From the IMG/VR virus record IMGVR_UViG_3300028840_001431, positions 1-62,650 of that record: a DNA stretch of 62,650 nt. One strand, given 5' to 3'. The notes below the pieces were generated by a model. It was not told where the DNA came from, ran no database searches, and saw only the letters and a program-made list of their open reading frames with translations. Below, one piece after another: positions 1-62,650 of this stretch. Source of the DNA: a virus. The stretch's first letter is position 1. Each line of letters begins with the position of its first letter. The position numbers were made by a program, and so were the translations under genes.

Positions 1-429
1 AAGCATATCTCGATCTTGGACGTGAGAAAGGGCAAGTGGGCATCGGATAGGATTGCAGATGAGATGCTTGACGTTCAGTTAGAGTGGAACCCCATTCTTT
101 TCACGGCTGAACAGGGCCATATCAACAAGACCTTGGGACCTTTCCTGAAGCTCATGATGAAGCAAAGGGGCATTACGATCAACCTTGATCCCCGAGTCCC
201 CGTGACCGATAAGGTGTCCCGAGCCCGCACGGTCCAAGGCCTGAGCAAGCAAGGGATGGTCAGTTTGCCGAAGAGAGGTCCCGATCAGCCAGCATGGTTA
301 TCTGATGTCCGAATGCAGTTGAGGCGTTTTCCCTACGGGAAAAATAAGGACTTTGTTGATGCCTTAGCATGGATGGGGCAAGCGATTGATGAGGTATTCA
401 AATCCAAGTGGGTTGGGGTAGCGACATGA
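1..429 (+). CDS. terL: Terminase large subunit, C-terminal part (continues from 62650)
   Basis: The reading frame is open from base 1 and is the same frame as the partial gene that runs off the right end; the first 144 bases duplicate 62507-62650. This part is the end of the RNase-H-like nuclease domain, which cuts concatemeric DNA during packaging. An AEQG segment about 35 residues in and an acidic KDFVDALAW segment near the end fit the second and third metal-binding positions of terminase nucleases; the first (AIDFA) lies near 62430. Joined across the ends, the protein is about 500 residues, normal for the family. Its stop overlaps the next start as ATGA. Confidence 0.88.
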   Translation, partial: KHISILDVRKGKWASDRIADEMLDVQLEWNPILFTAEQGHINKTLGPFLKLMMKQRGITINLDPRVPVTDKVSRARTVQGLSKQGMVSLPKRGPDQPAWLSDVRMQLRRFPYGKNKDFVDALAWMGQAIDEVFKSKWVGVAT

Positions 430-626
430 TCAAGACGATATGGGCGGTCATTCGGTGTTACTCGCATTGCCTGTTTGCTCTCCATCGGCCATTCATTCAA
501 GAATACAAGGGGAAGCTCTTCGTTGTGAGCTGTTGGGAGTGTGAGCGTTCGTTCTATGGACCTGATGACGTGGTAAAGAAGCAGATCAGATTGTTCAGGG
601 CTCTTTCCCGAGCCTTTCATAGGTGA
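426..626 (+). CDS. Small protein of unknown function
   Basis: 66 residues. I chose the ATG at 426 because it overlaps the terminase stop as ATGA, implying translational coupling; an upstream in-frame start at 408 would lie inside the terminase gene. The product is basic, with a C-x-x-C pair in its middle (VVSCWECERSF) that could bind metal. I do not recognise a family. It could be a small packaging-associated or early accessory protein. Confidence 0.6.
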   Translation: MIKTIWAVIRCYSHCLFALHRPFIQEYKGKLFVVSCWECERSFYGPDDVVKKQIRLFRALSRAFHR

Positions 627-697
627 TACTCGCGTCCCTGCTAATTGGAACTAATATCGACCGATTGAGTCAAATTAACCTTTAGAGGAGGAGCATC

Positions 698-910
698 ATG
701 GATCAAAAAGACCTTCATCATCGTTTCACGTATCATCCACCGACCGGGAATCAGCCTGAGAAGTATGAGCAGATCAGGACGATAGCCCGTAATTTCTCTG
801 ATAACCTAAACCTTGCTTGCCCGGACAGCCGGGAAAAGAGTCTTGCGATCACCAAGCTTGAAGAGGCGGTTATGTGGGCAAACGCCGCTATTGCCAGAAA
901 TCCGAAGTAA
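698..910 (+). CDS. acb2: Acb2-like anti-CBASS cyclic-nucleotide sponge
   Basis: 70 residues. The segments HHRFTYHPPTGNQPEKY (residues 7-23) and TKLEEAVMWANAAIARN (52-68) are the hallmark of the small helical Acb2 (T4 Vs.4-like) family. Known members form hexamers that sequester cyclic di- and trinucleotide signals of CBASS and some Thoeris defences. It should act in the host cytoplasm early in infection. An AGAGGAGG-type ribosome site sits just upstream of the ATG. Family members are often somewhat longer, but both signature segments are intact here. Function is inferred from sequence similarity recalled, not from a search. Confidence 0.85.
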   Translation: MDQKDLHHRFTYHPPTGNQPEKYEQIRTIARNFSDNLNLACPDSREKSLAITKLEEAVMWANAAIARNPK

Positions 911-930
911 TATCCACAACTAAAAATTCG

Positions 931-960
931 TTGACTTCAGATGATAGCAGATGAGAGGAT
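931..960 (+). promoter_or_regulatory. Possible sigma70-type promoter for 1092
   Basis: TTGACT at 931 is a near-consensus -35 box. With 18 bases of spacing the -10 would be GAGGAT at 955, with GATATG just beyond. The match is only fair. Its position, just before the long untranslated stretch ahead of the 1092 gene, favours a real start site. Confidence 0.3.
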
Positions 961-970
961 ATGAGAGACT

Positions 971-1057
971 AGGACGGGGGAGTAATCGTGGTTTTTTCAC
1001 CTGACCGGGTTTCATAGGGTTCCCCCTCAAGTGTCCTTTCCCATGGTATCCCCCGTC
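971..1057 (+). promoter_or_regulatory. Long-range inverted repeat in the leader of gene 1092
   Basis: GGACGGGGGA at 971-980 is exactly complementary to TCCCCCGTCC at 1048-1057, so a leader RNA could close a 10-bp GC-rich stem around a 67-base loop. The loop contains a run of T and a small GTG/CAC hairpin. The ribosome site of gene 1092 (GGAGGG) lies just 3' of the stem. It may be a structured leader or an attenuator. Confidence 0.4.
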
Positions 1058-1091
1058 CCCTTACTAATCCCTTAAATGGAGGGACCTCGCA

Positions 1092-1601
1092 ATGGAGGAA
1101 GCTCAATGGAGCACCGAATTGACCCTTGATGAAGGGTACATGATTGGATCTCTCGCCGCTTGTCGTATCGTCCGAAAATTCCACTACAAACGAAAGAAGA
1201 GTCACGGTGGTCATTCCCGGAGAGATAATCGGATCATTTGGGCCGATTCGATCAATGGGTTGATGGGTGAGTATGCCGCGTCAAAGGTCCTTGGCTTGCC
1301 TTGGACCCCCGGCGGGCCGATGATTACCCATGGTGATATTGCCGAGGCTATTGAGGTCCGAACCCCGTGGAAACGGAATGGGAACCTCCTCATCTACAAG
1401 AGCGATACCTTACAGGTCCCGTTCGTCAAGATGAAGGGTGAGTTCCCGGTCTACCATGCGGTGGGTTGGATCTTGGGTGATGAGGCCCGATGTGATGACT
1501 TTTGGTGGAAAGGGGGTGATCCTCCATGTTGGAGCGTACCTGACCGATGCCTGACATCGATGGAACGATTCAAACCTTGGCTTGAAGGACGGTATATATG
1601 A
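1092..1601 (+). CDS. Putative PD-(D/E)XK-fold phage protein
   Basis: 169 residues. The pattern GLMGEYAASKVLGL (57-70), then GDIAEAIEVRT (81-91), then a GNLLIY strand and a YHAVGWILGDEA strand near the end resembles the E...D...E-x-R/K core of phage proteins with a restriction-endonuclease-like fold. Candidate active residues are E60, D82 and E88. The final lysine is replaced by R90 or supplied elsewhere, so activity is uncertain. GGAGGG precedes the ATG. The stop overlaps the next start as ATGA. Confidence 0.5.
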   Translation: MEEAQWSTELTLDEGYMIGSLAACRIVRKFHYKRKKSHGGHSRRDNRIIWADSINGLMGEYAASKVLGLPWTPGGPMITHGDIAEAIEVRTPWKRNGNLLIYKSDTLQVPFVKMKGEFPVYHAVGWILGDEARCDDFWWKGGDPPCWSVPDRCLTSMERFKPWLEGRYI

Positions 1602-1768
1602 GCACGTTGTTGGATCTAGCTTGGCAACATACGATTGGAGCCATCGCCTCTTCATTGGTGGGGTTCCTGACGTTCTTGGTGATTGTTGCCTTTGTTGGCC
1701 TCTTAATCCTGATAACCCGATATCGGTCAAAGCCTGAAGGTCCCATGAAACCCATCGACGAAGAGTGA
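1598..1768 (+). CDS. Small single-pass membrane protein
   Basis: 56 residues. The ATG overlaps the previous stop (ATGA), which supports the start. One strong hydrophobic span covers roughly residues 12-40 (IGAIASSLVGF, then VIVAFVGLLILI), followed by a short basic tail (RYRSK). The topology predicts an inner-membrane anchor. I do not recognise a family. It could be a small holin-like or superinfection-related peptide, but nothing decides this. Confidence 0.55.
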   Translation: MSTLLDLAWQHTIGAIASSLVGFLTFLVIVAFVGLLILITRYRSKPEGPMKPIDEE

Positions 1769-1811
1769 ACCGCAAAGAGTATGAAACCCTTACAAACTAT
1801 CGTGAAAGGAG
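1743..1811 (+). repeat. Four half-sites of the 36-bp intergenic repeat
   Basis: ATGAAACCC at 1745, GTGAACC at 1764, ATGAAACCC at 1781 and CGTGAAAGG near 1800 are spaced 19, 17 and about 19 bases. This is the rhythm of the large array at 2009-2430. The last site runs into the ribosome-binding site of gene 1819. Confidence 0.6.
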
Positions 1812-1818
1812 GAAGTCA

Positions 1819-2001
1819 ATGCGAGCATTGCAAGAGCAAGTAAGAATACAATGTTCAGATGGAAATTGGAATTATGATCCGTACATGCACGGCATGGCTA
1901 ATGGTTTGATTTGTGCTTTAGCTACCATCGAGGGGAAAGAGCCGAAATATCTCAACCCGCCGGAGAAGTGGCTATGTGATAACGAGGTTGAATGCGGCTG
2001 A
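1819..2001 (+). CDS. Small protein of unknown function
   Basis: 60 residues. I chose the ATG at 1819 because AAAGGAGG sits at 1804-1811. A longer in-frame version could start at a GTG at 1765, which overlaps the previous stop, but that extension consists of repeat half-sites rather than ordinary coding sequence. The product has a YDPYMHGMANGLICALATIEGKEP core and two late cysteines, a pattern I associate with unnamed small phage proteins. Confidence 0.55.
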   Translation: MRALQEQVRIQCSDGNWNYDPYMHGMANGLICALATIEGKEPKYLNPPEKWLCDNEVECG

Positions 2002-2008
2002 TTCCCAC

Positions 2009-2430
2009 GTGAGCCTGAATATTGCTGGAACCCTTAAAGACTGTGTGAAGCCTTGTCGCGTTGGAACCCATAATAATCATGTGAGCCGTGGCCGTATGAA
2101 ACCCTGATTATACCTGTGAGCCGAGAGAATTGTGAAATCCTTATGACCGACTGTGAGCCTAAAAACCGTGAACCCCTACGACCTTCAGCGGAGTTTGGTG
2201 GAGGTGGACCCCATCCCCCCGTGATGAATCGATGATCCTTGGAACCCGATTAAGCTCAAGTGAGCCTAGCACACCCTGAAACCCTGAGTGGCTTGCGAGT
2301 CAACAGTTGATGAAGCCCATTAATACGGTATGAAGTTTGGACTCAATGAATCCCTACCATCATGTATGAAGCCATAGTTATCTTGGACCCCAATCCTAAC
2401 AAGTGAGTCTAATGGAGATCGTGAAACCCT
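2009..2430 (+). repeat. About 12 degenerate 36-bp tandem units in a 463-base gene-free stretch
   Basis: No gene fits 2002-2464. Instead two related half-sites alternate every 16-21 bases. GTGAGCC-like sites lie at 2009, 2045, 2081, 2116, 2152, 2188 (weak), 2223, 2260, 2295 (weak), 2328, 2364 and 2403. GGAACCC or TGAAACCC-like sites lie at 2027, 2063, 2097, 2132, 2168, 2205, 2240, 2277, 2310, 2345, 2383 and 2421. Each series has a period near 36 bases while the spacer sequence differs in every unit, unlike a recent tandem duplication. The array ends about 25 bases before the ribosome site of gene 2465. It looks like a protein-binding array, either regulatory or centromere/origin-like. Confidence 0.75.
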
Positions 2431-2464
2431 AACAATATTACGCCTTTGAGCAAGGAGGACAGAG

Positions 2465-2923
2465 ATGAAGCATCAACTAGACCCCGATATGATGGCCAAA
2501 GAAGAAAAGCGTCCCGAGATGCCAGATAACGCCGGGATGGCTAAGGACCCTTATCGTATGCCTGTTACAAGCGTTAATGAAGCAATTCTCAGGAACATGG
2601 AGGGCATGAGATCCCTCATGGAAGAGATGGTTCAGCTAACCCGTGAGATGGCGGGCCATGAGGTCAGGATCTTCCCCCCTGCCATGGATGAGAAATATAC
2701 CGGGGAGGTCTACAAGCGGGACAACGGGGAAGAGGTCCCGGAGAGTGAGTGGGTGATCTTCCGCGTGACCGATCATCTCCTTCCGAACGTGCTCAGGGCC
2801 TATATGGACCTTTGCAAGTCGGTGGGATGTAGTGAGAGGCACATCAACGGCATTGGTGGGCTTCTTCAGCGGGTGGAGCATTGGCAAGCTACCCATCCCC
2901 ATCGGGTACACATGCCGGATTAG
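2465..2923 (+). CDS. Hypothetical phage protein
   Basis: 152 residues, with AAGGAGG just upstream of the ATG. The N-terminal 35 residues are polar and rich in M and P. Residues 40-66 form a likely amphipathic helix (ILRNMEGMRSLMEEMVQL). The rest contains EVPESEWVIFRVTDHLLPNVLRAY and a C-S-V-G-C segment. I do not recognise the family. It lies directly downstream of the 36-bp array, which may control it. Confidence 0.6.
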   Translation: MKHQLDPDMMAKEEKRPEMPDNAGMAKDPYRMPVTSVNEAILRNMEGMRSLMEEMVQLTREMAGHEVRIFPPAMDEKYTGEVYKRDNGEEVPESEWVIFRVTDHLLPNVLRAYMDLCKSVGCSERHINGIGGLLQRVEHWQATHPHRVHMPD

Positions 2924-2960
2924 CCATTACGAATTGAAACCCTTGCAATCATAGGTGATC
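2919..2960 (+). repeat. Intergenic 36-bp repeat half-sites
   Basis: A weak TTAGCC at 2919, a strong TTGAAACCCT at 2934 and GGTGATC at 2954 keep the 16-20 base spacing. The last one doubles as the AGGTGA ribosome-binding site of gene 2962. Confidence 0.45.
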
Positions 2961-2961
2961 A

Positions 2962-3876
2962 ATGTACGCTCATCAGGTTATGGAGTGGCTCGACAATCAA
3001 GCGGTGCATCCGGGGCAAATGCCGGATAACTACCGGAGAGACTTGAAATTTCTACGGGAGGCTATTCGCAAGGCCGTCAAGTATCATATGGGATTCATCG
3101 GTGATTTCTATGATATTTTCAAGCATAGAGTCCTTGGTGAGCCGCTCTTTACTGATGACGTGGTTTGCATCCCCCCTTACAATTCGATTTGGGTGGATTG
3201 GAAAACCTCCAAGAGTGCGGGGATCAAGAGGCAAGCGATATTGTGTCATCACTTCAACGATCATAGCCATCCCCATAGGCGACTTGATTTCACCCCGTTC
3301 ACGTATCAAAACCATAATGGATGGGATTGGACTTACATTCCGATCATAGCTCATGTGGATTTCGACAAGAAAGGGGAGTCAGAGAGATCTGTCAGCTATA
3401 GTTCATCTCTTACCCCTGAGGAGTGGGATCAGTACGGGAACCCCGATAAGAATGATAAGAAAGACCGCGGCCAAACAGGGGCCATCAGGCATATGGCGGT
3501 TCATATGACGGCCATGGATATGCTGTTTTCTTTCCTGAATTGTAAAAACGTCAAGACAATTCCCGTTGATCCTGATAAGAAGCTATTGAAGAAGAGGGCC
3601 AAGAGAAACAAGCTCCCCATTCTGAGATATCACGTCCTGAAGGTCACGGGAGTCAAGATCAAGCAGGATGGGACGATTGGACGGGGCAATCGAGATCTTC
3701 CCCTTCATACGGTATGCGGTCACATCAAGGACTATACCGATAAGGGCCTATTCGGTAAGATCAAGGGGCGGTTCTTCTTTGCCGCTCATCTCAGGGGCTC
3801 AGCCGATCACGGTATGGTGATGAAGGATTACGAAACAGTACCGGAGGAAAGACATGAACAGACGATCATTTGTTAA
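2962..3876 (+). CDS. Conserved-type phage hypothetical protein
   Basis: 304 residues. AGGTGATC lies 5-6 bases before the ATG. The C-terminal half (LPLHTVCGHIKDYTDKGLFG, then KGRFFFAAHLRGSADHG) matches a pattern found in phage proteins of unknown role with an R/C-G-H-x-K-x-Y motif, a G-L-F-G segment and a final H-x-R-G. Residues 200-240 are very basic. The end overlaps the following Tat-signal gene by 23 bases, so the two are probably co-translated. It may bind nucleic acid, but no catalytic motif is certain. Confidence 0.6.
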   Translation: MYAHQVMEWLDNQAVHPGQMPDNYRRDLKFLREAIRKAVKYHMGFIGDFYDIFKHRVLGEPLFTDDVVCIPPYNSIWVDWKTSKSAGIKRQAILCHHFNDHSHPHRRLDFTPFTYQNHNGWDWTYIPIIAHVDFDKKGESERSVSYSSSLTPEEWDQYGNPDKNDKKDRGQTGAIRHMAVHMTAMDMLFSFLNCKNVKTIPVDPDKKLLKKRAKRNKLPILRYHVLKVTGVKIKQDGTIGRGNRDLPLHTVCGHIKDYTDKGLFGKIKGRFFFAAHLRGSADHGMVMKDYETVPEERHEQTIIC

Positions 3877-4462
3877 GGCAATCATAGCGGTTGGAGCCTC
3901 TACCATAGTGAAACCCGCTCTTTCTCTGCTCCCCAAGGCTAAAGCCGTGAGTTCTCCGGCGAGTTCTCCAATTGGAGATTTGGAGATCCCCAAAAATGCC
4001 TTTGTAACGTCCGAGCAGATCAAGGCCATAAGGAGGTTGCTTGCTCGTGGCGAAGTGGCCTTTAATTGGCCTCGGGTCCATGGGAAGGCCTCGGTGGTCG
4101 ATGATATGTATCGACAAAACAGGCCGATAGGGCATTTCAAACACCTTGAGCTTCCAAAGGCTAAGACGGTGAGTTTCAGGCGATATGAGGAGCTTCCCAC
4201 GGTGCCTGAGCCCTTAGCTGAGGGGATGATCCCGAGTGGTGAGCGATTGGCCTATGCAGAGTTTGTCCCTTGGGATCATTACTATAATGCCGCGAAGTTA
4301 AACGAGGAATGGTTGAAGAGGTTTGAGGTTGCTTCAACCGCTTCTGAGGTCCCTCTTATCCAGCAACAGGACCTCAATAAAATGGCTAAGCGTTTGGGCG
4401 AGAACGTTGCCCGAGTGAAGGAAAGCCTTATCAAGGCATTGATCAAATCAGCAGTCAGGTGA
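3854..4462 (+). CDS. Tat-signal protein that is a truncated paralogue of the major capsid protein
   Basis: 202 residues. The N-terminus NRRSFVK followed by a hydrophobic AIIAVGASTIV stretch is a twin-arginine signal peptide, predicting export of a folded protein. Residues 60-137 resemble capsid protein residues 22-82: RRLLARG against ARLLMRG, QNRPI against QSRPI, SFRRYEELP against KFRRYESLP, PLAEGMIPSG against PLAEGIPPKG. Residues 147-163 (KLNEEWLKRFEVASTAS) resemble the capsid C-terminus (ILNQLWMARLEVAATA). The capsid middle, about 235 residues, is absent. The last 40 residues form a helical tail (KMAKRLGENVARVKE). GGAGGA precedes the ATG inside the preceding gene. It could be an exported capsid decoy, assembly regulator or structural part. 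Confidence 0.75.
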   Translation: MNRRSFVKAIIAVGASTIVKPALSLLPKAKAVSSPASSPIGDLEIPKNAFVTSEQIKAIRRLLARGEVAFNWPRVHGKASVVDDMYRQNRPIGHFKHLELPKAKTVSFRRYEELPTVPEPLAEGMIPSGERLAYAEFVPWDHYYNAAKLNEEWLKRFEVASTASEVPLIQQQDLNKMAKRLGENVARVKESLIKALIKSAVR

Positions 4463-4527
4463 TAGCGGAACCCTAGTGAGTATCTATGTTAAAAAGCGAT
4501 TAACAATGTTAATTTTGAGGTAACACC

Positions 4528-5085
4528 ATGAAGATAACAAGACGCGGATTCCTGAAGCTGTTAGGCGTTGGTGGTCCGGGATTAGCGGCGACCGCTACGG
4601 CTAAGATGAACCCCGTCAAAGGCCTTGAGGCCCTATTTCGGAACCTTCCCCAAGCAAAAGGGATTAGGGATGGGCAAGTCATCCTTGGATTTGATCCTAA
4701 GGTGATGTATGGTGATTGGATGAAGTCCGGGATTATCGTAAAACCGGAGATGTATGGAGTCTATGGGCCGTGGCGACCGTCCCCGAAACCGGGAAAGAAG
4801 CCGGGAGATTTGGGGTATTATGACTTGAGCCAAGTCCCTGATGAAACGATGAGGAAGGTACGGAAGAGCATTGAAACCTTTATCCCGAGGAAATGGCGAC
4901 CCCATGTAGTCATTGACCTTTCGGCTTCGGGTGATATCATTTGGTGGAGGTATCTTCCACCGGGGATGAGTCCGATCAGGAACCAGAAGCCCCCGGTTGA
5001 TACGTTCTTCCCCGAGAAGAGGAAGTCAAAGTTGACCGGAAAGCCCTTGAGAGAGGGTGAGCGTATCTCGTATTGGGATGATTGA
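4528..5085 (+). CDS. Second Tat-signal protein, function unknown
   Basis: 185 residues. TRRGFLKLLGVGG is an almost ideal twin-arginine motif, followed by a hydrophobic stretch ending near GLAATATA, so cleavage is likely around residue 25. The mature part is basic and rich in proline and glycine (YGPWRPSPKPGKKPGD) with a HVVIDLSASGDIIWWRYLP strand pair. No cofactor-binding motif typical of redox Tat substrates is visible, and I do not recognise the fold. GAGGTAA lies upstream of the ATG. It follows the capsid-like Tat protein and precedes a Sec-exported protein, so 3854-5663 looks like an export block. Confidence 0.7.
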   Translation: MKITRRGFLKLLGVGGPGLAATATAKMNPVKGLEALFRNLPQAKGIRDGQVILGFDPKVMYGDWMKSGIIVKPEMYGVYGPWRPSPKPGKKPGDLGYYDLSQVPDETMRKVRKSIETFIPRKWRPHVVIDLSASGDIIWWRYLPPGMSPIRNQKPPVDTFFPEKRKSKLTGKPLREGERISYWDD

Positions 5086-5160
5086 GCCATTTGAAAGTAG
5101 GAACCCAAGATAGATTTTGTGAGCCTAATGACTGCTGGAGCCCTAGATAGTGTGTGAAAT
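5082..5160 (+). repeat. Five half-sites of the 36-bp repeat between 4528 and 5181 genes
   Basis: TTGAGCC at 5082, GGAACCC at 5100, GTGAGCC at 5119, GGAGCCC at 5137 and GTGAAAT at 5154 are spaced 17-19 bases, alternating as in the main array. They end 8 bases before the TTTGGAGG ribosome site of gene 5181. Confidence 0.65.
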
Positions 5161-5180
5161 CAAAACTTTGGAGGTATGAA

Positions 5181-5663
5181 ATGAAGAGAATGAATTTGAG
5201 AGATTGGATTGCTTTCGTTTGTGTCGTCATTATCCTTGCGTTTGTCCTTACGCCGATGTTTGCAAATGCTCAAAACAAGGTCTATCAAGCGGATCTTCAC
5301 TTGATGTGGGAACATTCCGAGCATCCTTCCAACATGGCCGGGGGTGGATATCGGATCTATTGGGGTCCCGATGAGGGTGGACCGTGGCCTCAGTCTAAGG
5401 ATATCGACTTTGCAACTGTGGCCCCCGGTACGCCTTTGCCGAGTGGAGTGACGACCTATGAGGTCCCTCAGATCTTGATCCCGATTGACAATCCTCAGGC
5501 CTTATCAGCGGTCACGCGGTACATAGTCATGACGGCTTGGAATCAGGGAGGAGATGAATCAGATCCATCGAATGAAGTCACGGTTCCCATGAAATTCAAG
5601 CTTGCGGGGGTCAATGCTTTGAAGATCATCTTCAAGGCACTCATTGAAATCACGATTCCATGA
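5181..5663 (+). CDS. Sec-exported protein with fibronectin-III-like domain
   Basis: 160 residues. I chose the ATG at 5181 because TTTGGAGG sits 6-7 bases upstream; an in-frame GTG at 5154 lies in a repeat half-site. The N-terminus has basic residues (KRMNLR), a hydrophobic core (WIAFVCVVIILAFVL) and an ANA-Q cleavage site, a textbook signal peptidase I substrate. The mature part (VYQADLHLMWEHS, GGYRIYWGP, RYIVMTAWNQGGDESDPSNEV) has the strand pattern of a fibronectin type III domain, common in surface or adhesive proteins. The stop overlaps the next start as ATGA. Confidence 0.7.
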   Translation: MKRMNLRDWIAFVCVVIILAFVLTPMFANAQNKVYQADLHLMWEHSEHPSNMAGGGYRIYWGPDEGGPWPQSKDIDFATVAPGTPLPSGVTTYEVPQILIPIDNPQALSAVTRYIVMTAWNQGGDESDPSNEVTVPMKFKLAGVNALKIIFKALIEITIP

Positions 5664-5944
5664 CCCGAAAAGCAAAGCCCCAAAAAGGAAGGAAGGTCGA
5701 TTTTTGGTCCTTTTGTACGGGGGCAGGAATGGGAATCTTCCTTGGACTACTCGCGGGTCAAGCCATCTATCAACCGGACACACCAAGGCCCGAGAGTTTT
5801 CGACCTGTCCAAGTGATGAGGCCTCTCCCTGATGGGAAATTTCAGGAAGGGCGAATGGGTCCGAATGGACGATTCATACCCGTTGGACCTCCAAGGGAGT
5901 TGACAGAGAAAGAAAAGGCCATGGTCCCGGCTGAATTGAGGTAA
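5660..5944 (+). CDS. Small membrane-anchored protein
   Basis: 94 residues, with an ATGA overlap with the preceding exported protein. After a basic N-terminus (TRKAKPQKGRK) a glycine-rich hydrophobic span covers residues 15-36 (FWSFCTGAGMGIFLGLLAGQAI). A proline- and glycine-rich tail follows. The basic N-terminus suggests an N-in topology with the tail in the periplasm. No known family recognised. Confidence 0.55.
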   Translation: MTRKAKPQKGRKVDFWSFCTGAGMGIFLGLLAGQAIYQPDTPRPESFRPVQVMRPLPDGKFQEGRMGPNGRFIPVGPPRELTEKEKAMVPAELR

Positions 5945-5947
5945 GGC

Positions 5948-6595
5948 ATGATCAAGCCCCCCGCAATGGTTAAGGCCTACCCTGAGAGGAAATTCCATCG
6001 ATTCTTCTTCGATGAAGGTCCCCCATGTGACTTCTATGTGAGAGGGGCTATTGCTTGGCCTTGGATAGGTCAATTAGGCTTTGGAGTCCTAGGGGCTCAA
6101 GAGATCAATACGAAGATCGTCTATGTCTTTGAAGAATATGAGTTTCTCCACATTGACCCCGTTTTCGACCCTGACACAACTAAATACGTTGGATTGGCCG
6201 ACTTCCTCAATAGGATGGCCTCAAAGTATCAGGCAACCGAGTATTTCTGGAATGACCGCCCTGACCTCCACGATTATTATCACAAGCTTGTCATCAGATC
6301 CCCCCAAGTGAACGTTCAGCCCGCCATGATCAAAGCCCATTACGACAAGGATGAGGTTGCAGATGGGATTCTCCATGCTCATGTTGACCGGAAAACGGTT
6401 AGGGTATCATTGCAATCTCAGGTGTTACAGCATTTGCAAGGGGGTGATCCCGATCAATTCAGGGGATATCATGCTTTGAGGGTCCTTTTGATGGGGTTCA
6501 CTAATTTTCCATGGAGGGACCCCGGACCACCGACCGAGGACGTGGTTGAGATTTGGGACCCCACTCCTCGTATTTGGTCGAAATGGAGCAGATGA
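5948..6595 (+). CDS. Hypothetical phage protein
   Basis: 215 residues, no signal peptide. It is rich in aromatic residues (FHRFFFDEGPPCDFYV, IAWPWIGQLGFG) with a middle section (YQATEYFWNDRPDLHDYYH) that looks like a compact cytoplasmic alpha/beta domain. A D-P-x-x-D-P-D-T motif near residue 72 could be a metal-binding loop, but this is weak. It sits between the export block and the head genes. Function unknown. Confidence 0.55.
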   Translation: MIKPPAMVKAYPERKFHRFFFDEGPPCDFYVRGAIAWPWIGQLGFGVLGAQEINTKIVYVFEEYEFLHIDPVFDPDTTKYVGLADFLNRMASKYQATEYFWNDRPDLHDYYHKLVIRSPQVNVQPAMIKAHYDKDEVADGILHAHVDRKTVRVSLQSQVLQHLQGGDPDQFRGYHALRVLLMGFTNFPWRDPGPPTEDVVEIWDPTPRIWSKWSR

Positions 6596-6611
6596 AAGGA
6601 GGTGATGGCAG

Positions 6612-6665
6612 ATGCCTTGCGGATCAAAGAAGGGTAAGAAGAGAGGGGGCCGGAAAGGCCGTTAA
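6612..6665 (+). CDS. Very small basic peptide
   Basis: 17 residues (MPCGSKKGKKRGGRKGR), with AAAGGAGGTG about 9 bases before the ATG. Highly charged peptides of this size occur in head modules of many phages, and the ribosome site is good. With so short a sequence there is no independent support for coding. Confidence 0.4.
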   Translation: MPCGSKKGKKRGGRKGR

Positions 6666-6673
6666 GAAAACTA

Positions 6674-6702
6674 TTGACTTTTCAGCGAAATTGTGCTTTA
6701 AC
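6674..6702 (+). promoter_or_regulatory. Sigma70-type promoter
   Basis: TTGACT at 6674-6679 and TTTAAC at 6697-6702 with exactly 17 bases between them. The predicted start, near 6709, is only about two bases before the ATG of gene 6711, so that gene may be translated from a nearly leaderless message. Confidence 0.5.
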
Positions 6703-6710
6703 CCCCGGCA

Positions 6711-6911
6711 ATGATCAGGGGGATAAAAAGAGTTGAACTCACGATTGTCTGTGAGAGGTGCGGGAGGAAGGCTCAAGTTGAATCATTAGATGATACGGTT
6801 TGCCTGTCCTGCCTAGCGTTTGCCGATAGGAGAAAGAAGGTTGGAAAAGTCATCTCCCGAGTTGTCTCTGACGCGGCAAAAGGAAAGTTTTCTCCAAAGG
6901 TTACGCCGTGA
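6711..6911 (+). CDS. Zinc-ribbon protein
   Basis: 66 residues with two C-x-x-C knuckles (CERCGRK at 14-20 and CLSCLAF at 31-37), separated by 13 residues, forming a likely zinc ribbon. A basic C-terminal tail follows. There is no convincing ribosome-binding site before the ATG, and a promoter ends just upstream. It is probably a small nucleic-acid or protein-binding factor. Confidence 0.55.
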   Translation: MIRGIKRVELTIVCERCGRKAQVESLDDTVCLSCLAFADRRKKVGKVISRVVSDAAKGKFSPKVTP

Positions 6912-7024
6912 CCATGGCATAACTCCCACCGTTTGCATCGAAAAATACCCCGGAACAAACAGGCCTTGCTTACACGCTTTCATTCGGAAGGATGGAGGCG
7001 TTCATCATTTTAGGAGGATGATCC

Positions 7025-7339
7025 ATGAAGCTGATCTCACTTAGAATACCCAAGAAGAAAAAGAAAGACATGCCTGAGGCCGTAACCGCCTATGAGGGTG
7101 ATCGGTATCCATGGGGGCTCAGGATCAGCATGAACAAGGATGAGATCAAGAAGCTCAATGCTTCAGGCCTGAACGCCGGGGATATGGTCAAGATCGTAGC
7201 GACCGGGAAGGTTATCGAAAAGCGGGTGAGTGATGAGGTTCCCGATAAACGGAGCGAGCACATCTCGATTCAAATCCAGACGATGGGGTTCACGAACAAA
7301 TCTGACTTTGCCGGGGCTTTCAAAGAAGCATCCAAGTAA
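7025..7339 (+). CDS. Capsid staple-like small head protein
   Basis: 104 residues, with AGGAGG before the ATG. The core (YPWGLRISMNKDEIKKL, then GDMVKIVATGKVIEKRV, then SISIQIQTMG-like strands) matches the small beta-rich phage proteins annotated as capsid staple proteins, which lie next to portal and capsid genes and reinforce the head. Position at the start of the head module agrees. The assignment rests on recalled family pattern. Confidence 0.6.
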   Translation: MKLISLRIPKKKKKDMPEAVTAYEGDRYPWGLRISMNKDEIKKLNASGLNAGDMVKIVATGKVIEKRVSDEVPDKRSEHISIQIQTMGFTNKSDFAGAFKEASK

Positions 7340-7606
7340 ATGCTAAACCTCAGAAGAAAAGTTCAATCTATGGCCGATTTTGATCCTGAAGGGTCAGGCT
7401 ATGATTACAAGACCGCTATCAAAGATCGCGTTCTCCCTAAGAGGGGCCATTGGTCGAGCAGAAACCCGAAAACGGGGCAAATATTGAAAGGCCGGAAACA
7501 CCGGACCCATAAGAAAACGGTCAAGGGTGAGAAGAAGGCCGGATATCGAATCATCAAGGGAAAGGACGGGAAATATTATTCAGTACCCCGAGGGAGGTAT
7601 GACTAA
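7340..7606 (+). CDS. Conserved small phage head-module protein
   Basis: 88 residues from an ATG directly after the previous stop. An in-frame ATG at 7370 is an alternative start, because the conserved-looking part begins there (MADFDPEGSGYDYKTAIKD). The GHWSSRNPKTGQILKGRKH segment is a common signature of small basic proteins encoded beside portal genes in podovirus-like phages. Role unknown. It overlaps the next start by one base (TAATG). Confidence 0.6.
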   Translation: MLNLRRKVQSMADFDPEGSGYDYKTAIKDRVLPKRGHWSSRNPKTGQILKGRKHRTHKKTVKGEKKAGYRIIKGKDGKYYSVPRGRYD

Positions 7607-7998
7607 TGGCAAGATCAAGGCTTATGCAATCAGTTGAGAGAGAAGCTCAGGCTATGGACCGAAGGACGGTCAGGCCTGTCAGGCGTTCAGCCTTACATCG
7701 TGGGGTCAGCAATGTCAGGGACTATTGGAAAACCAAGGTCCAGACGATGGCCTCTAAACGCCGTGGGCGAAAGATGAGATCGGCCCTGAAGGAAAAGAAA
7801 CGGTATCAGCGTTCTTTTGGGCGGGCTATGGGTGAGCGGGCTAAGTACATCCAGAGAATGAATAAATATGGTCGAACCCAAGGGGCCGGATTGAAGGAGT
7901 TCGGTGAGGCCCTGTTTAGCCCTGAAGAGAGGGCAAGGCGTCAACAAATCAACCGTCAACGTAGAGGCTTCACCCGAAGAAGGGAAGTCCGAAGATAG
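7606..7998 (+). CDS. Arginine-rich basic protein
   Basis: 130 residues with many R and K (KRRGRKMRSALKEKKRYQR, then RRQQINRQRRGFTRRREVRR) and few hydrophobic residues, so probably largely disordered and nucleic-acid binding. It could neutralise packaged DNA or act in the capsid interior. The start overlaps the previous stop by one base. No family recognised. Confidence 0.55.
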   Translation: MARSRLMQSVEREAQAMDRRTVRPVRRSALHRGVSNVRDYWKTKVQTMASKRRGRKMRSALKEKKRYQRSFGRAMGERAKYIQRMNKYGRTQGAGLKEFGEALFSPEERARRQQINRQRRGFTRRREVRR

Positions 7999-8005
7999 GA
8001 GAAAA

Positions 8006-8311
8006 ATGAACGGAATATATCTACCAGACTCAGAGATCCTAGAGATCCGGGAAGAGGCTCAGACCTTGCTAGGGATCATTCAAAAGTTCGTTTGGGAGGT
8101 TCAGGCAGAACTAAACCTAGACTCTTCTGAATTAGAATCCCTGTTTACTTTCATGGGTGACATGGGTTGGGGGAATAAACCTAACACCATGATTGAATTA
8201 ACCAATTTATTGCGAAAGTTTGCAGAAGCAAGGAGGTTGACTGATGGGCCTGTCAATGACCGAGAAGGCAAGAGTGATGAAGGTGATCAACCAAGAGATT
8301 CCGGCACTTAA
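8006..8311 (+). CDS. Small acidic helical protein
   Basis: 101 residues. I chose the ATG at 8006, which follows AGGAG; the longer upstream frame overlaps the preceding gene. The product is predicted helical (EILEIREEAQTLLGIIQKF, LNLDSSELESLF) with a charged tail. Function unknown. Its last 68 bases overlap the next gene in another frame. Confidence 0.5.
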   Translation: MNGIYLPDSEILEIREEAQTLLGIIQKFVWEVQAELNLDSSELESLFTFMGDMGWGNKPNTMIELTNLLRKFAEARRLTDGPVNDREGKSDEGDQPRDSGT

Positions 8312-8417
8312 GGCGTTGGTAACGTCAGAGATTGCGGCTTTGAATGCCAAGATCGATGCATTAACCCCGCCGGAACCGAAGTCGAAGAAGAAGGGAAATT
8401 CCAAGAAAAAGGGTTAA
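8244..8417 (+). CDS. Small lysine-tailed protein
   Basis: 57 residues. AGGAGGT lies 6-7 bases before the ATG. A helix (EKARVMKVINQEIPALKALV) is followed by a proline break and a lysine-rich tail (KSKKKGNSKKKG). It is nested partly in the previous gene and ends 3 bases before the portal start. Role unknown; a coding call is supported by the ribosome site and the tight spacing. Confidence 0.5.
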   Translation: MGLSMTEKARVMKVINQEIPALKALVTSEIAALNAKIDALTPPEPKSKKKGNSKKKG

Positions 8418-8420
8418 GCC

Positions 8421-10373
8421 ATGGCCGATGATCCCAAATCCGGCCTTGAGCAATTCTTGGCCAAACGCATAGAGGATGCCGCTGAAGAGCGAAAGCGTTT
8501 CCTTGAGTTGAAGTGGAAGGCCAACCTCAATGCCGTCACCAATCAGGATTCCCGCGTGACTCGTTGGAAATCCAAGGAGGGTGATGAGGAGTGGCAATCG
8601 ACCACGTATATCGGATTGACCAAGGCCAAGGTTTGGACCCTTTACGCTATTATCTTGGATACGGCCCTTCAGCGGGGTCAGGTTCCATTCATCCTTAAGC
8701 CGAGCCCTCATGAGAGGGAGCCATTGGGTGAGGCTGAGATCTCATCCCGTGACAAGAACATGAACAAAATGGGGGATAAGATCAGGGAACAATTCGCAGA
8801 TCGCCACTCTGATCGGGAATATATGAACAAGTTCCTATCCCTTGCCTATTACGGCATGACCTTTAGCAAATTCAACGTTGCCCCCGTTACCCGCCGAGGT
8901 TTTTCCCCTACCAATTACGCCGAACCCGGATTGCCCGAGGCTGAGGCTCAGGAATTCACACGTCATGAATATTACGAATATGAGGAACAGGTCCCCGGCT
9001 TTGAGTATCGCTCAGTTTGGGATATATGGTGGGATTTTGAGGCCGATAAATTTGAAGAGGGATGGGGTGTCATCGAAAGAGAGATGCTTTCCCTTTTTGA
9101 GTTGAATGCCAAGAAGGGAACGGTTGGGTATCTCGATGATCGCGTTGACGTTGTAATCAAAGAGCGTAAAGATAACAAGCTTTCAGATGAGGATTCTTTG
9201 AGGCCGGGATTAAGACACATCAAGACCCGGACCAAGGATATTGATGCTCGGGAGTATTGGGGCCGAGCCCCCGTTCAATTGGTTGAGGACTTTGAGAAAC
9301 ACGATATCGGGAAGAAGGGTGGGGGTGAATCTCAGATATCCTTAGAGGAATGGAACGAATCGGACGAAACCGGGGATGAGGTTGAGATCATTGCAACGAT
9401 GATCAACGGGAAATGTGTCCGATTCCTGAGAAGCCCTGACGGGTATCGACCTTATAAGAAATGTGTCCTTGAGAGTGAACTCGATTCGACAACAGGGACC
9501 GGGGTTGCTGATAACCTTGAGGACGTTCAGTATTCCTTGAATGGGATGGTTAGGGCCTTTGAGGATAACAAGAAACTTTCAGCCAACGTAATAACAGCCG
9601 TCAAGAAACGTTACTTTGCAAACCCAAAGCAGGGTGAGAAACTCCATCCGGGGATGCAAGTCGATATCTCCGATGAGTGTCCCGATGTACGTCACGCCAT
9701 CTTGCCTATCGTCATTCCCGATGTCGGTGAAACGCTGATCTCCGGGATTGAACGAATGGAACGATGGGGTGACACCGTTTCTCTCCTTCCGAACATCCTT
9801 CAAGGTTTCGTATTGCCCAAGCATACCCCGGACACGGCTTTTGAGATGAATCAACTCCAAGAGAATGCCGGGAAATATGTGGGTCAATGCATGAGGAACA
9901 TTGATGAGATGCTCATTGAGCCCGAGGTATGGGATATCTATGTTTACAACATGAGAGATCCCAACCGTGACGAGGAAGGAAACGTTCTCGACCAAACCCT
10001 AGAAGAGGCCAAGGGAAACTATGTGCCTCATGCCCAAGGATTCACGGGCTTTCAGAATAAGGTGATCCGAGGTCAGAAGATCAAGGAGATCCTTGCAATG
10101 GTGCTATCAGCCGAGCAATTGGCCATCGAAGCCAAGGTTAGGCCGCACCTTGAGGTAATCTATCGGTCTTATGACGCTGATCCTGATGAGTTCCTGAAAT
10201 CGCCTGAGGAGAAAGAGCAAGAGCTTCAGGATGAGGCGACACGTCAGGAAAAGGCAAAACAAGAGGCCATCCTTGCCCTGAAGGCCGAGAAAGACCTTGA
10301 AGACGCTAACGCTGAGAAGGACTTTCAACGGGACGTAATCAAGGAAGGAGTGAAGGCGGCGGTTAATCAATGA
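8421..10373 (+). CDS. Portal protein
   Basis: 650 residues. Size, position (before scaffold and capsid) and composition match portal proteins of podovirus-like phages with N4-type capsids. Residues 60-90 (STTYIGLTKAKVWTLYAIILD) hold an early conserved helix, and a clip/stem-like middle contains the repeated D-I-W-W-D aromatic cluster near residue 200. A long charged coiled C-terminus (QELQDEATRQEKAKQEAILALKAEKD) is typical of portal barrels or tails. As a dodecamer it would form the DNA entry vertex, bind terminase and anchor the neck. No signal peptide. The stop overlaps the next start as ATGA. Confidence 0.75.
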   Translation: MADDPKSGLEQFLAKRIEDAAEERKRFLELKWKANLNAVTNQDSRVTRWKSKEGDEEWQSTTYIGLTKAKVWTLYAIILDTALQRGQVPFILKPSPHEREPLGEAEISSRDKNMNKMGDKIREQFADRHSDREYMNKFLSLAYYGMTFSKFNVAPVTRRGFSPTNYAEPGLPEAEAQEFTRHEYYEYEEQVPGFEYRSVWDIWWDFEADKFEEGWGVIEREMLSLFELNAKKGTVGYLDDRVDVVIKERKDNKLSDEDSLRPGLRHIKTRTKDIDAREYWGRAPVQLVEDFEKHDIGKKGGGESQISLEEWNESDETGDEVEIIATMINGKCVRFLRSPDGYRPYKKCVLESELDSTTGTGVADNLEDVQYSLNGMVRAFEDNKKLSANVITAVKKRYFANPKQGEKLHPGMQVDISDECPDVRHAILPIVIPDVGETLISGIERMERWGDTVSLLPNILQGFVLPKHTPDTAFEMNQLQENAGKYVGQCMRNIDEMLIEPEVWDIYVYNMRDPNRDEEGNVLDQTLEEAKGNYVPHAQGFTGFQNKVIRGQKIKEILAMVLSAEQLAIEAKVRPHLEVIYRSYDADPDEFLKSPEEKEQELQDEATRQEKAKQEAILALKAEKDLEDANAEKDFQRDVIKEGVKAAVNQ

Positions 10374-10651
10374 TTGAAATAACTGAAGACATCCTTGAGG
10401 GCCTGAAAGAGCGGATTGACCAAGAGGTTGAGAAGCTTTTGAAGGCTTTTCATGGAAGGCACAAGATCAAACAGGCCTATGATGAGTGGGTCAAGTCCTT
10501 GGATCGGGGGCTTTATCCTGATGATCCTGATGCCCTCTTCAGTTTGTTCTATCTTGACAAGGCCATCCTTCATGTGAGAAAAGGGGAAAACCCCTTATTT
10601 ATCAAATTCATAGAGCCCCAAGGAGGGAACTTAGATGCCGAAGAAGCCTGA
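10370..10651 (+). CDS. Small helical head-module protein
   Basis: 93 residues, with an ATGA overlap with the portal stop. Predicted mostly helical (EDILEGLKERIDQEVEKLLKAF, SLFYLDKAILHVRKG). Translational coupling to the portal suggests a structural or assembly partner made in similar amounts. No family recognised. Confidence 0.55.
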   Translation: MIEITEDILEGLKERIDQEVEKLLKAFHGRHKIKQAYDEWVKSLDRGLYPDDPDALFSLFYLDKAILHVRKGENPLFIKFIEPQGGNLDAEEA

Positions 10652-11039
10652 GAGCAAAAGCCTAGGAGAAGTTTACAAGGGAAAGGTTGTTCACATCGTT
10701 GGTGCGGGTGCAAGTGATTACATGGGAAGGATCGATGATTCCCCTCATCCTCTCGGGTGGGGATGGGTCAGAATCTTAGATCCCTGCATCGTTAGGATCA
10801 GGGTTGCGAATCAGACGGTTGAAACCGGAGTTTCCCGTCTTGGAGGGCCTGAGCAAGCTTACGAGATGAGCGTTGACGTTTTCATTGGGGACCTGAGCAT
10901 TGAAATCAGGACCTTGCGTGAAGGTGGGGAGCTTATGGCTTCATATGAGCGTCAACTTGCAAACGTCACGAAGAGGATTGTCTCTCCGAGTTCTAGGGAC
11001 GTTGCAAACATCTCCGCTCAAAAGAAGTTCTTGCAGTAA
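10635..11039 (+). CDS. Hypothetical head-module protein
   Basis: 134 residues overlapping the previous gene by 17 bases; CAAGGAGGG precedes the ATG. The first two thirds are predicted beta-rich (GKVVHIVGAGASDYMGRIDD, GWGWVRILDPCIVRIRV), the end helical. It may be a minor capsid-associated protein. No catalytic motif seen. Confidence 0.5.
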   Translation: MPKKPESKSLGEVYKGKVVHIVGAGASDYMGRIDDSPHPLGWGWVRILDPCIVRIRVANQTVETGVSRLGGPEQAYEMSVDVFIGDLSIEIRTLREGGELMASYERQLANVTKRIVSPSSRDVANISAQKKFLQ

Positions 11040-11275
11040 TGCCCTTAGATGCCCAAGACATAGCTACAATAGCAACCCTTCCCCGTTCCGAGTATTGGAG
11101 GTCATTAAGGAAATGGCTTGACGACGAAAAGGCCACGGTCAGAAACAAGATCAGGAACAACCCTCAGGTGAATGACAAGGATTTTCGTCAGGATATAAAG
11201 TGGTTACTCTCACGGGAAGCTTTGATTGATGAGTTGATTGAGCTTCCAAACAAGATCAGGGAAAGGGAGGAATAA
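11039..11275 (+). CDS. Small head-module protein
   Basis: 78 residues. The ATG overlaps the previous stop by one base. The product is charged and helical (RSLRKWLDDEKATVRNKIRN, LLSREALIDELIELPNKI). Unknown function; probably part of the same translationally coupled run as the portal and its neighbours. Confidence 0.5.
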   Translation: MPLDAQDIATIATLPRSEYWRSLRKWLDDEKATVRNKIRNNPQVNDKDFRQDIKWLLSREALIDELIELPNKIREREE

Positions 11276-11279
11276 GAAA

Positions 11280-11876
11280 ATGAACAAACGATTTGCAATT
11301 GTAGCGTTGACGGCATTGATGGTTTTCGTTTTTGCGGGAATGGCCTTGGCTGACCCTTTCACCGGAAGGCCTCACACTTGGAGAGGTGAGCAGATTTACC
11401 GGGGAGAGATGAAGTTCAGGGGTGATAACGCGGATCTCACTTTGGAATCCGGGTCCGAGATTACCCTGACCACGGCTCCCCGATATACGACCACAACCCT
11501 TACTTGGACTGCTGGCACGGGATACACGGTTCCCTCGACCGTAAAAACCGGGGCCGTCTATCAATTCGATATCTCTTCGGCCACAAGTTCAAGTGCCGGG
11601 GGCGATAATGGCATCATGGATGTCGGCACGGCAGGGGTGACAATTCATATTCCCACCCCAACCGCAGTTAATCATGATACGATCTTCGGGCTTCAGAAGA
11701 TCGACTCCGGGACAACGGACGCTATTCTCTACTGTGCGGGCCTTCCGATCTTTTGGGCTTCGTCCGGTACAACCAATGTGAGCAAGGAAATGGATGCCCA
11801 AGGGGATATCGTTTGGTTGCAACTTAATTACAATGGTGCGGTTAGTGTCTTTGCGGTCAACGAGTATATGCATTAA
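11280..11876 (+). CDS. Sec-exported beta-rich protein inside the head module
   Basis: 198 residues. AAAGGGAGGAATAAG lies before the ATG. The N-terminus (MNKRFAIVALTALMVFVFAG) ends in an ALA-D cleavage site, a clear signal peptidase I substrate. The mature part is rich in T, S and G with alternating strands (TTTLTWTAGTGYTVPS, GVTIHIPTPTAVN), as in fibre, spike or decoration domains. Its place between portal and scaffold genes would normally predict a cytoplasmically assembled virion protein, so the signal peptide is unexpected. Alternatives are a secreted accessory factor or a displayed adhesin. Confidence 0.65.
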   Translation: MNKRFAIVALTALMVFVFAGMALADPFTGRPHTWRGEQIYRGEMKFRGDNADLTLESGSEITLTTAPRYTTTTLTWTAGTGYTVPSTVKTGAVYQFDISSATSSSAGGDNGIMDVGTAGVTIHIPTPTAVNHDTIFGLQKIDSGTTDAILYCAGLPIFWASSGTTNVSKEMDAQGDIVWLQLNYNGAVSVFAVNEYMH

Positions 11877-11915
11877 TCCTTAGAGTTCTGAAATCCTAAA
11901 TACATATGTGAATTG
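11872..11915 (+). repeat. Intergenic 36-bp repeat half-sites
   Basis: ATTAATCC at 11872, CTGAAATCC at 11889 and GTGAATTGG at 11908, spaced 17 and 19 bases. The third merges with the TTGGAGGAG ribosome site of gene 11927. Confidence 0.4.
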
Positions 11916-11926
11916 GAGGAGTTGAG

Positions 11927-12982
11927 ATGGTCGATGAGAGTCAGGCCCTAGAGGCAACGGAAACCGAATCAGAAGATGTGAGCTTAGACGAAGGCGAATC
12001 CGTCTTTGATGATGCTTTCGATGAGGCCATAGGCGACAAACCCGATGAAGGATCTTCCGAAGAGAAATCCGAGGAGGATGAAGGGGATAAGGACAAATCC
12101 GAGGCCGAGGGTGAAGCTGAATCCGATGAGGCTGAGGCTGAGGATGAGTCTGAGGAGGACAAAGACGAATCTGAAGAAGATGAGGAGAAAGGTCAGGAAG
12201 ATGAAGACGACAAGGACAAGGATGAGGGTGACGAAGATCTGACCCCGGCTCAGAAGCGGGGAAAGATCCTGATCGAGTCCGAAAAAGGTGGGGTAGGCGA
12301 TGAAGAAGGGGATGAGGACCTTGAGGATGAGGGTTATTCCCCCGATGAAGGCCAACCACCCCCGATTGAAGCCATTGATGATCGAGTTGCCGGGGCTTAT
12401 ATCGGGATGCTTGATGTCGGAAAGCTTCCTGAGTCCCTTAAGGTTGGGGATGAAGTGATCAACCTTAAGGCGTATTATGAGGACAATCCTGAAGTTCCTG
12501 TCATTACAACGTTGATGGCCCGTCAGATCATTGGTCGGTTGGTTGATTCCGGTGTCCTGATGACGGGTGACGATGCCGCTGAAATGATGGAGGAAGTTTC
12601 TGATCGTGTCTATCGGTTAAGACTTACTCAAGAATGGCCGGATACCAATATGGAAGAGGTCATTGACAGTAAGGAATTTATCGATTGGGTACAAAACGAA
12701 GCTCCCGAGGAAACTCAGGCTCTTTTCAGATCCGATGACCCTGAGGATCATGTCTTAGGGTTCCGGGAGTATTTTGATAATTCCCCGGCCAAGAAAGGAT
12801 CGAAAGAGAAGGCCTCAAAGGCTGATGCTCAGGCCCGCAAGAGCAAGGCTGAGTTTGATGCCGTACACACTTCATCGGCTAGAAGGACCTCTAAGAAGGG
12901 TGGAGGAACCCCGGCGGTCGAGGAAGATTATGCTTCCGCTTTTTCGGACGCCGCTGATGCCGTGGAGAAGGAAGGGGTATGA
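11927..12982 (+). CDS. Acidic scaffolding-like protein
   Basis: 351 residues. Residues 15-110 are extremely acidic low-complexity sequence (runs such as EDESEEDKDESEEDEEKG), then a more ordered part (residues 145-285) and a lysine- and alanine-rich end. A charged, mostly helical or disordered protein encoded immediately upstream of the capsid gene fits an internal scaffold for procapsid assembly, as in N4-like and T7-like phages. Start supported by TTGGAGGAG upstream. Ends with an ATGA overlap. Confidence 0.65.
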   Translation: MVDESQALEATETESEDVSLDEGESVFDDAFDEAIGDKPDEGSSEEKSEEDEGDKDKSEAEGEAESDEAEAEDESEEDKDESEEDEEKGQEDEDDKDKDEGDEDLTPAQKRGKILIESEKGGVGDEEGDEDLEDEGYSPDEGQPPPIEAIDDRVAGAYIGMLDVGKLPESLKVGDEVINLKAYYEDNPEVPVITTLMARQIIGRLVDSGVLMTGDDAAEMMEEVSDRVYRLRLTQEWPDTNMEEVIDSKEFIDWVQNEAPEETQALFRSDDPEDHVLGFREYFDNSPAKKGSKEKASKADAQARKSKAEFDAVHTSSARRTSKKGGGTPAVEEDYASAFSDAADAVEKEGV

Positions 12983-13164
12983 ACCCTGATTCACCAACCG
13001 CTAAATTTGATGGAGAGTGGCCTGATATAGATGTCAACTATGACGTTGAAATCAGGTGTCCAGAGTGCGGGAAGCTCATAGGCAAAGGAGAATATTCCGA
13101 GTCAGGTCAGGAATTCCGTTGCCCTAAGTGCTTTCACATTTTTGCAGTTAAAAAAGCTAATTGA
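12979..13164 (+). CDS. Com-like zinc-ribbon protein
   Basis: 61 residues, ATGA overlap with the scaffold stop. CPECGK (28-33) and CPKCFH (49-54) make a compact C4 zinc ribbon of the type seen in Com-like translational regulators and other small phage proteins. Location between scaffold and capsid genes would suit a regulator of capsid translation, but this is inference. Confidence 0.6.
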   Translation: MNPDSPTAKFDGEWPDIDVNYDVEIRCPECGKLIGKGEYSESGQEFRCPKCFHIFAVKKAN

Positions 13165-13181
13165 TCAAACGTTACGTTTGA
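13165..13181 (+). promoter_or_regulatory. Perfect 7-3-7 palindrome before the capsid gene
   Basis: TCAAACG, TTA, CGTTTGA forms a perfect inverted repeat starting right after the stop of gene 12979. A second weak GGCC...GGCC stem and a CTTTT follow at 13190-13210. It may be an operator, an RNA-processing stem or part of a weak terminator ahead of the capsid message. Confidence 0.4.
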
Positions 13182-13242
13182 CCATGCCCGAGGCCCTGAG
13201 AGGCCCTTTTGGTCGGTAACATGATCCAGAAGGAGATCTCTC

Positions 13243-14265
13243 ATGGGAGAAACCATTAATACCTACGGGGACATTTCCCCGAGAACAGCGGCTTATGCGG
13301 CGGCTCGGTTGCTCATGCGGGGACAGCATGACATGATCACCGAGCGTTTTGGGCAATCCCGCCCGATTCCGAAACGTCACACGAAGAGCATCAAGTTTCG
13401 GAGATACGAGTCTCTCCCCCGTGCCACGGCCCCCTTGGCCGAAGGCATCCCGCCCAAAGGTCGGAAGCTCACCTATACCGATGTCACCGCGACACTTGAG
13501 CAGTACGGTGATTTCGTTGAGCTTACCGATGTCATCAAGGACACTCACGAAGACGATGTATTCAAGGAGTCGTTTGACCTCTGCGGGGAGCAAGCGGCTG
13601 AAACGGTTGAGGTTGTCCGTATTGCGGTAATGAAAGCGGGAACCAACGTCTTTTATGCCAACAATGCCGGATCTCGATCAGCTATTAATTCTCCGGGTGT
13701 CCGGGGTGACTTCCGAAGGATTTATCGTTCCTTCCGAAGGAACAAGGCCCGTCAGATATCCAAGATGGTCCGAGCTTCCGCGAAGATCTCCACCGAGCCC
13801 GTGAATGCGGCCTTCTTCGTATTGGGTCACACCGATTGTGATTCCGATATCCGAGGACTTGAAGGGTTCGTTCCGGTCGAGCAGTATTCCGATTCGACCA
13901 AGGCCCTTCCCACCGAAATCGGGAAGATGGATCAGTTCCGTTTTTGCCTGACGGCCCTGTTTGAGCCTTGGGAAGCGGCGGGTACGGCTGGTCAAACCTA
14001 TCTGAGTGGTGGGGAGATTGTCACGTCCGACACGGCGGCTGATGTCTATCCGCTGATTGTCCTTGCAAAGAATGCCTATGGCATCGTTCCCTTGCAGGGT
14101 CAGAACGCCGTGAAACCCGCCGTGAGGAACCCCGATCAGCCTGCCGTGGGTGATGAGCTTGGGCAAAAGGGATTCGTTTCGTGGAAAATGTACCAAACAG
14201 CCGTAATCTTGAATCAATTGTGGATGGCCCGCCTTGAGGTGGCCGCTACAGCCGTCCCGAGTTAA
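13243..14265 (+). CDS. Major capsid protein, N4-gp56 family
   Basis: 340 residues. The N-terminus (TINTYGDISPRTAAYAAARLL), the SIKFRRYESLP segment (49-59), APLAEGIPPKGRKLTYTDVTATLEQYGDF and the AAETVEVVRIAVMKAGTNVFYAN segment are the recognisable core of the N4 gp56-type HK97-fold capsid proteins. It forms the icosahedral head in the cytoplasm and has no signal peptide. AAGGAGA precedes the ATG. Parts of its N-terminal 82 residues and its final 21 residues recur in the Tat-signal protein at 3854. Confidence 0.9.
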   Translation: MGETINTYGDISPRTAAYAAARLLMRGQHDMITERFGQSRPIPKRHTKSIKFRRYESLPRATAPLAEGIPPKGRKLTYTDVTATLEQYGDFVELTDVIKDTHEDDVFKESFDLCGEQAAETVEVVRIAVMKAGTNVFYANNAGSRSAINSPGVRGDFRRIYRSFRRNKARQISKMVRASAKISTEPVNAAFFVLGHTDCDSDIRGLEGFVPVEQYSDSTKALPTEIGKMDQFRFCLTALFEPWEAAGTAGQTYLSGGEIVTSDTAADVYPLIVLAKNAYGIVPLQGQNAVKPAVRNPDQPAVGDELGQKGFVSWKMYQTAVILNQLWMARLEVAATAVPS

Positions 14266-14282
14266 TCAATAGCCTATCCAAC

Positions 14283-14320
14283 GGGGCCGGGGGGTGAGGC
14301 CCGAAAAGCTGATCCCCCCG
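14283..14320 (+). terminator. Possible stem-loop after the capsid gene
   Basis: A CGGGGGG near 14289 pairs with CCCCCCG near 14314 around a loop of about 19 bases that contains a GGCC/GCCC pairing option. No T run follows, so it may be an RNA stabilising or processing stem rather than a terminator. Confidence 0.35.
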
Positions 14321-14374
14321 AATATCAACTTAACGAAGTTGCTTGGCCGATGGGTTGAGCAAAGGAGAATGGTC

Positions 14375-15103
14375 ATGCGTAGAGTAGCAGGAACGTGGAA
14401 CGGAACCGCCGCCGATGTCTATCTTTGCATCGGATTTGTCCCGGATTGGGTCAAGATCGTCAACATTGAAGGAACCGCCCAAGAGCAAATCGAATGGTCC
14501 CGAATGATGCTTCGTTCCGATGGAACGATGATCGAAGGTGTCCAGACGACCGGGGATTATGTTGCTACCGAATTGACAGCCGGGAACGGAATCTTGCCGT
14601 ATTACGGTGGGGATCTTTTGACCTCTTCAAACCAAACCTCGACTACATACGGGGAGGGAGTCTATCTCGGTTGGGATAACAAGGATTACCGTTATCTCAC
14701 GAATTCGGCACTCGGGATTGTGGGTGATGCCGCCGATGCCGATATCACCACTTGGACCCTTGGGAGTTCGGCCAATAGGACCGGGAATTTCAACTCCGAT
14801 GTGACCGGAACTTATATCGGGCCGGGGTCGAAGATCCTGATCCAAAGGCCTCAGGGTGCGGCAAACAGCGGGGAAGTCGAGGAACATGCCATTAACACCC
14901 TAGCGGCGGGTGCGGGAGTGTCGGCCAATGAGGTGACTCTTTCGGCCTCGATGGCTTCCGGTAACGTTCGTTTCATTGGTGGGAAATATTCCATGGCTCC
15001 CATTGCCTTGAACAAGACCACCTTGGACGGTTTCCGAGTTTCCAACACAACTGTCAACGTAAACGATGAGATCATCATGTTTGAGGCCGGAACTTACAAC
15101 TAA
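14375..15103 (+). CDS. Putative head decoration or structural protein
   Basis: 242 residues. I chose the ATG at 14375, six bases after AAAGGAG; a longer frame from 14294 would read through the stem-loop region. The product is beta-rich and glycine/threonine-rich (TWNGTAADVYLCIGFVPDWVK, VTGTYIGPGSKILIQ, VSANEVTLSASMASGNVRF) with no signal peptide. Proteins of this type directly after the capsid gene are usually decoration or vertex proteins. No specific family recognised. Confidence 0.55.
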   Translation: MRRVAGTWNGTAADVYLCIGFVPDWVKIVNIEGTAQEQIEWSRMMLRSDGTMIEGVQTTGDYVATELTAGNGILPYYGGDLLTSSNQTSTTYGEGVYLGWDNKDYRYLTNSALGIVGDAADADITTWTLGSSANRTGNFNSDVTGTYIGPGSKILIQRPQGAANSGEVEEHAINTLAAGAGVSANEVTLSASMASGNVRFIGGKYSMAPIALNKTTLDGFRVSNTTVNVNDEIIMFEAGTYN

Positions 15104-15121
15104 ACCTTTTTGAATGATTCC

Positions 15122-15153
15122 GGGGACGGGGGAGAAATTCCCCCTCCCCTTTT
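15122..15153 (+). terminator. Rho-independent terminator after the head operon
   Basis: GGGGGA pairs perfectly with TCCCCC around a 5-base GAAAT loop, extended by a GGGG/CCCC outer stem and followed by TTTT. The ribosome site of the next gene begins right after it. Confidence 0.7.
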
Positions 15154-15166
15154 GAGGAGAGAAGCT

Positions 15167-16027
15167 ATGACGACCGAAAACTTACCCTTAGAGGTCATGG
15201 AATTCATTGAGGCTTTTGCCTCGATTCAAAATGAGGCTGTTCTTAGGCAGTTTGAGCATACCAATCGTGGCAGGATTCAGGATCTCCCGTCATGTTGGAT
15301 GAAATGGAATGAAACGTGGCAAAGGGTGACAGGAACCCCGTATTTCAAGGCGATCACCGAGACTCCAATAAAATCTAGCCTTGCCGGGGGTAGCCGAGTT
15401 GATCCGAAGTCCCGAAATTATAAAACCCTTATTAGATTCAAGCAGATCGATTGGAATAAAACCCTTGAGCAGTACGGGAGAAGGAAGAAGGGGATTGTCT
15501 ATGCCCTCAGGGGCATACCCGTTGAAGACGACCAATACCGTTCGATCATCCACAAAACATCCCAAAACCAGTTGATCAAGCTGGTTGGTGAGGAAATATC
15601 GGAAAGGATCATCGAAGATTCTAAGGGAACCAATTTCCAAGGGTCAATAACCCACCTAGGCAAAGGGAAGGATAAGACTCCGTTGGATATTGAGGTTGAA
15701 TGTTGGGGATATTGGGAGGTTCTATTTGCTCCCGCCTCGGGCAAGGATGACTTCAGAGAGGTTGTCCTTCAATGGGAAGGGCAATGCCTTCAGATCCAAA
15801 GGAACGTCCCGGTTATCCTCCCCGGCTATTACCTAGAGGTGAATGATAATGCCACTTATCCCGTTTACACGCAAACTCCCGAGCAATCCCGAAAGATCAC
15901 CGGATACGTCCAGTTTTTCCCTTGCACGGTCATGAGAGAGGCGACTGAGAAGGAATACTTCATTATGAAGAAGCAAGGGGACAGGATCACTCGGGAAGCC
16001 CGAAGGAGGGAAGAAGAGGCGGCATAA
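15167..16027 (+). CDS. Hypothetical neck/tail-region protein
   Basis: 286 residues. I chose the ATG at 15167, which follows GAGGAGAGAAGC; an in-frame start at 15110 would put the terminator stem inside the coding region. The sequence has mixed strands and helices (KTLIRFKQIDWNKTLEQYG, DIEVECWGYWEVLFAP) and ends in a highly charged helix (RITREARRREEEAA). Its stop is immediately followed by the next start. It may belong to the neck, but I recognise no family. Confidence 0.55.
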   Translation: MTTENLPLEVMEFIEAFASIQNEAVLRQFEHTNRGRIQDLPSCWMKWNETWQRVTGTPYFKAITETPIKSSLAGGSRVDPKSRNYKTLIRFKQIDWNKTLEQYGRRKKGIVYALRGIPVEDDQYRSIIHKTSQNQLIKLVGEEISERIIEDSKGTNFQGSITHLGKGKDKTPLDIEVECWGYWEVLFAPASGKDDFREVVLQWEGQCLQIQRNVPVILPGYYLEVNDNATYPVYTQTPEQSRKITGYVQFFPCTVMREATEKEYFIMKKQGDRITREARRREEEAA

Positions 16028-17053
16028 ATGAGCCAAACACCAATATCAAACAAAGCCTTGATTCAGAATTGCAAGGACTTTGTTCAGGATGATCCAACGG
16101 GCCAAACTCTTGAGCCCATGATCAAGGTTGCCCTCAAGACTGCGATTCGTGAGATCAACGAAATCGATGAGCAAGAGCCCCTTGGATGGAACCGCCAATC
16201 TTATGATGAGCTTTTTACGAAGGCTTATTGTGAGATTTCCGCTATCACGGCGGCGGCTCCCGGAGTCATTACCGCTGAATCAGTCCATGAGGATCTTGAG
16301 GATGAGCACGGCCTTGTAAGTGGGGAAATTGTTTGGATTGATGGAATCTACGGGATGGATCGTCTAAACCGCCGCTTATATCGGGTGGTAAAAGTTGACG
16401 ACGATCAGTTCTCATTGCTTCAATTGGATGGGACAAATGCAATAAACACTGATGGATATGATGCTTATACATCCGGTGGGCATGTTTATTCATGCGGCAT
16501 GGTCTTAACGGCTTCCGATATAGAGCCTGATACCGGGGACGCTGAGGACAGGTGGAAAATCAAGAGGGTGTTTGATATCCAGTTCGATGGATATCCTGCT
16601 GATCCGATCACCGATGGAGAGGTCAAGGGGGATCAGAAATGGCTCAGGCCGGGAGGTAGGCCAAAGCGTTGGCAATATAAGCGGTTTTCCAATGCGGGCC
16701 TTGACGCCGGATTTGAGCACATCATTATGTGGTATCCTCCATGTAATGATCGATATAATGTTTCAATCGATATCGAGAAGGCATACCCGGATATTGCAAG
16801 CTGGACTTCAGGCAAATACCCGAATCTTCCTCCCGAGGTCCATGATTGCATATGGCATCGGGCTCTTCACACCTTGGCCACGAATGCCGAAAAGGCAAAG
16901 CGTGAGTCAGGTGATAGAATGATGGGTAAGATTGAAGTCCTCTATAAGGCCCATTGGGCTGAGCAAGTCATCAAGGATGACAGGTTCATTAAGAACTTCA
17001 GTCGTCAGTTAATTGGGGATCAGCCTAGGTCATCCTCGGGGTGGTCAGCTTAG
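16028..17053 (+). CDS. Probable neck/adaptor protein with FCCH-like insert
   Basis: 341 residues. The N-terminal part (LEPMIKVALKTAIREINEIDEQ) resembles the helical start of phage head-tail adaptors. Residues 70-155 (VHEDLEDEHGLVSGEIVWIDGIYGMDRLNRRLYRVV, then DDQFSLLQLDGTNAINTDGY) resemble the small beta domain related to the E1-enzyme FCCH fold that occurs in phage structural proteins. The end is helical and basic. It follows the previous stop directly. No signal peptide. Confidence 0.55.
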   Translation: MSQTPISNKALIQNCKDFVQDDPTGQTLEPMIKVALKTAIREINEIDEQEPLGWNRQSYDELFTKAYCEISAITAAAPGVITAESVHEDLEDEHGLVSGEIVWIDGIYGMDRLNRRLYRVVKVDDDQFSLLQLDGTNAINTDGYDAYTSGGHVYSCGMVLTASDIEPDTGDAEDRWKIKRVFDIQFDGYPADPITDGEVKGDQKWLRPGGRPKRWQYKRFSNAGLDAGFEHIIMWYPPCNDRYNVSIDIEKAYPDIASWTSGKYPNLPPEVHDCIWHRALHTLATNAEKAKRESGDRMMGKIEVLYKAHWAEQVIKDDRFIKNFSRQLIGDQPRSSSGWSA

Positions 17054-17094
17054 TCCCGTCCCTAAAACTCTTGACTGAGATTTAGGAGTATGAT

Positions 17095-17805
17095 ATGAAA
17101 GCCCTCATCTCTTCGTTTTGTGTCCTCCTTATCATGCTTGGGGGCCTCGATCTTGCCTTCGGCGGCTCCCAAGCCACCTCCTCTTTAACAGCCGCGACAA
17201 TTGAAACCCGAGCAAGACGTGACCTCGATGAGGATACGGCCCAATATTGGAATCAGGATGACATGATCCAATGGATTGATGAGGCCGTTAGGGAGATCGT
17301 TTATACCACCAAATGTCTTGAATCCGGGACCTCTCTTATCGTTATCAAAGATAGCGTTTTCACTTATGATATTACCGGGAATTGGCTAACCGTTGAGACT
17401 GTCACTTATGATAGCGGGGTTACTGATGACCGGGATTATCTCTTCACCCTCAAAAGAATCAATCTGAGATCCCTCGGGCATAGCAAGGAAACGGGAAACC
17501 CGAAATACTTTGCTGTTTGGAATGATGATCTCATCATTGAGCCCGTCCCCGGAGCAGATCAATCAGGAACGACTCTCTATCTTTATCGAACCGATCTTCC
17601 TTCGGGCGTAACCCTCATCACAAGCCCAATCGAAACGCCCACCTATTTTGACACAGCAATCCTTGATTATGTGAAGGCCAAGGCCCTTTATAAGGATAGC
17701 AAGGAAGTCCGGGGTGACTACCATATGTCACGGTTCAAAAGCCGGATTGCTTCATGGATGATTCATATGTTGCCGGGAGGGTTGTCCCTGACCGAAGAGG
17801 ATTAA
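17095..17805 (+). CDS. Head-tail adaptor-like protein with an N-terminal Sec signal
   Basis: 236 residues. TTAGGAG precedes the ATG. Residues 1-23 (MKALISSFCVLLIMLGGLDL, then AFG) look like a signal peptide with cleavage near AFG-G. The mature part (TIETRARRDLDEDTAQYWN, DDMIQWIDEAVREIVYTTKC, FDTAILDYVKAKALYKDS) matches phage gp6-type adaptor proteins, which normally bind the portal in the cytoplasm. A signal peptide on such a protein is very unusual. Either the start region is a fusion, or the neck assembles on or across the inner membrane. Confidence 0.65.
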   Translation: MKALISSFCVLLIMLGGLDLAFGGSQATSSLTAATIETRARRDLDEDTAQYWNQDDMIQWIDEAVREIVYTTKCLESGTSLIVIKDSVFTYDITGNWLTVETVTYDSGVTDDRDYLFTLKRINLRSLGHSKETGNPKYFAVWNDDLIIEPVPGADQSGTTLYLYRTDLPSGVTLITSPIETPTYFDTAILDYVKAKALYKDSKEVRGDYHMSRFKSRIASWMIHMLPGGLSLTEED

Positions 17806-17806
17806 A

Positions 17807-20449
17807 ATGATACGCCTCAGATATGCCATTCTTGCAGTCCTAGCGGGATTCTTGGCTTTTGCTTATAACAATGTGTCATTAGGCCAAGATGACGATGAGC
17901 AGAAATGGGCAATAACTGACAAGACAAAGACCCCGAAAGAACGCCATCGTGCAACTTCATTCGCTCTTGCCGGGAAGCTTGACAGGACAAGCCCGTTTGT
18001 TGCTTTGGATGGGAGCAATATCAAGGAAGCCGTCAATATGCGGCGACCCGCCCCCGGCTTGCCCGTTGGTTGGAAGGCTCGGGGAGGATGCACTCCTTAT
18101 AATACCACCGCAATAGCATCAGCCGAAGTTAAGGGCCTTGCTCAGCTAATCGTTACCGAAACAGGCGTTGAGAAGTTTTACGCTCAATGCAATGATGACT
18201 TTTATGTTTCCTCAGGCACTCCCCCTGATACCGTTACCACTTTCGGGACAAAGCTTCTTGACCTTGCCTCGGATGCGGGGCCAATGCATTGGGGAAAGAT
18301 TGACGATGAGATCACTTGTGCCGCCTCAGGCCAAACCCCTTGGGCTACCTCGGGGGGCTCAACCTACCCTGACTCCTTCCTGACTCAGCATACCACCGGA
18401 ACCACGGCTTACAATGATGGAAGCATGTTGGTTGCCGATGAATTGGACACCACTTCAATCGGTATGCCTAACCATTCAGGAACCTCGGAATATGCCTATC
18501 TAGGGTTTCACAGAAGGCTTGACGGGGCCGAGCTTCAGTTAATCGCCGGAACCACCAACATAATGGCCGCTAAGACGGGTGTTTCAGCCTATACGTCTTC
18601 AGGGTGGACCTCATGCACGAACATCGTTGACGGTACGGCTGATGGCTCAGGCGTAACGACTCTCTATGAATCCGGCTACATTGCATGGACAAACCCCGCA
18701 AACATGATCCCATATGTTTTGCCGGGGACGAAGAACCATCTCTTTTGGTATCGATTCCGCGTAACCGCCGATGTGACCGACAATGTTCAGGTCAAGAGGA
18801 TCTTGGTTGCCGATATCTGCGAAGAGGTTACTCACTTATGGTCAGGACTCTATGAGATCGTTCTTGGAGCCCTAGAATCTCATACGACCGGATTTTACGA
18901 TTGGACCCCTGAGGTCACAGATGGAAGTGATGTCGAATACATGGATGCCGATATCACGAATTCTCAGGCCATCTATCTCGGGTTTGCTCAGCCTGTCATG
19001 GGCTTCTTCATGGAAATTACCTCTGACTCGGGGAACGTGGGGACAGCTACGGGATGGAGGGTCTATTATTGGGACGGGGATGAATCTGATTGGTCTGAGA
19101 TAACCGGAGTGACCAACGATAGCACGGGTGAGGGATACCCGCTTCAGCATACCGGGGTCATGCAATGGGACACCAACGGAATCAGGCCTGATCGAAGGCA
19201 ACTCGCGGGGCGGTTGACTCCGTTCTATTGGTACAAATGGGAGCCGATTGTAAGTCTTGCCTCAGAAACGATCAGCCTTTATGAGATCGGTGGGATAGTT
19301 GATCCGAATGGGGTCCGGGATATCAGCAAGTACGAAGGGGTGATGCACTACAATGGAAGGGCCATGTATTGGCCGGGGCAAGACTATAAGAACGGGATGG
19401 ATTACTCTCAAGAGTATGAACCCCAAATCATAAACGGCCCCAAAGCCGGAAGCACGGGCGGGATTTTCGGTCCCGGTCGAGTTCACCTAGCCCTTGAATA
19501 TTCCTCGTATGGAATCGTGTTTACAAAGGACCCCTATCGAACCTATGTGCTTCAGGGCAAGGTTCCGGGTGAATTTGATGAGCTTTGCATATCAACAAAG
19601 GTTGGGGCTATTGGGCCTCACGCGGCTTGCGTTGTCGAGGATGGGATTCAAGCCTTTGCCAAAACCCGAATTGTTCATGCTGTCTTTTTCGTGGCTCAGG
19701 ATGGTCTATATTTGACCGATGGGATGACAGTCACGAAGATCAGTCAACCGATATCGGATTATTGGGACACCGGGGCAACCCCTTACATCCAACCCGAGTA
19801 CGCCTATAAATGCTATGTTTGGTATAATTTTATTGACAAGACGGTTCACATCGGGGCTCCCGTTAATTTTGAAAACGATGATACGCCTCAGACGACTTGC
19901 AACGTTGAACTCATTTACAGTCCGATTGGGGAGGAATTCTATGACAGGTACGTGAGGAATAGTCCTGCCGCTTGCGGCCTCAGTTTAATCGGCAATGATG
20001 ACCAGAGGTTGACATACATTGGTGATTACTCAGGGACGGTACATCGGCTCGATACCGGAAAAAACGACAATAATAATGTCATCACCCACCATATCAAGAC
20101 CGCCGATTTTAACCCATTAGAAGGCAAGCTTGAAGATGCCTTAAATCATAAATTCAAACTTCGTGCGGTCAAGATCAAGGCGAAAGCTCAGACGGTGGGA
20201 GTAGCTGAAATATTGGTTTACCCGGACGATGCCGATTCGGGTGTGACCCCTCCCGGCGGGACTATTTCCTTAGTAAATTCAGGGTACAAGCTTGCTCAAG
20301 GTAGGACCTTGATGGGGAGAGATATTACATACCTGATGGAGACTAATTCCATAAGATTCAGAAGCGGAGTTTCGACCGCTGAACTAGATACTGTGATGGA
20401 ACTCTATGGTTATACAGTCGATTATTACGAGGTCAGGCCGACTCACTAG
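17807..20449 (+). CDS. Tail nozzle-like protein with an N-terminal Sec signal
   Basis: 880 residues. The first residues (MIRLRYAILAVLAGFLAFAY, then NNVSLG-Q) fit a signal peptide. The body resembles large podovirus nozzle or tubular proteins with a beta-propeller: IKEAVNMRRPAPGLPVGWKARGG-type start (residues 72-95), and a later segment with GIVFTKDPYRTYVLQG, FFVAQDGLYLTDGMTVTKIS. It would form the distal part of the short tail. Its end overlaps the next gene by 44 bases. The combination of nozzle and signal peptide repeats the pattern of the adaptor gene upstream. Confidence 0.6.
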   Translation: MIRLRYAILAVLAGFLAFAYNNVSLGQDDDEQKWAITDKTKTPKERHRATSFALAGKLDRTSPFVALDGSNIKEAVNMRRPAPGLPVGWKARGGCTPYNTTAIASAEVKGLAQLIVTETGVEKFYAQCNDDFYVSSGTPPDTVTTFGTKLLDLASDAGPMHWGKIDDEITCAASGQTPWATSGGSTYPDSFLTQHTTGTTAYNDGSMLVADELDTTSIGMPNHSGTSEYAYLGFHRRLDGAELQLIAGTTNIMAAKTGVSAYTSSGWTSCTNIVDGTADGSGVTTLYESGYIAWTNPANMIPYVLPGTKNHLFWYRFRVTADVTDNVQVKRILVADICEEVTHLWSGLYEIVLGALESHTTGFYDWTPEVTDGSDVEYMDADITNSQAIYLGFAQPVMGFFMEITSDSGNVGTATGWRVYYWDGDESDWSEITGVTNDSTGEGYPLQHTGVMQWDTNGIRPDRRQLAGRLTPFYWYKWEPIVSLASETISLYEIGGIVDPNGVRDISKYEGVMHYNGRAMYWPGQDYKNGMDYSQEYEPQIINGPKAGSTGGIFGPGRVHLALEYSSYGIVFTKDPYRTYVLQGKVPGEFDELCISTKVGAIGPHAACVVEDGIQAFAKTRIVHAVFFVAQDGLYLTDGMTVTKISQPISDYWDTGATPYIQPEYAYKCYVWYNFIDKTVHIGAPVNFENDDTPQTTCNVELIYSPIGEEFYDRYVRNSPAACGLSLIGNDDQRLTYIGDYSGTVHRLDTGKNDNNNVITHHIKTADFNPLEGKLEDALNHKFKLRAVKIKAKAQTVGVAEILVYPDDADSGVTPPGGTISLVNSGYKLAQGRTLMGRDITYLMETNSIRFRSGVSTAELDTVMELYGYTVDYYEVRPTH

Positions 20450-21884
20450 CATATGCCTTGTGCTCTTCTTCCTCATTGCGGGGGTGTCTGACGGGAAGAT
20501 CATTCGTCCGGGCTCGGGTGAGGAATATGAGACTTTCACCGAGAGGATCAGAAAGACCCACGAATCGGATATCAAGGCTAGGTTCCCGAAAGATGAAATT
20601 CGACCTGATACTGTGCATGGGGTCAAGGAGAGTCTTGATGCATTTAGGAAAGCATCGAAAGATAAAAAGCCTTGGGCTCATAACGACTTTAACGAGATGG
20701 AGGAAATTGCTTGGCCCCATTTCGATATCAGTTTCCCAAATTGGGACTATCCCGACATGCCTTGGTGGCCGGGGTTTGATCCATGGCCAACGGGGCCGTA
20801 TGGGCCTCAGCATCCTGACGATATCCTTGACGTTCCGGGTTGGTATTTACACGGTTGTTGGATTTCATGTTTTCCGGGGATTATCGAGTGCGTTGATGGA
20901 GAAGCCGAATGTGTTATCACGACTTCACAAATCATATGTGGGATTGATGTAGTCGGACAGGTTCAGGATTGGAGGTTAGAGGGGAACAACCTTATCATCG
21001 TTCCGGCCATCTCGGCGGTCGATAATAGCGTTATCGAAGTCGAGGTTTGTACCTGTCCCCTTGATTGGCAATTAAAAGGCGGTTGTTGTGATGCTCGGAT
21101 CATTATCAACTGTGAGGAAGAAGAGGAAGATATATGCCTAGGGGCCACTCCAACAATCGTTGCAGATGCCACGACCGAGGCGGCTTATGGTGATATTTGC
21201 TCAGGTGGAAACACGTCTGGAACCTTCAGCGTTCAGAGTGGAGGCCTCGCGGTTCCACCATATGAGTGGACTCTCACCTGTGCGGGGTCAAATTTCACTC
21301 TCGATGGTCAGGCTTGCCCCGCCACGGCTGAGACTAGTTCTGATGGGTCCTCGGTCACGGTTGCTTCATCAGGGGCATGTGGAGGGGCCACTTTAAGGGT
21401 CGAGGATGCTTGTGGTGAAACCGATACATATACGATCATGTGCTCAGATTCGGGGTCTTGGGTCACGATTTATAGCACGGCCCTTGGAGATCCTGAGTCA
21501 GACGCATGTAATATGCCGGGAGAATCAACTCATATCGTGGCGGGTCAAATGCGGCTTGATGCCGGATACCGAAGGCAATACCATAATTACATCACGGTTG
21601 GGGCCGGGGCTGTCCAATGCGTCGGATCAGGGTGCGGAAGCCCACCCCTCAATGATTGCCAGTATGATGGATCTCCGGGACGTTGTTGCGGTGGTGGGTG
21701 TCCCTCATGGGGTTGCTATGATTGCCTTTGCGGAAACGGGACCCTCGTAGGGTGTGCGGCCCTTACTTTCAGGATTTGTGATATGTGCGGTTGTGATGAT
21801 TGTTGGCATATAACGGGTGGGTATTATCAATGTGCCTGTAACTGCTCAGTTGACTTCGTTTATCAGGAATGGCAATGCCCATAA
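20406..21884 (+). CDS. Exported protein with 36 cysteines
   Basis: 492 residues. The N-terminus has R-S-G-R-L then TSICLVLFFLIAG, a signal peptide or anchor. I count 37 cysteines, 36 of them beyond the signal, clustered at residues 135-275 and in the last 110 (for example PGRCCGGGCPSWGCYDCLCG). The middle has immunoglobulin-like strands (VPPYEWTLTCAGSNFTL, SDGSSVTVASSGACGGATLRVED). This density implies disulfide bonds or metal clusters; disulfides would need the periplasm. It overlaps both neighbours, so it belongs to the tail operon. It could be a tail tip or adhesion protein. Confidence 0.6.
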   Translation: MVIQSIITRSGRLTSICLVLFFLIAGVSDGKIIRPGSGEEYETFTERIRKTHESDIKARFPKDEIRPDTVHGVKESLDAFRKASKDKKPWAHNDFNEMEEIAWPHFDISFPNWDYPDMPWWPGFDPWPTGPYGPQHPDDILDVPGWYLHGCWISCFPGIIECVDGEAECVITTSQIICGIDVVGQVQDWRLEGNNLIIVPAISAVDNSVIEVEVCTCPLDWQLKGGCCDARIIINCEEEEEDICLGATPTIVADATTEAAYGDICSGGNTSGTFSVQSGGLAVPPYEWTLTCAGSNFTLDGQACPATAETSSDGSSVTVASSGACGGATLRVEDACGETDTYTIMCSDSGSWVTIYSTALGDPESDACNMPGESTHIVAGQMRLDAGYRRQYHNYITVGAGAVQCVGSGCGSPPLNDCQYDGSPGRCCGGGCPSWGCYDCLCGNGTLVGCAALTFRICDMCGCDDCWHITGGYYQCACNCSVDFVYQEWQCP

Positions 21885-22213
21885 TCTTACTTTTGCTGAT
21901 ATTCCCAAGCTTTGCAAACGCGGCCCCGTTTGATATTGGGGAAGTTGTGAGGAGGGACAGGACCGGAAGGCTCCCCGAGTACAGGCAGATTACTGTAAAA
22001 GTCGAAAAACGCAATGATTGGAGAAAACGAAGATATGCCAAAATAATGGCCGATATCCAAGAGGAGAGGAGAAAGAAGGAATCAGAATGGGCATTGTGGA
22101 AGCTCGGGAACATATTGGACAAGATGAAGCCGTTCTTGATTTCCGTGGACTCAGATCTAAATCCTACCCTTGTGTTAAACCCAAAATATATGCAGTTCAG
22201 GGCCAAGGGCTGA
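21869..22213 (+). CDS. Small exported charged protein
   Basis: 114 residues, overlapping the previous gene by 16 bases. MAMPIILLLLIFPSFANA-A is a canonical signal peptide with an ANA-A cleavage site. The mature part is a highly charged helix (EKRNDWRKRRYAKIMADIQE, RRKKESEWALWKL). After its TGA the same frame stays open to the TGA ending at 22319. Confidence 0.6.
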   Translation: MAMPIILLLLIFPSFANAAPFDIGEVVRRDRTGRLPEYRQITVKVEKRNDWRKRRYAKIMADIQEERRKKESEWALWKLGNILDKMKPFLISVDSDLNPTLVLNPKYMQFRAKG

Positions 22214-22301
22214 GGGGACAAAAAGAAGCCGGAGTTCCCGGATGACCCTGACCAAATGACAGAGGAAGAACTTCAAGCATGGCTAGAAGGGGAGGATGAA
22301 G

Positions 22302-22925
22302 ATGAGCATATACACTGAGAATCTCTTGAGAGGTATGCAATCAGGGTACGGTGGGGGTAGGGGATATAACCCTTACCAGATTCACGCGGCTGTACTTGGT
22401 GAGGCTTCAGGGAAACTCGCGGCCCGGAGATGGAAAGATCAGTTTGAGGAGGGCCGAAGGCAGTTTCAAAAGAGCTATGAGCTTAAGTCTCGGGACCTCG
22501 ATGAGATCATCAAAGAGCGGGAAAGACAATATCAGCTTGACTTGAAAGAGCTTACCCAAAGACAGAACGAATTCAAGACGAATGTAGCGGCAAACCTCTT
22601 TCAGAGTGGAGCCGGGACCCCTTCCGAGCGTATTGATTGGATGAGTGCCTTCGGATTCTCCGATGAGCCACGGGCAACCGTTCCGGGGGCCGGGAATATC
22701 TATGGATCTGAGGCGGTTGATTATAAGATAGGTGAGGGTCAGCCTCTCTCGGCGGGTGGAACTGGCGGGGGGAATCTTGCCGACAAGATCAGGAATATTG
22801 CCGCCCTTGAAAGCATGGCGACTCAGGCCGCTTACTCTAAGGGGTTTGGGAGTGGCATAGGCCCCGCCGCTCAGCGTCATGGGGAACTCATGAATAAAGT
22901 CAGGCAACTGACAAGAACCCTCTAA
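22302..22925 (+). CDS. Putative internal virion or tail-associated protein
   Basis: 207 residues. I chose the ATG at 22302, six bases after GGGGAGG; an ATG six bases earlier is too close to it. A glycine-rich start (GYGGGRGYNP) precedes a long coiled-coil (residues 45-95, FEEGRRQFQKSYELKSRDLD, IKERERQYQLDLKELTQRQ) and a glycine-rich end. Its location before a second coiled protein and the giant protein is like the internal or ejection proteins of podoviruses. No signal peptide. Confidence 0.5.
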   Translation: MSIYTENLLRGMQSGYGGGRGYNPYQIHAAVLGEASGKLAARRWKDQFEEGRRQFQKSYELKSRDLDEIIKERERQYQLDLKELTQRQNEFKTNVAANLFQSGAGTPSERIDWMSAFGFSDEPRATVPGAGNIYGSEAVDYKIGEGQPLSAGGTGGGNLADKIRNIAALESMATQAAYSKGFGSGIGPAAQRHGELMNKVRQLTRTL

Positions 22926-22937
22926 GGAGTACCGAAA

Positions 22938-24698
22938 ATGGCAACTTCAGCTTATACGCGGCTTTTTGGATCTCAGGGGTTGGAGCCCACCTCTGAGGAT
23001 TTGTACGCTCAGGATAAGGCCGAGGCCGCAACTCTGATCGGAAAGATCAAGTCTCTTCAACAAGCGGCCAAGGCTCCCTATGTGCCATCAACAAGCCCCT
23101 TCCCTTCTGAGCAGAGATTATCGAAGTCAAACTATGCTCAGCGGCAATATGAGGCCAACCGCCGGATAGCTGATGCCATCAGTATGCTTGCCGATGTGGA
23201 GGGTAGGACAACAGAATTTGAGGCCGGATTAGCGGCCCAAGAGGTTCAGCAAAAGCTCGACAAAGAGCAAGAAGAGATCGAGCAGATGAAAACCTCCCGA
23301 GACATCCTCAAGAGCTATGAGGACACCGGGGGACGGGCAACGGGTGGTTTTGTTCCTACCATGAAGAAGGATGGGACCATTGGCTTGAAGTGGGCAAAAC
23401 CCACGAAAAGGAAGCTCACCGTTGAGGAGGAGTCCATCAAGAAGGGCTTGCAGGATGATTATAAATTTTACCGGGATCAGATCAGGGCAATCCAAGCCAA
23501 CGATGAAGAAGCAATGCAAAAGGTCCTGAACATGAGGATACCTGAGCAAACTCAGGAAAACGTGATGAGAGGGCTTAGGGAACAGCATGGGGACAATGAG
23601 GAAGCCATCCAGCAAGGGTATGTTGATTATCTGAAGCAACAAGTAATGATTCCACTTAAGAGGGGGATGCTCGATACTCAGAGATCCATGGCTCAATTCA
23701 ATCAATCTCTTGGTGGTGGTCAGGCAGGATTTATGCAGGGAGCCCGGAAAGGTGAAGGCCCGATATATGTTGAGCCGGGATACAGGACCGAAAGCGGTGA
23801 GATCGAAGGGCTAAGGGCAACCAACGTGCCTTATTCTGATATCATTGCTGAAGCCATTGCAAGGGAGCAAGCGGGGCAACCCACGGCAAGAGAGGCCGAA
23901 ACCCCCGCCGCACCTCAGGGCCGAGGGGGAGCCGCCGAGGAAGCTTTTCAGATCCTATTGGATTCTCCGAAGAGGGGAACCTCTGATTGGAGAAAGGCCG
24001 CTGAGGAATTCATTAGCCGATTCGGTGATGACCCCGCCGCCGCTGATATGATTGCCGCCCTTGATATGGAACTTAGGAACATTCCGAGTGATGGACCCGT
24101 CAGGACCGACATTGCAAATTGGCAGAGGCCATCAATTCAGGAAGGCCTTAGGAGTGGAGTGAGGGCGATAGCCGCCGCATTGGAAGGGATGCCTACGGGT
24201 GAAACTAGGGTTCCGGGGGCTGAACATTTGACCATTCCCCGAGCAGATAGAGGGGACGCCGGGAGATCCGCTTTCGCCGCTGAAGAGGCCCCGAGGGGTA
24301 GGGCTCCCCAAGATGTACCGAGAAGAAGGACTCCGGCCACTCAGCCGATCACCGGGAGATCAATCGGTGAGGTCTTGGTTGATCAGTACGAACAGCACAG
24401 GAAAAAAAGGATGGATGACCTAGTTGCTAACAGAGGTTCAGCCATTCGGGCCATAAAGGAGGGCTTGGGAAGGATTACCGATTATCAGGAAGAGCGTCTT
24501 GACAACATTGCAAAGCAATTAGATTCGGAGTTAGAGGGGGGATTGTCAATCGATATGCCAACGGGGGATGTGGTGAATGCTTTGAAAAAAGCGATACCGG
24601 AACTCAAGGACGATACACCCACCTTGGAAGCTCTTGCCAAATACCTCAAATCTTTGAATCCGGGGGCGGGCTTTCCTCAAAAGCGAAGGACTTTCTAA
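22938..24698 (+). CDS. Putative internal/ejected virion protein
   Basis: 586 residues. A predicted coiled region (residues 60-120, EFEAGLAAQEVQQKLDKEQE), a charged helical middle (residues 150-260) and an alanine/arginine-rich, probably disordered second half (APQGRGGAAEE, RRRTPATQPITGRSIGE). AAGGAGT precedes the ATG. The stop is followed immediately by the start of the giant polyvalent gene, so the two are likely made together and may be packaged together. No enzymatic motif recognised. Confidence 0.5.
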   Translation: MATSAYTRLFGSQGLEPTSEDLYAQDKAEAATLIGKIKSLQQAAKAPYVPSTSPFPSEQRLSKSNYAQRQYEANRRIADAISMLADVEGRTTEFEAGLAAQEVQQKLDKEQEEIEQMKTSRDILKSYEDTGGRATGGFVPTMKKDGTIGLKWAKPTKRKLTVEEESIKKGLQDDYKFYRDQIRAIQANDEEAMQKVLNMRIPEQTQENVMRGLREQHGDNEEAIQQGYVDYLKQQVMIPLKRGMLDTQRSMAQFNQSLGGGQAGFMQGARKGEGPIYVEPGYRTESGEIEGLRATNVPYSDIIAEAIAREQAGQPTAREAETPAAPQGRGGAAEEAFQILLDSPKRGTSDWRKAAEEFISRFGDDPAAADMIAALDMELRNIPSDGPVRTDIANWQRPSIQEGLRSGVRAIAAALEGMPTGETRVPGAEHLTIPRADRGDAGRSAFAAEEAPRGRAPQDVPRRRTPATQPITGRSIGEVLVDQYEQHRKKRMDDLVANRGSAIRAIKEGLGRITDYQEERLDNIAKQLDSELEGGLSIDMPTGDVVNALKKAIPELKDDTPTLEALAKYLKSLNPGAGFPQKRRTF

Positions 24699-27600
24699 AT
24701 GGCCTACTTTACAACGAAGTTGTCAGATATTGTGCCGGGAATCGATGACACCAACCCCACTAGGCACTTAGTCCAACCCGCTCAACAACCGAGTGCATCT
24801 CAGCAAATCGAGAGTTCCTTGATGAGTCGAAACGACCGGGAATATCTCGATCAGTTGCGGCGGGCTCATGTGCCTAAGGGTAGGCCCCACCTGATGGGAG
24901 CCGTAAAGAGTACCGCTCTTGAGGCTCTTGGAGGTTTGGGAGGCCTTTTGGAGATCCCCGGCGAAGTCATTTCTCCCCTAAAGCAAGCGGGTGAGAACGT
25001 CAGGAATTTCTATTCTCAGATTGCCGATGAGGACCCCGATGTTCAGGAATACACCAAATCAGTCATCGAAGGGCGGGAACCATGGGTTGGAGAATTCGCG
25101 GGCTCCCTTGGTCCAACGGGTATGGCCGCTCTTCTGCATACCGTTCCGCTTGCTGGTCGAGCATTGGCAACGGCTTATTTCTATAAGCTCAACAAAGAAG
25201 AGGCTGAACAACTTGCACTCGACAAGGGAGCAGATCCGCAAAGAGCCCTATGGACCGGAAGGGTTGCCGGGGCCATCAATTCAGCCTTGGATATATGGGG
25301 ATTAGATCGGATTTTTGCGGCCTCTCAACCCGCTAAGAATATTGGAAGATTCCTTCTCAATCTTGGGATGGCCGGAGTTTCCGAGGGTGCAACTGAGGGC
25401 CTTCAGGAAGTCATCTCCGATATGTCGTCCGAGTTTGCGGCAAAGCCCCCTGAGCAGGACTTTGGTGAGTTTATCTCCGGGATGGAGCAAAGGCTCCCAA
25501 CCTTCTATAATCGTTTCAAGGAAGCCGCCCTTATCGGTGGTCCCATGGGTGCTCTATTTGGTGGAGCCGCCGGGGGAGCCGCCGCTCTTCAGAGGCGGGG
25601 ACGTGCAAAAGAAGCCGAGAGGCAAAGAGTACAGACCGAGCAAGAGGCACAAGAACGGGCTCAGGAAGCCGCCCAAGACCAAAAGCGTACAAACATAGCC
25701 GATGCCGTCCAAATGGCCCTTGTGGCCGAACCGGGGGGTCCTAGAGACTTTATTTTGAAGGGGGCCTTGATTCCGGCTATGACCGAGCAAACGGGTCCCG
25801 CAACCCCGGCCCAACGTCGAGCCTTGCCGGAACCTCAAAGAGCCCTCCCTGAACCTCAGAGGATGCTCCCTCATTCCACTATCCCACCAATTGAAGCTGG
25901 TCCTTTCCCGCTAGTACCGACTGAACCGCGTAGGCCTACCGAGGCCCCCACAACGGTCTTGCCGATAGGTGAAGAGGCCGTTGAGGCGGGTCCCTACCCC
26001 ATAGTTCCTACCGAAGGACCAAGAACAGATATCGGAAGAGCGGGCCTTGCTCGGAGAGTTCAGCAAGTTGCCGGGATAGGAGAACCGACCGGGGAAGTCA
26101 TAGAGATGGCTCAACCCGCCGAGGAGGAAGCCTTTGAACCCGTCGAGCCCACGGTTGAGGTCGGTGAAGCCGCCGAGGTTCCCGAGCTTACCAAAGAAGA
26201 GGTTGATCTTAAAGAGGCCTTCAGAAAAGCCCAAGAGAAAGCCGCCGCCGCTGAGCCCAAGCCGGAGAGGGAGAGAACTCGATTTGATGACATTGCCGAT
26301 GAGCTTGGGATTACATATGACGGCCCCCATCAGGGCCTAGAGCAGTTCACCACCGATAGCGGATATACGTTCTCACTCCCGCCGGGGCAAGTAACCATTA
26401 CATCAGTTCGTAAGGCAATGCCGGAAGATGAAAGGCCCGATTTTGTTCCCGGCCCTGAGCGTGAGGGAGCCGAGCCGCTTGAATTTACCGAGCCGAAACT
26501 TCCCGCCGATGTTCACGGCATTGTCATGGCTGACCCCGTTGACCCTGATAGGCAAGTCTTTTACCGAAGGGAACAGGCCGGATTTCTTCCAGAGTATGAC
26601 ACAGACGATGCCGATGCCGCTGAGCTTCTTGGGAAAAGGATAGCTTTGAAACGTGGGGTTGGGCGACCTCACAAATATGGGAATCTTATCAGGATTCTTG
26701 AGAGGAAAGGCATTCCTTACCGATTGCTTGGAAAGGATGAAACCGAGGATTTCTCTGATAAGAGGATCTCAGGCATTGGGAGCATTGATTACATTCAGGA
26801 TGAATACGCGGTCAAATATCAGGGAATCAATGAAGATGGAACCCGCCGATGGACCTATGAGGGTCAGGTTGAGGAGATAGCCGGGAAAGAGTTTACAACA
26901 AAGGGACTTGATGAGGATGAGGTTGCCGCTGAAATAGGGAAGCTTGAAGATGAGTATATAGCCGAGCAGACCGAAGCAGAGGAAGCCCTCCCGCCTGAAG
27001 AGGAGGTTGAGGTTGAAGAAGAGCCGGAAGGAGAAACCCCGCCGAAAGAGCCTAAGCCCGAGCCAACGGCTGAGGCAAAACCCGACAAAGAAGCAACCTT
27101 AAAGATACTCAGAAGGCGTCAAGAGGATTGGAATAAACAAGCGTTGAAATATGAAGGGGGGAAAGGGATACCCGTAGGGGCCGAGGGGGTTCAATATCGT
27201 TGGGCCTCTGATGCAATGATCATCATGCAAAAGGCGGTTGAGGCAGGAAAGACGATTGATGAAGCCGCGACCGAAGCCAAAGCTACGGCCCGTGGGTGGA
27301 TAGAGAAACATAATGCAAGACGGCCCAAAGATATCAATTGGAAGAGATGGGAGGGGGCCGCTGATACCTATATTGACGATGCCGTTAGGGAAGTCAAGCG
27401 GTTGGAGCCGGAAGCAATCACCGAAGAGCCTGAGGAAGTCACCGAAGAGGCTCCCGAGGTTCGGGAGGTTGCCCCTGAGGATGTCGTCAATGATGCAATG
27501 AAGAGAGTTCAGGAAGCCGCCGAGAATGCCGGGGCCGATTACTCAAACACCCCCATGATCGAAAAGGCCAAGATTGCCGATGTTCTTTGGGCCAATACCA

Positions 27601-30600
27601 TATTGACCGAAATCGAGGATGCCGCCGGGAATGAATATTTCTCTGATGGGCATTGGGCAATCAAGAAAGACCAAAAGAAAGCATACACCCCGCTTCAGAA
27701 AAGAGCAGATAAGGTCAAGAGCATTCAGCCTTATAGGGGTGAGATGAAGGTCAAACTAGAAGATATCATTAGCACAGAGAACAACCTTCCGCTTACCTAT
27801 GTTGGAACTACCCAAGAGGAAAACGCTGATCCTCAGGCTTGGTATGTTGACGGGATGGGAAACCTCAGGGCTATCAATGAAAACATAGGGACCTTTTTCA
27901 AAAGCAGAATTGGGGCTTTGAACTTCCGGGGAGATCCGGCTAAGGATATCTCATTTAATATGTATGCAGGGGATGAGCTTGTTGGTGTGATTATGCCAAT
28001 GAGAGCCCCCTTCCCCGTGGAGGAGGTTCAGCTTCCTGAAGGGGCCGAGATCGAAGAGCCCGAAATAGAGAAGGGTGAAGCCGCCGAAGGGGAGAAGCCC
28101 AAGAAGAAGAAACGAAAAGGACGTTGGACCGATACCGGGAGAGAGATCCACGGGAAACGTGCTTCTAAGGATAAGAGTGAACGAATTGAAGCCATCAACG
28201 TTGAGCTAGACTCAAACATCGATGAGAAAGCCGACCCTGAGGCCTTCCTCAAGGCCATCAATAAACTCACCAACAAATCGAAGATCCTGAAGCTTGACCT
28301 CCCTGAGGGGGCGACTCCGGGGACTCTTAGGTTCCTCAAGACCTTCCGAAATAAGATCAACGGTTTCAACCGTTGGGCGGCTAAGGAGTACAAGAACTGG
28401 CAGGATTCAACCGACAAGGGGGCCATCCTAAGGCATCTTGAGGCCAATCCAGAATATCAGGTCAATGTCAAGAATCAGGCCTCTGAATACATAGCAACCC
28501 TTGAGCTTCTTGAGGAAGCCATCGAAGAGACTTCGACTGTCCAAGAGGCTCGGGATAAGCTTTGGGAATTATTCGTTGAAGATCCCGCGATTGACAAAAT
28601 GAGAAAGGTGTATCCGAGCAGATTCAAGTTTACCCCGTTCGGTGAGTCAATCGTTGGAATGTTTGCTCAGGCTTTTCCGGGGGCCGATCAATGGACCCGG
28701 AGTTCAAGGAACGCCTTCAAGTGGACTTTCGGTAAACATGCTGATTCCGAGATGGCCGATGAGGAGGGGGCTGATAGAAATCAGGCCTTTGAGCATCGAC
28801 CGGGAAGGCGTTTTAACTTCATGGATATCGAGGATGACCCAAATAAATACAGGAATGGCAAGGACGTTGACCCGAAGACTCTTGAAAAAGTCTTTGGGTT
28901 TACCGGGATTAAGTGGGGAAATTGGGTAAGCGGAAGAGAGCAACAACACGTTGCAAATCTGTTTTATGACGGCTTTCACGAACTAATGAAGGCCATCGGC
29001 GGGGCTCCCGCAAGGGCTATTTCGGTTCCCGCGACTGATCCGGCCTTGGCTATTGGCTTTGGAGGTTGGGGCCGTGGTGGAAGGACAGCCGCCCATTACC
29101 AACCATCAGATCACTTCATCCACCTTACCAAAACAAAGGGTGACGGTTCTGTTTCTCATGAATGGGCTCATTCTTGGGACAAAGGTTCCAAGATTGACAT
29201 GAGCAACAATAAAGACGAAAGCCTCAGGGATATTGATCCACTTAAAGATATCAAAATAGCCCTCAGGACAAAGTATAACTTTGAAGCCATCAGGGAAGAG
29301 GCCTATCAGCTTCTCAAGGGGTTACACCACGAAACAAGGCAATCAAGAAAGAATCGGGTTGACAAGGCAAAGGCATGGCTCAGGTCACATTGGAAGCAGA
29401 TATCAGAGGAAGAAACTCAATTCTATCGGGATGCAAAGAAGCTTGATGCCGGGAAAGACCCGTATTATCGGACAGAAGTTGAAATGTTTGCACGGGCCTT
29501 TGAGTCATGGATTGCTGATAAGATTGGTTCTGATGCACTATTCATCGTTGATCCTGAGTTTGTGAGCGGTAGCTATATCAAGGATCACTTCAATTGGGAC
29601 GTTGATGCTTACCCGAGTGGTGAGGAACGGGAAAGACTGAACTCACTCTTTGAGAATCTATTCCGAAATATTACATGGGACAAGAATGGGATTCCGACCG
29701 TTGGGCCTGATTTTGTTCCCCTCTTCATCAATACCCAACGAGAGGTTGAGGCCGAGCTTGAAAAGTTCCTTGAGAAGCTTGATGAAATCTATAATGCAAT
29801 TTATGGCGGCAAGCCTTCCAATGACGGGCTTTACTGGTATGCCTATCTCGACACCTCCCGAGCCCCCGGAATGCAACCCTCTGGAATGGTTGCCTATGAC
29901 GATAAATATAAAGTAGCCGAGCAGATTGAAGAGCATGAAGAACGGGGCGGCATTGGAGCCATAGGGTATTCTGGACCGCTGATAGCCGATGACGTTGTTG
30001 AGATGGGCCTTGTCCCGATCAATCACGACAAGAACGATGATACCCTTTATCTAGGGGGAGCAAATGGCCAAACTTCAGAGAATTGGACAGATGGCAATGG
30101 AGCATTGGGGGAAGTATCGTCCCAAGATGGTAAGCAGTTTGAAGAGAAGGGGACTATTGTTACCGATCCTGAAGGAAGTGGAAGAAGCTTGGGAGAGGGG
30201 GATGACGGACTTGGTATCAACGAAGGGGGTGAATCCTCGGATAGCGGAGGAACTGATGAATCGGGGGCTGATATTTCTGCCGGAGGAACCCGAGCCGATC
30301 CCGGAAATGGTCCGGGGGCTGATCCCGCTAGAATAAATGAAGATTATGCAATAGGTCCGAGGGATTATATTGATGCCGATCTCGATCAGGTTAGAACCTT
30401 CACCAATGCTATCTCAGCCATTAGGATTCTAAAGGAGGTTGAAGAGGGACGATATCCGGCAACTGAGGGGGAGCAAAGAATCCTCCAAGCCTTTCCGGGT
30501 TGGCAAGCTATCAAGGCCGAGCTTGATCGGTATTCGTATGGAGCCATTCAAAACCGTCATGACATGATCTCCGGGATGCTCAGCCGGAGTGAGATGAACT

Positions 30601-33600
30601 CGGCAAGGAAATTCAAGAACGATTCCCATGCAACCCCATTGCCTGTGATTGATGCCATATGGGAAACGCTCCAAAGGTTCGGCTTTACGAGTGGCCGAAT
30701 CCTTGACTTTGCTATGGGTAAGGGCTCGATTTTTGGGGCTATGCCTAAGTCCATGAGGAAAACTTCTGTCCTGACCGGAATTGAACCCGATCAGATCCAA
30801 AGGAGAATTGCCAAAAAGCTTTATCCTAATCAGTACATAACGGATACCAGATTTGAAGAAACTCCCTTAGCAAACAATTACTTCGATCTAGTTTTCACCG
30901 ATATGCCCCATACAGCCAATCGGTTGAGCAAGCCTGATCCCGAGCATAATCCTCTTGGGTGGGAGTCTGATCCTCATTGGCTCAATAAGGCAATCAATCA
31001 CACGCGGGAGGGAGGTCTAATTGTAGCCATTGCGGAAACGGAGTTGATGGATGCTCCTAACAATGCCGATGCCCGGAAGAATATCGGTGATAAGGTTGAC
31101 TTCCTTGGGGCTATTAGGCTTCCGAAACAGTTATATGGGGATATGAGCAAGGATGTCATCTTCCTTCGCAAGAAAGGCGGGGGAGGTGTCGAGATAAAGA
31201 AGAAGGCATGGGAAAAGGTGAACGCCGGGGCTCGGATTCCCGTCAATGAGTATTTCGTTGAAAATCCCCAAATGGTTCTAGGTCAACTTGAACTCGACAA
31301 TGACCCGATATCGTACAGAATAACGAAGTATGCCCTCAGCCAAGACAAAGCTGATAACGTTGAAAGGGAAATCAACGATCTTGCAACCACCGATCTTCCG
31401 ATAAACATCTATTTTGAGGAGATCCCCGGAACCGAGATAGATCTTCTCAAGACTATCCCTGAGCCTGACTTTGTAAAGGATGGGGCCTTTGTAATTGAAG
31501 GAAAGAAGCTTTATCAAAGCATTGGAGGGAAGCCCGTTGAGGTGAAGGATTCTCCCCGTATTCGTGGCATGGTCGGAATGAGGGGAACCATCAGGGGGTT
31601 GCTCAGGTCCTATGCCGCCGGGGAAACAAAAGCCAAAACGGAGAAATGGAGGAAAGCCCTCAATAAGCAGTATGATGAATTTGTCAAAAAGTTCGGCTTC
31701 GTGAATGCGGTTCCGAATGTCAAGGCATTCATCCAAGATCCTGATGCCCCTCTCCTTCTCACCCTTGAGCGGTGGGATCATGAGCGGCAAAAGTCTCTAG
31801 GTAAAACCGCAATCTTTGAGCCGGGATTCTTCAAGCCTGTTACCCCTCCAACCTCGGCTAAGAATTCATCGGAAGCCCTGAATCTCTCGTTAGCATGGAA
31901 GAGCCGAATTGACTTCCCGTGGATGACCCGTTTGAGCGGGGTTCCTCGGGATCAATTGATTAGCGAATTGAAGGGCAAGATCTATGATGATCCAGAGGTG
32001 GGGTGGGTAACGGCTGATGAATATCTGAGCGGCAATGTGAAGCATAAGTTGAGAGTTGCTCAGAAGATGGCCGAGGTCAACAAGAAGCAATATGGTCCGA
32101 ATGTCAGGGCCTTGAAGAAGGTCATCCCCGCCGATTTGCAATCCCATGAAATCAACGTAAGGCTCGGGGCGGCATGGGTTCCCCCTAAGGTTATTGGGGA
32201 GTTCATGAAAGACCTCACCTTTGAGTATAATGTCAAGGCCGAGTATAGCCCCGTTCTCGGGAAATGGCAGATCAAATTTACGGGAGCCAGCAAAGCCGCC
32301 GCTAAACGAAACAAAGATTCAGCGGTAAGAAGCACAGAGGCAACCTCTGAATGGGGGACCTCTGATGTCAATTTCTTCGATCTCCTAGGGTATGCCCTCA
32401 ATGGTGGGTTCCCCGATGTGAAGAGGGTTGCAGTCGATTCAAAGGGAATGCCTCACACAGATGAGAATGGCAGAAAGATCATGGTTCCTGACGTTGAGGC
32501 TACTGATGCCGCAAATTACAAGCTTGAACAGATCAAAGAAAGGTTCTCTCAATGGGTATGGGAGGATCAGGCTAGGCTTAGGAATCTGACGCGGATCTAC
32601 AATGAAAAGGTCAATGCCTATGTGAAGAGGGTTCACAAGGGGGATCACCTCGTATTTCCGGGCAAAGTCCCAAATGCAATCTTTGATTTTATGGATCACC
32701 AAAAGAATGCCGTTTGGAGATTCCTACAGCAAGGGAGTGTATATTTTGCTCATGAGGTTGGGACTGGGAAAACCTTCTCAATTATAGGTTCAGTAATGGA
32801 AGCCCGAAGGCTTGGGCGGGCGAAGAAACCCATTGTTGCCGTCCAAAATGCCACGTTCGATCAGTACAAAAGGGATTGGGCCACGGCATATCCTGCCGCA
32901 AATGTGCTATTTGCCAAGATCCCAAAGAAGGAAGGCCCCGAAAGGAGTGCCATCCTGAAGAAGATTTCATCAGGAGATTATGACGCAATTGTTGTCAATC
33001 ACCACTCCTTGAGTTTCCTTGAGGTGAGCCCAACCGCTCAGATTGAACAACTGAGGAAGGAGCAAGCCGAGCTTAATGAGTCATTGGGAATATTGAGCTT
33101 GCAGGGAGCCGGAGAGGAAACCATAAGGAAGATATCAGGTGCGGTTGCAAGGTTGGAGGATAGGATTGAATCTCTATCCGGGGCTCCAACCACCAATGAA
33201 GTCTATTTCGACAACATTGGGGCTGATATGATTGTTGTCGATGAGGCTCACAGCTTCAAAAACCTCGATATCAAAACAAGCTATGGGAATGTCAAGGGAA
33301 TCGACTCAGCGGGGGCTCCATGGTCAATGAATCTGTACCGGAAGATTCAGTATATCCGAAACAGGTACGGAAAGAATATCATCCTAGCCTCAGGAACTCC
33401 GCTAACCAATAGCGTGGGTGAGCTTTACACCATTGCAAGGTACGTTCAGCCCGATATGCTTGCCGCCCATCACCTCCAAGGCTTCGATGCATGGGCTAAC
33501 ACCTTTGGCTTGATCTCCAACGAATCGGAACTAACACCAACCGGGACGGGCTATGTGAATTCAACCCGATTTAAGAGCTTTGTCAACATTCCCGAGTTAG

Positions 33601-36600
33601 TGAACATTTTTCAGCAAAACGTTGACCTAATCAGAGTGACCGAGAGCAAGAAGGAAGCTCAGGAAAAGGATGAGTTTATTTGGATTCCTCGACCGAAAAT
33701 CAAGGGAGGCAAGCCTCAGACTATCATTGTTCCGCAAAGTGATCATGTTAAAGAGTTTCAGAGGGAGCTTGTCCATCGAGCCCTTGCCCTGAAGAATGAC
33801 CGTCAGGCCCAATGGGACGGCAAACAGGACGCCATGACTCGGATGATCAAGGAAGGTCGGACCATGGCCATTGATGCACGGCTTCATGATCCGAAGCTTT
33901 CCGATCAGCCTGACACAAAGCTGAATTATGCCGTGAAAGAGATCAAGCGTATTTACGACAAGAAACATAAGGCCCACGATTGGGATCAGGGCGGGAAGGA
34001 ATACACCGAGGATAAGGGAGTTGTTCTAGTCTTTCTCGATATCGGGACTCCGGGAGGGGCATTAGAAAAGAGAACGAAGTTTTCACCTTACGGGGATATG
34101 AAGAAGAAGCTAATCAAGGCGGGTATCCCTGAGAAGGAAATAGCCTTCATTCATGACGTTCCTGACAAAGAGGGACGAAGAAGGCTCATGGGACAGGTCA
34201 AGGAAGGCAAGATCAGGGTCCTGATGGGTAGCACCAACAAGATGGGAATCGGTGTCAACGTCCAAACTCGGGTTGCCGGGATTCTTCATGTTGACGTTGA
34301 TTGGAACTATGCAAACTATGAGCAGAGAAACGGGAGGGGCCTCAGGTACGGGAATAATATCGATGAGATAGAAATCATCAATATCGGGACAGCCGGGACG
34401 GTGGATGCCTTCATGTGGGAGGTGGTTGCCCGCAAAGCTCATGTTCTTGGTCAGGTCCTCTCAATGAATCCAAACCTCAGGGAAGTGGAGGATATCAGTC
34501 AGGATGCAAGCAATGCTTACGAATATGTGAGTCACCTTGTCGATGACAAGCTTGCCAAGAAAAAGGTTGAACTCGATAGAGAGGTGAGGATTCTCAGAAA
34601 TGCTCGATCTTCACATCAGGCCGGGACGAACAGGGCTCGATTCAGGGCCGCAACAATACCGGAAGAGATAGCGGCGAATGAAGCAAACGTTGAGGCCTTG
34701 AATGAGCAATTGGAAAAGCACAAGAATATCACCCATGTTCAGATAGGTGATGAGCCCTTCTCTCTCAAGAAGAAGGGACCGGAAATCACCAAGAGGATCA
34801 AGGAGAAATGGGACAAAACTAGCAAGGCAACAAAGGAGAAGCTTAAAAAAGATCCGACCCTGAAAGCTTCGGTTGCCTTGCTTGGTGGAGAGGTCAAGGA
34901 TACTCAGGGTGATGGCAAAAGTTTCGTGGGCAACGATATCAAGATTGTCATTCAATGGGGTCCTGTCACCAAGAAATGGCTCATGAGGTTGGACGGTGAG
35001 GGTGTGAGCAGTATAATGGATGACCTAGGTAAGAGCGTTTCCCGGTTGATATCCAGAATCAAGGCCCCCATCCAAAGCGAGATAGATTCCCTCAACGAGA
35101 ACACCCAAAAACTCAATGATGAGCTTCCTAAGATTGCGGCTAGGATTGATGCCCCCTTTGAGAAGGAGGAGGAGTTCAGGGTAAAAGACGCGGAGAGGCG
35201 GGACCTTGAAAAACAACTGCTCGACAAACAGAGGAAAATGGAGAGGGAGTTTGCTGAGCAACAAAAGAAGAAAGGCAAAGAGCCAACCCATCTAGCCGTT
35301 GATGAGGCCCCTTATACTTTCAGCAAGCGTCAGATGATTAGTGCGAAGAGGGTTGCAAAGCTGATCCCGAAATGGCTGAGATCAGCCGGATTACCCAAGG
35401 AAGTCATCGATAAGATCAACGTGAAATTACAGCCATTCGTTGATTTAACGGACCTCGATATCGAGCAAACCCTAACCTCTTACGGGGAAATGGGGGTTCC
35501 GGTCACAAACATCCTCGGGGCCACAACCTTTAATGAGTACAAAGCGATAATGCAACTCTCTCTTGCAATGCAGAATCAGGCAAAGCTTGAGGAGACTGTC
35601 ATCCATGAGGCATGGCACATTATCAAGGGGTGGTTGATGCCGAAGGCTGACATCGATGCCATTGGCAAACACTACCGGAACGAAGAGGAGGAGGCTAGGG
35701 CTTTTGCAAGGTTTGTTCTTAGATACCGAAACCGACTCAAAGGGGTTCCTTCACCGATACGCCGGATTTTCATGAAGATCAAGCGGGCTCTTCAGCTTAT
35801 TGGGAATGGGCTTAGGGGGAGAGGGTTCACAAGGCCTGAGGATTTCTTTGGAACGGCAATGGTGGGGGCCTACTCAAGGCCGCATTATGTGAGGGGCAGG
35901 ACGGCTGATTTCGGTGGGACTACCATAGCTTTGGCCGGGGAGCCTAATCCGGTTCCTTGGGCCTCACATCAACTGATTTATGCTGTCCGAAACAATTATG
36001 ACAAAATGCCCCGGAAGGTTCAGTCTCTCAAGAATTGGGTGAGGAAACAAGCAAAGCCCTCTGAAATAGAGTGGCTTGATGTCGATGCAATCATCGATGA
36101 AGTTCAGAAGGATGGGAAAGTTCAGCCAGAATCCTTGCTTATGGGGCTTGCTAGAAACCAAGTCCACCTTCAGGAAGTTCTCAAGACTAGCCCTCTTGAC
36201 GCTACGGAAGACCCTTGGAAGGGCGAAGATATCTATTATGATGAAGATGGGAACGTTGCTGGTCATCCTAAGGTGTATGAGCCTTGGTGGTTGGATTATT
36301 GGGCAAGGGACGTTGATGAGCTTAGGAAAGAGGTGGAATCAAACCCGAATCATGAGTTGCATTTCACGGCGGCTATAGATCCAGATATGTCTTGGGAAGA
36401 ATTCAAGGCTTTCAAGAGGGCCGCTGATCGACCGCCGATATTGAATACCCCTAATCGATATCAGGCAAACACCTCGATAGGGACGATTGATGCTAACCCC
36501 GTTGTCGAGGTAAAAGACGGGAAAGCCTATGTAAAAAAATATGAGTATTTCGTTGAGGGTTCCAAGGTTTTTGAATCACCTGATCCGAGATTCAAGGAAA

Positions 36601-39600
36601 TTGAGATCAATATAAAGGATATCTATGAGCAACGGGCTGATCGTGAAAGGCCCGAAATTACCCAATACCATGGATACACAATTCCCGGCGGGGAAGGATA
36701 TCGTGAGCTTCTCTTCATATATGACAGGGATGGGGCAAAGTGGGAACATCCCCATTGGTCGAAAGAGAATGTTCTTGGGTGGGTGAGGTTTGATGAGAGA
36801 GTTGACAAGGACGGCAAGAAGCTTCTCTTCATTGAGGAGATACAATCGGATTGGTTGCAACGAGCCAAGAAGGTGGGCTTTGATGAGGACGACTTTGAAG
36901 CCGCCGCAGGACAAAGACTAGAAGAAATACCAAAGGCCCCCTTCCTTAAGAACTGGCATGAGGTTTTCTTCAAGAGAATGCTCCGATATGCCGCTGAGAA
37001 TGGATACGATAAAATTGCGTGGACTACCGGGGATCAGCAAATTGCAAGATATCCGGGGGTTGGCAAGCCTGAAGGCCTGAAAGTTTTCTATGATGAGAGG
37101 ATTCCCGGATTCGCTAAGAGATATACAAAGCGATGGGGGGCTAAATATGGGAAAGGGTCCATAGTCGAGTCAAATGTAGAAATCAACGTAATGCCAACAA
37201 GCAAATACGACAAGATCAACAAAACAGCAATGGCTAAATTTTACCCTGACGATAAGTGGATGGTGACGATCAGGAACAAGGGGAACAAGGGGACGGGCAA
37301 CGAAGAAAGAAAGTTTCCAACCGAGGAACAGGCAAGGAACTACGCTAAAAGAAAGGAGGACTCACTTGGTGCTAATATCGGTGAAGTCCACCACGTAAGC
37401 ATCACCCCTGAGATGAGAGAGTCTGTCATGTTCAAAGGACAGACGTGGTTCAACGTCGATGCAACCCGAGAGGCCAATGAGGCCATCAGGGGGCTCAATG
37501 AAGTTGATCCGATGACCACGATCAAGGACGGGTACAAAGGGCTCTTCCAATCGATTGATGATAGGTTTGGGAAGGGATACACCGACAATGATATGAAAGT
37601 CCTAAGAAAGATTCTCGGGCTCCCTTATTTTGTTGGTAAGAAATTCAAGTCAACTGAAGAACTTGTTGATACTGAGATCAAGGCCCATGAGCGAAGGGCA
37701 AAGGAGTTGTTTGATGACTATGAAGGAGGGCTCGGACAGGTTCAGGAAGAAATCCCAAAAGATAAACAAGCCCTTGCAGATCTCAAAGAACTTATTTGGG
37801 GATGGAACGGAAAGAGGATGCCTAGGTCACACGTCCCCACAAATGCAATCAATGTGCCTTCCGAGCCTAGGGAGGACCTCACCGTTAATGAGAATCATTA
37901 TTCCGAGGTAAGGAATTACCTTGTCAAGCATGAGGGTTTCAGGCCTGATGTAGTTGAGGCTTTTCTCACAATCAGAAGGACCCTTGATAGGAAACTTGTC
38001 GATATCGATAAGACGATGAGAGTTGAAAGCCTTGATCCTGATCTCATTGCGGAGTACCGTGCTCAGATTGGTCGGATTGATAATTACTTTCCGATGAGGA
38101 GGACCGGGGACTCATACGTTCAGATCATCAACGAATTGGAGGAAGATCCTGAAAAGAGGGTTGTTTACCGTGAGCATTACAATAGCCTCAACCGTTTCAA
38201 GAATTCCGGGAAAAAGGTCAGGGCTCGGGCCGAACAATGGTTGCAGAATGCTATTGCAGATGGAATCGTTGACGGTAGGCCTCAAGATTTCGATATCTCT
38301 CTAGGAAAAGTGACCTCACTTCCTGATGAGGTCTTCTTTCAGATCCCGGTGGAGGGGATGCAAAAGGTAGCCGAGGAAGCCGGAAGGCGGCTTGAAAGGT
38401 CGAGAGTCAAGCGAGAAGCTGAACGGCTCATGAGGCTTGCCAAAAAGGAAGGGAAGGAACTCACCGAGGAACAAGCCTATAAGAAGGCCTCAAATATCCT
38501 CAGGGCCGATATGGAGAAAGCCCTCTCCAAGGCCATTGCCGAGGTACTCAAAAGCCGTGGGTGGGCTCGACACGCAATCAGAAGGAGAGGCGTTCCCGGT
38601 CATGAGACTGAGGATATCTTTGGAATTCTCCATGACTACCTTGCAGGATATGCCGGATTCAAAGCAAAGATTTGGAGGGCAAGGCGACACCATGAGACTC
38701 TAAGCAAGATCCCGGCCAAAATAAGGCCTAAAGAGTATGAGTTTAACTCCAAGTATGTGAGGGATGTGCTTGCCAATCAAGGAAAAACAGATCGAATCAT
38801 AGACGGGCTCAGGTCTGTTTTCTTTGTCAAATATCTCGGGTTTGTCCCGAAATCGGGGCTCATCAATTTGACTCAGAATGTAGTTGTGGCGGCTCCCATC
38901 CTTTCGCAGTACACCAAAAATCCCCATCGGAAGCTTGCTCGGGCCATGAAGGATGCACGTCAGGCCTTGACTACTGTTGAGGCATGGAAGGGCAAGACCC
39001 CGAAATATGCGTCCCTTACCGAGGAAGAGCTTGAAGCCGTGAAGGCACTCCATGAAGAAGGGGCCGTCATGGATATGATGCTTCGGGAACTCAAGGGGAG
39101 CTTGCCCGGATCAGGGTGGGGTAAATATTGGAGGAAGGTGGTTGATAAATCCGGTATCTTCATGCAGATGGCCGAAAAATTCAATCGAGTTTCAACGGGC
39201 CTTGCGGCTTTCAGGATTGCAAAAAATGAATTAGGCATGGGTCAGGCTGAAGCCGTTGAGTGGGCGAAGAAGAGGATCTATGACTCTCACTTCCTTTATG
39301 GTTCCGCGAATCTGCCTGAGTGGGCTCGGGGTGGAGATTGGCAGAAGTATGTAAGATCTGCATATACATTCAGATCATTTACCCATAATTATCTATCATT
39401 GATGCACCACCTACTTTCTCAGCAAACCCCGGAAACTAGGAGGGCCTTTGCTCTTTCGATGAGGAACCTCTTCATCGTTGGTGGTCTTACCTCAATGCCA
39501 TTCTTCAAACTGTTTGCCGATATGCTGTATTCATTGCTTGATTGGGATGAGGATGATATATTCACCGACATTAGGCAGGGGTTGCCCTACGATTGGACAA

Positions 39601-40247
39601 AGGACGTTGTAACCTACGGGCTCCCCGGCTTGCTCGGTTGGGATCTTACGGGCTCCCTGAGCATTGAGGCTCCAAGTAACTGGAAAGACATTCTTGGGGT
39701 TCCTTATGCGGCTGTTACCGATACCATAAACATGGCTAAAAGCTTGGGATCAGGTCAAGCTTTCAGGGGCCTAGGAGAAAGCCCTTTCACTCCCTTAGTG
39801 GTTCGGAATATAATGAGAGGGATCGAACTTAGAACCGTTGGAGCCCGAACAAGGGGCGGGAGGGATATCAATGTTTACGGGGCCGAGGGGCCAAGAAAGA
39901 TAAGCCTTGGTGAAGCCATTGGGAAGGGGTTTGGGATTCAACCAGTATCATCAACGAAGGCATATGCTCAATATCAGGCCGTTCAGAAACTTGACACCTC
40001 TCTCAAAAATAGAACACGCTTATGGGCTGATAGATATACAAATGCTCTGAGAAGCAATGATCACCGAGAGATGAAGAAGATTATGAGTGAGGTAGGGGCA
40101 TGGAATGCCTCGGCTCGGAGAGATGGGAAATACCATCTGATCATTGATATCAAACGGTCAGTTGAGAACAGGCTGAAACCGGGGATATCCCGGCTGAGCA
40201 AAAAGGTCAGAAGCAGAGCATTAGAAATTTCAAAGACTTGGGATTAA
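24699..40247 (+). CDS. Giant polyvalent protein: LPD domains, two zincins, DNA-methylase-like and SNF2-like domains
   Basis: 5182 residues, about a quarter of the genome. Order: hydrophobic/glycine-rich N-terminus (to about 300, IGGPMGALFGGAAGGAAAL); long acidic linkers; LPD1-like segment (about 1390-1440, FGFTGIKWGNWVSGREQQ); zincin HEWAH at 1487-1491; N6-methylase-like fold (about 1965-2170, motif I LDFAMGKGSIFG, motif IV DMPH at 2068); SNF2-type ATPase (HEVGTGKT 2685, DEAH 2848, QRNGRG 3209); coiled coil; second zincin HEAWH at 3636-3640; an LPD domain with EIQSDW at 4047 and a RYAAENGYDKIAWTTGDQQ block; helical end. Polyvalent proteins of phages and plasmids are thought to enter the recipient with the DNA and protect it or modify the host. 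No signal peptide. Confidence 0.85.
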   Translation: MAYFTTKLSDIVPGIDDTNPTRHLVQPAQQPSASQQIESSLMSRNDREYLDQLRRAHVPKGRPHLMGAVKSTALEALGGLGGLLEIPGEVISPLKQAGENVRNFYSQIADEDPDVQEYTKSVIEGREPWVGEFAGSLGPTGMAALLHTVPLAGRALATAYFYKLNKEEAEQLALDKGADPQRALWTGRVAGAINSALDIWGLDRIFAASQPAKNIGRFLLNLGMAGVSEGATEGLQEVISDMSSEFAAKPPEQDFGEFISGMEQRLPTFYNRFKEAALIGGPMGALFGGAAGGAAALQRRGRAKEAERQRVQTEQEAQERAQEAAQDQKRTNIADAVQMALVAEPGGPRDFILKGALIPAMTEQTGPATPAQRRALPEPQRALPEPQRMLPHSTIPPIEAGPFPLVPTEPRRPTEAPTTVLPIGEEAVEAGPYPIVPTEGPRTDIGRAGLARRVQQVAGIGEPTGEVIEMAQPAEEEAFEPVEPTVEVGEAAEVPELTKEEVDLKEAFRKAQEKAAAAEPKPERERTRFDDIADELGITYDGPHQGLEQFTTDSGYTFSLPPGQVTITSVRKAMPEDERPDFVPGPEREGAEPLEFTEPKLPADVHGIVMADPVDPDRQVFYRREQAGFLPEYDTDDADAAELLGKRIALKRGVGRPHKYGNLIRILERKGIPYRLLGKDETEDFSDKRISGIGSIDYIQDEYAVKYQGINEDGTRRWTYEGQVEEIAGKEFTTKGLDEDEVAAEIGKLEDEYIAEQTEAEEALPPEEEVEVEEEPEGETPPKEPKPEPTAEAKPDKEATLKILRRRQEDWNKQALKYEGGKGIPVGAEGVQYRWASDAMIIMQKAVEAGKTIDEAATEAKATARGWIEKHNARRPKDINWKRWEGAADTYIDDAVREVKRLEPEAITEEPEEVTEEAPEVREVAPEDVVNDAMKRVQEAAENAGADYSNTPMIEKAKIADVLWANTILTEIEDAAGNEYFSDGHWAIKKDQKKAYTPLQKRADKVKSIQPYRGEMKVKLEDIISTENNLPLTYVGTTQEENADPQAWYVDGMGNLRAINENIGTFFKSRIGALNFRGDPAKDISFNMYAGDELVGVIMPMRAPFPVEEVQLPEGAEIEEPEIEKGEAAEGEKPKKKKRKGRWTDTGREIHGKRASKDKSERIEAINVELDSNIDEKADPEAFLKAINKLTNKSKILKLDLPEGATPGTLRFLKTFRNKINGFNRWAAKEYKNWQDSTDKGAILRHLEANPEYQVNVKNQASEYIATLELLEEAIEETSTVQEARDKLWELFVEDPAIDKMRKVYPSRFKFTPFGESIVGMFAQAFPGADQWTRSSRNAFKWTFGKHADSEMADEEGADRNQAFEHRPGRRFNFMDIEDDPNKYRNGKDVDPKTLEKVFGFTGIKWGNWVSGREQQHVANLFYDGFHELMKAIGGAPARAISVPATDPALAIGFGGWGRGGRTAAHYQPSDHFIHLTKTKGDGSVSHEWAHSWDKGSKIDMSNNKDESLRDIDPLKDIKIALRTKYNFEAIREEAYQLLKGLHHETRQSRKNRVDKAKAWLRSHWKQISEEETQFYRDAKKLDAGKDPYYRTEVEMFARAFESWIADKIGSDALFIVDPEFVSGSYIKDHFNWDVDAYPSGEERERLNSLFENLFRNITWDKNGIPTVGPDFVPLFINTQREVEAELEKFLEKLDEIYNAIYGGKPSNDGLYWYAYLDTSRAPGMQPSGMVAYDDKYKVAEQIEEHEERGGIGAIGYSGPLIADDVVEMGLVPINHDKNDDTLYLGGANGQTSENWTDGNGALGEVSSQDGKQFEEKGTIVTDPEGSGRSLGEGDDGLGINEGGESSDSGGTDESGADISAGGTRADPGNGPGADPARINEDYAIGPRDYIDADLDQVRTFTNAISAIRILKEVEEGRYPATEGEQRILQAFPGWQAIKAELDRYSYGAIQNRHDMISGMLSRSEMNSARKFKNDSHATPLPVIDAIWETLQRFGFTSGRILDFAMGKGSIFGAMPKSMRKTSVLTGIEPDQIQRRIAKKLYPNQYITDTRFEETPLANNYFDLVFTDMPHTANRLSKPDPEHNPLGWESDPHWLNKAINHTREGGLIVAIAETELMDAPNNADARKNIGDKVDFLGAIRLPKQLYGDMSKDVIFLRKKGGGGVEIKKKAWEKVNAGARIPVNEYFVENPQMVLGQLELDNDPISYRITKYALSQDKADNVEREINDLATTDLPINIYFEEIPGTEIDLLKTIPEPDFVKDGAFVIEGKKLYQSIGGKPVEVKDSPRIRGMVGMRGTIRGLLRSYAAGETKAKTEKWRKALNKQYDEFVKKFGFVNAVPNVKAFIQDPDAPLLLTLERWDHERQKSLGKTAIFEPGFFKPVTPPTSAKNSSEALNLSLAWKSRIDFPWMTRLSGVPRDQLISELKGKIYDDPEVGWVTADEYLSGNVKHKLRVAQKMAEVNKKQYGPNVRALKKVIPADLQSHEINVRLGAAWVPPKVIGEFMKDLTFEYNVKAEYSPVLGKWQIKFTGASKAAAKRNKDSAVRSTEATSEWGTSDVNFFDLLGYALNGGFPDVKRVAVDSKGMPHTDENGRKIMVPDVEATDAANYKLEQIKERFSQWVWEDQARLRNLTRIYNEKVNAYVKRVHKGDHLVFPGKVPNAIFDFMDHQKNAVWRFLQQGSVYFAHEVGTGKTFSIIGSVMEARRLGRAKKPIVAVQNATFDQYKRDWATAYPAANVLFAKIPKKEGPERSAILKKISSGDYDAIVVNHHSLSFLEVSPTAQIEQLRKEQAELNESLGILSLQGAGEETIRKISGAVARLEDRIESLSGAPTTNEVYFDNIGADMIVVDEAHSFKNLDIKTSYGNVKGIDSAGAPWSMNLYRKIQYIRNRYGKNIILASGTPLTNSVGELYTIARYVQPDMLAAHHLQGFDAWANTFGLISNESELTPTGTGYVNSTRFKSFVNIPELVNIFQQNVDLIRVTESKKEAQEKDEFIWIPRPKIKGGKPQTIIVPQSDHVKEFQRELVHRALALKNDRQAQWDGKQDAMTRMIKEGRTMAIDARLHDPKLSDQPDTKLNYAVKEIKRIYDKKHKAHDWDQGGKEYTEDKGVVLVFLDIGTPGGALEKRTKFSPYGDMKKKLIKAGIPEKEIAFIHDVPDKEGRRRLMGQVKEGKIRVLMGSTNKMGIGVNVQTRVAGILHVDVDWNYANYEQRNGRGLRYGNNIDEIEIINIGTAGTVDAFMWEVVARKAHVLGQVLSMNPNLREVEDISQDASNAYEYVSHLVDDKLAKKKVELDREVRILRNARSSHQAGTNRARFRAATIPEEIAANEANVEALNEQLEKHKNITHVQIGDEPFSLKKKGPEITKRIKEKWDKTSKATKEKLKKDPTLKASVALLGGEVKDTQGDGKSFVGNDIKIVIQWGPVTKKWLMRLDGEGVSSIMDDLGKSVSRLISRIKAPIQSEIDSLNENTQKLNDELPKIAARIDAPFEKEEEFRVKDAERRDLEKQLLDKQRKMEREFAEQQKKKGKEPTHLAVDEAPYTFSKRQMISAKRVAKLIPKWLRSAGLPKEVIDKINVKLQPFVDLTDLDIEQTLTSYGEMGVPVTNILGATTFNEYKAIMQLSLAMQNQAKLEETVIHEAWHIIKGWLMPKADIDAIGKHYRNEEEEARAFARFVLRYRNRLKGVPSPIRRIFMKIKRALQLIGNGLRGRGFTRPEDFFGTAMVGAYSRPHYVRGRTADFGGTTIALAGEPNPVPWASHQLIYAVRNNYDKMPRKVQSLKNWVRKQAKPSEIEWLDVDAIIDEVQKDGKVQPESLLMGLARNQVHLQEVLKTSPLDATEDPWKGEDIYYDEDGNVAGHPKVYEPWWLDYWARDVDELRKEVESNPNHELHFTAAIDPDMSWEEFKAFKRAADRPPILNTPNRYQANTSIGTIDANPVVEVKDGKAYVKKYEYFVEGSKVFESPDPRFKEIEINIKDIYEQRADRERPEITQYHGYTIPGGEGYRELLFIYDRDGAKWEHPHWSKENVLGWVRFDERVDKDGKKLLFIEEIQSDWLQRAKKVGFDEDDFEAAAGQRLEEIPKAPFLKNWHEVFFKRMLRYAAENGYDKIAWTTGDQQIARYPGVGKPEGLKVFYDERIPGFAKRYTKRWGAKYGKGSIVESNVEINVMPTSKYDKINKTAMAKFYPDDKWMVTIRNKGNKGTGNEERKFPTEEQARNYAKRKEDSLGANIGEVHHVSITPEMRESVMFKGQTWFNVDATREANEAIRGLNEVDPMTTIKDGYKGLFQSIDDRFGKGYTDNDMKVLRKILGLPYFVGKKFKSTEELVDTEIKAHERRAKELFDDYEGGLGQVQEEIPKDKQALADLKELIWGWNGKRMPRSHVPTNAINVPSEPREDLTVNENHYSEVRNYLVKHEGFRPDVVEAFLTIRRTLDRKLVDIDKTMRVESLDPDLIAEYRAQIGRIDNYFPMRRTGDSYVQIINELEEDPEKRVVYREHYNSLNRFKNSGKKVRARAEQWLQNAIADGIVDGRPQDFDISLGKVTSLPDEVFFQIPVEGMQKVAEEAGRRLERSRVKREAERLMRLAKKEGKELTEEQAYKKASNILRADMEKALSKAIAEVLKSRGWARHAIRRRGVPGHETEDIFGILHDYLAGYAGFKAKIWRARRHHETLSKIPAKIRPKEYEFNSKYVRDVLANQGKTDRIIDGLRSVFFVKYLGFVPKSGLINLTQNVVVAAPILSQYTKNPHRKLARAMKDARQALTTVEAWKGKTPKYASLTEEELEAVKALHEEGAVMDMMLRELKGSLPGSGWGKYWRKVVDKSGIFMQMAEKFNRVSTGLAAFRIAKNELGMGQAEAVEWAKKRIYDSHFLYGSANLPEWARGGDWQKYVRSAYTFRSFTHNYLSLMHHLLSQQTPETRRAFALSMRNLFIVGGLTSMPFFKLFADMLYSLLDWDEDDIFTDIRQGLPYDWTKDVVTYGLPGLLGWDLTGSLSIEAPSNWKDILGVPYAAVTDTINMAKSLGSGQAFRGLGESPFTPLVVRNIMRGIELRTVGARTRGGRDINVYGAEGPRKISLGEAIGKGFGIQPVSSTKAYAQYQAVQKLDTSLKNRTRLWADRYTNALRSNDHREMKKIMSEVGAWNASARRDGKYHLIIDIKRSVENRLKPGISRLSKKVRSRALEISKTWD

Positions 40248-40260
40248 GAGGAGAGAGAAA

Positions 40261-41094
40261 ATGGGAAAACGAATCTTGATGCTTTTGGTGGTTTTTGCGT
40301 TTACCCTTTTGAACGGGGACGCATTTGCTAAGGTGAGAACCTATGAGATGTTTCTGAATACGGGAATCATCCAAGGGGAAGGAGAACCATTCAACGTTGA
40401 TGCCGGAACAACTGTGACAGGCGTAACCAATGTCATTGTTGGTGGTTCTGGCATGAATCGTCAAGCGGGCTCCAAAACCATTCCATGGGAAGATGACGCC
40501 GGAAAGGTTTGGGTGGTCGAGCTTGCCTCAGCCGTTGTGAGTGAACATGCTCAAGGCCAAGGGGGTGATAATTCAGGTACGACCTTCAGCCTTTGGGCTC
40601 TTGGTGCGATCAACGGGAACTTTGACGCGGCTCGGCGGCAATACCTGTTTTTTGAGCAGGACCTAGGAGCAACTTCCCCTTATGTTACATCTTGGGAGCC
40701 GATACCGGGATGTGATTATCAATTTCGGTTTGAATCCGTTGGAGTAACAGACTTTGATAGGGCAAAGTTTGTGCTCAAGACAGGATTCCCCGCAAATTTC
40801 AAGCTTAGCGGGGCCTTTGTTCTGGATGAGTCTCAATATGTAATCAATGCTAATTCGGGAGTTAGTACCCTGACCATACCTGATGGGGCGTGGAAGATGT
40901 TCATTGGAGTGAAGGGGAACGATGTAGCTTGGTCCCTTGATCCTGATGAAAATGTCATCACATCAAGCGGTATGGTTTTGAATGATGGAGATTATTTGAC
41001 TCTCGATGATTATAACCAAATTAACAACTTTTCATTCGCCTTAGAGGATGGCGGCTCGGGTGCTACCGTTTGGGCGGTTGCCTTGAGTAAGTAG
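40261..41094 (+). CDS. Sec-exported beta-rich protein, possible fibre or spike
   Basis: 277 residues. AAGAGGAGAG precedes the ATG. MGKRILMLLVVFAFTLLNGD then AFA-K is a clear signal peptide. The mature part alternates strands and turns (AGTTVTGVTNVIVGGSG, FEQDLGATSPYVTSWEPIPG, SGVSTLTIPDGAWKMFIGVKG) like phage fibre or spike domains. It lies after the ejected-protein block, where fibres are commonly encoded, and before a LamG-type protein with its own signal. Confidence 0.6.
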   Translation: MGKRILMLLVVFAFTLLNGDAFAKVRTYEMFLNTGIIQGEGEPFNVDAGTTVTGVTNVIVGGSGMNRQAGSKTIPWEDDAGKVWVVELASAVVSEHAQGQGGDNSGTTFSLWALGAINGNFDAARRQYLFFEQDLGATSPYVTSWEPIPGCDYQFRFESVGVTDFDRAKFVLKTGFPANFKLSGAFVLDESQYVINANSGVSTLTIPDGAWKMFIGVKGNDVAWSLDPDENVITSSGMVLNDGDYLTLDDYNQINNFSFALEDGGSGATVWAVALSK

Positions 41095-41107
41095 GAGGGT
41101 TCAACCT

Positions 41108-42013
41108 ATGAAAAAGCTTTTTGCTCTGACTTCAATTTTTCTTTCTCTTCTGTTTTGTGGTTTCGCGTTTGGGGCCGGGAACGTTGTCATTGAGGACCAA
41201 ACCCTCACGACCGATCAACTAACAGGCCCCGGCATGATCATGAATGATGTGACTCTCCATGCCGGAGAAATCATCATTTGGGATCAGGGGACTAGCACGA
41301 ACCCGGATGGCCCCGGTACGTGCTCGGCCCCGGAGCAACCCACTACAACGGTTCTTCTGCTCCATTTTGATTATGGGGAGCTTGAAGAGTCCGGGTCCAC
41401 CAATTTCGTTGATTGTAGCGGGTCAACCGATTCTCCTCATTCCATCTTTGCTGGTCCTCCCCCCGGAGTTCAAGGTGATATTCACATGAATTCAGGGGCA
41501 AAAAAGTTCGGAAGGTCCGGGGCTCGGCTTGATGGTACGGGGGATTATCTCGTTTGGGAATGCGTTGACGGTGATGACCTCGACCCCCGCAAGATGGAAT
41601 TTACCGTTGAGTTATTCATTAAGACCACCCAAAACGTTGGGTTTTCAGTCATCTTTGCTACGCAAGAAGCGGCTCCCGATTTCTGGTTTGGGATGAATGA
41701 TGGTAAGGCCGCTGTATATAACTCGGTCCATGGGATGAATACTTCGACCGGGGCCGATATTGCTAACGGTCAATGGAATCATATTCTATGGTCACGGGAC
41801 TCGACCAATACGATGAGAATCTTCGTGAATGGGTCCGTTGATCATACCGTCAACAACTGGACCGATGACATCTATGATGGGGATTCAAATAGAACCGTTG
41901 GATGGGACGGGGCAAACCCCGCGTTCAATGGTGACATGGATGAACTTCGGTTTCAGATCGGTGATGGGGTTGGTGTGAGCCAAGCATTCAATCCACCTGA
42001 AGAGCCATATTAA
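41108..42013 (+). CDS. Sec-exported LamG/concanavalin-A-like lectin-domain protein
   Basis: 301 residues. MKKLFALTSIFLSLLFCGFA then FG-A is a signal peptide. Residues 85-290 form a LamG-like jelly roll: VLLLHFDYGELEESG, RSGARLDGTGDYLVWE, FTVELFIKTTQN, NGQWNHILWSRDSTNTMRIF, FNGDMDELRFQIGDG. Such domains bind glycans and are common in receptor-binding tail fibres. A secreted version could be displayed on the cell surface or added to virions outside the cytoplasm. Confidence 0.7.
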   Translation: MKKLFALTSIFLSLLFCGFAFGAGNVVIEDQTLTTDQLTGPGMIMNDVTLHAGEIIIWDQGTSTNPDGPGTCSAPEQPTTTVLLLHFDYGELEESGSTNFVDCSGSTDSPHSIFAGPPPGVQGDIHMNSGAKKFGRSGARLDGTGDYLVWECVDGDDLDPRKMEFTVELFIKTTQNVGFSVIFATQEAAPDFWFGMNDGKAAVYNSVHGMNTSTGADIANGQWNHILWSRDSTNTMRIFVNGSVDHTVNNWTDDIYDGDSNRTVGWDGANPAFNGDMDELRFQIGDGVGVSQAFNPPEEPY

Positions 42014-42041
42014 ACCCTCTTAAATCCACGAAGGGAGGGTT
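42013..42041 (+). promoter_or_regulatory. Stem that could hide the ribosome site of gene 42045
   Basis: AACCCTC at 42013-42019 pairs with GAGGGTT at 42035-42041. The 3' arm contains the GGGAGGG ribosome-binding site of the next gene, so folding would limit its translation. Confidence 0.4.
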
Positions 42042-42044
42042 GTC

Positions 42045-42407
42045 ATGACCCCCGATAGCATATTTGTCATCATTAATGACTGGCTTTTACATTTGCTTGC
42101 CGGAGTTCTATTGTCGGCGTTTGCATATCTGATCGGAGTCAGGAAAGCAGAGAAAACGACCATGAGCAAAGCAGATTGTGAGATACTCCGCAAATCGAGT
42201 GATGAGTTGCATCAGAAAGACGATGTGATTCATGATCAAAAGCTTCAATTAATCCAGAACGATGTTCAAGCATTGTCTAGGAAAGTCGATGACATATGTA
42301 AGGGGTTAGCCTCTCTTCGTGGAACTGTTATTGATTACTTCGGAAGGCAGGGATATCAGGATAGGAGAAAGGCTCCCGGTGAGGTATGTGATCTTGACTC
42401 AGATTAA
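42045..42407 (+). CDS. Membrane-anchored coiled-coil protein
   Basis: 120 residues. A hydrophobic span at residues 6-30 (FVIINDWLLHLLAGVLLSAFAYLIG, interrupted here only by notation) is followed by a charged coiled coil (CEILRKSSDELHQKDDVIHD, LIQNDVQALSRKVDDICKG). This layout is common in phage lysis cassettes, as inner-membrane spanins or holin accessory proteins. The start follows GGGAGGG. Confidence 0.5.
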   Translation: MTPDSIFVIINDWLLHLLAGVLLSAFAYLIGVRKAEKTTMSKADCEILRKSSDELHQKDDVIHDQKLQLIQNDVQALSRKVDDICKGLASLRGTVIDYFGRQGYQDRRKAPGEVCDLDSD

Positions 42408-42452
42408 TAAATATGTTACCATAAATAAAAACTAAGATTGGAGGATCAAAAA

Positions 42453-42935
42453 ATGCTAGACAGATTGTTAAACAGCAAATGGTTTTTGAATGGAATCCTG
42501 TGCCTTTGCCTGACCATTATCCTCGTTTTCTATGGGTGCGGGACGATGCCCGTCAAGGCTCCCCCAATCCCCGAGGGGTGCGAAGATTCCCTATGGTATA
42601 AGCACTATGGGGAGTTCAAGGTTGGGAGCCTTCTGATCAAAGGCGGGATTAGCGAGTTCGTTGCCGCGTATCCTGAGCATCAGGAAGAGGTCATCTCTGG
42701 ACTGAAAGAAATAGAGAGGCTTCTCAAATCCCCCGCCGCAACATACGCAATGCTTGGAACGGCTATCCTTAATGATATTGAATGGCTTGCGGAAAAGGCG
42801 GGAGGAAAGAGGATTGTCCTTGCGGGTGAGATGGTCAGTCTTTTCGTTGAAAGCGATCTTACCATTAATCAGCTATGTGATGCACCCGCGTTCCTCAGTG
42901 AAGCAAGACAACTCATTTGGTATGCCGGGGGGTAA
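42453..42935 (+). CDS. Lipoprotein-like membrane or lysis protein
   Basis: 160 residues. I chose the ATG at 42453, nine bases after GGAGG; a TTG at 42438 is also in frame. A hydrophobic stretch (FLNGILCLCLTIILVFYGCG) contains FYGC, a weak lipobox with cysteine at about residue 29, then a proline-rich segment (TMPVKAPPIPEGC). This resembles Rz1-type outer-membrane lipoproteins but is longer. A helical C-terminal domain follows. It may be a spanin component or another envelope protein. Confidence 0.45.
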   Translation: MLDRLLNSKWFLNGILCLCLTIILVFYGCGTMPVKAPPIPEGCEDSLWYKHYGEFKVGSLLIKGGISEFVAAYPEHQEEVISGLKEIERLLKSPAATYAMLGTAILNDIEWLAEKAGGKRIVLAGEMVSLFVESDLTINQLCDAPAFLSEARQLIWYAGG

Positions 42936-42936
42936 A

Positions 42937-43251
42937 ATGCCGAGCTACCGAGACATCATATCAGGTGTTCTTGTCTTAGCCGTGGCCGCTATTTTTGCTC
43001 AGTCATTCGTCATCCTTCCGAACAAGATCAACGATGACAAGGAAAAGATAAAGGCGAAGGTTGAGGACAAGTATGCAAGTAAGGGAATGGTCCTCGGTAT
43101 TACGGGCAAGCATGAAGATAGAATCAGAGATCTTGAGGCTATTCCACGTTTGACAGAAAAACTTTGTGCTCAGATCGAATCCTTACAGAAGGACGTTGTT
43201 AGGCTGAGGACTCTTGTTGATCGGCTAGATCAAAAGATTGACCGCATGTAG
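42937..43251 (+). CDS. Spanin-like membrane coiled-coil protein
   Basis: 104 residues, starting one base after the previous stop, with GGGGGG upstream. One N-terminal membrane span (residues 7-27, ISGVLVLAVAAIFAQSFVIL) is followed by coiled coil (KEKIKAKVEDKYAS; EKLCAQIESLQKDVVRLRTL). An N-in anchor with a periplasmic coiled coil is the design of inner-membrane spanins. Assignment by layout only. Confidence 0.45.
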   Translation: MPSYRDIISGVLVLAVAAIFAQSFVILPNKINDDKEKIKAKVEDKYASKGMVLGITGKHEDRIRDLEAIPRLTEKLCAQIESLQKDVVRLRTLVDRLDQKIDRM

Positions 43252-43263
43252 GGGGGGGATAAG

Positions 43264-43560
43264 ATGGCAAACGGAATTGAGGTCATTCAAAACAAGTTCC
43301 TGAAGCTCGTGTGGATACTCACTAACCGCGATTGGACCAACGAGATGGTCATTATCGGGGTCATCGTTCTTGCATGTTGGGATCTCTCCAATGTTGGGAA
43401 AGACGGGACCGCGACTCTTGCTAATACGATTGGTGGGGGTTTGATCGGGTATCTTACGAGGGCCGTTCAGGATATGAAGGAAAGTGCAAAGATCCTTCAG
43501 TTTCCCGCCCCTACCCCGGAACCTAAGGAACCTGAGGCAAGGACGGGAACTGACAACTAA
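43264..43560 (+). CDS. Putative holin-like membrane protein
   Basis: 98 residues. Two hydrophobic segments, residues 28-44 (MVIIGVIVLACWDLSNV) and 51-67 (ATLANTIGGGLIGYLTR), and a charged proline-rich tail. Size, topology and neighbours fit a holin. No endolysin is recognisable nearby. Its end overlaps the end of the convergent minus-strand gene by four bases. Confidence 0.5.
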   Translation: MANGIEVIQNKFLKLVWILTNRDWTNEMVIIGVIVLACWDLSNVGKDGTATLANTIGGGLIGYLTRAVQDMKESAKILQFPAPTPEPKEPEARTGTDN

Positions 43561-44339
43561 TCCCCTACGGGATCATCTTCGTTCGTTGTTCCCTTGCTCT
43601 TCTTAGCTTTCTCTAAGCCCCAAAGAACATCGAGGACGGTTTTCCGGCCCGCGTCTTGGTCTGGAACGTCCTCGATTCCTTTATAACCAAATCCTTTGAT
43701 TATCTCATCGAATTCGTTCCCCAATAGCTTCTTGAGCCTTTCCCCTTCCGCAATGAATGCAAACCTGTCCTTCAGGGGATCAGGGGTTTCTTTCGGTTCC
43801 GGGCTCCCGCCGATGATACTGGCAAGGGATTTGATTTTTTCAACCGCTTTATCGTAATTATTGAAATAGAAATAATGACGGTTGACAAGATACCCGTGCA
43901 TAGCCGCGTAATCATCGAGCCTCAGTTTTTCTAGGGCCTCGGGATGAACGCTGAGCCATGCTTTAAGGGCCTCTTGAGATGCCGCGACGAAAAAGGTTCT
44001 AATGTCGTCCCTTCCTTTGCCGTTTGTGGGTTGCTGTCCTGTAGGACCCCTAGAACCTGAGGGTTGACCATCGGGAGGTGGCGAAGGGGAATCGTCGGAA
44101 ACCTTGATCTCATCAACCTCATAGTTCGTATATTCTCCATCCTGCTTCTCCTCATATTCAAGGAGGTCTATCTTCATCCCCTTGAATGGTTTGGGCCTTT
44201 TCTTCTTGGATGGGAAAACAGAGAACCACTTATCTGATTTGTCGGTTTTGAATTTCCAAAACTCCCAAGGCCCGTTTTGATTCTCCCCTTTTTTCTTGAG
44301 AGTCGCTTCTGTTACGACACTCCCGATTTCTCTAGGCAT
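43557..44339 (-). CDS. Hypothetical protein, possible OB-fold single-strand-binding role
   Basis: 260 residues. The first 85 residues (GPWEFWKFKTDKSDKWFSVF, PKPFKGMKIDLLEYEEKQDG, YTNYEVDEIKV) have the five-strand feel of an OB fold with many aromatics and lysines. A proline/glycine linker follows, then a helical C-terminal domain ending in acidic residues (TTNEDDPVGD), reminiscent of SSB tails. Being last in the replication/recombination operon supports DNA binding. No direct family match. Confidence 0.4.
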   Translation of the reverse strand: MPREIGSVVTEATLKKKGENQNGPWEFWKFKTDKSDKWFSVFPSKKKRPKPFKGMKIDLLEYEEKQDGEYTNYEVDEIKVSDDSPSPPPDGQPSGSRGPTGQQPTNGKGRDDIRTFFVAASQEALKAWLSVHPEALEKLRLDDYAAMHGYLVNRHYFYFNNYDKAVEKIKSLASIIGGSPEPKETPDPLKDRFAFIAEGERLKKLLGNEFDEIIKGFGYKGIEDVPDQDAGRKTVLDVLWGLEKAKKSKGTTNEDDPVGD

Positions 44340-44682
44340 AGAGCAACTCCTCGTAATTGACCTCTTTCCATATGCTCACCTTTCTACCGTTGCAACTTTT
44401 GAGGCAAGCATAGGGAACGTCACGATCATGGAAATGTTTGACCCAATTATATAGGTGAGGATCATTCGGAAGCAAGTCAGGAACAAAATCGTCAAGGTGA
44501 CGTTTTGGGTCCCTGAGAATGCTCATGATCTCACCTATCTTCCAATGGGGCTCAAGACTCGGATGGCCTGATCTGTGAATGCTACCATGGATAATGCGAT
44601 CAAACCGAAACCGGGACTCGTTATAAAGCCTCTTGTGTAATACCTTCGGTTGAACGATTTGAATGACGGTAGCCCTACCCAC
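44332..44682 (-). CDS. Hypothetical protein in the recombination operon
   Basis: 116 residues, overlapping both neighbours by 8 bases, so translationally coupled. Rich in histidine and arginine (RIIHGSIHRSGHPSLEPHWK, HLYNWVKHFHDRDVPYACL). No metal-binding spacing is certain and no family recognised. Confidence 0.5.
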   Translation of the reverse strand: MGRATVIQIVQPKVLHKRLYNESRFRFDRIIHGSIHRSGHPSLEPHWKIGEIMSILRDPKRHLDDFVPDLLPNDPHLYNWVKHFHDRDVPYACLKSCNGRKVSIWKEVNYEELLYA

Positions 44683-45589
44683 GATATGACCTCCCCATCT
44701 GCCAGCATTCGTTAGCTACTTCACAGTAATCAGCACAACGCCGACCGTTCCAAGCATCCTCGGGAGAGCATTCATTAACGTCCCCGGTCTTGTGAGCATG
44801 GTCAACCTGAGCCCTGAGGTCCTCATAGTAGGCTTCAACGATGTCATCGGGCTCAAAGGGAACATCAACTAGGTAGGTGTTTTCCCGGAGTCCCCGGCTG
44901 TTTGCAACGGCGAGGCCCCCATCTCGGACGATGAAAAAGACCTTCATTCGGGAAACCGTTCGGCCCGTTTTCTGGACAAGAATCCGATACATATTGATTT
45001 GGAAAACAAGGCCATAATCGAGCTTTGATTTCTCGATATCAAAGGCCATTGTCGTCTTGGGTTGGCCCTTCTTCTTGCCTTTCACATAGAGGATGGGCTC
45101 ATTGGTTACGGGGTCAAGAAGCTGAGTCTCATATCCACCGACCGCCGGGACAACCTTGAAAGATCCCCAAGTCTTATGATCGATGAGCACATAAGGGTCA
45201 TCATACTTGGCAAACTTGCTAGGTGGGTACTCATCGGGCTCAAGGAGATCGAGGATGCCCTTAATCTTGCTATCCCCAACCTCTTCCTCAGCAAAAAGAT
45301 CATAGGTGAATTCAGACATAGCAAGCTTTGCATGGGTAGCGACACCAAGGACAGAGAAGGCACGATTAGAGGGCTTGACGGCATAATCAACCACCCTCTT
45401 GAGGTGGATTAGCCTTGCCCCGTTCCCTGCCATGGAAGGGGTGATTCCCCTCCATTCACGGTCAAAAGCGATTGATCTAAGGTAAGGTATGGGAGCACAC
45501 CTTTTTTCAAGACGACAACCCCGGTGAGATAGACAATCCCCGGTGAGGATCTTCCCGTCATCAGGGCAAATGAATTGGGTTAATGGCAT
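44675..45589 (-). CDS. Cas4/RecB-like PD-(D/E)XK nuclease with cysteine clusters
   Basis: 304 residues. I chose the ATG at 45589 because AAAGGAGAAG lies just upstream. Active-site pattern: H86 (GVATHAKL), D114 (GILDLLEPD), D137-H-K139 (VLIDHKTWGS), then a Q-containing helix (YGLVFQINMYRIL). Cysteines C8, C19, C25, C31 and four at the end (CSPEDAWNGRRCADYCEVANEC) suggest an iron-sulphur or zinc cluster as in Cas4 and AddB. Such enzymes process DNA ends in recombination-dependent phage replication. Confidence 0.7.
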   Translation of the reverse strand: MPLTQFICPDDGKILTGDCLSHRGCRLEKRCAPIPYLRSIAFDREWRGITPSMAGNGARLIHLKRVVDYAVKPSNRAFSVLGVATHAKLAMSEFTYDLFAEEEVGDSKIKGILDLLEPDEYPPSKFAKYDDPYVLIDHKTWGSFKVVPAVGGYETQLLDPVTNEPILYVKGKKKGQPKTTMAFDIEKSKLDYGLVFQINMYRILVQKTGRTVSRMKVFFIVRDGGLAVANSRGLRENTYLVDVPFEPDDIVEAYYEDLRAQVDHAHKTGDVNECSPEDAWNGRRCADYCEVANECWQMGRSYRG

Positions 45590-45743
45590 GTTTCTTCTCC
45601 TTTTGTTGTGGGACCTCTTGAGTCCCTTTCCTGAGAATAAACCGGGAGGGTATGAAGTCACACTCCTCCCGGTCGGCCCATGTCATACCGAGGGCTTTAC
45701 ACCTCGGAAAATGAAAACAATCATTGCAAGTTAGGACCCTCAT
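45561..45743 (-). CDS. Small cysteine-rich metal-binding protein
   Basis: 60 residues. I chose the ATG at 45743, preceded by AAGGAAA; a longer upstream frame overlaps the gene before it. The CNDCFHFPRCKALG and REECDFIPSRF pattern is a common phage zinc-binding motif of unknown role. It overlaps the start of the Cas4-like nuclease gene by 29 bases. Confidence 0.55.
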   Translation of the reverse strand: MRVLTCNDCFHFPRCKALGMTWADREECDFIPSRFILRKGTQEVPQQKEKKHAINPIHLP

Positions 45744-45744
45744 T

Positions 45745-45927
45745 TCAGCTTTCCTTATTTTCTGTTTGGAGATCGATCTCAATGATTGTATCGATTCCTT
45801 GAATATACATATCCCGCTCACACTTAGAGCAATTAATGGTATCACCAACGCCTAGATCATAGTAATCATCAATTTGCTGTTCATGCCCACAATGCAAACA
45901 GGTTATCATTGGGAGTGATTGCCACAT
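45745..45927 (-). CDS. Small zinc-ribbon protein
   Basis: 60 residues, with AGGAG before the ATG. CLHCGHE (10-16) and CSKCERD (33-39) form a C4 zinc ribbon; the rest is acidic (GIDTIIEIDLQTENKES). It is located between the SMC-like ATPase and nuclease genes and may be an adaptor for DNA-processing proteins. Confidence 0.55.
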   Translation of the reverse strand: MWQSLPMITCLHCGHEQQIDDYYDLGVGDTINCSKCERDMYIQGIDTIIEIDLQTENKES

Positions 45928-45930
45928 TAG

Positions 45931-47187
45931 CTACTCCTTAACTGCCCCATCCTCAATGATTACCGAAACCTCATCACCCTCACCAACCCGCTCAATCCAC
46001 AACTGAGCATCTTCAGTCTCAGCCATATCCATTAGGATCTTGAGATTATCCTCATCAAGAAGGCTTGCATCTCTGATGAGCAGGATTTTGAGCTTTGGGT
46101 TGAGGGCTATGCCCATTGCAACGGATACCCTGATTTGCTCAGCAAGGCTTGCCTGATCGAGTGGGAGCCCGTTAAACGTTACCCCATCCTCATCGAATCC
46201 TAGGCCTTCAACGGGGAACTTGGCATCAGAAATCATTTTGTCTTTCTTCTGCCTCAACTGCTCAAGGGTATTGGTGTATTCGGTTGCCGCTTGCTCATCG
46301 TTGGCAATCTGGTTTCGGGCAATTCTATAGTTGTTGTTTTCCACTACCTTGAGGTTATTCCGCTCAGCTTCTTTTACCTGACGCATGACAGGTTGTGGGT
46401 CTTGCTTATCACCAAGCTTCCCAATCCTATCCTCGTAGTTTTTCACCTCAGCCCTGAGGACCTTTTGACGGGCCTTGAGGCGGGCTATTTCGTCTTGAAT
46501 ATCCGATATCTGTTTTTGATATCCCTCAATGGAGTCCTCAGCCATTTCAATTCGGCTTTCAGCACTTTCAATTTTGTGCTCAAGATTATCAACCGCTTTG
46601 TTATTATCCGCGATTCGACCGACTTCCTTAACTAATTCCTCGGTGTCTATTCGTTCCGGCTCATCCTCATGAAAAGGCATACCCTCAAGGCGGGCCTTAT
46701 CGGCTTTGATTTTGACGTTGAGCCCCTTTCTGAGATCATAGACCGTGGAAATATCTCCATCGATTTCGGTGAAATCGACTCCAATCAATTGCCGGAGAGT
46801 AACCTTTTGCTCATCGGCTTTCATGCTCAGGAATTGCATGGGATCAAAGCTGATCTTCCCGGTGAGCCTATCAAGGATTGATTGAGGGGAGGGGTATCGA
46901 GCCCCGTCCTTATTGGAGATAACGAGGTTCGTTCCCCCGGATTGAGTGAAGGTGCGAGTGACCGTGATATCCCCGAGATCGGCAATGACCTTGGCTTTCT
47001 CCTTGCCCTTCTTGACGGGCTTTTTGGGGATTGCTCCCTTCCCGCCGAGGGCATAGGCGATTGAATCAAGGACAGAAGTTTTTCCCGCCGCGTTCTTGCC
47101 CCCAACAACGACTACATTCCCCTCGGGAGTGATATCCACGGCTGAGAGGCGTTTGATGTTTTCAGCCTTCAAATTGATGATCTTCAT
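45931..47187 (-). CDS. SMC/Rad50-like ATPase
   Basis: 418 residues. Walker A GGKNAAGKTS at 29-38 follows the typical N-terminal strand (IINLKAENIKRLSAVDI). Residues 155-290 are a coiled coil (ESAESRIEMAEDSIEGYQKQ, KARQKVLRAEVKNYEDRI), and the C-terminal lobe has PLDQASLAEQIRVSVAMGIA (signature-like) and ILLIRDASLLDEDN (Walker B and D-loop region). It resembles short phage Rad50-like ATPases that act with nucleases in end processing. The Cas4-like nuclease two genes downstream is a plausible partner. ATGA overlap with the gene upstream. Confidence 0.75.
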   Translation of the reverse strand: MKIINLKAENIKRLSAVDITPEGNVVVVGGKNAAGKTSVLDSIAYALGGKGAIPKKPVKKGKEKAKVIADLGDITVTRTFTQSGGTNLVISNKDGARYPSPQSILDRLTGKISFDPMQFLSMKADEQKVTLRQLIGVDFTEIDGDISTVYDLRKGLNVKIKADKARLEGMPFHEDEPERIDTEELVKEVGRIADNNKAVDNLEHKIESAESRIEMAEDSIEGYQKQISDIQDEIARLKARQKVLRAEVKNYEDRIGKLGDKQDPQPVMRQVKEAERNNLKVVENNNYRIARNQIANDEQAATEYTNTLEQLRQKKDKMISDAKFPVEGLGFDEDGVTFNGLPLDQASLAEQIRVSVAMGIALNPKLKILLIRDASLLDEDNLKILMDMAETEDAQLWIERVGEGDEVSVIIEDGAVKE

Positions 47188-47528
47188 AGTGTTATGGTCC
47201 TCCTTTTTGTGAGCATAGGTTCAACGTTCGTTGTCTTTTTGGCTTCTTGAATGAATTCGTTTATTGAAATGCAACCATAGGTGAAGTGACTCAGGAAGGT
47301 GATGATGTTATCCCAACCAAAAATTGTGAATGAGTTCGGCTTGGTAACGGTCCCGTCCTCTTCGTAGTAGCTAGGTTCTATGAGGTCAAGCCTAGCATTG
47401 TTGATAAGGCCTGAGGCGGGATGAAGGCTCCCGGTTATGACAAGGGTTGATTGGCCAAAAATTATTTCGGAAAATTCAAAATCAACTCCAAAATGGCCTT
47501 TGCCTTTGAAAAACTTGACGTTATTCAT
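47184..47528 (-). CDS. Hypothetical protein
   Basis: 114 residues. I chose the ATG at 47528, which has AAGGA at a good distance and overlaps the stop of the preceding gene; an ATG six bases upstream is too close to the ribosome site. The first half is beta-rich (HFGVDFEFSEIIFGQSTLVITG), the second has an aromatic helix (FTIFGWDNIITFLSHF). It is coupled to the SMC-like ATPase gene (ATGA overlap) and may be an accessory to it. Confidence 0.5.
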   Translation of the reverse strand: MNNVKFFKGKGHFGVDFEFSEIIFGQSTLVITGSLHPASGLINNARLDLIEPSYYEEDGTVTKPNSFTIFGWDNIITFLSHFTYGCISINEFIQEAKKTTNVEPMLTKRRTITL

Positions 47529-48300
47529 CGTCATCCTTCCCCTTTGAGGGATCATGATCCGGGTCATCGTCCGGGACGTAAATCGGAGTAAGCCCGCGTT
47601 TTGTGATATCCCGATGGAGGGTTTTGACCTCATCCCTGAGAACGTCAAGCCTCCAATACTCCTCATCTTTTTTGCCGTGGTTCATTTCTCTCCATGCCGG
47701 AAGAGCATCGAGCCTTTCTTGATACATCGACCGATGGGACTCCGGGTAAAGCTTTTCAATTCTCTTGGCCATGAAAGCAGTAATGATCCCCGGCTTGTTG
47801 ACTCCGCGTTTCACCTTCCCGTTGCGGTTGAGATCCTCGGTGGTACACATAGCGTGAGGGTGGGCAATGAAGATGACCGTCTTTGAAACCTCAAAATCAT
47901 GAGGGACCTGAGAGATCCGCTTACTGACTCCCATTTTTGCGGCTTCATTCATGAAGCTTGCCGGGGAGTAATGCCGGGAGCCTATCCAAAGCAGGGCCGA
48001 ATTGAATTCCTTATGCCTGATGATTGCGGGGCGGCAAACATAGCAATGATCTTCAGGGCAAGGAATCACCCTATCCTTCATTGGCCAATTCCGCTTTGCA
48101 AAGATTTCGTGGTCCCCTTTCAGGAAATTTTCCGGGTCAATCCACGTCCAACCCCGGCTTTGCTTGATGCCTTGCCCGCAAGTTGTGCAAATCGTCAAAG
48201 GGATGGGCATTCGGTCACATCCCACGGCTAGGGGGTCAGAAACCAAATAGATCCCACCCTTCTTCCGATATCCGCAACCCCGTTTTCCTTCAACTGCCAT
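47521..48300 (-). CDS. Cysteine-rich hypothetical protein
   Basis: 259 residues. CTTCGQG near residue 38 and CPEDHCYVC near 81-89 suggest one or two zinc sites. The middle has an FIAHPHAMCT segment and a charged helical region; the tail is very acidic (PDDDPDHDPSKGKDDDE). I do not recognise a family. The operon context suggests a DNA-processing role. Confidence 0.5.
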   Translation of the reverse strand: MAVEGKRGCGYRKKGGIYLVSDPLAVGCDRMPIPLTICTTCGQGIKQSRGWTWIDPENFLKGDHEIFAKRNWPMKDRVIPCPEDHCYVCRPAIIRHKEFNSALLWIGSRHYSPASFMNEAAKMGVSKRISQVPHDFEVSKTVIFIAHPHAMCTTEDLNRNGKVKRGVNKPGIITAFMAKRIEKLYPESHRSMYQERLDALPAWREMNHGKKDEEYWRLDVLRDEVKTLHRDITKRGLTPIYVPDDDPDHDPSKGKDDDE

Positions 48301-48424
48301 CGTGCATCCTCCTTAACTTGTTAATCTGCCATCTCGTTATAAGATGGGAATAGGTTATAGAGAGGTACAGGGCAATCATTGCGAGAACCTGTACCCCTCC
48401 AAGGATATAGTGCCAAACCGTCAA
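48290..48424 (-). CDS. Possible small membrane protein
   Basis: 44 residues from a TTG start, with one hydrophobic span (YILGGVQVLAMIALYLSITY) and a basic tail (RWQINKLRRMH). It fills the gap between genes 48426 and 48300 and overlaps the latter by 11 bases. There is no clear ribosome site for the TTG; an internal ATG is possible. Coding is supported mainly by the tight packing and hydrophobic pattern, as with the membrane peptide at 50705. Confidence 0.35.
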   Translation of the reverse strand: MTVWHYILGGVQVLAMIALYLSITYSHLITRWQINKLRRMHDGS

Positions 48425-48425
48425 G

Positions 48426-48689
48426 CTATCTATTAGCGTTCTCAGCACGTTTCCTCTCTTTTTTGGCTAAGCCCAAAAGACGATGATACTGAAGCTTTTT
48501 CATGCAAAGCTTGCAATCAACGTTGAAGGCGGTTTTTGTGTCGTCCCGATGGAAGGTGAGGAACCGTGAGTCCTTTCGACAAAGAACCCCCTCTGTTATG
48601 GTTCCCCACTTCCAAAGGACGTGAATTCTTTTGCCCATTTCTGAGCCATCCTCTATCTTTCCGAAGAAATATTCTACCTCACTCCCCAT
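48426..48689 (-). CDS. Small basic protein of unknown function
   Basis: 87 residues, overlapping the SNF2 gene end by 11 bases. Strands (HVLWKWGTITEGVLCRKDSRFLTF is typical, here interrupted) are followed by CKLCMKKLQYHR and a basic helix (LAKKERKRAENANR). The C-x-x-C could bind zinc with an upstream cysteine or histidine. It may bind nucleic acid. Confidence 0.5.
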   Translation of the reverse strand: MGSEVEYFFGKIEDGSEMGKRIHVLWKWGTITEGVLCRKDSRFLTFHRDDTKTAFNVDCKLCMKKLQYHRLLGLAKKERKRAENANR

Positions 48690-50700
48690 TGATCATCCTC
48701 ATGAGATCTTCACCTAATTGGCCGCGATACTTTGTGATTACGAGCTTGCCAAGGGCCGCTTGCTTAGGTGAGAGGAATAGATTTGAAGCAAGATCCCTGC
48801 CTATGCGGGCATCGAATTTGTTGAAGCCGTGGCCATCGAGGGCCATTGCTCCATCACAAACGGTCGCTAGTCTCTTCAGGCCTATGTGAATGGCTTTGAT
48901 TTGAGATTCTGACAGGCTTTCCGCGATTGTTTCAAGGCCCTTGCGGGATTTCTTCTTTGACTCTGACTCCTTGAGTTCCTGGCTTGCCGCGAATTCTGCT
49001 GTCTTGAGGGCCTCAGCGTCAAACTGAGAGGCCTCTTCCGGGGACAGGTCCAAGGCCCTGTCTATGACCTTTTGCTTCTCTACGAGGCGTTTGGCTATCT
49101 CAGAATCGATGGAACCGTCCAAAACCAAATGTTGGACAAGGACGTTATCGGTTTGTCCGATACGATGAAGCCTATCTTCGGCTTGGGTCACGTTTCCGGG
49201 AACCCAATCGAGTTCGGCAAAGATAACCAATGAGGCGGCTGTCAGGGTGATTCCGACTCCGGCGGCGGTTATGGAGCCAATGAAGAGCTTTATATCGGGG
49301 GACTCTTGGAAGGCTTTCACGGCTTCGTCACGTTCCTCAAAGGGTGTCTTGCCTGTAAACTTGACCGCGATATCTCCGAAATGATCTGCAATGGCATCTA
49401 TAACAGAATGGTGATGAGCAAACAAGACAATTTTTTCATTCGCCTCAAGTGCATCGGTTACATGATCGATCACGGCGGGGACTTTAGACTCAGCCGTTTC
49501 CCGCCTGACGGTTGACATTTCATTGAAAGCAACCCTGTAACCATCGCTAAGGGCGGCAACCGCCTCTTTGTAATCATCGGGGTTATCAGAGGTCTTGGCC
49601 AATTCAACCTTATACTCCAATTCCTCAAGGCGGGCTCGATGCTCGGCAAAGAACTTTTGCTCCCGGTCGATGACCCTTTGAAACCCATTGGGTGGAACCT
49701 CTATGATCTGCCTGAACTTTGGCGGGAGTTCGGTGAGGACCTCTTTCTTGAGGCGGCGAATCATGATAGTTGATCTCAATTTCTCATGCAATTCCTCAAG
49801 ATTAGAGGCCCCCTTGACGTTCCACCCCCACCCGTCATGATGGGCATCACAATATCGCTGAGTGTAATACTTCCATGATCGGAATGTATCCGGGGCGAGA
49901 TTCCGGGCAATGTTCCACAACTCGATTGGCCTATTGACTATCGGCGTTCCGGTCATGAAGACCTTCCTAACCGCCTTGATTGGCCCTTGCTGAGCGTACT
50001 TCTTGCCCTTGTATCCAAAGACGTGGCGGGTACGCTGAGCCTTGGAGTTTTTGAGGTAATGGCATTCGTCCACGATGAGCAGATCCCAAACGAAGGACTT
50101 GATATGAGCCTCATATTTCTTGAGGATGTCATAGTTGATGATCTGAACCATGACCTCGGGGTTATCATCCCGATATCGGTCCTCTCTCCATTTCTTCTTA
50201 TCTGAATTGATGATAAAGATATTAGCGGGACGAACCAACCACTTGCGGGCCTCCCTTGCCCAATTCATTTTGAGGCTTGCGGGGCAAACAACTAGAACGG
50301 TTTGGATTGATCGGTTCATGTTAATGAGCCCAAGGGCTTGAATCGTTTTGCCAAGGCCCATTTCATCACCAACCAAAGAATTGACGTGGTTCTTTAGGAA
50401 AGAAATTCCCCCACGCTGAAAAGGGAGGTAATCCTCACCCTCGGGGGCCGGGACGTTGATATCAGCGTCCAATGCTCGGCTTTCCTCAAGGGCCTTTTCC
50501 CGTTTGCGGGCGGCATCCTCAAGGTGCGGCTTGGCCGTTTCGTCGGCGTATTGAATGAGTTTTGCAGCTTTTTCAGGGTCCCGAGTTGACCACTTTTTGC
50601 TGATTGGATTATTCCACCAAAGGCCCGCCGCTTTGCAAATGTGCCTCTCTTCGTAAGAAGCTTCAGCGACAAAGACCCCGCTCTTGTAAGTCAATCTCAT
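48679..50700 (-). CDS. SNF2-family DNA-dependent ATPase
   Basis: 673 residues. Motif I GDEMGLGKT (111-119), motif Ia VVCPASLKMNW, motif II DECH (211-214), motif III MTGTPIVNRP and motif VI HRIGQ all present, with a short N-terminal domain (YEERHICKAAGLWWNNPISK) like that preceding SMARCAL1/HARP-type remodellers. It should translocate on DNA, remodelling forks or removing proteins during phage replication. The C-terminus has a coiled end with two helices. It heads the larger genes of the minus operon. Confidence 0.8.
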   Translation of the reverse strand: MRLTYKSGVFVAEASYEERHICKAAGLWWNNPISKKWSTRDPEKAAKLIQYADETAKPHLEDAARKREKALEESRALDADINVPAPEGEDYLPFQRGGISFLKNHVNSLVGDEMGLGKTIQALGLINMNRSIQTVLVVCPASLKMNWAREARKWLVRPANIFIINSDKKKWREDRYRDDNPEVMVQIINYDILKKYEAHIKSFVWDLLIVDECHYLKNSKAQRTRHVFGYKGKKYAQQGPIKAVRKVFMTGTPIVNRPIELWNIARNLAPDTFRSWKYYTQRYCDAHHDGWGWNVKGASNLEELHEKLRSTIMIRRLKKEVLTELPPKFRQIIEVPPNGFQRVIDREQKFFAEHRARLEELEYKVELAKTSDNPDDYKEAVAALSDGYRVAFNEMSTVRRETAESKVPAVIDHVTDALEANEKIVLFAHHHSVIDAIADHFGDIAVKFTGKTPFEERDEAVKAFQESPDIKLFIGSITAAGVGITLTAASLVIFAELDWVPGNVTQAEDRLHRIGQTDNVLVQHLVLDGSIDSEIAKRLVEKQKVIDRALDLSPEEASQFDAEALKTAEFAASQELKESESKKKSRKGLETIAESLSESQIKAIHIGLKRLATVCDGAMALDGHGFNKFDARIGRDLASNLFLSPKQAALGKLVITKYRGQLGEDLMRMINGE

Positions 50701-50704
50701 AATT

Positions 50705-50797
50705 TCACCTCATCCTTTTGATTGCATCAATCATGATTAGAAAGCATCCGACCACTAAACAAGCGGCCCCTGCAAAGAAAATGATATATGGGATCAT
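50705..50797 (-). CDS. 30-residue membrane peptide
   Basis: MIPYIIFFAGAACLVVGCFL then IMIDAIKRMR. The ATG overlaps the stop of the upstream gene as ATGA, and the stop lies 4 bases before the SNF2 start, with GGATGAGGTGA serving as that gene's ribosome site. A single membrane span with a basic tail. Coupling and composition favour a real microprotein. Confidence 0.5.
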   Translation of the reverse strand: MIPYIIFFAGAACLVVGCFLIMIDAIKRMR

Positions 50798-50982
50798 GCC
50801 GGGACCTCCTCAACCAGAATTCCACCATCAACCTCAATGGCTTCATCAAATGAGCCCTGAATTGCATTCTCAATTTCACTATCGGAACCATAATCATTCA
50901 ACTGATCAAAAACCCATTGGGCTGATCGGTCGGTTGGAAGATAGAACTCCACGGTCAATTTGAATTTTCTCATCACTGCCAT
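50794..50982 (-). CDS. Small acidic protein
   Basis: 62 residues. The start overlaps the previous stop (TAATG). FKLTVEFYLPTDRSAQWVFD gives strand-helix-type structure with an acidic end (EVDGGILVEEVPA). Function unknown; it belongs to the early minus-strand operon. Confidence 0.5.
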   Translation of the reverse strand: MAVMRKFKLTVEFYLPTDRSAQWVFDQLNDYGSDSEIENAIQGSFDEAIEVDGGILVEEVPA

Positions 50983-51293
50983 TAGATGATTTCCTCACTT
51001 TCAATGCTACCAAGCTCCCACCCGGAGACTTTGAGCATTTCTAAGGCATTGGTTTTGTTTTTTCTGTAATCTTCGGTGTCTTTGCCCTTGATGATCTTCG
51101 ACACCATGACAACCATTTCCCCTTTGATCGGATTGATCTCGGTAGCCATTTCCATGACCCGAGGCCCACCAAATTTCCTAACGAGGGCCGAGAGCCCCTG
51201 AGCATATGAGAGGTTGGCCGGGAATGCTCCAATATGTTTTTCATAGAGGGTTCTGATTTCTTCCAATGTTAAGACAACTTCATTTTGCCTCAT
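50982..51293 (-). CDS. Hypothetical early protein
   Basis: 103 residues. I chose the ATG at 51293, six bases after AAAAAGGAG. The product is helical (LTLEEIRTLYEKHIGAFPAN, PIKGEMVVMVSKIIKGKDTE) with an acidic tail. No family recognised. Confidence 0.5.
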   Translation of the reverse strand: MRQNEVVLTLEEIRTLYEKHIGAFPANLSYAQGLSALVRKFGGPRVMEMATEINPIKGEMVVMVSKIIKGKDTEDYRKNKTNALEMLKVSGWELGSIESEEII

Positions 51294-51299
51294 TACCAT

Positions 51300-51426
51300 C
51301 TCCTTTTTAAGATTGCCGACCCCTCAAGACGCGACCTCACAGATTTCTTTTCCATCCCCATCGGTAACGCTTTGAAAGCCGCACCTCTGTCCGGGCTTGC
51401 TCCCGGTTGCGGGGGAGGGTTAGGCC
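51300..51426. other. Gap in the minus operon with a GC-rich hairpin
   Basis: No convincing gene. A CCGGG-CTTGCT-CCCGG stem lies near 51399-51415 and a C/G-rich stretch follows; a 22-codon open frame ends at the ribosome site of the next gene but has no ribosome site of its own. Confidence 0.3.
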
Positions 51427-51612
51427 CTAACGCATGGGCTTATCGGCTGTTCTCCACTTGATTTTGGTGGATTCAGGCAAGACCATGATCTTCGGGTTTT
51501 TTACCCCAAAGGTAAAGGCAAGGCTCCCCTCGCTATTGTGCTCCACATTGACGAACGGGAGCCATCGCCTTTCAGCCCAAACCCATCCCTTGAAACTATT
51601 CTTTGTGCTCAT
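51427..51612 (-). CDS. Small early protein
   Basis: 61 residues. I chose the ATG at 51612 (MSTKNSFKGWVW), which overlaps the upstream gene by 17 bases and has GGTGGA upstream; a longer frame starts at 51651. Predicted strands (RRWLPFVNVEHNSEGSLAFTF). Unknown function. Confidence 0.45.
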   Translation of the reverse strand: MSTKNSFKGWVWAERRWLPFVNVEHNSEGSLAFTFGVKNPKIMVLPESTKIKWRTADKPMR

Positions 51613-51952
51613 ACCATCCACCATCAAGATCTCTCCAAAGCTTAGGACCATCGATCAAGGCGTCAAAGGCCTGATAACCATACCCGGAAGGATCATTGAC
51701 AATGCCGATCATATCCAATACAACCGCAGGATTTTTGTCATCGAAATCGTTTGGATACCACGGGAAAGCGGCTATGATGGGATCTTCGTTGCCGTATTCA
51801 TCAGGATTTGAATAACTTACATACACCCGATTAGTTGAGGTCATCTTTGTGACGCTGAACCGATGGCAATGGCCGCTGAGTTCCTTGCACATTTGCCGAA
51901 GATTCTCTAAGCTCACGACTCTCTTGGACCAATCAAATTGGGTTCCTACCAT
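51596..51952 (-). CDS. First gene of the minus-strand early operon, hypothetical
   Basis: 118 residues, with a strong AAAGGAGGTGA ribosome site. The product has an N-terminal basic helix and beta-rich remainder (CHRFSVTKMTSTNRVYVSYS, AVVLDMIGIVNDPSG). No recognised family. It is about 100 bases downstream of a good minus-strand promoter. Confidence 0.55.
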   Translation of the reverse strand: MVGTQFDWSKRVVSLENLRQMCKELSGHCHRFSVTKMTSTNRVYVSYSNPDEYGNEDPIIAAFPWYPNDFDDKNPAVVLDMIGIVNDPSGYGYQAFDALIDGPKLWRDLDGGWYEHKE

Positions 51953-51996
51953 GTGCTCACCTCCTTTCTTTAGTATTTTCGATAACTAAAAAATGT

Positions 51997-52025
51997 TTGA
52001 CAAAACGAAAAACCAAGACTATCAT
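51997..52025 (+). promoter_or_regulatory. Strong plus-strand early promoter
   Basis: TTGACA at 51997-52002, exactly 17 bases, then TATCAT at 52020-52025. The start would be near 52032 and the transcript runs into the HTH gene at 52149 and the primase operon. Confidence 0.65.
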
Positions 52026-52062
52026 GTTACCCACAATCGAACCTGCCTTTGAAGGCTTTTCA

Positions 52063-52091
52063 ACTATACAGTATCATCGGAACATTGTCAA
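52063..52091 (-). promoter_or_regulatory. Strong minus-strand early promoter facing the plus promoter
   Basis: Read on the minus strand: TTGACA (52091-52086), 17 bases, TATAGT (52068-52063). Start near 52056, driving genes 51952 down to 43557. It points toward the plus promoter 40 bases away, so the two transcripts cross. Confidence 0.65.
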
Positions 52092-52109
52092 GAGTACAAA
52101 AGAGTTTTT

Positions 52110-52124
52110 TTGCAATCTTTGCAA
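52110..52124. promoter_or_regulatory. Candidate operator for the HTH protein
   Basis: TTGCAA at 52110-52115 and again at 52119-52124; each hexamer is self-complementary and the pair is separated by three bases. It lies between the early promoters and the HTH gene. A near-palindrome, ACTATACAGT, also covers the -10 box of the minus promoter. Confidence 0.4.
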
Positions 52125-52148
52125 TTTTTTTGAGGAAGGGGTAAAGAG

Positions 52149-52364
52149 ATGTCAAACGTTCCCGCCGGATTCAGTAATCGTGAGTTTGCAAGGGAGGTGA
52201 ATGACTTCCTTAGACGAAGAAAGAAAAAGCCTTATTGGCTTGCTAAGCAATGCAAACCACCGATGAGCTTTCCAACCATCTACAAAATGTTAAATGACCC
52301 GACTAGGGATATCAGGCTTTCAACCATTCGCAGAATTCGTGAAGTCATGGCTCGATACGTCTGA
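52149..52364 (+). CDS. HTH DNA-binding protein, Cro/XRE-like
   Basis: 71 residues. FAREVNDFLRRRKKKPYWLAKQ then SFPTIYKMLNDPTRDIRLSTI and RRIREVM fit a four- to five-helix XRE-type domain, with the recognition helix around SFPTIYKML. GAGGAAGGGG precedes the ATG. As the first gene to the right of the divergent early promoters, it is a natural regulator of both, in the manner of Cro. Confidence 0.65.
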   Translation: MSNVPAGFSNREFAREVNDFLRRRKKKPYWLAKQCKPPMSFPTIYKMLNDPTRDIRLSTIRRIREVMARYV

Positions 52365-52366
52365 GA

Positions 52367-54181
52367 ATGATTCTCCCGGAACTGCAAAGTAGGGGCTATG
52401 CCCCCAAGAAAAAGACCGCAAAGGAGTGGTCATCTCCATGCCCTTTTTGCGGCGGGACTGATCGATTCTGCATCTTTACTGATGAGAATCGGGCTTGGTG
52501 TCGTCAATGCAAATGGGAGGGGGACGATATCCAATTACTGAGGGACCTAGACAATATGAGCTTTCCTGAGGCGGCTGAGGCGGCGGGTCATCCTGAGAAA
52601 ATTAAGAACAGTCAATCAAAACATGCAAAACCAAAGAACAAAACTAACCGCAATGCAACTGTGACCGATGAATATGATTACGTCGATGAGCGGGGCGAAT
52701 TAAAGTATCAGGTTTGCAGGACAGATCCAAAGGGGTTCTTTCAACGTAGGCCGGGGAAGAAAGAAGGGTCTTGGGTCAAGGATATGAAGGGGGTCACGCT
52801 GATTCCCTATCGCTTGCCCGATATCGGTTCAAAAAAGGGCATCTTCTTCGTTGAAGGTGAAAAAGATGTCAACGAATTATGGAGGGTGGGGCTCCCCGCG
52901 ACATGCAACCCCGGCGGGGCGGGCAAGATTCCAAGCCAGCAAGAGAAATTCGGCATCCTTGATCATTTGGCCGGGAAAAAGGTTTATATCATCCCGGACA
53001 ACGATGAGGCCGGATTCAAACACGCTGAGCAATTGGCCGAAATGCTTTATGGGATCGCCTCTCATGTGTCGATTATCAATCTTCCGGGGATTGGCAAATC
53101 GGGTGATGTATCAGACTTTATACTTGATAATGGGGACAGCAAGGCAAAGGAATGGCTCATAAACCTTGCAAAGTCATCAGTCCCATGGAGGCCCCCATCT
53201 AATTTCCTAGACTTCAATGAATACATAATGATCCAGACTGAGAACCATATCCCGGTTCTTCAGGATGGCATTCTCCCGTTCGGTGAAAACCTCTTGATAG
53301 CCGGAGAGGGAGGGGTAGGGAAGTCCTTGGTTCGTCTTGAGCTATCAATCCACTTAGCCGTTGGTTGGGATTACCTGAACTTCAAAACCGCAAAGCCCCG
53401 CAAAGTCGCAATCTTCCAATGGGAGAATTCTGAGTTTAACGAGGTCAAGCGGGCTCGGAGAATGATTGAGGGTCTTGGAATCAACGATATCCCAAACGGT
53501 CAAATCAAATTCATGGATAGGAAGGTCAGGCCGAATATCAGTCAGAAGGGTGGGCAAGAAAAGCTTTTGGAATTAGTCAAGGAGTCTGAAGCTGAGGTTA
53601 TTTTCTATGATTGCCTCACCAACATGCATTCATCCAAGGAAAACGATAACGTGCAAATGAGGTCGGTTTTAGATTTCTTGAGTGATATCAATGCGAAAGT
53701 AGGTGTTACCTCTGTCTTGATCCATCACTTCGGCAAACCGTCTGATGGGGAGGAAACAGGGAAAAATTCAAAGCATCGAATTCGGGGGGCCTCATCTATC
53801 ATCGATTGGGGGACTACGATCTTCACCTTTGCTCACCGACCGAATAAAGAGCATCGTCCTTGGTTTGAGATCCGGGTTCAAAAGATGAGGGAAGGCCCGC
53901 TTTATAAATGGACCACTCCTATCTTAATGGAGCGGGACGGGGACTATCTTACTCATAAGATGATATCCGAGGAAAGCACATGCCCGCCTGATAAGGTCCG
54001 AGAGATGCTTGAACAGCTTGGTGGGGAGGTTTCATCCAGAGGCCCTCTCATCGATAAGATCATAGAAGAAACAGGGGCTCAGAAGTCGAGTGCCTACAAT
54101 TATATCAATAAGGCTTTGGAAGATAATATGATCTCAAAGAAGGGGAAACGAGGGCTTACGGTTGGTGATTTCCATAAATGA
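52367..54181 (+). CDS. Primase-helicase (zinc finger, TOPRIM, RecA-like ATPase)
   Basis: 604 residues. CHC2-like zinc ribbon C25/C28/C45/C48 (CPFCGG; WCRQCKW); TOPRIM with FFVEGEKD near 160 and IPDNDEAG near 207; RecA/RepA-like ATPase with Walker A GEGGVGKS near 313 and a FYDCLTNMHSS Walker B region near 411; C-terminal winged helix (SSAYNYINKALEDNMISKKG). It should prime and unwind DNA during phage replication. The next 215 bases hold an iteron cluster, the likely origin it or a partner uses. Confidence 0.8.
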   Translation: MILPELQSRGYAPKKKTAKEWSSPCPFCGGTDRFCIFTDENRAWCRQCKWEGDDIQLLRDLDNMSFPEAAEAAGHPEKIKNSQSKHAKPKNKTNRNATVTDEYDYVDERGELKYQVCRTDPKGFFQRRPGKKEGSWVKDMKGVTLIPYRLPDIGSKKGIFFVEGEKDVNELWRVGLPATCNPGGAGKIPSQQEKFGILDHLAGKKVYIIPDNDEAGFKHAEQLAEMLYGIASHVSIINLPGIGKSGDVSDFILDNGDSKAKEWLINLAKSSVPWRPPSNFLDFNEYIMIQTENHIPVLQDGILPFGENLLIAGEGGVGKSLVRLELSIHLAVGWDYLNFKTAKPRKVAIFQWENSEFNEVKRARRMIEGLGINDIPNGQIKFMDRKVRPNISQKGGQEKLLELVKESEAEVIFYDCLTNMHSSKENDNVQMRSVLDFLSDINAKVGVTSVLIHHFGKPSDGEETGKNSKHRIRGASSIIDWGTTIFTFAHRPNKEHRPWFEIRVQKMREGPLYKWTTPILMERDGDYLTHKMISEESTCPPDKVREMLEQLGGEVSSRGPLIDKIIEETGAQKSSAYNYINKALEDNMISKKGKRGLTVGDFHK

Positions 54182-54396
54182 TTCCATTGGAAATTCCATT
54201 GGAACAATAGCCCCCCCTTGGAAATTGTATCGGTAAGGATATCAGTATGTTAAGTTATGTTTTTAGAATTTCCAACGTAAATTTCCAATACCCCCCCTTG
54301 GAAACTCTGAAAGCCTTACCAGTAAAGGGTTTGCAAATTTCCAATCGTCCCTATAAAGGGAATTAAGTTCCAGAATTCCAACCACGGTGGAAAAAA
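54182..54396. repeat. Iteron cluster, candidate replication origin
   Basis: Eight copies of TTGGAAATT or close variants in both orientations: 54187, 54199, 54218, 54267 (reverse), 54280 (reverse), 54298, 54336 (reverse) and 54374 (reverse, shorter). A 14-base C7-TTGGAAA block repeats at 54211 and 54291. AT-rich stretches separate them. Position right after the primase-helicase gene suggests an origin or a dense operator. Confidence 0.65.
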
Positions 54397-54657
54397 ATGG
54401 ATGAGCTTTTACCCCTAGGAAATCATGAAGATGAGGTTGAATTCAGGCCTTGGTCTGACGATGATCCTGACTTGATCGGAGATCCCCCAAAGAGGGGAAA
54501 GCATCTCTCTCAGATATGCCTTGGATATTACCCGGATGAGATCGTCTATGTTGATTGGGAGGTTTGCGTTTGGCATTGGAAGGAGAGGGACCCGAAATGC
54601 AAGGACTGCAAGACCTTCAAGCGGATAGGATGGGAAAGGAGGTTTAGACGTGATTAA
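54397..54657 (+). CDS. Small cysteine-containing early protein
   Basis: 86 residues. Acidic start and a C-terminal RDPKCKDCKTFKRIG segment with C-x-x-C; CLGYYPDEIVYVDWEVCVWHW supplies two more cysteines. The pattern suggests a zinc-binding knuckle. The upstream region is the iteron cluster; the ribosome site is GGTGG. Confidence 0.5.
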   Translation: MDELLPLGNHEDEVEFRPWSDDDPDLIGDPPKRGKHLSQICLGYYPDEIVYVDWEVCVWHWKERDPKCKDCKTFKRIGWERRFRRD

Positions 54658-54808
54658 GGACCTAGCTGATACGATCATATGGACCGCTGAGGAGAGGGTT
54701 AAAGAGCAGGGAGTTCATGTGAACTCAGCTATCCATGCAATCACCCTTGAGGTTGATCAGTTCCTTATGGAGTACATGAAGGACCATAATCCTAGAAAAG
54801 CCAAATAG
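54650..54808 (+). CDS. Small helical early protein
   Basis: 52 residues from a GTG, supported by AAAGGAGG at 54635-54642. It overlaps the previous stop. Sequence IKDLADTIIWTAEERVKEQG and AITLEVDQFLMEYMKDH suggests two amphipathic helices. No family recognised. Confidence 0.55.
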   Translation: MIKDLADTIIWTAEERVKEQGVHVNSAIHAITLEVDQFLMEYMKDHNPRKAK

Positions 54809-54837
54809 ATAATGAAGCCCTAGAGTTGAGGTGATCC
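54797..54837 (+). repeat. Intergenic 36-bp repeat half-sites
   Basis: A weak AAAGCC at 54797, ATGAAGCCC at 54812 and GTGATCC at 54831, 15-19 bases apart. The last overlaps the GAGGTGATCC ribosome site of gene 54838. Confidence 0.4.
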
Positions 54838-55023
54838 ATGATCGAGTACACTATGCCGCATTGGGTGAGGGATTACGCCGGGGAGGATATCTCTAACGTT
54901 CCAAGAAAGAACCTTGAAAGCTTGCTTGAGTGGGAAGAAGAGAACGGGGAACCTCATCCAGATTTGATTGAAGCCATAGAGGATCAACTTGCTATCAGAG
55001 ATCGATCTTACGACAATTTTTGA
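54838..55023 (+). CDS. Small acidic early protein
   Basis: 61 residues, with GAGGTGATCC before the ATG. Acidic helical composition (NLESLLEWEEENGEPHPD, IEAIEDQLAIRDRSYD). No family recognised. Confidence 0.5.
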   Translation: MIEYTMPHWVRDYAGEDISNVPRKNLESLLEWEEENGEPHPDLIEAIEDQLAIRDRSYDNF

Positions 55024-55111
55024 GTACCTACGCAATCCTTGGTTTTGGTGGGGAGTGGTTGGAGTGGTGGTGGTATTGATTGCGGTTAGGGGAGATCCAT
55101 GGTCAGACTAA
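54989..55111 (+). CDS. Small tryptophan-rich membrane protein
   Basis: 40 residues from a TTG preceded by AGAGG. LSEIDLTTIFEYLRNPWFWW then GVVGVVVVLIAVRG gives one membrane span after an aromatic interface. It overlaps the genes on both sides in other frames. Coding is inferred from the ribosome site and span. Confidence 0.4.
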   Translation: MLSEIDLTTIFEYLRNPWFWWGVVGVVVVLIAVRGDPWSD

Positions 55112-55503
55112 GTGAAGAAGAGTATGACAATATCATGAAGAGGAGAACCCCGCCGCCTCTCTGTGAGCTAACCGTGAAAACCCAACCTCGACACAAAGAA
55201 CCGAAAATGAATAAGACTGAGGCACGATATCTGCAACATATCATCATGCCTGATATCCATTCTGGTCTTATTTCAAAGTGGAGATTTGAGGAGATTAAGT
55301 TCAGGCTAGGAAAGGCCTGTTACTATACCCCTGATTTCCTTATCGTTTATAGGAACTCTATTGAGATACATGAGATTAAGGGCGGGCATATAAGGGAAGA
55401 TGCCCTTGTTAAGTTCAAAGCGGCTTCTGAGCGTTTTCCTTTCTTTATTTGGAAAATGATTCAATGGAAGGGTGGAACATGGACGGTAATTCACTCACTT
55501 TGA
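55099..55503 (+). CDS. DUF1064-like PD-(D/E)XK nuclease
   Basis: 134 residues. Active-site pattern YTPDFLIVY (D79) and EIHEIKGG (E92, K94), with an early E41/A42 helix (KTEARYLQHI), as in DUF1064/resolvase-like phage nucleases. These may resolve recombination or replication intermediates. Start supported by GGGGAGATCC. Confidence 0.7.
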   Translation: MVRLSEEEYDNIMKRRTPPPLCELTVKTQPRHKEPKMNKTEARYLQHIIMPDIHSGLISKWRFEEIKFRLGKACYYTPDFLIVYRNSIEIHEIKGGHIREDALVKFKAASERFPFFIWKMIQWKGGTWTVIHSL

Positions 55504-55775
55504 GATCGGAAGAATACAGGGAATTCATTCAGCATAGGCGTTGCGTTATTTGCAACAATCTCCCGCCGAATCAAGCTCACCATCATAGTGAGAATAATCA
55601 GGGATGGGGGACGAAACCACCTGATAGCTTTTGCGTTCCTCTCTGTTATGGGTGTCATCGATTTATAGAGGATCACGGCCTTGACGAAGTTAATAGGGCC
55701 GCATTTAATCTATCAATCGTTGCAAACCTGACTTTATTTCTAATAAAACTCAAAGAAGAAGGGAGGTTAAAATAA
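55479..55775 (+). CDS. HNH/NinG-like zinc-binding endonuclease
   Basis: 98 residues. I chose the ATG at 55479, preceded by GGAAGGGTGG; a longer frame starts at 55449. CVIC (22-25), NQAHHHS (31-37) and CVPLCYGCHRF (52-62) form an HNH-like beta-beta-alpha metal fold with structural zinc. Such proteins accompany recombination genes in many phages. Confidence 0.65.
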   Translation: MDGNSLTLRSEEYREFIQHRRCVICNNLPPNQAHHHSENNQGWGTKPPDSFCVPLCYGCHRFIEDHGLDEVNRAAFNLSIVANLTLFLIKLKEEGRLK

Positions 55776-55957
55776 TGTTCGGAATAGGAGTCCCTGAGTT
55801 ATCGATCATCCTGATTATCGTGATAATCCTTTTTGGGGCCAAAAGGATTCCGCAAATCGGGAAGGATCTCGGCAAGGGTCTGAAAGAGATGAGGAAAGTA
55901 GGAAAGGAACTCAGGCCCGAATGGAAGGACGATGACGATGAAACCAGACCTAGTTGA
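55775..55957 (+). CDS. tatA: TatA-family twin-arginine translocase subunit
   Basis: 60 residues. A short N-terminus and VPELSIILIIVIILFGAKRI is the classic TatA membrane helix, with the conserved FG hinge at 20-21, then the amphipathic helix IPQIGKDLGKGLKEMRKV and an acidic tail. It would oligomerise in the inner membrane as the pore component and needs host TatC to function. GGGAGG precedes the ATG. It overlaps the previous stop by one base. The same genome has two genes with Tat signal peptides. Confidence 0.9.
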   Translation: MFGIGVPELSIILIIVIILFGAKRIPQIGKDLGKGLKEMRKVGKELRPEWKDDDDETRPS

Positions 55958-56408
55958 TTACGGTGAGGGATACCTCAGCTTTAAGAGGAAACCCACGTTT
56001 GATGAAGCCAAGGATGTGATGACCTTCATTGATTTTGAGGAGGAAAACCTTGCTTGGCATCATGGGGACCTCTTAAATGCCATCGATGATTATTTTGGTG
56101 AGGAAGCTTCTCAATTGGTGGGGCCGAAGCTTGCAAGGAAGGCGACCACCCGTAAGCATGTAGCCGGGAAATTCAAACCACCTCAAAGAATTCATACCCT
56201 TAGCTTCAGCCATCACCAAGAAGTGGCTCCAATTAAGAATATCGAGATGAGGCAGGAACTATTGAACTTGGCCGATGACAATGGGTGGAACGTCACTCAG
56301 TTGAGGGATGAAAAGAATAGGCGGCTTGGGAAGATCCCCAAAGCCAAAACGGTTGAATGCCCCGGCTGTCATTTGGTCTTTGACCCAAAGAAAATAGAGG
56401 GAGAATAA
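55938..56408 (+). CDS. ParB/KorB-like HTH protein with C-terminal zinc knuckle
   Basis: 156 residues. I chose the second ATG (55938), spaced correctly from GGAAGGA. LSFSHHQEVAPIKNIEMRQE then LLNLADDNGWNVTQLRDEK matches the HTH region of ParB/KorB-type proteins. The end has CPGCH, perhaps half a zinc site. It may recognise the repeat arrays (partition-like or transcriptional silencing role), but that is inference. The stop overlaps the next start. Confidence 0.55.
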   Translation: MKPDLVDYGEGYLSFKRKPTFDEAKDVMTFIDFEEENLAWHHGDLLNAIDDYFGEEASQLVGPKLARKATTRKHVAGKFKPPQRIHTLSFSHHQEVAPIKNIEMRQELLNLADDNGWNVTQLRDEKNRRLGKIPKAKTVECPGCHLVFDPKKIEGE

Positions 56409-57472
56409 TGCCTAAGCGGAAAGAGCCTTTGAGCGAAGAAGAGATTGCCGCTATTACATTAGAAACCAAACTGAAAACCGAGGTCATGTACGCAATCCAA
56501 AAGGCAAGGATTGCCGCCGATCTTAGGATTCAGGCCTTTGTCAGAGATAAGAGGATGACCGAAGTCAAGGCTAAGGCCCTGCATATGTGGCTAAGCGATA
56601 TGGCTTCGGGCATGGAAAAGCACGTCAACGGGGAGGTGAGGGTCCTCCTCAAGGACGTTCCGATCTATAACAGATGGCTTGTGAATGTTTACGGTGTGTC
56701 AACCGCCTTAAGCGGCTCCCTCATTGCCGGGATAGGCGATATATCGCGGTTTGAGAAGGCATCGAGTCTTTGGAAATATTGTGGGCTCGATGTCATCCAT
56801 TGGTGTGATACTTGCCATATGCCCGCCCCTCCCGATCTCAAGGTTACGACCGGGGACGTTTGCCCCATGTGTCGGAAGGGGGAATTCATTGGTGAGGCTC
56901 CCCGCCGAATGTCAGGTCAGAAGATCCATTGGAGCCCCTTTCTGAGGTCAACGGTCTATAAGATAACAGAAAGCATCGTCAGGGCCGTCAGGGCTCCCGA
57001 GAAGAACTTCTATCGCAAGCTTTACGAAGAGAGGAAGGCAAGACACCAAGAGGAGCACCCTGAGTGCCGAATCTGCTATAAATGCGGGGCTCCATTGGTT
57101 GAGCATGAGAGAGTGAGAGTCAAGAAGGTCAACAAGAAAACCGGGAAAGAGACTGAGGAATGGTACAAAAAGCAAGATGAATGCCCAACCAAGGGTTGCA
57201 AGGGCAATCATGGGGGCTCAACCCATCCCTTCAGGAAAACGAAAGCCGGAGATCCCCTTTACCGTTACAGCAAGGGCCACATCCATCGGATGGCTAAGCG
57301 GTACATGGGGAAGGTCTTTATGCTCCACCTTTGGCTTATTTGGAGGAGTATCGAGGGTTTACCGATCAGCGGGCCATGGATTATCGAGCATGGTGGGCAT
57401 ATTCATTTCACTCAGCCGCCGCATTGGGAGCCTTTTGACATTGGTAAAAGTGGGGAGGTGGTAACACCCTGA
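56408..57472 (+). CDS. IS110/IS116-type transposase C-terminal domain protein with zinc inserts
   Basis: 354 residues. VYGVSTALSGSLIAGIGDIS (95-113), FEKASSLWKYCGLDV (115-129) and WSPFLRSTVYKITES (175-189), then FYRKLYEERKARHQEEH and GHIHRMAKRYMGKVFMLHLW match the Transposase_20 (IS110) domain. The N-terminal RuvC-like DEDD domain is missing, replaced by about 90 helical residues. Two insertions carry C-x-x-C pairs (CDTCHMP, CPMCRK; CRICYKCG, CPTKGC). No flanking inverted repeats seen. It is probably a domesticated phage protein rather than an active element. Confidence 0.65.
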   Translation: MPKRKEPLSEEEIAAITLETKLKTEVMYAIQKARIAADLRIQAFVRDKRMTEVKAKALHMWLSDMASGMEKHVNGEVRVLLKDVPIYNRWLVNVYGVSTALSGSLIAGIGDISRFEKASSLWKYCGLDVIHWCDTCHMPAPPDLKVTTGDVCPMCRKGEFIGEAPRRMSGQKIHWSPFLRSTVYKITESIVRAVRAPEKNFYRKLYEERKARHQEEHPECRICYKCGAPLVEHERVRVKKVNKKTGKETEEWYKKQDECPTKGCKGNHGGSTHPFRKTKAGDPLYRYSKGHIHRMAKRYMGKVFMLHLWLIWRSIEGLPISGPWIIEHGGHIHFTQPPHWEPFDIGKSGEVVTP

Positions 57473-57539
57473 TATGCTTATATAACATATTAAACCGTAT
57501 TGACAAAGGGGTTGAAATCTGATATGGAGGTCAGGACAA

Positions 57540-57977
57540 TTGAGGAAGTTTCACTATCAGAAGAACGGGAAAATCATTAGAGTTGCGTCGGATTGTCCTT
57601 ATAGGTGGAAACAATGCCCTAAAATCAGATGCTCACAACATATAATTTGGTGTAGATGGAAACCGGGAGATTTGATTTCCCTACCTGAGCGGATAATCTT
57701 CCATCACCTCAATAGCTTGGACGTTCATTGCTATCTTGATTGGATAGATGAGCCTCACACCTTAGAGGAGATCGGGAAGGTTTTCCATTTGACCCGAGAA
57801 CGTGTTAGGCAGATTCAAGACAAGACGATCAGAGTAGTCAAAACGAGGGTCCGGGCAAAGGTTTGGAGGAATGGCAAGCTCATGGAGAAGTACCCCGTCA
57901 AGGACTTCGTTCGTAAGAGGCTTAACATTCCTGAACCGCAATATGCTCATCAGCGTGTGAGCGAAGATTATGCCTAG
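57540..57977 (+). CDS. Sigma-70 region-4-like transcription factor
   Basis: 145 residues from a TTG with TGGAGG upstream. LEEIGKVFHLTRERVRQIQD (75-94) is a typical sigma region 4.2 HTH, followed by KTIRVVKTRVRAK. An N-terminal cysteine set (C19, C26, C31, C38) could bind zinc. No region 2 is present, so it likely acts as a regulator or a partner of host RNA polymerase, perhaps for later genes. Confidence 0.65.
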   Translation: MRKFHYQKNGKIIRVASDCPYRWKQCPKIRCSQHIIWCRWKPGDLISLPERIIFHHLNSLDVHCYLDWIDEPHTLEEIGKVFHLTRERVRQIQDKTIRVVKTRVRAKVWRNGKLMEKYPVKDFVRKRLNIPEPQYAHQRVSEDYA

Positions 57978-58003
57978 ACCTTTTGCCCTTAGAGGTACAC
58001 GTC

Positions 58004-58375
58004 ATGTCAAACATCAATACTCCGTTTATCATAGGCCCCGGCGGGGAGATTCCACCTCTCCTCACGGGGCTTTTTTCGTCTAACCCCATGACAATAGATG
58101 AGTTCCATAGGAACCTTGCCGTGGTGATACTGGAAGGATACCCGATATCGGAGTTATCCAAGAGATCACCCGCGTATGATTATCGAAGGCTTTGGATTGT
58201 CCTTCAGGCCTTTTGCATGAATACCCTCCCCGGCCACTACCGACAAGCTCATCGAATGACAATCGAGAAATATTGCAGAGTCAACCCCGAAACCCGAGAG
58301 ATTGGGTATCAACCGGGATGGGCGGCGTTGGAGTTCCTGAGGGAGTTTAAGGATGATTTCATAGCCAATTCTTAG
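58004..58375 (+). CDS. Small regulatory-region protein, start uncertain
   Basis: 123 residues from the ATG at 58004, which has GAGGT upstream; starts at 57983 and 58088 are also in frame. The first start would place a strong terminator-like stem inside the coding sequence, the last puts the gene right after it but has no ribosome site. Mature sequence IDEFHRNLAVVILEGYPISE, LSKRSPAYDYRRLW suggests a small helical protein. Function unknown. Confidence 0.45.
   Translation: MSNINTPFIIGPGGEIPPLLTGLFSSNPMTIDEFHRNLAVVILEGYPISELSKRSPAYDYRRLWIVLQAFCMNTLPGHYRQAHRMTIEKYCRVNPETREIGYQPGWAALEFLREFKDDFIANS
58035..58077 (+). terminator. Terminator-like stem with T6 tract
   Basis: GCCCCG pairs with CGGGGC, followed by TTTTTT. 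The loop contains a second GGAGA/TCTCC hairpin. It follows the sigma-like gene and overlaps the 5' end of gene 58004. Confidence 0.6.
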
Positions 58376-58400
58376 TCCCGAGGATGTGAAACCCTTTGAA
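58371..58400 (+). repeat. Intergenic 36-bp repeat half-sites
   Basis: A weak TTAGTCCC at 58371 and a strong GTGAAACCC at 58386, ahead of ACGAGGAGG, the ribosome site of gene 58419. Confidence 0.35.
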
Positions 58401-58418
58401 ATGATACGAGGAGGTCAG

Positions 58419-58610
58419 ATGGAAGGTAAAGTGACCGGATGTTTTCCGGGTATGCAAGTCATGATTGAAGGGCAATGGTATCAAGTCACAGATGTCAGGA
58501 AGCATGGTCGGACGGTCAGGATGAAAAGGATATCTGAACCGCCTCAAGTGAAGAAGAAAAGGAAAGAGTTTGAAAGCCAAATTGACCCTAATATGCCGAG
58601 GATAACATGA
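58419..58610 (+). CDS. Small basic protein with KOW-like start
   Basis: 63 residues. I chose the ATG at 58419 after GAGGAGG; an in-frame GTG at 58386 is a repeat half-site. GKVTGCFPGMQVMIEGQWYQ then VTDVRKHGRTVRMKRI looks like a small SH3/KOW-like barrel, which often binds RNA or ribosomal partners. Ends with an ATGA overlap. Confidence 0.5.
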   Translation: MEGKVTGCFPGMQVMIEGQWYQVTDVRKHGRTVRMKRISEPPQVKKKRKEFESQIDPNMPRIT

Positions 58611-58843
58611 CATATATGTTCAGCAATTACTTAGCGATCATTACTGATTGGATAGAGGGTCCTGATGACCCTGTAATCATTGAAACATTAGCCGACCTAG
58701 GGGTAACGTGGGATGAGGTTGCATTATTGAGGATGGGTGAGGAGGATGACCCCTTGACCATGAAAACCATGGTCTTTAGGCGGGAGGTCCTTGATGGACA
58801 CATCGAACGACAAAGAGAGATTTTGGGAATGCCCGCGTTGTGA
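58607..58843 (+). CDS. Small early protein
   Basis: 78 residues, with an ATGA overlap. Acidic and helical (DDPVIIETLADLGVTWDEVA, REVLDGHIERQREILGMP). No family recognised. Its last 50 bases overlap the next zinc-ribbon gene. Confidence 0.5.
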   Translation: MTYMFSNYLAIITDWIEGPDDPVIIETLADLGVTWDEVALLRMGEEDDPLTMKTMVFRREVLDGHIERQREILGMPAL

Positions 58844-58937
58844 AAACCCGATATCGGTTGGAAGCAACCAATGTGAGAATTGCGGGTTTGTAGATGAGGA
58901 AGGTGAGTTCTCTCATGAGTCAGAAATTGAAAGCTGA
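58794..58937 (+). CDS. Small zinc-ribbon protein
   Basis: 47 residues. GGGAGG lies 6 bases before the ATG. CPRCENP and CENCGFV form a C4 zinc ribbon; the tail is acidic (DEEGEFSHESEIES). It overlaps its neighbours in other frames. The cysteine pattern and ribosome site support coding. Confidence 0.55.
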   Translation: MDTSNDKERFWECPRCENPISVGSNQCENCGFVDEEGEFSHESEIES

Positions 58938-59130
58938 AAGACCGGATTGGTGGCCTGAAAACCCGTGGCCTGATGATATCTTTCCGATGACGTTGGAGGA
59001 GTATGTTGAAGCCATACCGGACCCCCACCTCAGATCTGCGATCAGCGGCAATCTTGCACGGTGGGCATTTGAGGTCACGTCCGACATGATACTAAAAACC
59101 CTAAAGGACAGAGGATACGAAATCGAATGA
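58915..59130 (+). CDS. Small helical protein
   Basis: 71 residues. I chose the ATG at 58915 after GAAGGTGAG; 58894 is an alternative in the same frame. The segments DWWPENPWPDDIFPMTLEEY and NLARWAFEVTSDMILKTLKD suggest a compact helical protein. ATGA overlap with the next gene. Unknown role. Confidence 0.5.
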   Translation: MSQKLKAERPDWWPENPWPDDIFPMTLEEYVEAIPDPHLRSAISGNLARWAFEVTSDMILKTLKDRGYEIE

Positions 59131-59471
59131 AGAGAACCTTGACAGTAGCAATTGGGATACTCTTTGGATCTATTGCTATGCTCGTTTGGCAAGACGTTGA
59201 GAACATGAAAGCGATAGAAGCCCTTGAGGACAGGCTCAAAAAAGCTGAGCTTCACAATGAATACCAATGGGAAACCTTGACCCATGTACTTGAGAAGGAG
59301 TGGAAGGAGATAAGCCCCGGCCAAGGGGTTGAGATCGAATTCATCATTGATGACACGTTTAAGGGGGCTCCAACATGGAAATATAAGGTTATGCCGTTCC
59401 CGGAAGGGTCGGTTATACCCATGGAGGATATCAAGGAAACGGATGCCGCCATTCAGAGGCCAAAAAGATGA
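59127..59471 (+). CDS. Membrane-anchored protein
   Basis: 114 residues with one N-terminal span (LTVAIGILFGSIAMLVW), a coiled segment (KAIEALEDRLKKAELHNEYQ) and a beta-rich end (VEIEFIIDDTFKGAPTW). The span has no clear cleavage site, so it is probably an anchor. ATGA overlaps on both sides couple it to an exported protein next. Confidence 0.5.
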   Translation: MKRTLTVAIGILFGSIAMLVWQDVENMKAIEALEDRLKKAELHNEYQWETLTHVLEKEWKEISPGQGVEIEFIIDDTFKGAPTWKYKVMPFPEGSVIPMEDIKETDAAIQRPKR

Positions 59472-59959
59472 AGGGTAAACTATGCATTGCAATCATTGCG
59501 TTGATCCTCGTTGCGATATGGGGACCGATATCGGGAGAATGTAGCGATAACCCCAAAGTTCAGCGGTTCAACGTGTTTCTCTGCAATTGGAAAGAGGCTA
59601 AGGAGATCTATACGGCCTCAGAATATGAAAGCCTCATAGGCCTTACCCCATTCGTTGGGTGGTTGAATGCCTTGGAGGACTATCGCATTCTCGATATCTT
59701 TGAGCACCCCGGCCTTGGGACTTGCGTTCGGGTCTACTTGGTCGAGTACACGGCTTTGAAGGGAGTCAAGGGCGGCGGGAGGTTCAAGGTAGAGAAAGAG
59801 CCCGTGGACCATTGGAGGATGAAAGCAAACGGGAACGCATGGGAGATCTATTATCACGGCAAGCGTTTTCTTCTCCTGCTTAGGGATGAAGATATTCCAG
59901 AAGAGATGTATGATAACTTCGTGATATTCTTGGTCAATACCTTGAATGGAGTGCAATGA
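59468..59959 (+). CDS. Exported early protein
   Basis: 163 residues. MKGKLCIAIIALILVAIWGP then ISG-E is a signal peptide. The mature part is alpha/beta (RVYLVEYTALKGVKGGGRF, NAWEIYYHGKRFLLLLRDED). No family recognised. It is encoded in the early operon, so it may alter the host envelope, for example by excluding other phages. ATGA overlap at both ends. Confidence 0.55.
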   Translation: MKGKLCIAIIALILVAIWGPISGECSDNPKVQRFNVFLCNWKEAKEIYTASEYESLIGLTPFVGWLNALEDYRILDIFEHPGLGTCVRVYLVEYTALKGVKGGGRFKVEKEPVDHWRMKANGNAWEIYYHGKRFLLLLRDEDIPEEMYDNFVIFLVNTLNGVQ

Positions 59960-60234
59960 TGCCAAATAAAGAAAAGAAACTTGAGCCATATGACAATGAT
60001 GACCGGGATTGGGAACGGTTGGCTTGCATGAAGGGCTGTATATTCTATGAGCCGGGAGCAAGTCACCATAATGCTCCGCACGGTGATTGCCACTATAAGA
60101 GATCGGGCCGGAGAGTCTCGGGGTATTATTGGTGTCGTCATCATAGCCTTTTCCCAATATGGAAGTGGAGGAGTTCGGAACTACAAACGCTCAAATATGA
60201 GGATGAGCTTGTTGCTGTGAGGAAGTATAAGTGA
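59956..60234 (+). CDS. Cysteine/histidine-rich small protein
   Basis: 92 residues. CMKGCIFYEPGASHHNAPHG, DCHYKRSGRR and YYWCRHHS make a likely zinc site. The N-terminus is charged. Coupled by ATGA to the exported protein and by GTGA to the next gene. Unknown role. Confidence 0.5.
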   Translation: MMPNKEKKLEPYDNDDRDWERLACMKGCIFYEPGASHHNAPHGDCHYKRSGRRVSGYYWCRHHSLFPIWKWRSSELQTLKYEDELVAVRKYK

Positions 60235-60620
60235 GCGTTTACAATGATATGGCAAATGACGCGGGATACCCATTCGGGACCGATGAGAATGAGCAGATGG
60301 CCGCGTTGATTCAATCCAATGAAATGGAGGAATATCACCGAGCTATGGAAGAGCAAGAACGAAGAGAGATAATCAGCAAGGCATTCGATGAGGTTTTGAT
60401 GGAGCTTGGGCGGGCAACAAAGAAGTTCGGGCCTATGGCCTCTCCTCATGAGGGATATGCTGTCATCAAGGAAGAGCTTGATGAGCTTTGGGATGAGATC
60501 AAGAAGAAGATCAGCATTGTAAACACCGAGGATGAGCGGCGAACTAAGATGAGGAAGGAAGCTATTCAAGTCGCGGCAATGGGGTTGAGATTCATTATCG
60601 ACCTTGGGGGTGCGGAATGA
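60231..60620 (+). CDS. MazG-like NTP pyrophosphohydrolase-fold protein
   Basis: 129 residues from a GTG overlapping the previous stop. KKFGPMASPHEGYAVIKEEL then DELWDEIKKK and KMRKEAIQVAAMGLRFI contain the E-x-x-E and E-x-x-(Q) helices of all-alpha NTP pyrophosphatases. It would hydrolyse nucleotides or alarmones. ATGA overlap with the next gene. Confidence 0.65.
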   Translation: MSVYNDMANDAGYPFGTDENEQMAALIQSNEMEEYHRAMEEQERREIISKAFDEVLMELGRATKKFGPMASPHEGYAVIKEELDELWDEIKKKISIVNTEDERRTKMRKEAIQVAAMGLRFIIDLGGAE

Positions 60621-60919
60621 GCGACAAATACGTGACGTTATTGGGGGCTGAGGACGTTCAATGTGCTGGTCATCGGATAGCACAAGCGGCTGATGCTATG
60701 CAAAGGGCGGCTTCTCAGCTTGAAGATACCTTCCATCGTCAGAGGATATTCCTTGATGATTGGTTGATGAGGTTTGAAGCGGCCATGAAATCACCCGAGT
60801 CCTGCAACCATAGGGACACCATCTCAATCAATAAGTGGTTGGGCAAGAGGAATTTCCTCCTGCGATGTAACAATTGCGGGGCCATGAGGGATGATCATGG
60901 GGTTTGGGAGAGGTTGTGA
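60617..60919 (+). CDS. Small protein with C-terminal zinc knuckle
   Basis: 100 residues. A helical first half (CAGHRIAQAADAMQRAASQL) and a C-terminal part with a C-N-H motif and CNNCGAM, a likely zinc site. Its stop overlaps the terminase small subunit start by one base. Confidence 0.5.
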   Translation: MSDKYVTLLGAEDVQCAGHRIAQAADAMQRAASQLEDTFHRQRIFLDDWLMRFEAAMKSPESCNHRDTISINKWLGKRNFLLRCNNCGAMRDDHGVWERL

Positions 60920-61605
60920 TGGGCAAGAAAAGCGGTAGAGATGGGCCTGATCCGGGAGAGGGGGGAAGGCCAACAAAGTATAATCCCGAGCTTCATGATT
61001 GGGTTGCTTACAATTGTGCTGTCAACTATGGGCTAAATGCCCCAAAACACGTACAAAAACAGATAGGTATCTCACGTCCCACGTTTTACACTTGGTTAAG
61101 GGAGCATGAGACTTTCTTTACAATGTATTGGCAGGGCATTGATGACAATGCTAATCCGAGGATAGTGCGGTCAGTTCTCAAGGAAGCTGAGGGGTACGAT
61201 TACAACGAAATCACTTGGGAAAGGATACCCGTTGGGGATGATGGCAAGCCTCTGTTTGAGGCTAAGCCTCAGTTCTTTGGGAAGTATAAGATCCCGGCCC
61301 GTGATGGGATGATTGCCACTAAGGTAGTGAGGAAGAGGGCTAGGCCAAATGGACGACTTGCAGAGTTCTGGCTCAGGAACAGGGATAAGCGACGATTTGC
61401 AGATGTTAAACAACTCGGGGTTGGTGGACCTGATGGGGGTGCAATCCCTATTGAGGTTGCTCCGGGATCAGAATTATGGGAAGCCCTTCAAGAGTTTACT
61501 AAGGCAATTAGAGGTGGAGGGGAATCTCAGCCGGGAAGCAGTCAAGGAAGCCCTAAGGTGGTTGTGTCTGAACGACCTTTACTTCCTGAGCAAGTTCCTT
61601 CTTAA
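60919..61605 (+). CDS. terS: Terminase small subunit
   Basis: 228 residues. GGRPTKYNPELHDWVAYNCA then GISRPTFYTWLREHETFF is an N-terminal HTH like those of phage small terminases that read a pac or cos site; the end is flexible and glycine/proline-rich. I chose the ATG at 60919 (TGATG overlap, GGGAGAGG upstream) over 60904. The large subunit begins in another frame inside its last 173 bases. Confidence 0.75.
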   Translation: MGKKSGRDGPDPGEGGRPTKYNPELHDWVAYNCAVNYGLNAPKHVQKQIGISRPTFYTWLREHETFFTMYWQGIDDNANPRIVRSVLKEAEGYDYNEITWERIPVGDDGKPLFEAKPQFFGKYKIPARDGMIATKVVRKRARPNGRLAEFWLRNRDKRRFADVKQLGVGGPDGGAIPIEVAPGSELWEALQEFTKAIRGGGESQPGSSQGSPKVVVSERPLLPEQVPS

Positions 61606-62650
61606 TTTCTGGTGGTTAGAGTGGAAGCCTCACAAGGAATTCTGTGATGAGATCCAAAAGAATGAGCACCTTTCTCTTTACCTTCTCCCTAGAGGGCATT
61701 GTAAGACAATCTTGTTCAGCATTGCCGATTCTATCCGGCAAGTTTTTATTGATCCCGTCCCCGTCATTGGGATTGGTTCTGATTCCAGTAAGCGGGCTAG
61801 AAAGCGGATCAGGGTTATCCGTTTCCATTGTACCTCCAACAAGCATCTTCGGCTTCTATTCAATGACAAGGTTTGGGAAAACCCGGAAGCTCAGTCCCCT
61901 AAATGGACTTCAGAGGAATTGATCTTCCCCGGCCATGATGGCCGTCAGGAAGCTACGATCACGGCGTTCGGTGTCAACTCGATGCCGACCGGAAGCCATT
62001 TCCCCATTATCAAGTTCGATGACTTGGTTACGCCTGAAAACACCAATACCGAGGACCTGATTCGTCAAACCCGCGATGATTACGGTATGGTGAGATCCTC
62101 CATCCTTCAGCAAGAAGGAGCCAACCTTCAGATATGTGGGACAATTTATAATGATGCCGATCTTCACCGGGATATGGAGAGATCCGGGCAATATCGAATT
62201 TATAAGCGTCCCGCGATTGATCCCGAGTCAGGTGATTGCCTTTGGCCGGAACAGTTTAGTCATGAGGTCCTTGAGGCGATCAGACGTGATCCTTCGGTGG
62301 GTGAATACATCTTCTCATGCCAATATCTCCTTGATCCCGTCCCGAGTGAGGAGGATGCTTTCTTCAATCTGGTCAATTTCCCCGAGTATGAGGGTTGGCC
62401 ATCGTTCTTCTCGACCTATGCGGCCATTGATTTTGCCATCTCCGAAGAGGACGTTCAGCAAGCTAATGAAACGTGTATCGTTGTGGGTGGGGTCAACCTT
62501 GCGGAGAAGCATATCTCGATCTTGGACGTGAGAAAGGGCAAGTGGGCATCGGATAGGATTGCAGATGAGATGCTTGACGTTCAGTTAGAGTGGAACCCCA
62601 TTCTTTTCACGGCTGAACAGGGCCATATCAACAAGACCTTGGGACCTTTC
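61433..62650 (+). CDS. terL: Terminase large subunit, N-terminal part (continues at base 1)
   Basis: In-frame from ATG 61433; earlier (61403, 61349) and later GTG/TTG starts are possible. ATPase motor: Walker A region YLLPRGHCKTILFS near 61680 and Walker B PIIKFDDLVTPE near 62010, then a coupling-like LQICGTIYND segment. The nuclease domain starts at YAAIDFAIS near 62415. Walker A has H-C-K-T where H-G/A-K-T is usual. Bases 62507-62650 repeat 1-144, so the gene finishes at 429 and the whole protein is about 500 residues. Confidence 0.85.
   Translation, partial: MGVQSLLRLLRDQNYGKPFKSLLRQLEVEGNLSREAVKEALRWLCLNDLYFLSKFLLNFWWLEWKPHKEFCDEIQKNEHLSLYLLPRGHCKTILFSIADSIRQVFIDPVPVIGIGSDSSKRARKRIRVIRFHCTSNKHLRLLFNDKVWENPEAQSPKWTSEELIFPGHDGRQEATITAFGVNSMPTGSHFPIIKFDDLVTPENTNTEDLIRQTRDDYGMVRSSILQQEGANLQICGTIYNDADLHRDMERSGQYRIYKRPAIDPESGDCLWPEQFSHEVLEAIRRDPSVGEYIFSCQYLLDPVPSEEDAFFNLVNFPEYEGWPSFFSTYAAIDFAISEEDVQQANETCIVVGGVNLAEKHISILDVRKGKWASDRIADEMLDVQLEWNPILFTAEQGHINKTLGPF
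62507..62650 (+). repeat. 144-bp terminal overlap with bases 1-144
   Basis: Identical over all 144 bases to the window start, within the terminase gene. This is best read as a circular assembly closing on itself. A true physical terminal repeat is less likely because it would lie inside a coding region. Confidence 0.9.

Follow-up and report, generated by a model that had tools for sequence, protein, structure and literature searches.

The window, a stretch of 62,650 nt of viral DNA with 144-bp terminal repeats, is probably the complete genome of a short-tailed bacterial virus, an N4/SU10-type podovirus. All genes discussed here are read from the plus strand. Neither the portal (8,421–10,373; phrog_332, E = 1.6e-23, with a weak match to SU10_portal) nor the major capsid protein (13,243–14,265; phrog_1357, E = 1.8e-61) carries a signal peptide. 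Behind them lie a portal adaptor (17,095–17,805; SU10_adaptor) and a nozzle-like (stabilization/tip attachment) protein of 880 residues (17,807–20,449), both with signal peptides, and the gene of a cysteine-rich protein, a putative receptor-binding tail tip (20,406–21,884), whose start lies 44 bp inside the end of the nozzle gene. A small signal-bearing protein comes next (21,869–22,213); a likewise small signal-bearing protein follows the cysteine-rich gene of the related locus L027. Farther downstream are a giant polyvalent protein of 5,182 residues, probably ejected and free of both cysteine and signal peptide (24,699–40,247), and two more signal-bearing proteins (40,261–41,094 and 41,108–42,013), the second of which has a LamG-type lectin fold (Laminin_G_3, E = 1.3e-13) and is likely a fibre. 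Between portal and scaffold, a further signal-bearing protein (11,280–11,876), fibre-like by eye, gave no family hit and has counterparts in L027, L106, L108, L110, and L030.

A cysteine-rich protein behind the nozzle gene

The gene at 20,406–21,884 is a single open frame from ATG to stop, encoding 492 residues. The initial annotation had pointed to about 37 cysteines and many close cysteine pairs in this protein, and counting bears out both: there are 37 cysteines, C17 inside the hydrophobic N-terminal segment and 36 downstream of it, with CC occurring twice, CxC five times, and CxxC three times. The cysteine share of 7.5% compares with 1.08% (116 of 10,705 residues) in the other window ORFs of at least 150 residues, the 5,182-residue ORF excluded, and the binomial probability of at least 36 cysteines in 462 residues at that background rate is 1e-19.

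The cysteines are unevenly spread. A putative signal peptide of about 30 residues that includes C17 (20,406–20,495) precedes a cysteine-free region (20,496–20,855; none in residues 31 to 149), which has a shared RKAS.DK ... ME...WP motif and may anchor the mature protein to the nozzle. Next come a first cysteine-rich stretch (20,856–21,131; 10 cysteines in residues 150 to 242), an Ig-like beta-sandwich (21,132–21,455; 7 in residues 243 to 350), and a C-terminal cysteine-rich part (21,456–21,881; 19 in residues 351 to 492), a candidate for the variable host-binding part by analogy with the swap described below. The signal-like N terminus, also part of the initial annotation, is there as well, with charge, a hydrophobic core, and a cleavage site between MVIQSIITRSGRLTSICLVLFFLIAGVSDG and KIIRPG that is plausible if short of ideal.

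Searches of Pfam, PHROG, NCBIfam, and the PDB matched the protein to no family. AlphaFold2, run on a four-row alignment, reached a mean pLDDT of 37.9, with block means of 40 to 76 in residues 241 to 350; the Ig-like domain is the sole part modelled with some confidence, the AlphaFold2 models being too poor for domain claims elsewhere. Foldseek returned mostly beta-sandwich domains as best matches, none at E ≤ 0.001. Ig-like domains occur in phage tail proteins, and the predicted beta-sandwich, sitting in a protein of the tail region, resembles them, while differing in being cysteine rich, in belonging to a signal-bearing protein, and in its lack of a family match.

Relatives were not found by single-sequence IMG/VR scans with the cysteine-rich protein, nozzle, portal, and TerL, nor by tblastn against phage records with the first two. 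It was a capsid alignment search that opened the clade; an adaptor alignment search then added four contigs (L106, L107, L108, and L110, with L107 a near-copy of L031) and a nozzle alignment search one more (L112). Among these capsid and adaptor relatives, L027, L031, and L107 encode cysteine-rich homologues with 25, 22, and 19 cysteines, each at the same place in the tail operon and each with a signal peptide by our rule. Not every member of the clade has the gene, L108 having two cysteine-free signal-bearing proteins past the nozzle; several contigs stop short of the position. The initial annotation had expected cysteines to be conserved in even numbers if disulfide bonded. This expectation failed with respect to number, the four proteins having 36, 23, 22, and 19 cysteines after signal removal, and the cysteines align in part: eight columns are invariant across the four rows, the C-terminal ones doubtful. 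An odd cysteine count is compatible with disulfides.

L031 and L107 are 99.1% identical over 9.5 kb and depart strongly from each other nowhere but in the C-terminal half of the cysteine-rich protein. Their cysteine-rich proteins are identical over residues 1 to 225, diverge thereafter, and are unrelated from about residue 311, and the following gene is back to 93% identity. In this one phage pair, a constant N terminus is thus joined to a variable C terminus, as a receptor-binding tip would be. With the C-terminal cysteine-rich part of the window protein, phmmer found no relative in any collected locus. A diversity-generating retroelement was considered as the source of the variation and rejected, as L031 and L107 also differ by indels and their differences show no adenine specificity.

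Signal peptides ahead of adaptor and nozzle domains

The window adaptor belongs to PF24175 (E = 4.3e-15; 57.1 bits against a cut-off of 27, residues 32 to 219), and the adaptor family profile matches PDB 8jov (E = 1.7e-13). Ahead of the domain stand 29 extra residues, including a 23-residue signal; in relatives, Pfam position 1 or 2 falls at or near the protein start. A signal precedes the domain in 9 of 65 adaptor-bearing loci, with 27 to 38 extra residues, and in none of the other 56, which have at most one extra residue, so the window protein departs from the domain start of the plain adaptors in a feature that is no part of the Pfam definition. The nine loci represent seven distinct capsid lineages, and in a 60-row capsid tree, whose other rows comprise 26 with a plain adaptor and 27 without an adaptor hit, the seven signal-bearing rows form one clade (86/97). 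The initial claim that the neighbours of the cysteine-rich gene carry signals is thereby upheld and extended to a clade; this restriction, like the cysteine-rich protein, the signal-like segments, and the C-terminal swap, is a fact at the level of sequence. The adaptor has to bind the cytoplasmic portal, which export would make hard.

The nozzle-like protein was tentatively assigned by alignment, being 15 to 21% identical to annotated stabilization/tip attachment proteins of L018, L003, L020, and L038, and by a family profile whose match is not independent, as these four were included in building it. On its own, the protein has a single weak PHROG match, "amidase"; the profile matched no phage chain in the PDB, and the AlphaFold2 model has a mean pLDDT of 32.4. 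Our rule scored signals in 6 of 53 nozzles, a count that misses the L029 nozzle, which has a signal and no HMM hit, and leaves outside it L038/L039, where a signal-like stretch lacks an ATG, GTG, or TTG start. Adaptor and nozzle signals alike are additions of 23 to 40 residues, while the same domains elsewhere begin at the start codon. Cysteines C698 and C723 come as a pair in three of four readable signal-bearing nozzles, the fourth having neither; the two are never found together in four comparison nozzles.

To score signal peptides we used our own rule together with inspection by eye. The rule called a false positive in the window (the ORF at 14,294, cut at residue 60) and, in 13 comparison loci, flagged 34 of 303 ORFs, some of them true membrane proteins; because of such false positives, we base our claims on gene-by-gene comparison of orthologues. 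A positive n-region, a hydrophobic core, and small residues at −3 and −1, as expected of Sec signals with type I cleavage, were found in the adaptor, nozzle, and others, and more weakly, by the same rule and by eye, in the cysteine-rich proteins. Across the clade, with the L029 nozzle row left out, the type-I-like cleavage sites have conserved −3 and −1 residues, and the 14 residues that follow mostly have zero or negative net charge.

Probable export of the cysteine-rich protein and competing readings

Signals are carried by the adaptor, nozzle, fibre-like proteins, and cysteine-rich tip and are lacking from the capsid, portal, scaffold, and ejected proteins, a division that argues for a tail made outside the inner membrane. 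The cysteine-rich protein is probably an exported, disulfide-stabilised host-recognition protein of such a tail. This agrees with the exported, disulfide-bonded tail protein of the initial annotation, which stands as the best reading, the neighbours' signals being shared by the clade. The surprising part is the apparent export set as a whole, i.e., adaptor, nozzle, tip, and fibres.

The protein might instead be exported and disulfide bonded without being part of the virion, as a secreted or surface lectin or an exclusion or host-modifying factor placed in the tail operon by chance. It is unlike any known tail protein, and in L031 the nozzle and cysteine-rich genes are separated by an O-antigen ligase gene (Wzy_C, E = 5.4e-19), of which L107 has an identical copy, so non-virion genes do enter that place. 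We nevertheless regard this as unlikely, given the overlap with the nozzle gene, the signal-bearing and ejection-type genes downstream, the C-terminal swap behind an unchanged N terminus, which fits a tail tip, and the genes matching tail-fibre families that hold the post-nozzle place in L003 and L006.

Alternatively, the signal segments might tether tail proteins to the inner membrane with their domains untranslocated, or just a fraction of each pool might leave the cytoplasm, with assembly remaining cytoplasmic. Adaptor and portal could then join inside the cell, and dual targeting would presumably avoid the topological problem. Against this speak the conserved cleavage-type sites with little positive charge behind them, the many cysteines, which fit an oxidising compartment best, and the lack of a shared in-frame start that would give a signal-free form: in the L029 and L031 adaptors no in-frame ATG, GTG, or TTG occurs among codons 1 to 70, so re-initiation would yield no such form there. 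We consider this reading decidedly unlikely.

A reading as a zinc or iron-sulphur protein of the cytoplasm, its N terminus hydrophobic by chance, could draw on the three CxxC steps and on a C..C.C step common to the L027 and L031 homologues, but is most improbable, as the window protein lacks that step at the aligned place, family and structure searches gave no match to zinc or Fe-S families (whereas a match of this kind was what the initial annotation had named as fatal to a disulfide reading), the best Foldseek matches, none at E ≤ 0.001, are mostly beta-sandwich domains, and all homologues have signals. No more credible is a start-codon artefact with internal true starts and untranslated hydrophobic segments: just GGA precedes the cysteine-rich start, a weak ribosome site, but good sites precede the window adaptor and nozzle, the segment, cleavage site, and following Gly recur in seven distinct adaptors, and two adaptors lack a later start within 70 codons.

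A tail possibly built across the membrane

The general view is that tailed phages assemble entirely in the cytoplasm. With slightly less than even confidence, we propose that here heads are built and filled in the cytoplasm and that the periplasm is where whole tails (adaptor, nozzle, fibres, and disulfide-locked tip) take shape, the two meeting only when the inner membrane opens at lysis, so that virion completion would be tied to lysis; the signals would have been gained stepwise in one clade, by the fibres, then the nozzle, then the adaptor. Somewhat better than even is our confidence in a narrower reading, in which the host Sec pathway exports the cysteine-rich protein, a structural tail component, and the protein loses its signal peptide in the periplasm and has its cysteines paired into disulfides. 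Its cysteine-free N-terminal part would anchor it to the nozzle, the Ig-like and cysteine-rich C-terminal parts forming a tip that can be exchanged and that recognises the host surface, and the finished tail would join the DNA-filled head once lysis breaches the membrane. We infer that the protein is translocated, cleaved, disulfide bonded, part of the virion, and receptor binding, and likewise where and when heads and tails join.

Filamentous phages offer a partial parallel. Their coat proteins are Sec-exported, and their virion proteins are made with signal peptides, as the window's putatively are; unlike the window phage, they have no head, package no DNA in the cytoplasm, and are extruded without lysis. 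Closer relatives by capsid (35 to 45% identity) are Aeromonas prophages, the only hits in a scan of genome contigs, together with vB_Pun_Y3, Rollin, and StenR_269. These share the adaptor-nozzle order and the long cysteine-free proteins downstream but, unlike the window, have adaptors and nozzles without signal peptides, and no relative of the cysteine-rich protein was found in them. The SU10-type podovirus tail consists of portal, adaptor, nozzle, and fibres (PMC9509320). The window matches it in its PF24175 adaptor, SU10/N4-type portal and capsid, and nozzle-like protein after the adaptor, and differs in the signal peptides of its adaptor, nozzle, and fibre-like proteins; the term "signal peptide" is absent from the main text of that article. 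Searches of the open-licence PMC literature, covering abstract openings and passages of PMC9509320, PMC12309495, PMC3556154, PMC8951688, PMC13097943, PMC6811365, and PMC9022590, returned no account of a tailed phage whose adaptor or nozzle protein bears a signal peptide.

If the adaptor and nozzle signals of this clade are cleavable, half of the virion would be made across the membrane. Ideas on head-tail joining and on the timing of lysis would then change, phage tails would gain access to disulfide chemistry, and in the cysteine-rich tip they would have a binding protein that is exchangeable and of unusual robustness.

Predicted signal peptides on the portal adaptor and nozzle-like protein

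The 62,650-bp virus record is probably a complete genome, since it carries a 144-bp terminal direct repeat (window 1-144 and 62507-62650); its TerL gene runs off the window end and across the genome ends, and no tRNA genes were found. It encodes a capsid, portal and adaptor of N4/SU10 type. The initial annotation's mention of signal-bearing neighbours was borne out by signal peptides on the window adaptor, whose Pfam domain begins at residue 32, and on the nozzle-like protein encoded after it.

Relatives were sought by a scan with an alignment of seven capsids, and among the best 80 of 366 loci returned, capsid identity to the window reached 71%. In all collected loci, our own adaptor profile found 65 loci with an adaptor. 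Nine of these adaptors bear a signal peptide, with 27 to 38 residues ahead of the domain (the near-copies L031, L032 and L107 among them), and the 56 signal-free ones have at most one extra residue there. Of eight records, the Pfam profile matched three, each from profile position 1-2; for the annotated adaptor genes of Rollin and vB_Pun_Y3, the match begins at the annotated first base. No start codon common to the adaptors yields a signal-free form, and two of seven lack any later start within 70 codons. The segments of seven adaptors end in AFG, AWA, ARG, VFS, SYA, GWA or LWA followed by Gly, while those of the nozzles end in SLG, AYA or SYA before Gln in three and in FSA before Pro in a fourth; net charge over the next 14 residues is -3 to +1. 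Judged from these sequences, the N-terminal segments of adaptor and nozzle read as cleavable signals, not anchors.

By our scoring rule, 6 of 53 nozzle-like proteins carry signals, as does, outside that count, the nozzle of the related locus L029. The L038 nozzle has an in-frame signal-like stretch (about 13859-13915) without a preceding ATG, GTG or TTG start, and L039 likewise shows a signal-like stretch with no standard start. A capsid tree built on 60 representatives groups the seven signal-bearing adaptor rows in one clade (support 86/97), with 26 plain-adaptor rows outside it and 27 rows without an adaptor match. Within the clade, fibre-like genes between portal and scaffold also carry signals. 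Such genes occur in L048 (7125-8045) and L067 (6404-6970) despite a signal-free adaptor, which suggests that signal peptides may have been added stepwise, with these two loci as a possible intermediate stage.

Two adjoining window genes (3854-4462 and 4528-5085) start with twin-arginine-like signals (MNRRSFVK and MKITRRGFLK); the TAT_signal Pfam match is weak and confined to the first.

A family of cysteine-rich proteins

The proposed tail-tip protein (window 20406-21884, + strand, 492 aa) fits its earlier description as a protein of about 37 cysteines with a signal-like N terminus: one cysteine lies within the signal segment and the other 36 follow. Against the cysteine background of the window's remaining long ORFs (116/10,705), the chance of such a content is ~1e-19. 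The cysteines after the signal are confined to residues 151-491, residues 31-149 being cysteine-free. Nothing in Pfam, PHROGs or NCBIfam matched at E up to 1; PDB gave weak sequence matches only, mostly antibodies (best E 0.18), and the family profile reached apokedarcidin at E 0.68. In sum, the family is unmatched in these databases.

Homologues were found in L031, L107 and the contig behind L027 and L109 (BLASTP from the window protein, E 8e-16 for L027 and 1e-12 for L031), and no further ones by profile search across all collected loci. Features in common are a signal peptide, an RKAS.DK ... ME...WP motif, two conserved cysteines within an Ig-like stretch, and a cysteine at or adjoining the C-terminal end. 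Conservation of cysteines held for eight invariant columns of the four-row alignment, the C-terminal ones resting on doubtful alignment; the expectation of even numbers failed, with mature counts of 36, 23, 22 and 19. Structure prediction by AF2 with four alignment rows gave a mean pLDDT of 37.9, block means reaching 55-76 only around residues 270-350, modelled as a beta-sandwich. No Foldseek match had an E-value of 0.001 or better; among the 50 matches listed, many were beta-sandwich domains of extracellular proteins and none had the zinc-finger or Fe-S description that would speak for a cytoplasmic metal-binding protein.

Each of the four signal-bearing nozzles that could be read at these sites has either both or neither cysteine of the pairs C128/C338 and C698/C723, and none of four comparison nozzles has both cysteines of either pair; this co-occurrence is a hint only.

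The giant polyvalent protein (5182 aa, window 24699-40247) matches LPD1, methyltransferase and helicase families. It and the two genes' products just upstream (22296-24698) contain zero cysteines, a chance of ~3e-25 for the giant. Long proteins at the corresponding place in L018, L019, L020 and L109/L111 are also cysteine-free in the parts that were read, a pattern that looks like avoidance of cysteine by ejected proteins.

Exchange after the nozzle

L031 and L107 share 99.1% identity across 9,479 columns of their alignment, with 62 of 68 150-nt bins at ≥97% identity. The remaining six all lie from 9601 on, within or after the cysteine-rich gene; the last two are a global-alignment artefact, because BLASTN gives 93% for 10221-10400. 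The encoded cysteine-rich proteins have their first 225 residues in common, stay similar up to about residue 311 and are unrelated beyond; the differences between the two loci include indels, and the substitutions are not adenine-specific. L003 and L006 are plain relatives in which the nozzle gene is followed by one that matches tail-fibre families, and L108 has two signal-bearing, cysteine-free proteins there. Taken together, these cases suggest that exchangeable proteins occupy this place, which is what host recognition would lead one to expect; the swap itself comes from one phage pair.

Between nozzle and cysteine-rich gene, L031 carries an O-antigen ligase (Wzy_C) gene (7307-8518), also present in L032 and L107, which perhaps changes the host's receptor. 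Its position beside the cysteine-rich gene in L031 and L107 suggests that their host bears LPS.

A proposed two-compartment assembly route

The observed sequence features may reflect a virion made in two compartments. Sec would export the tail proteins, signal peptidase would then trim them, and a Dsb-type system would oxidise the tip; tails would assemble in the periplasm and encounter the heads when the cell lyses. The simplest answer to how an exported adaptor reaches the portal would be that it does so once lysis has breached the inner membrane. Alternatively, tail proteins might be tethered, or exported in part. Among the papers listed in our literature searches, none reported signal peptides on the adaptor or nozzle of a tailed phage. 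Its adaptor, portal and capsid place the phage with the SU10/N4-type podoviruses, and the proposed tail export would be its novel feature. Such export, if shown, would be a new assembly mode.
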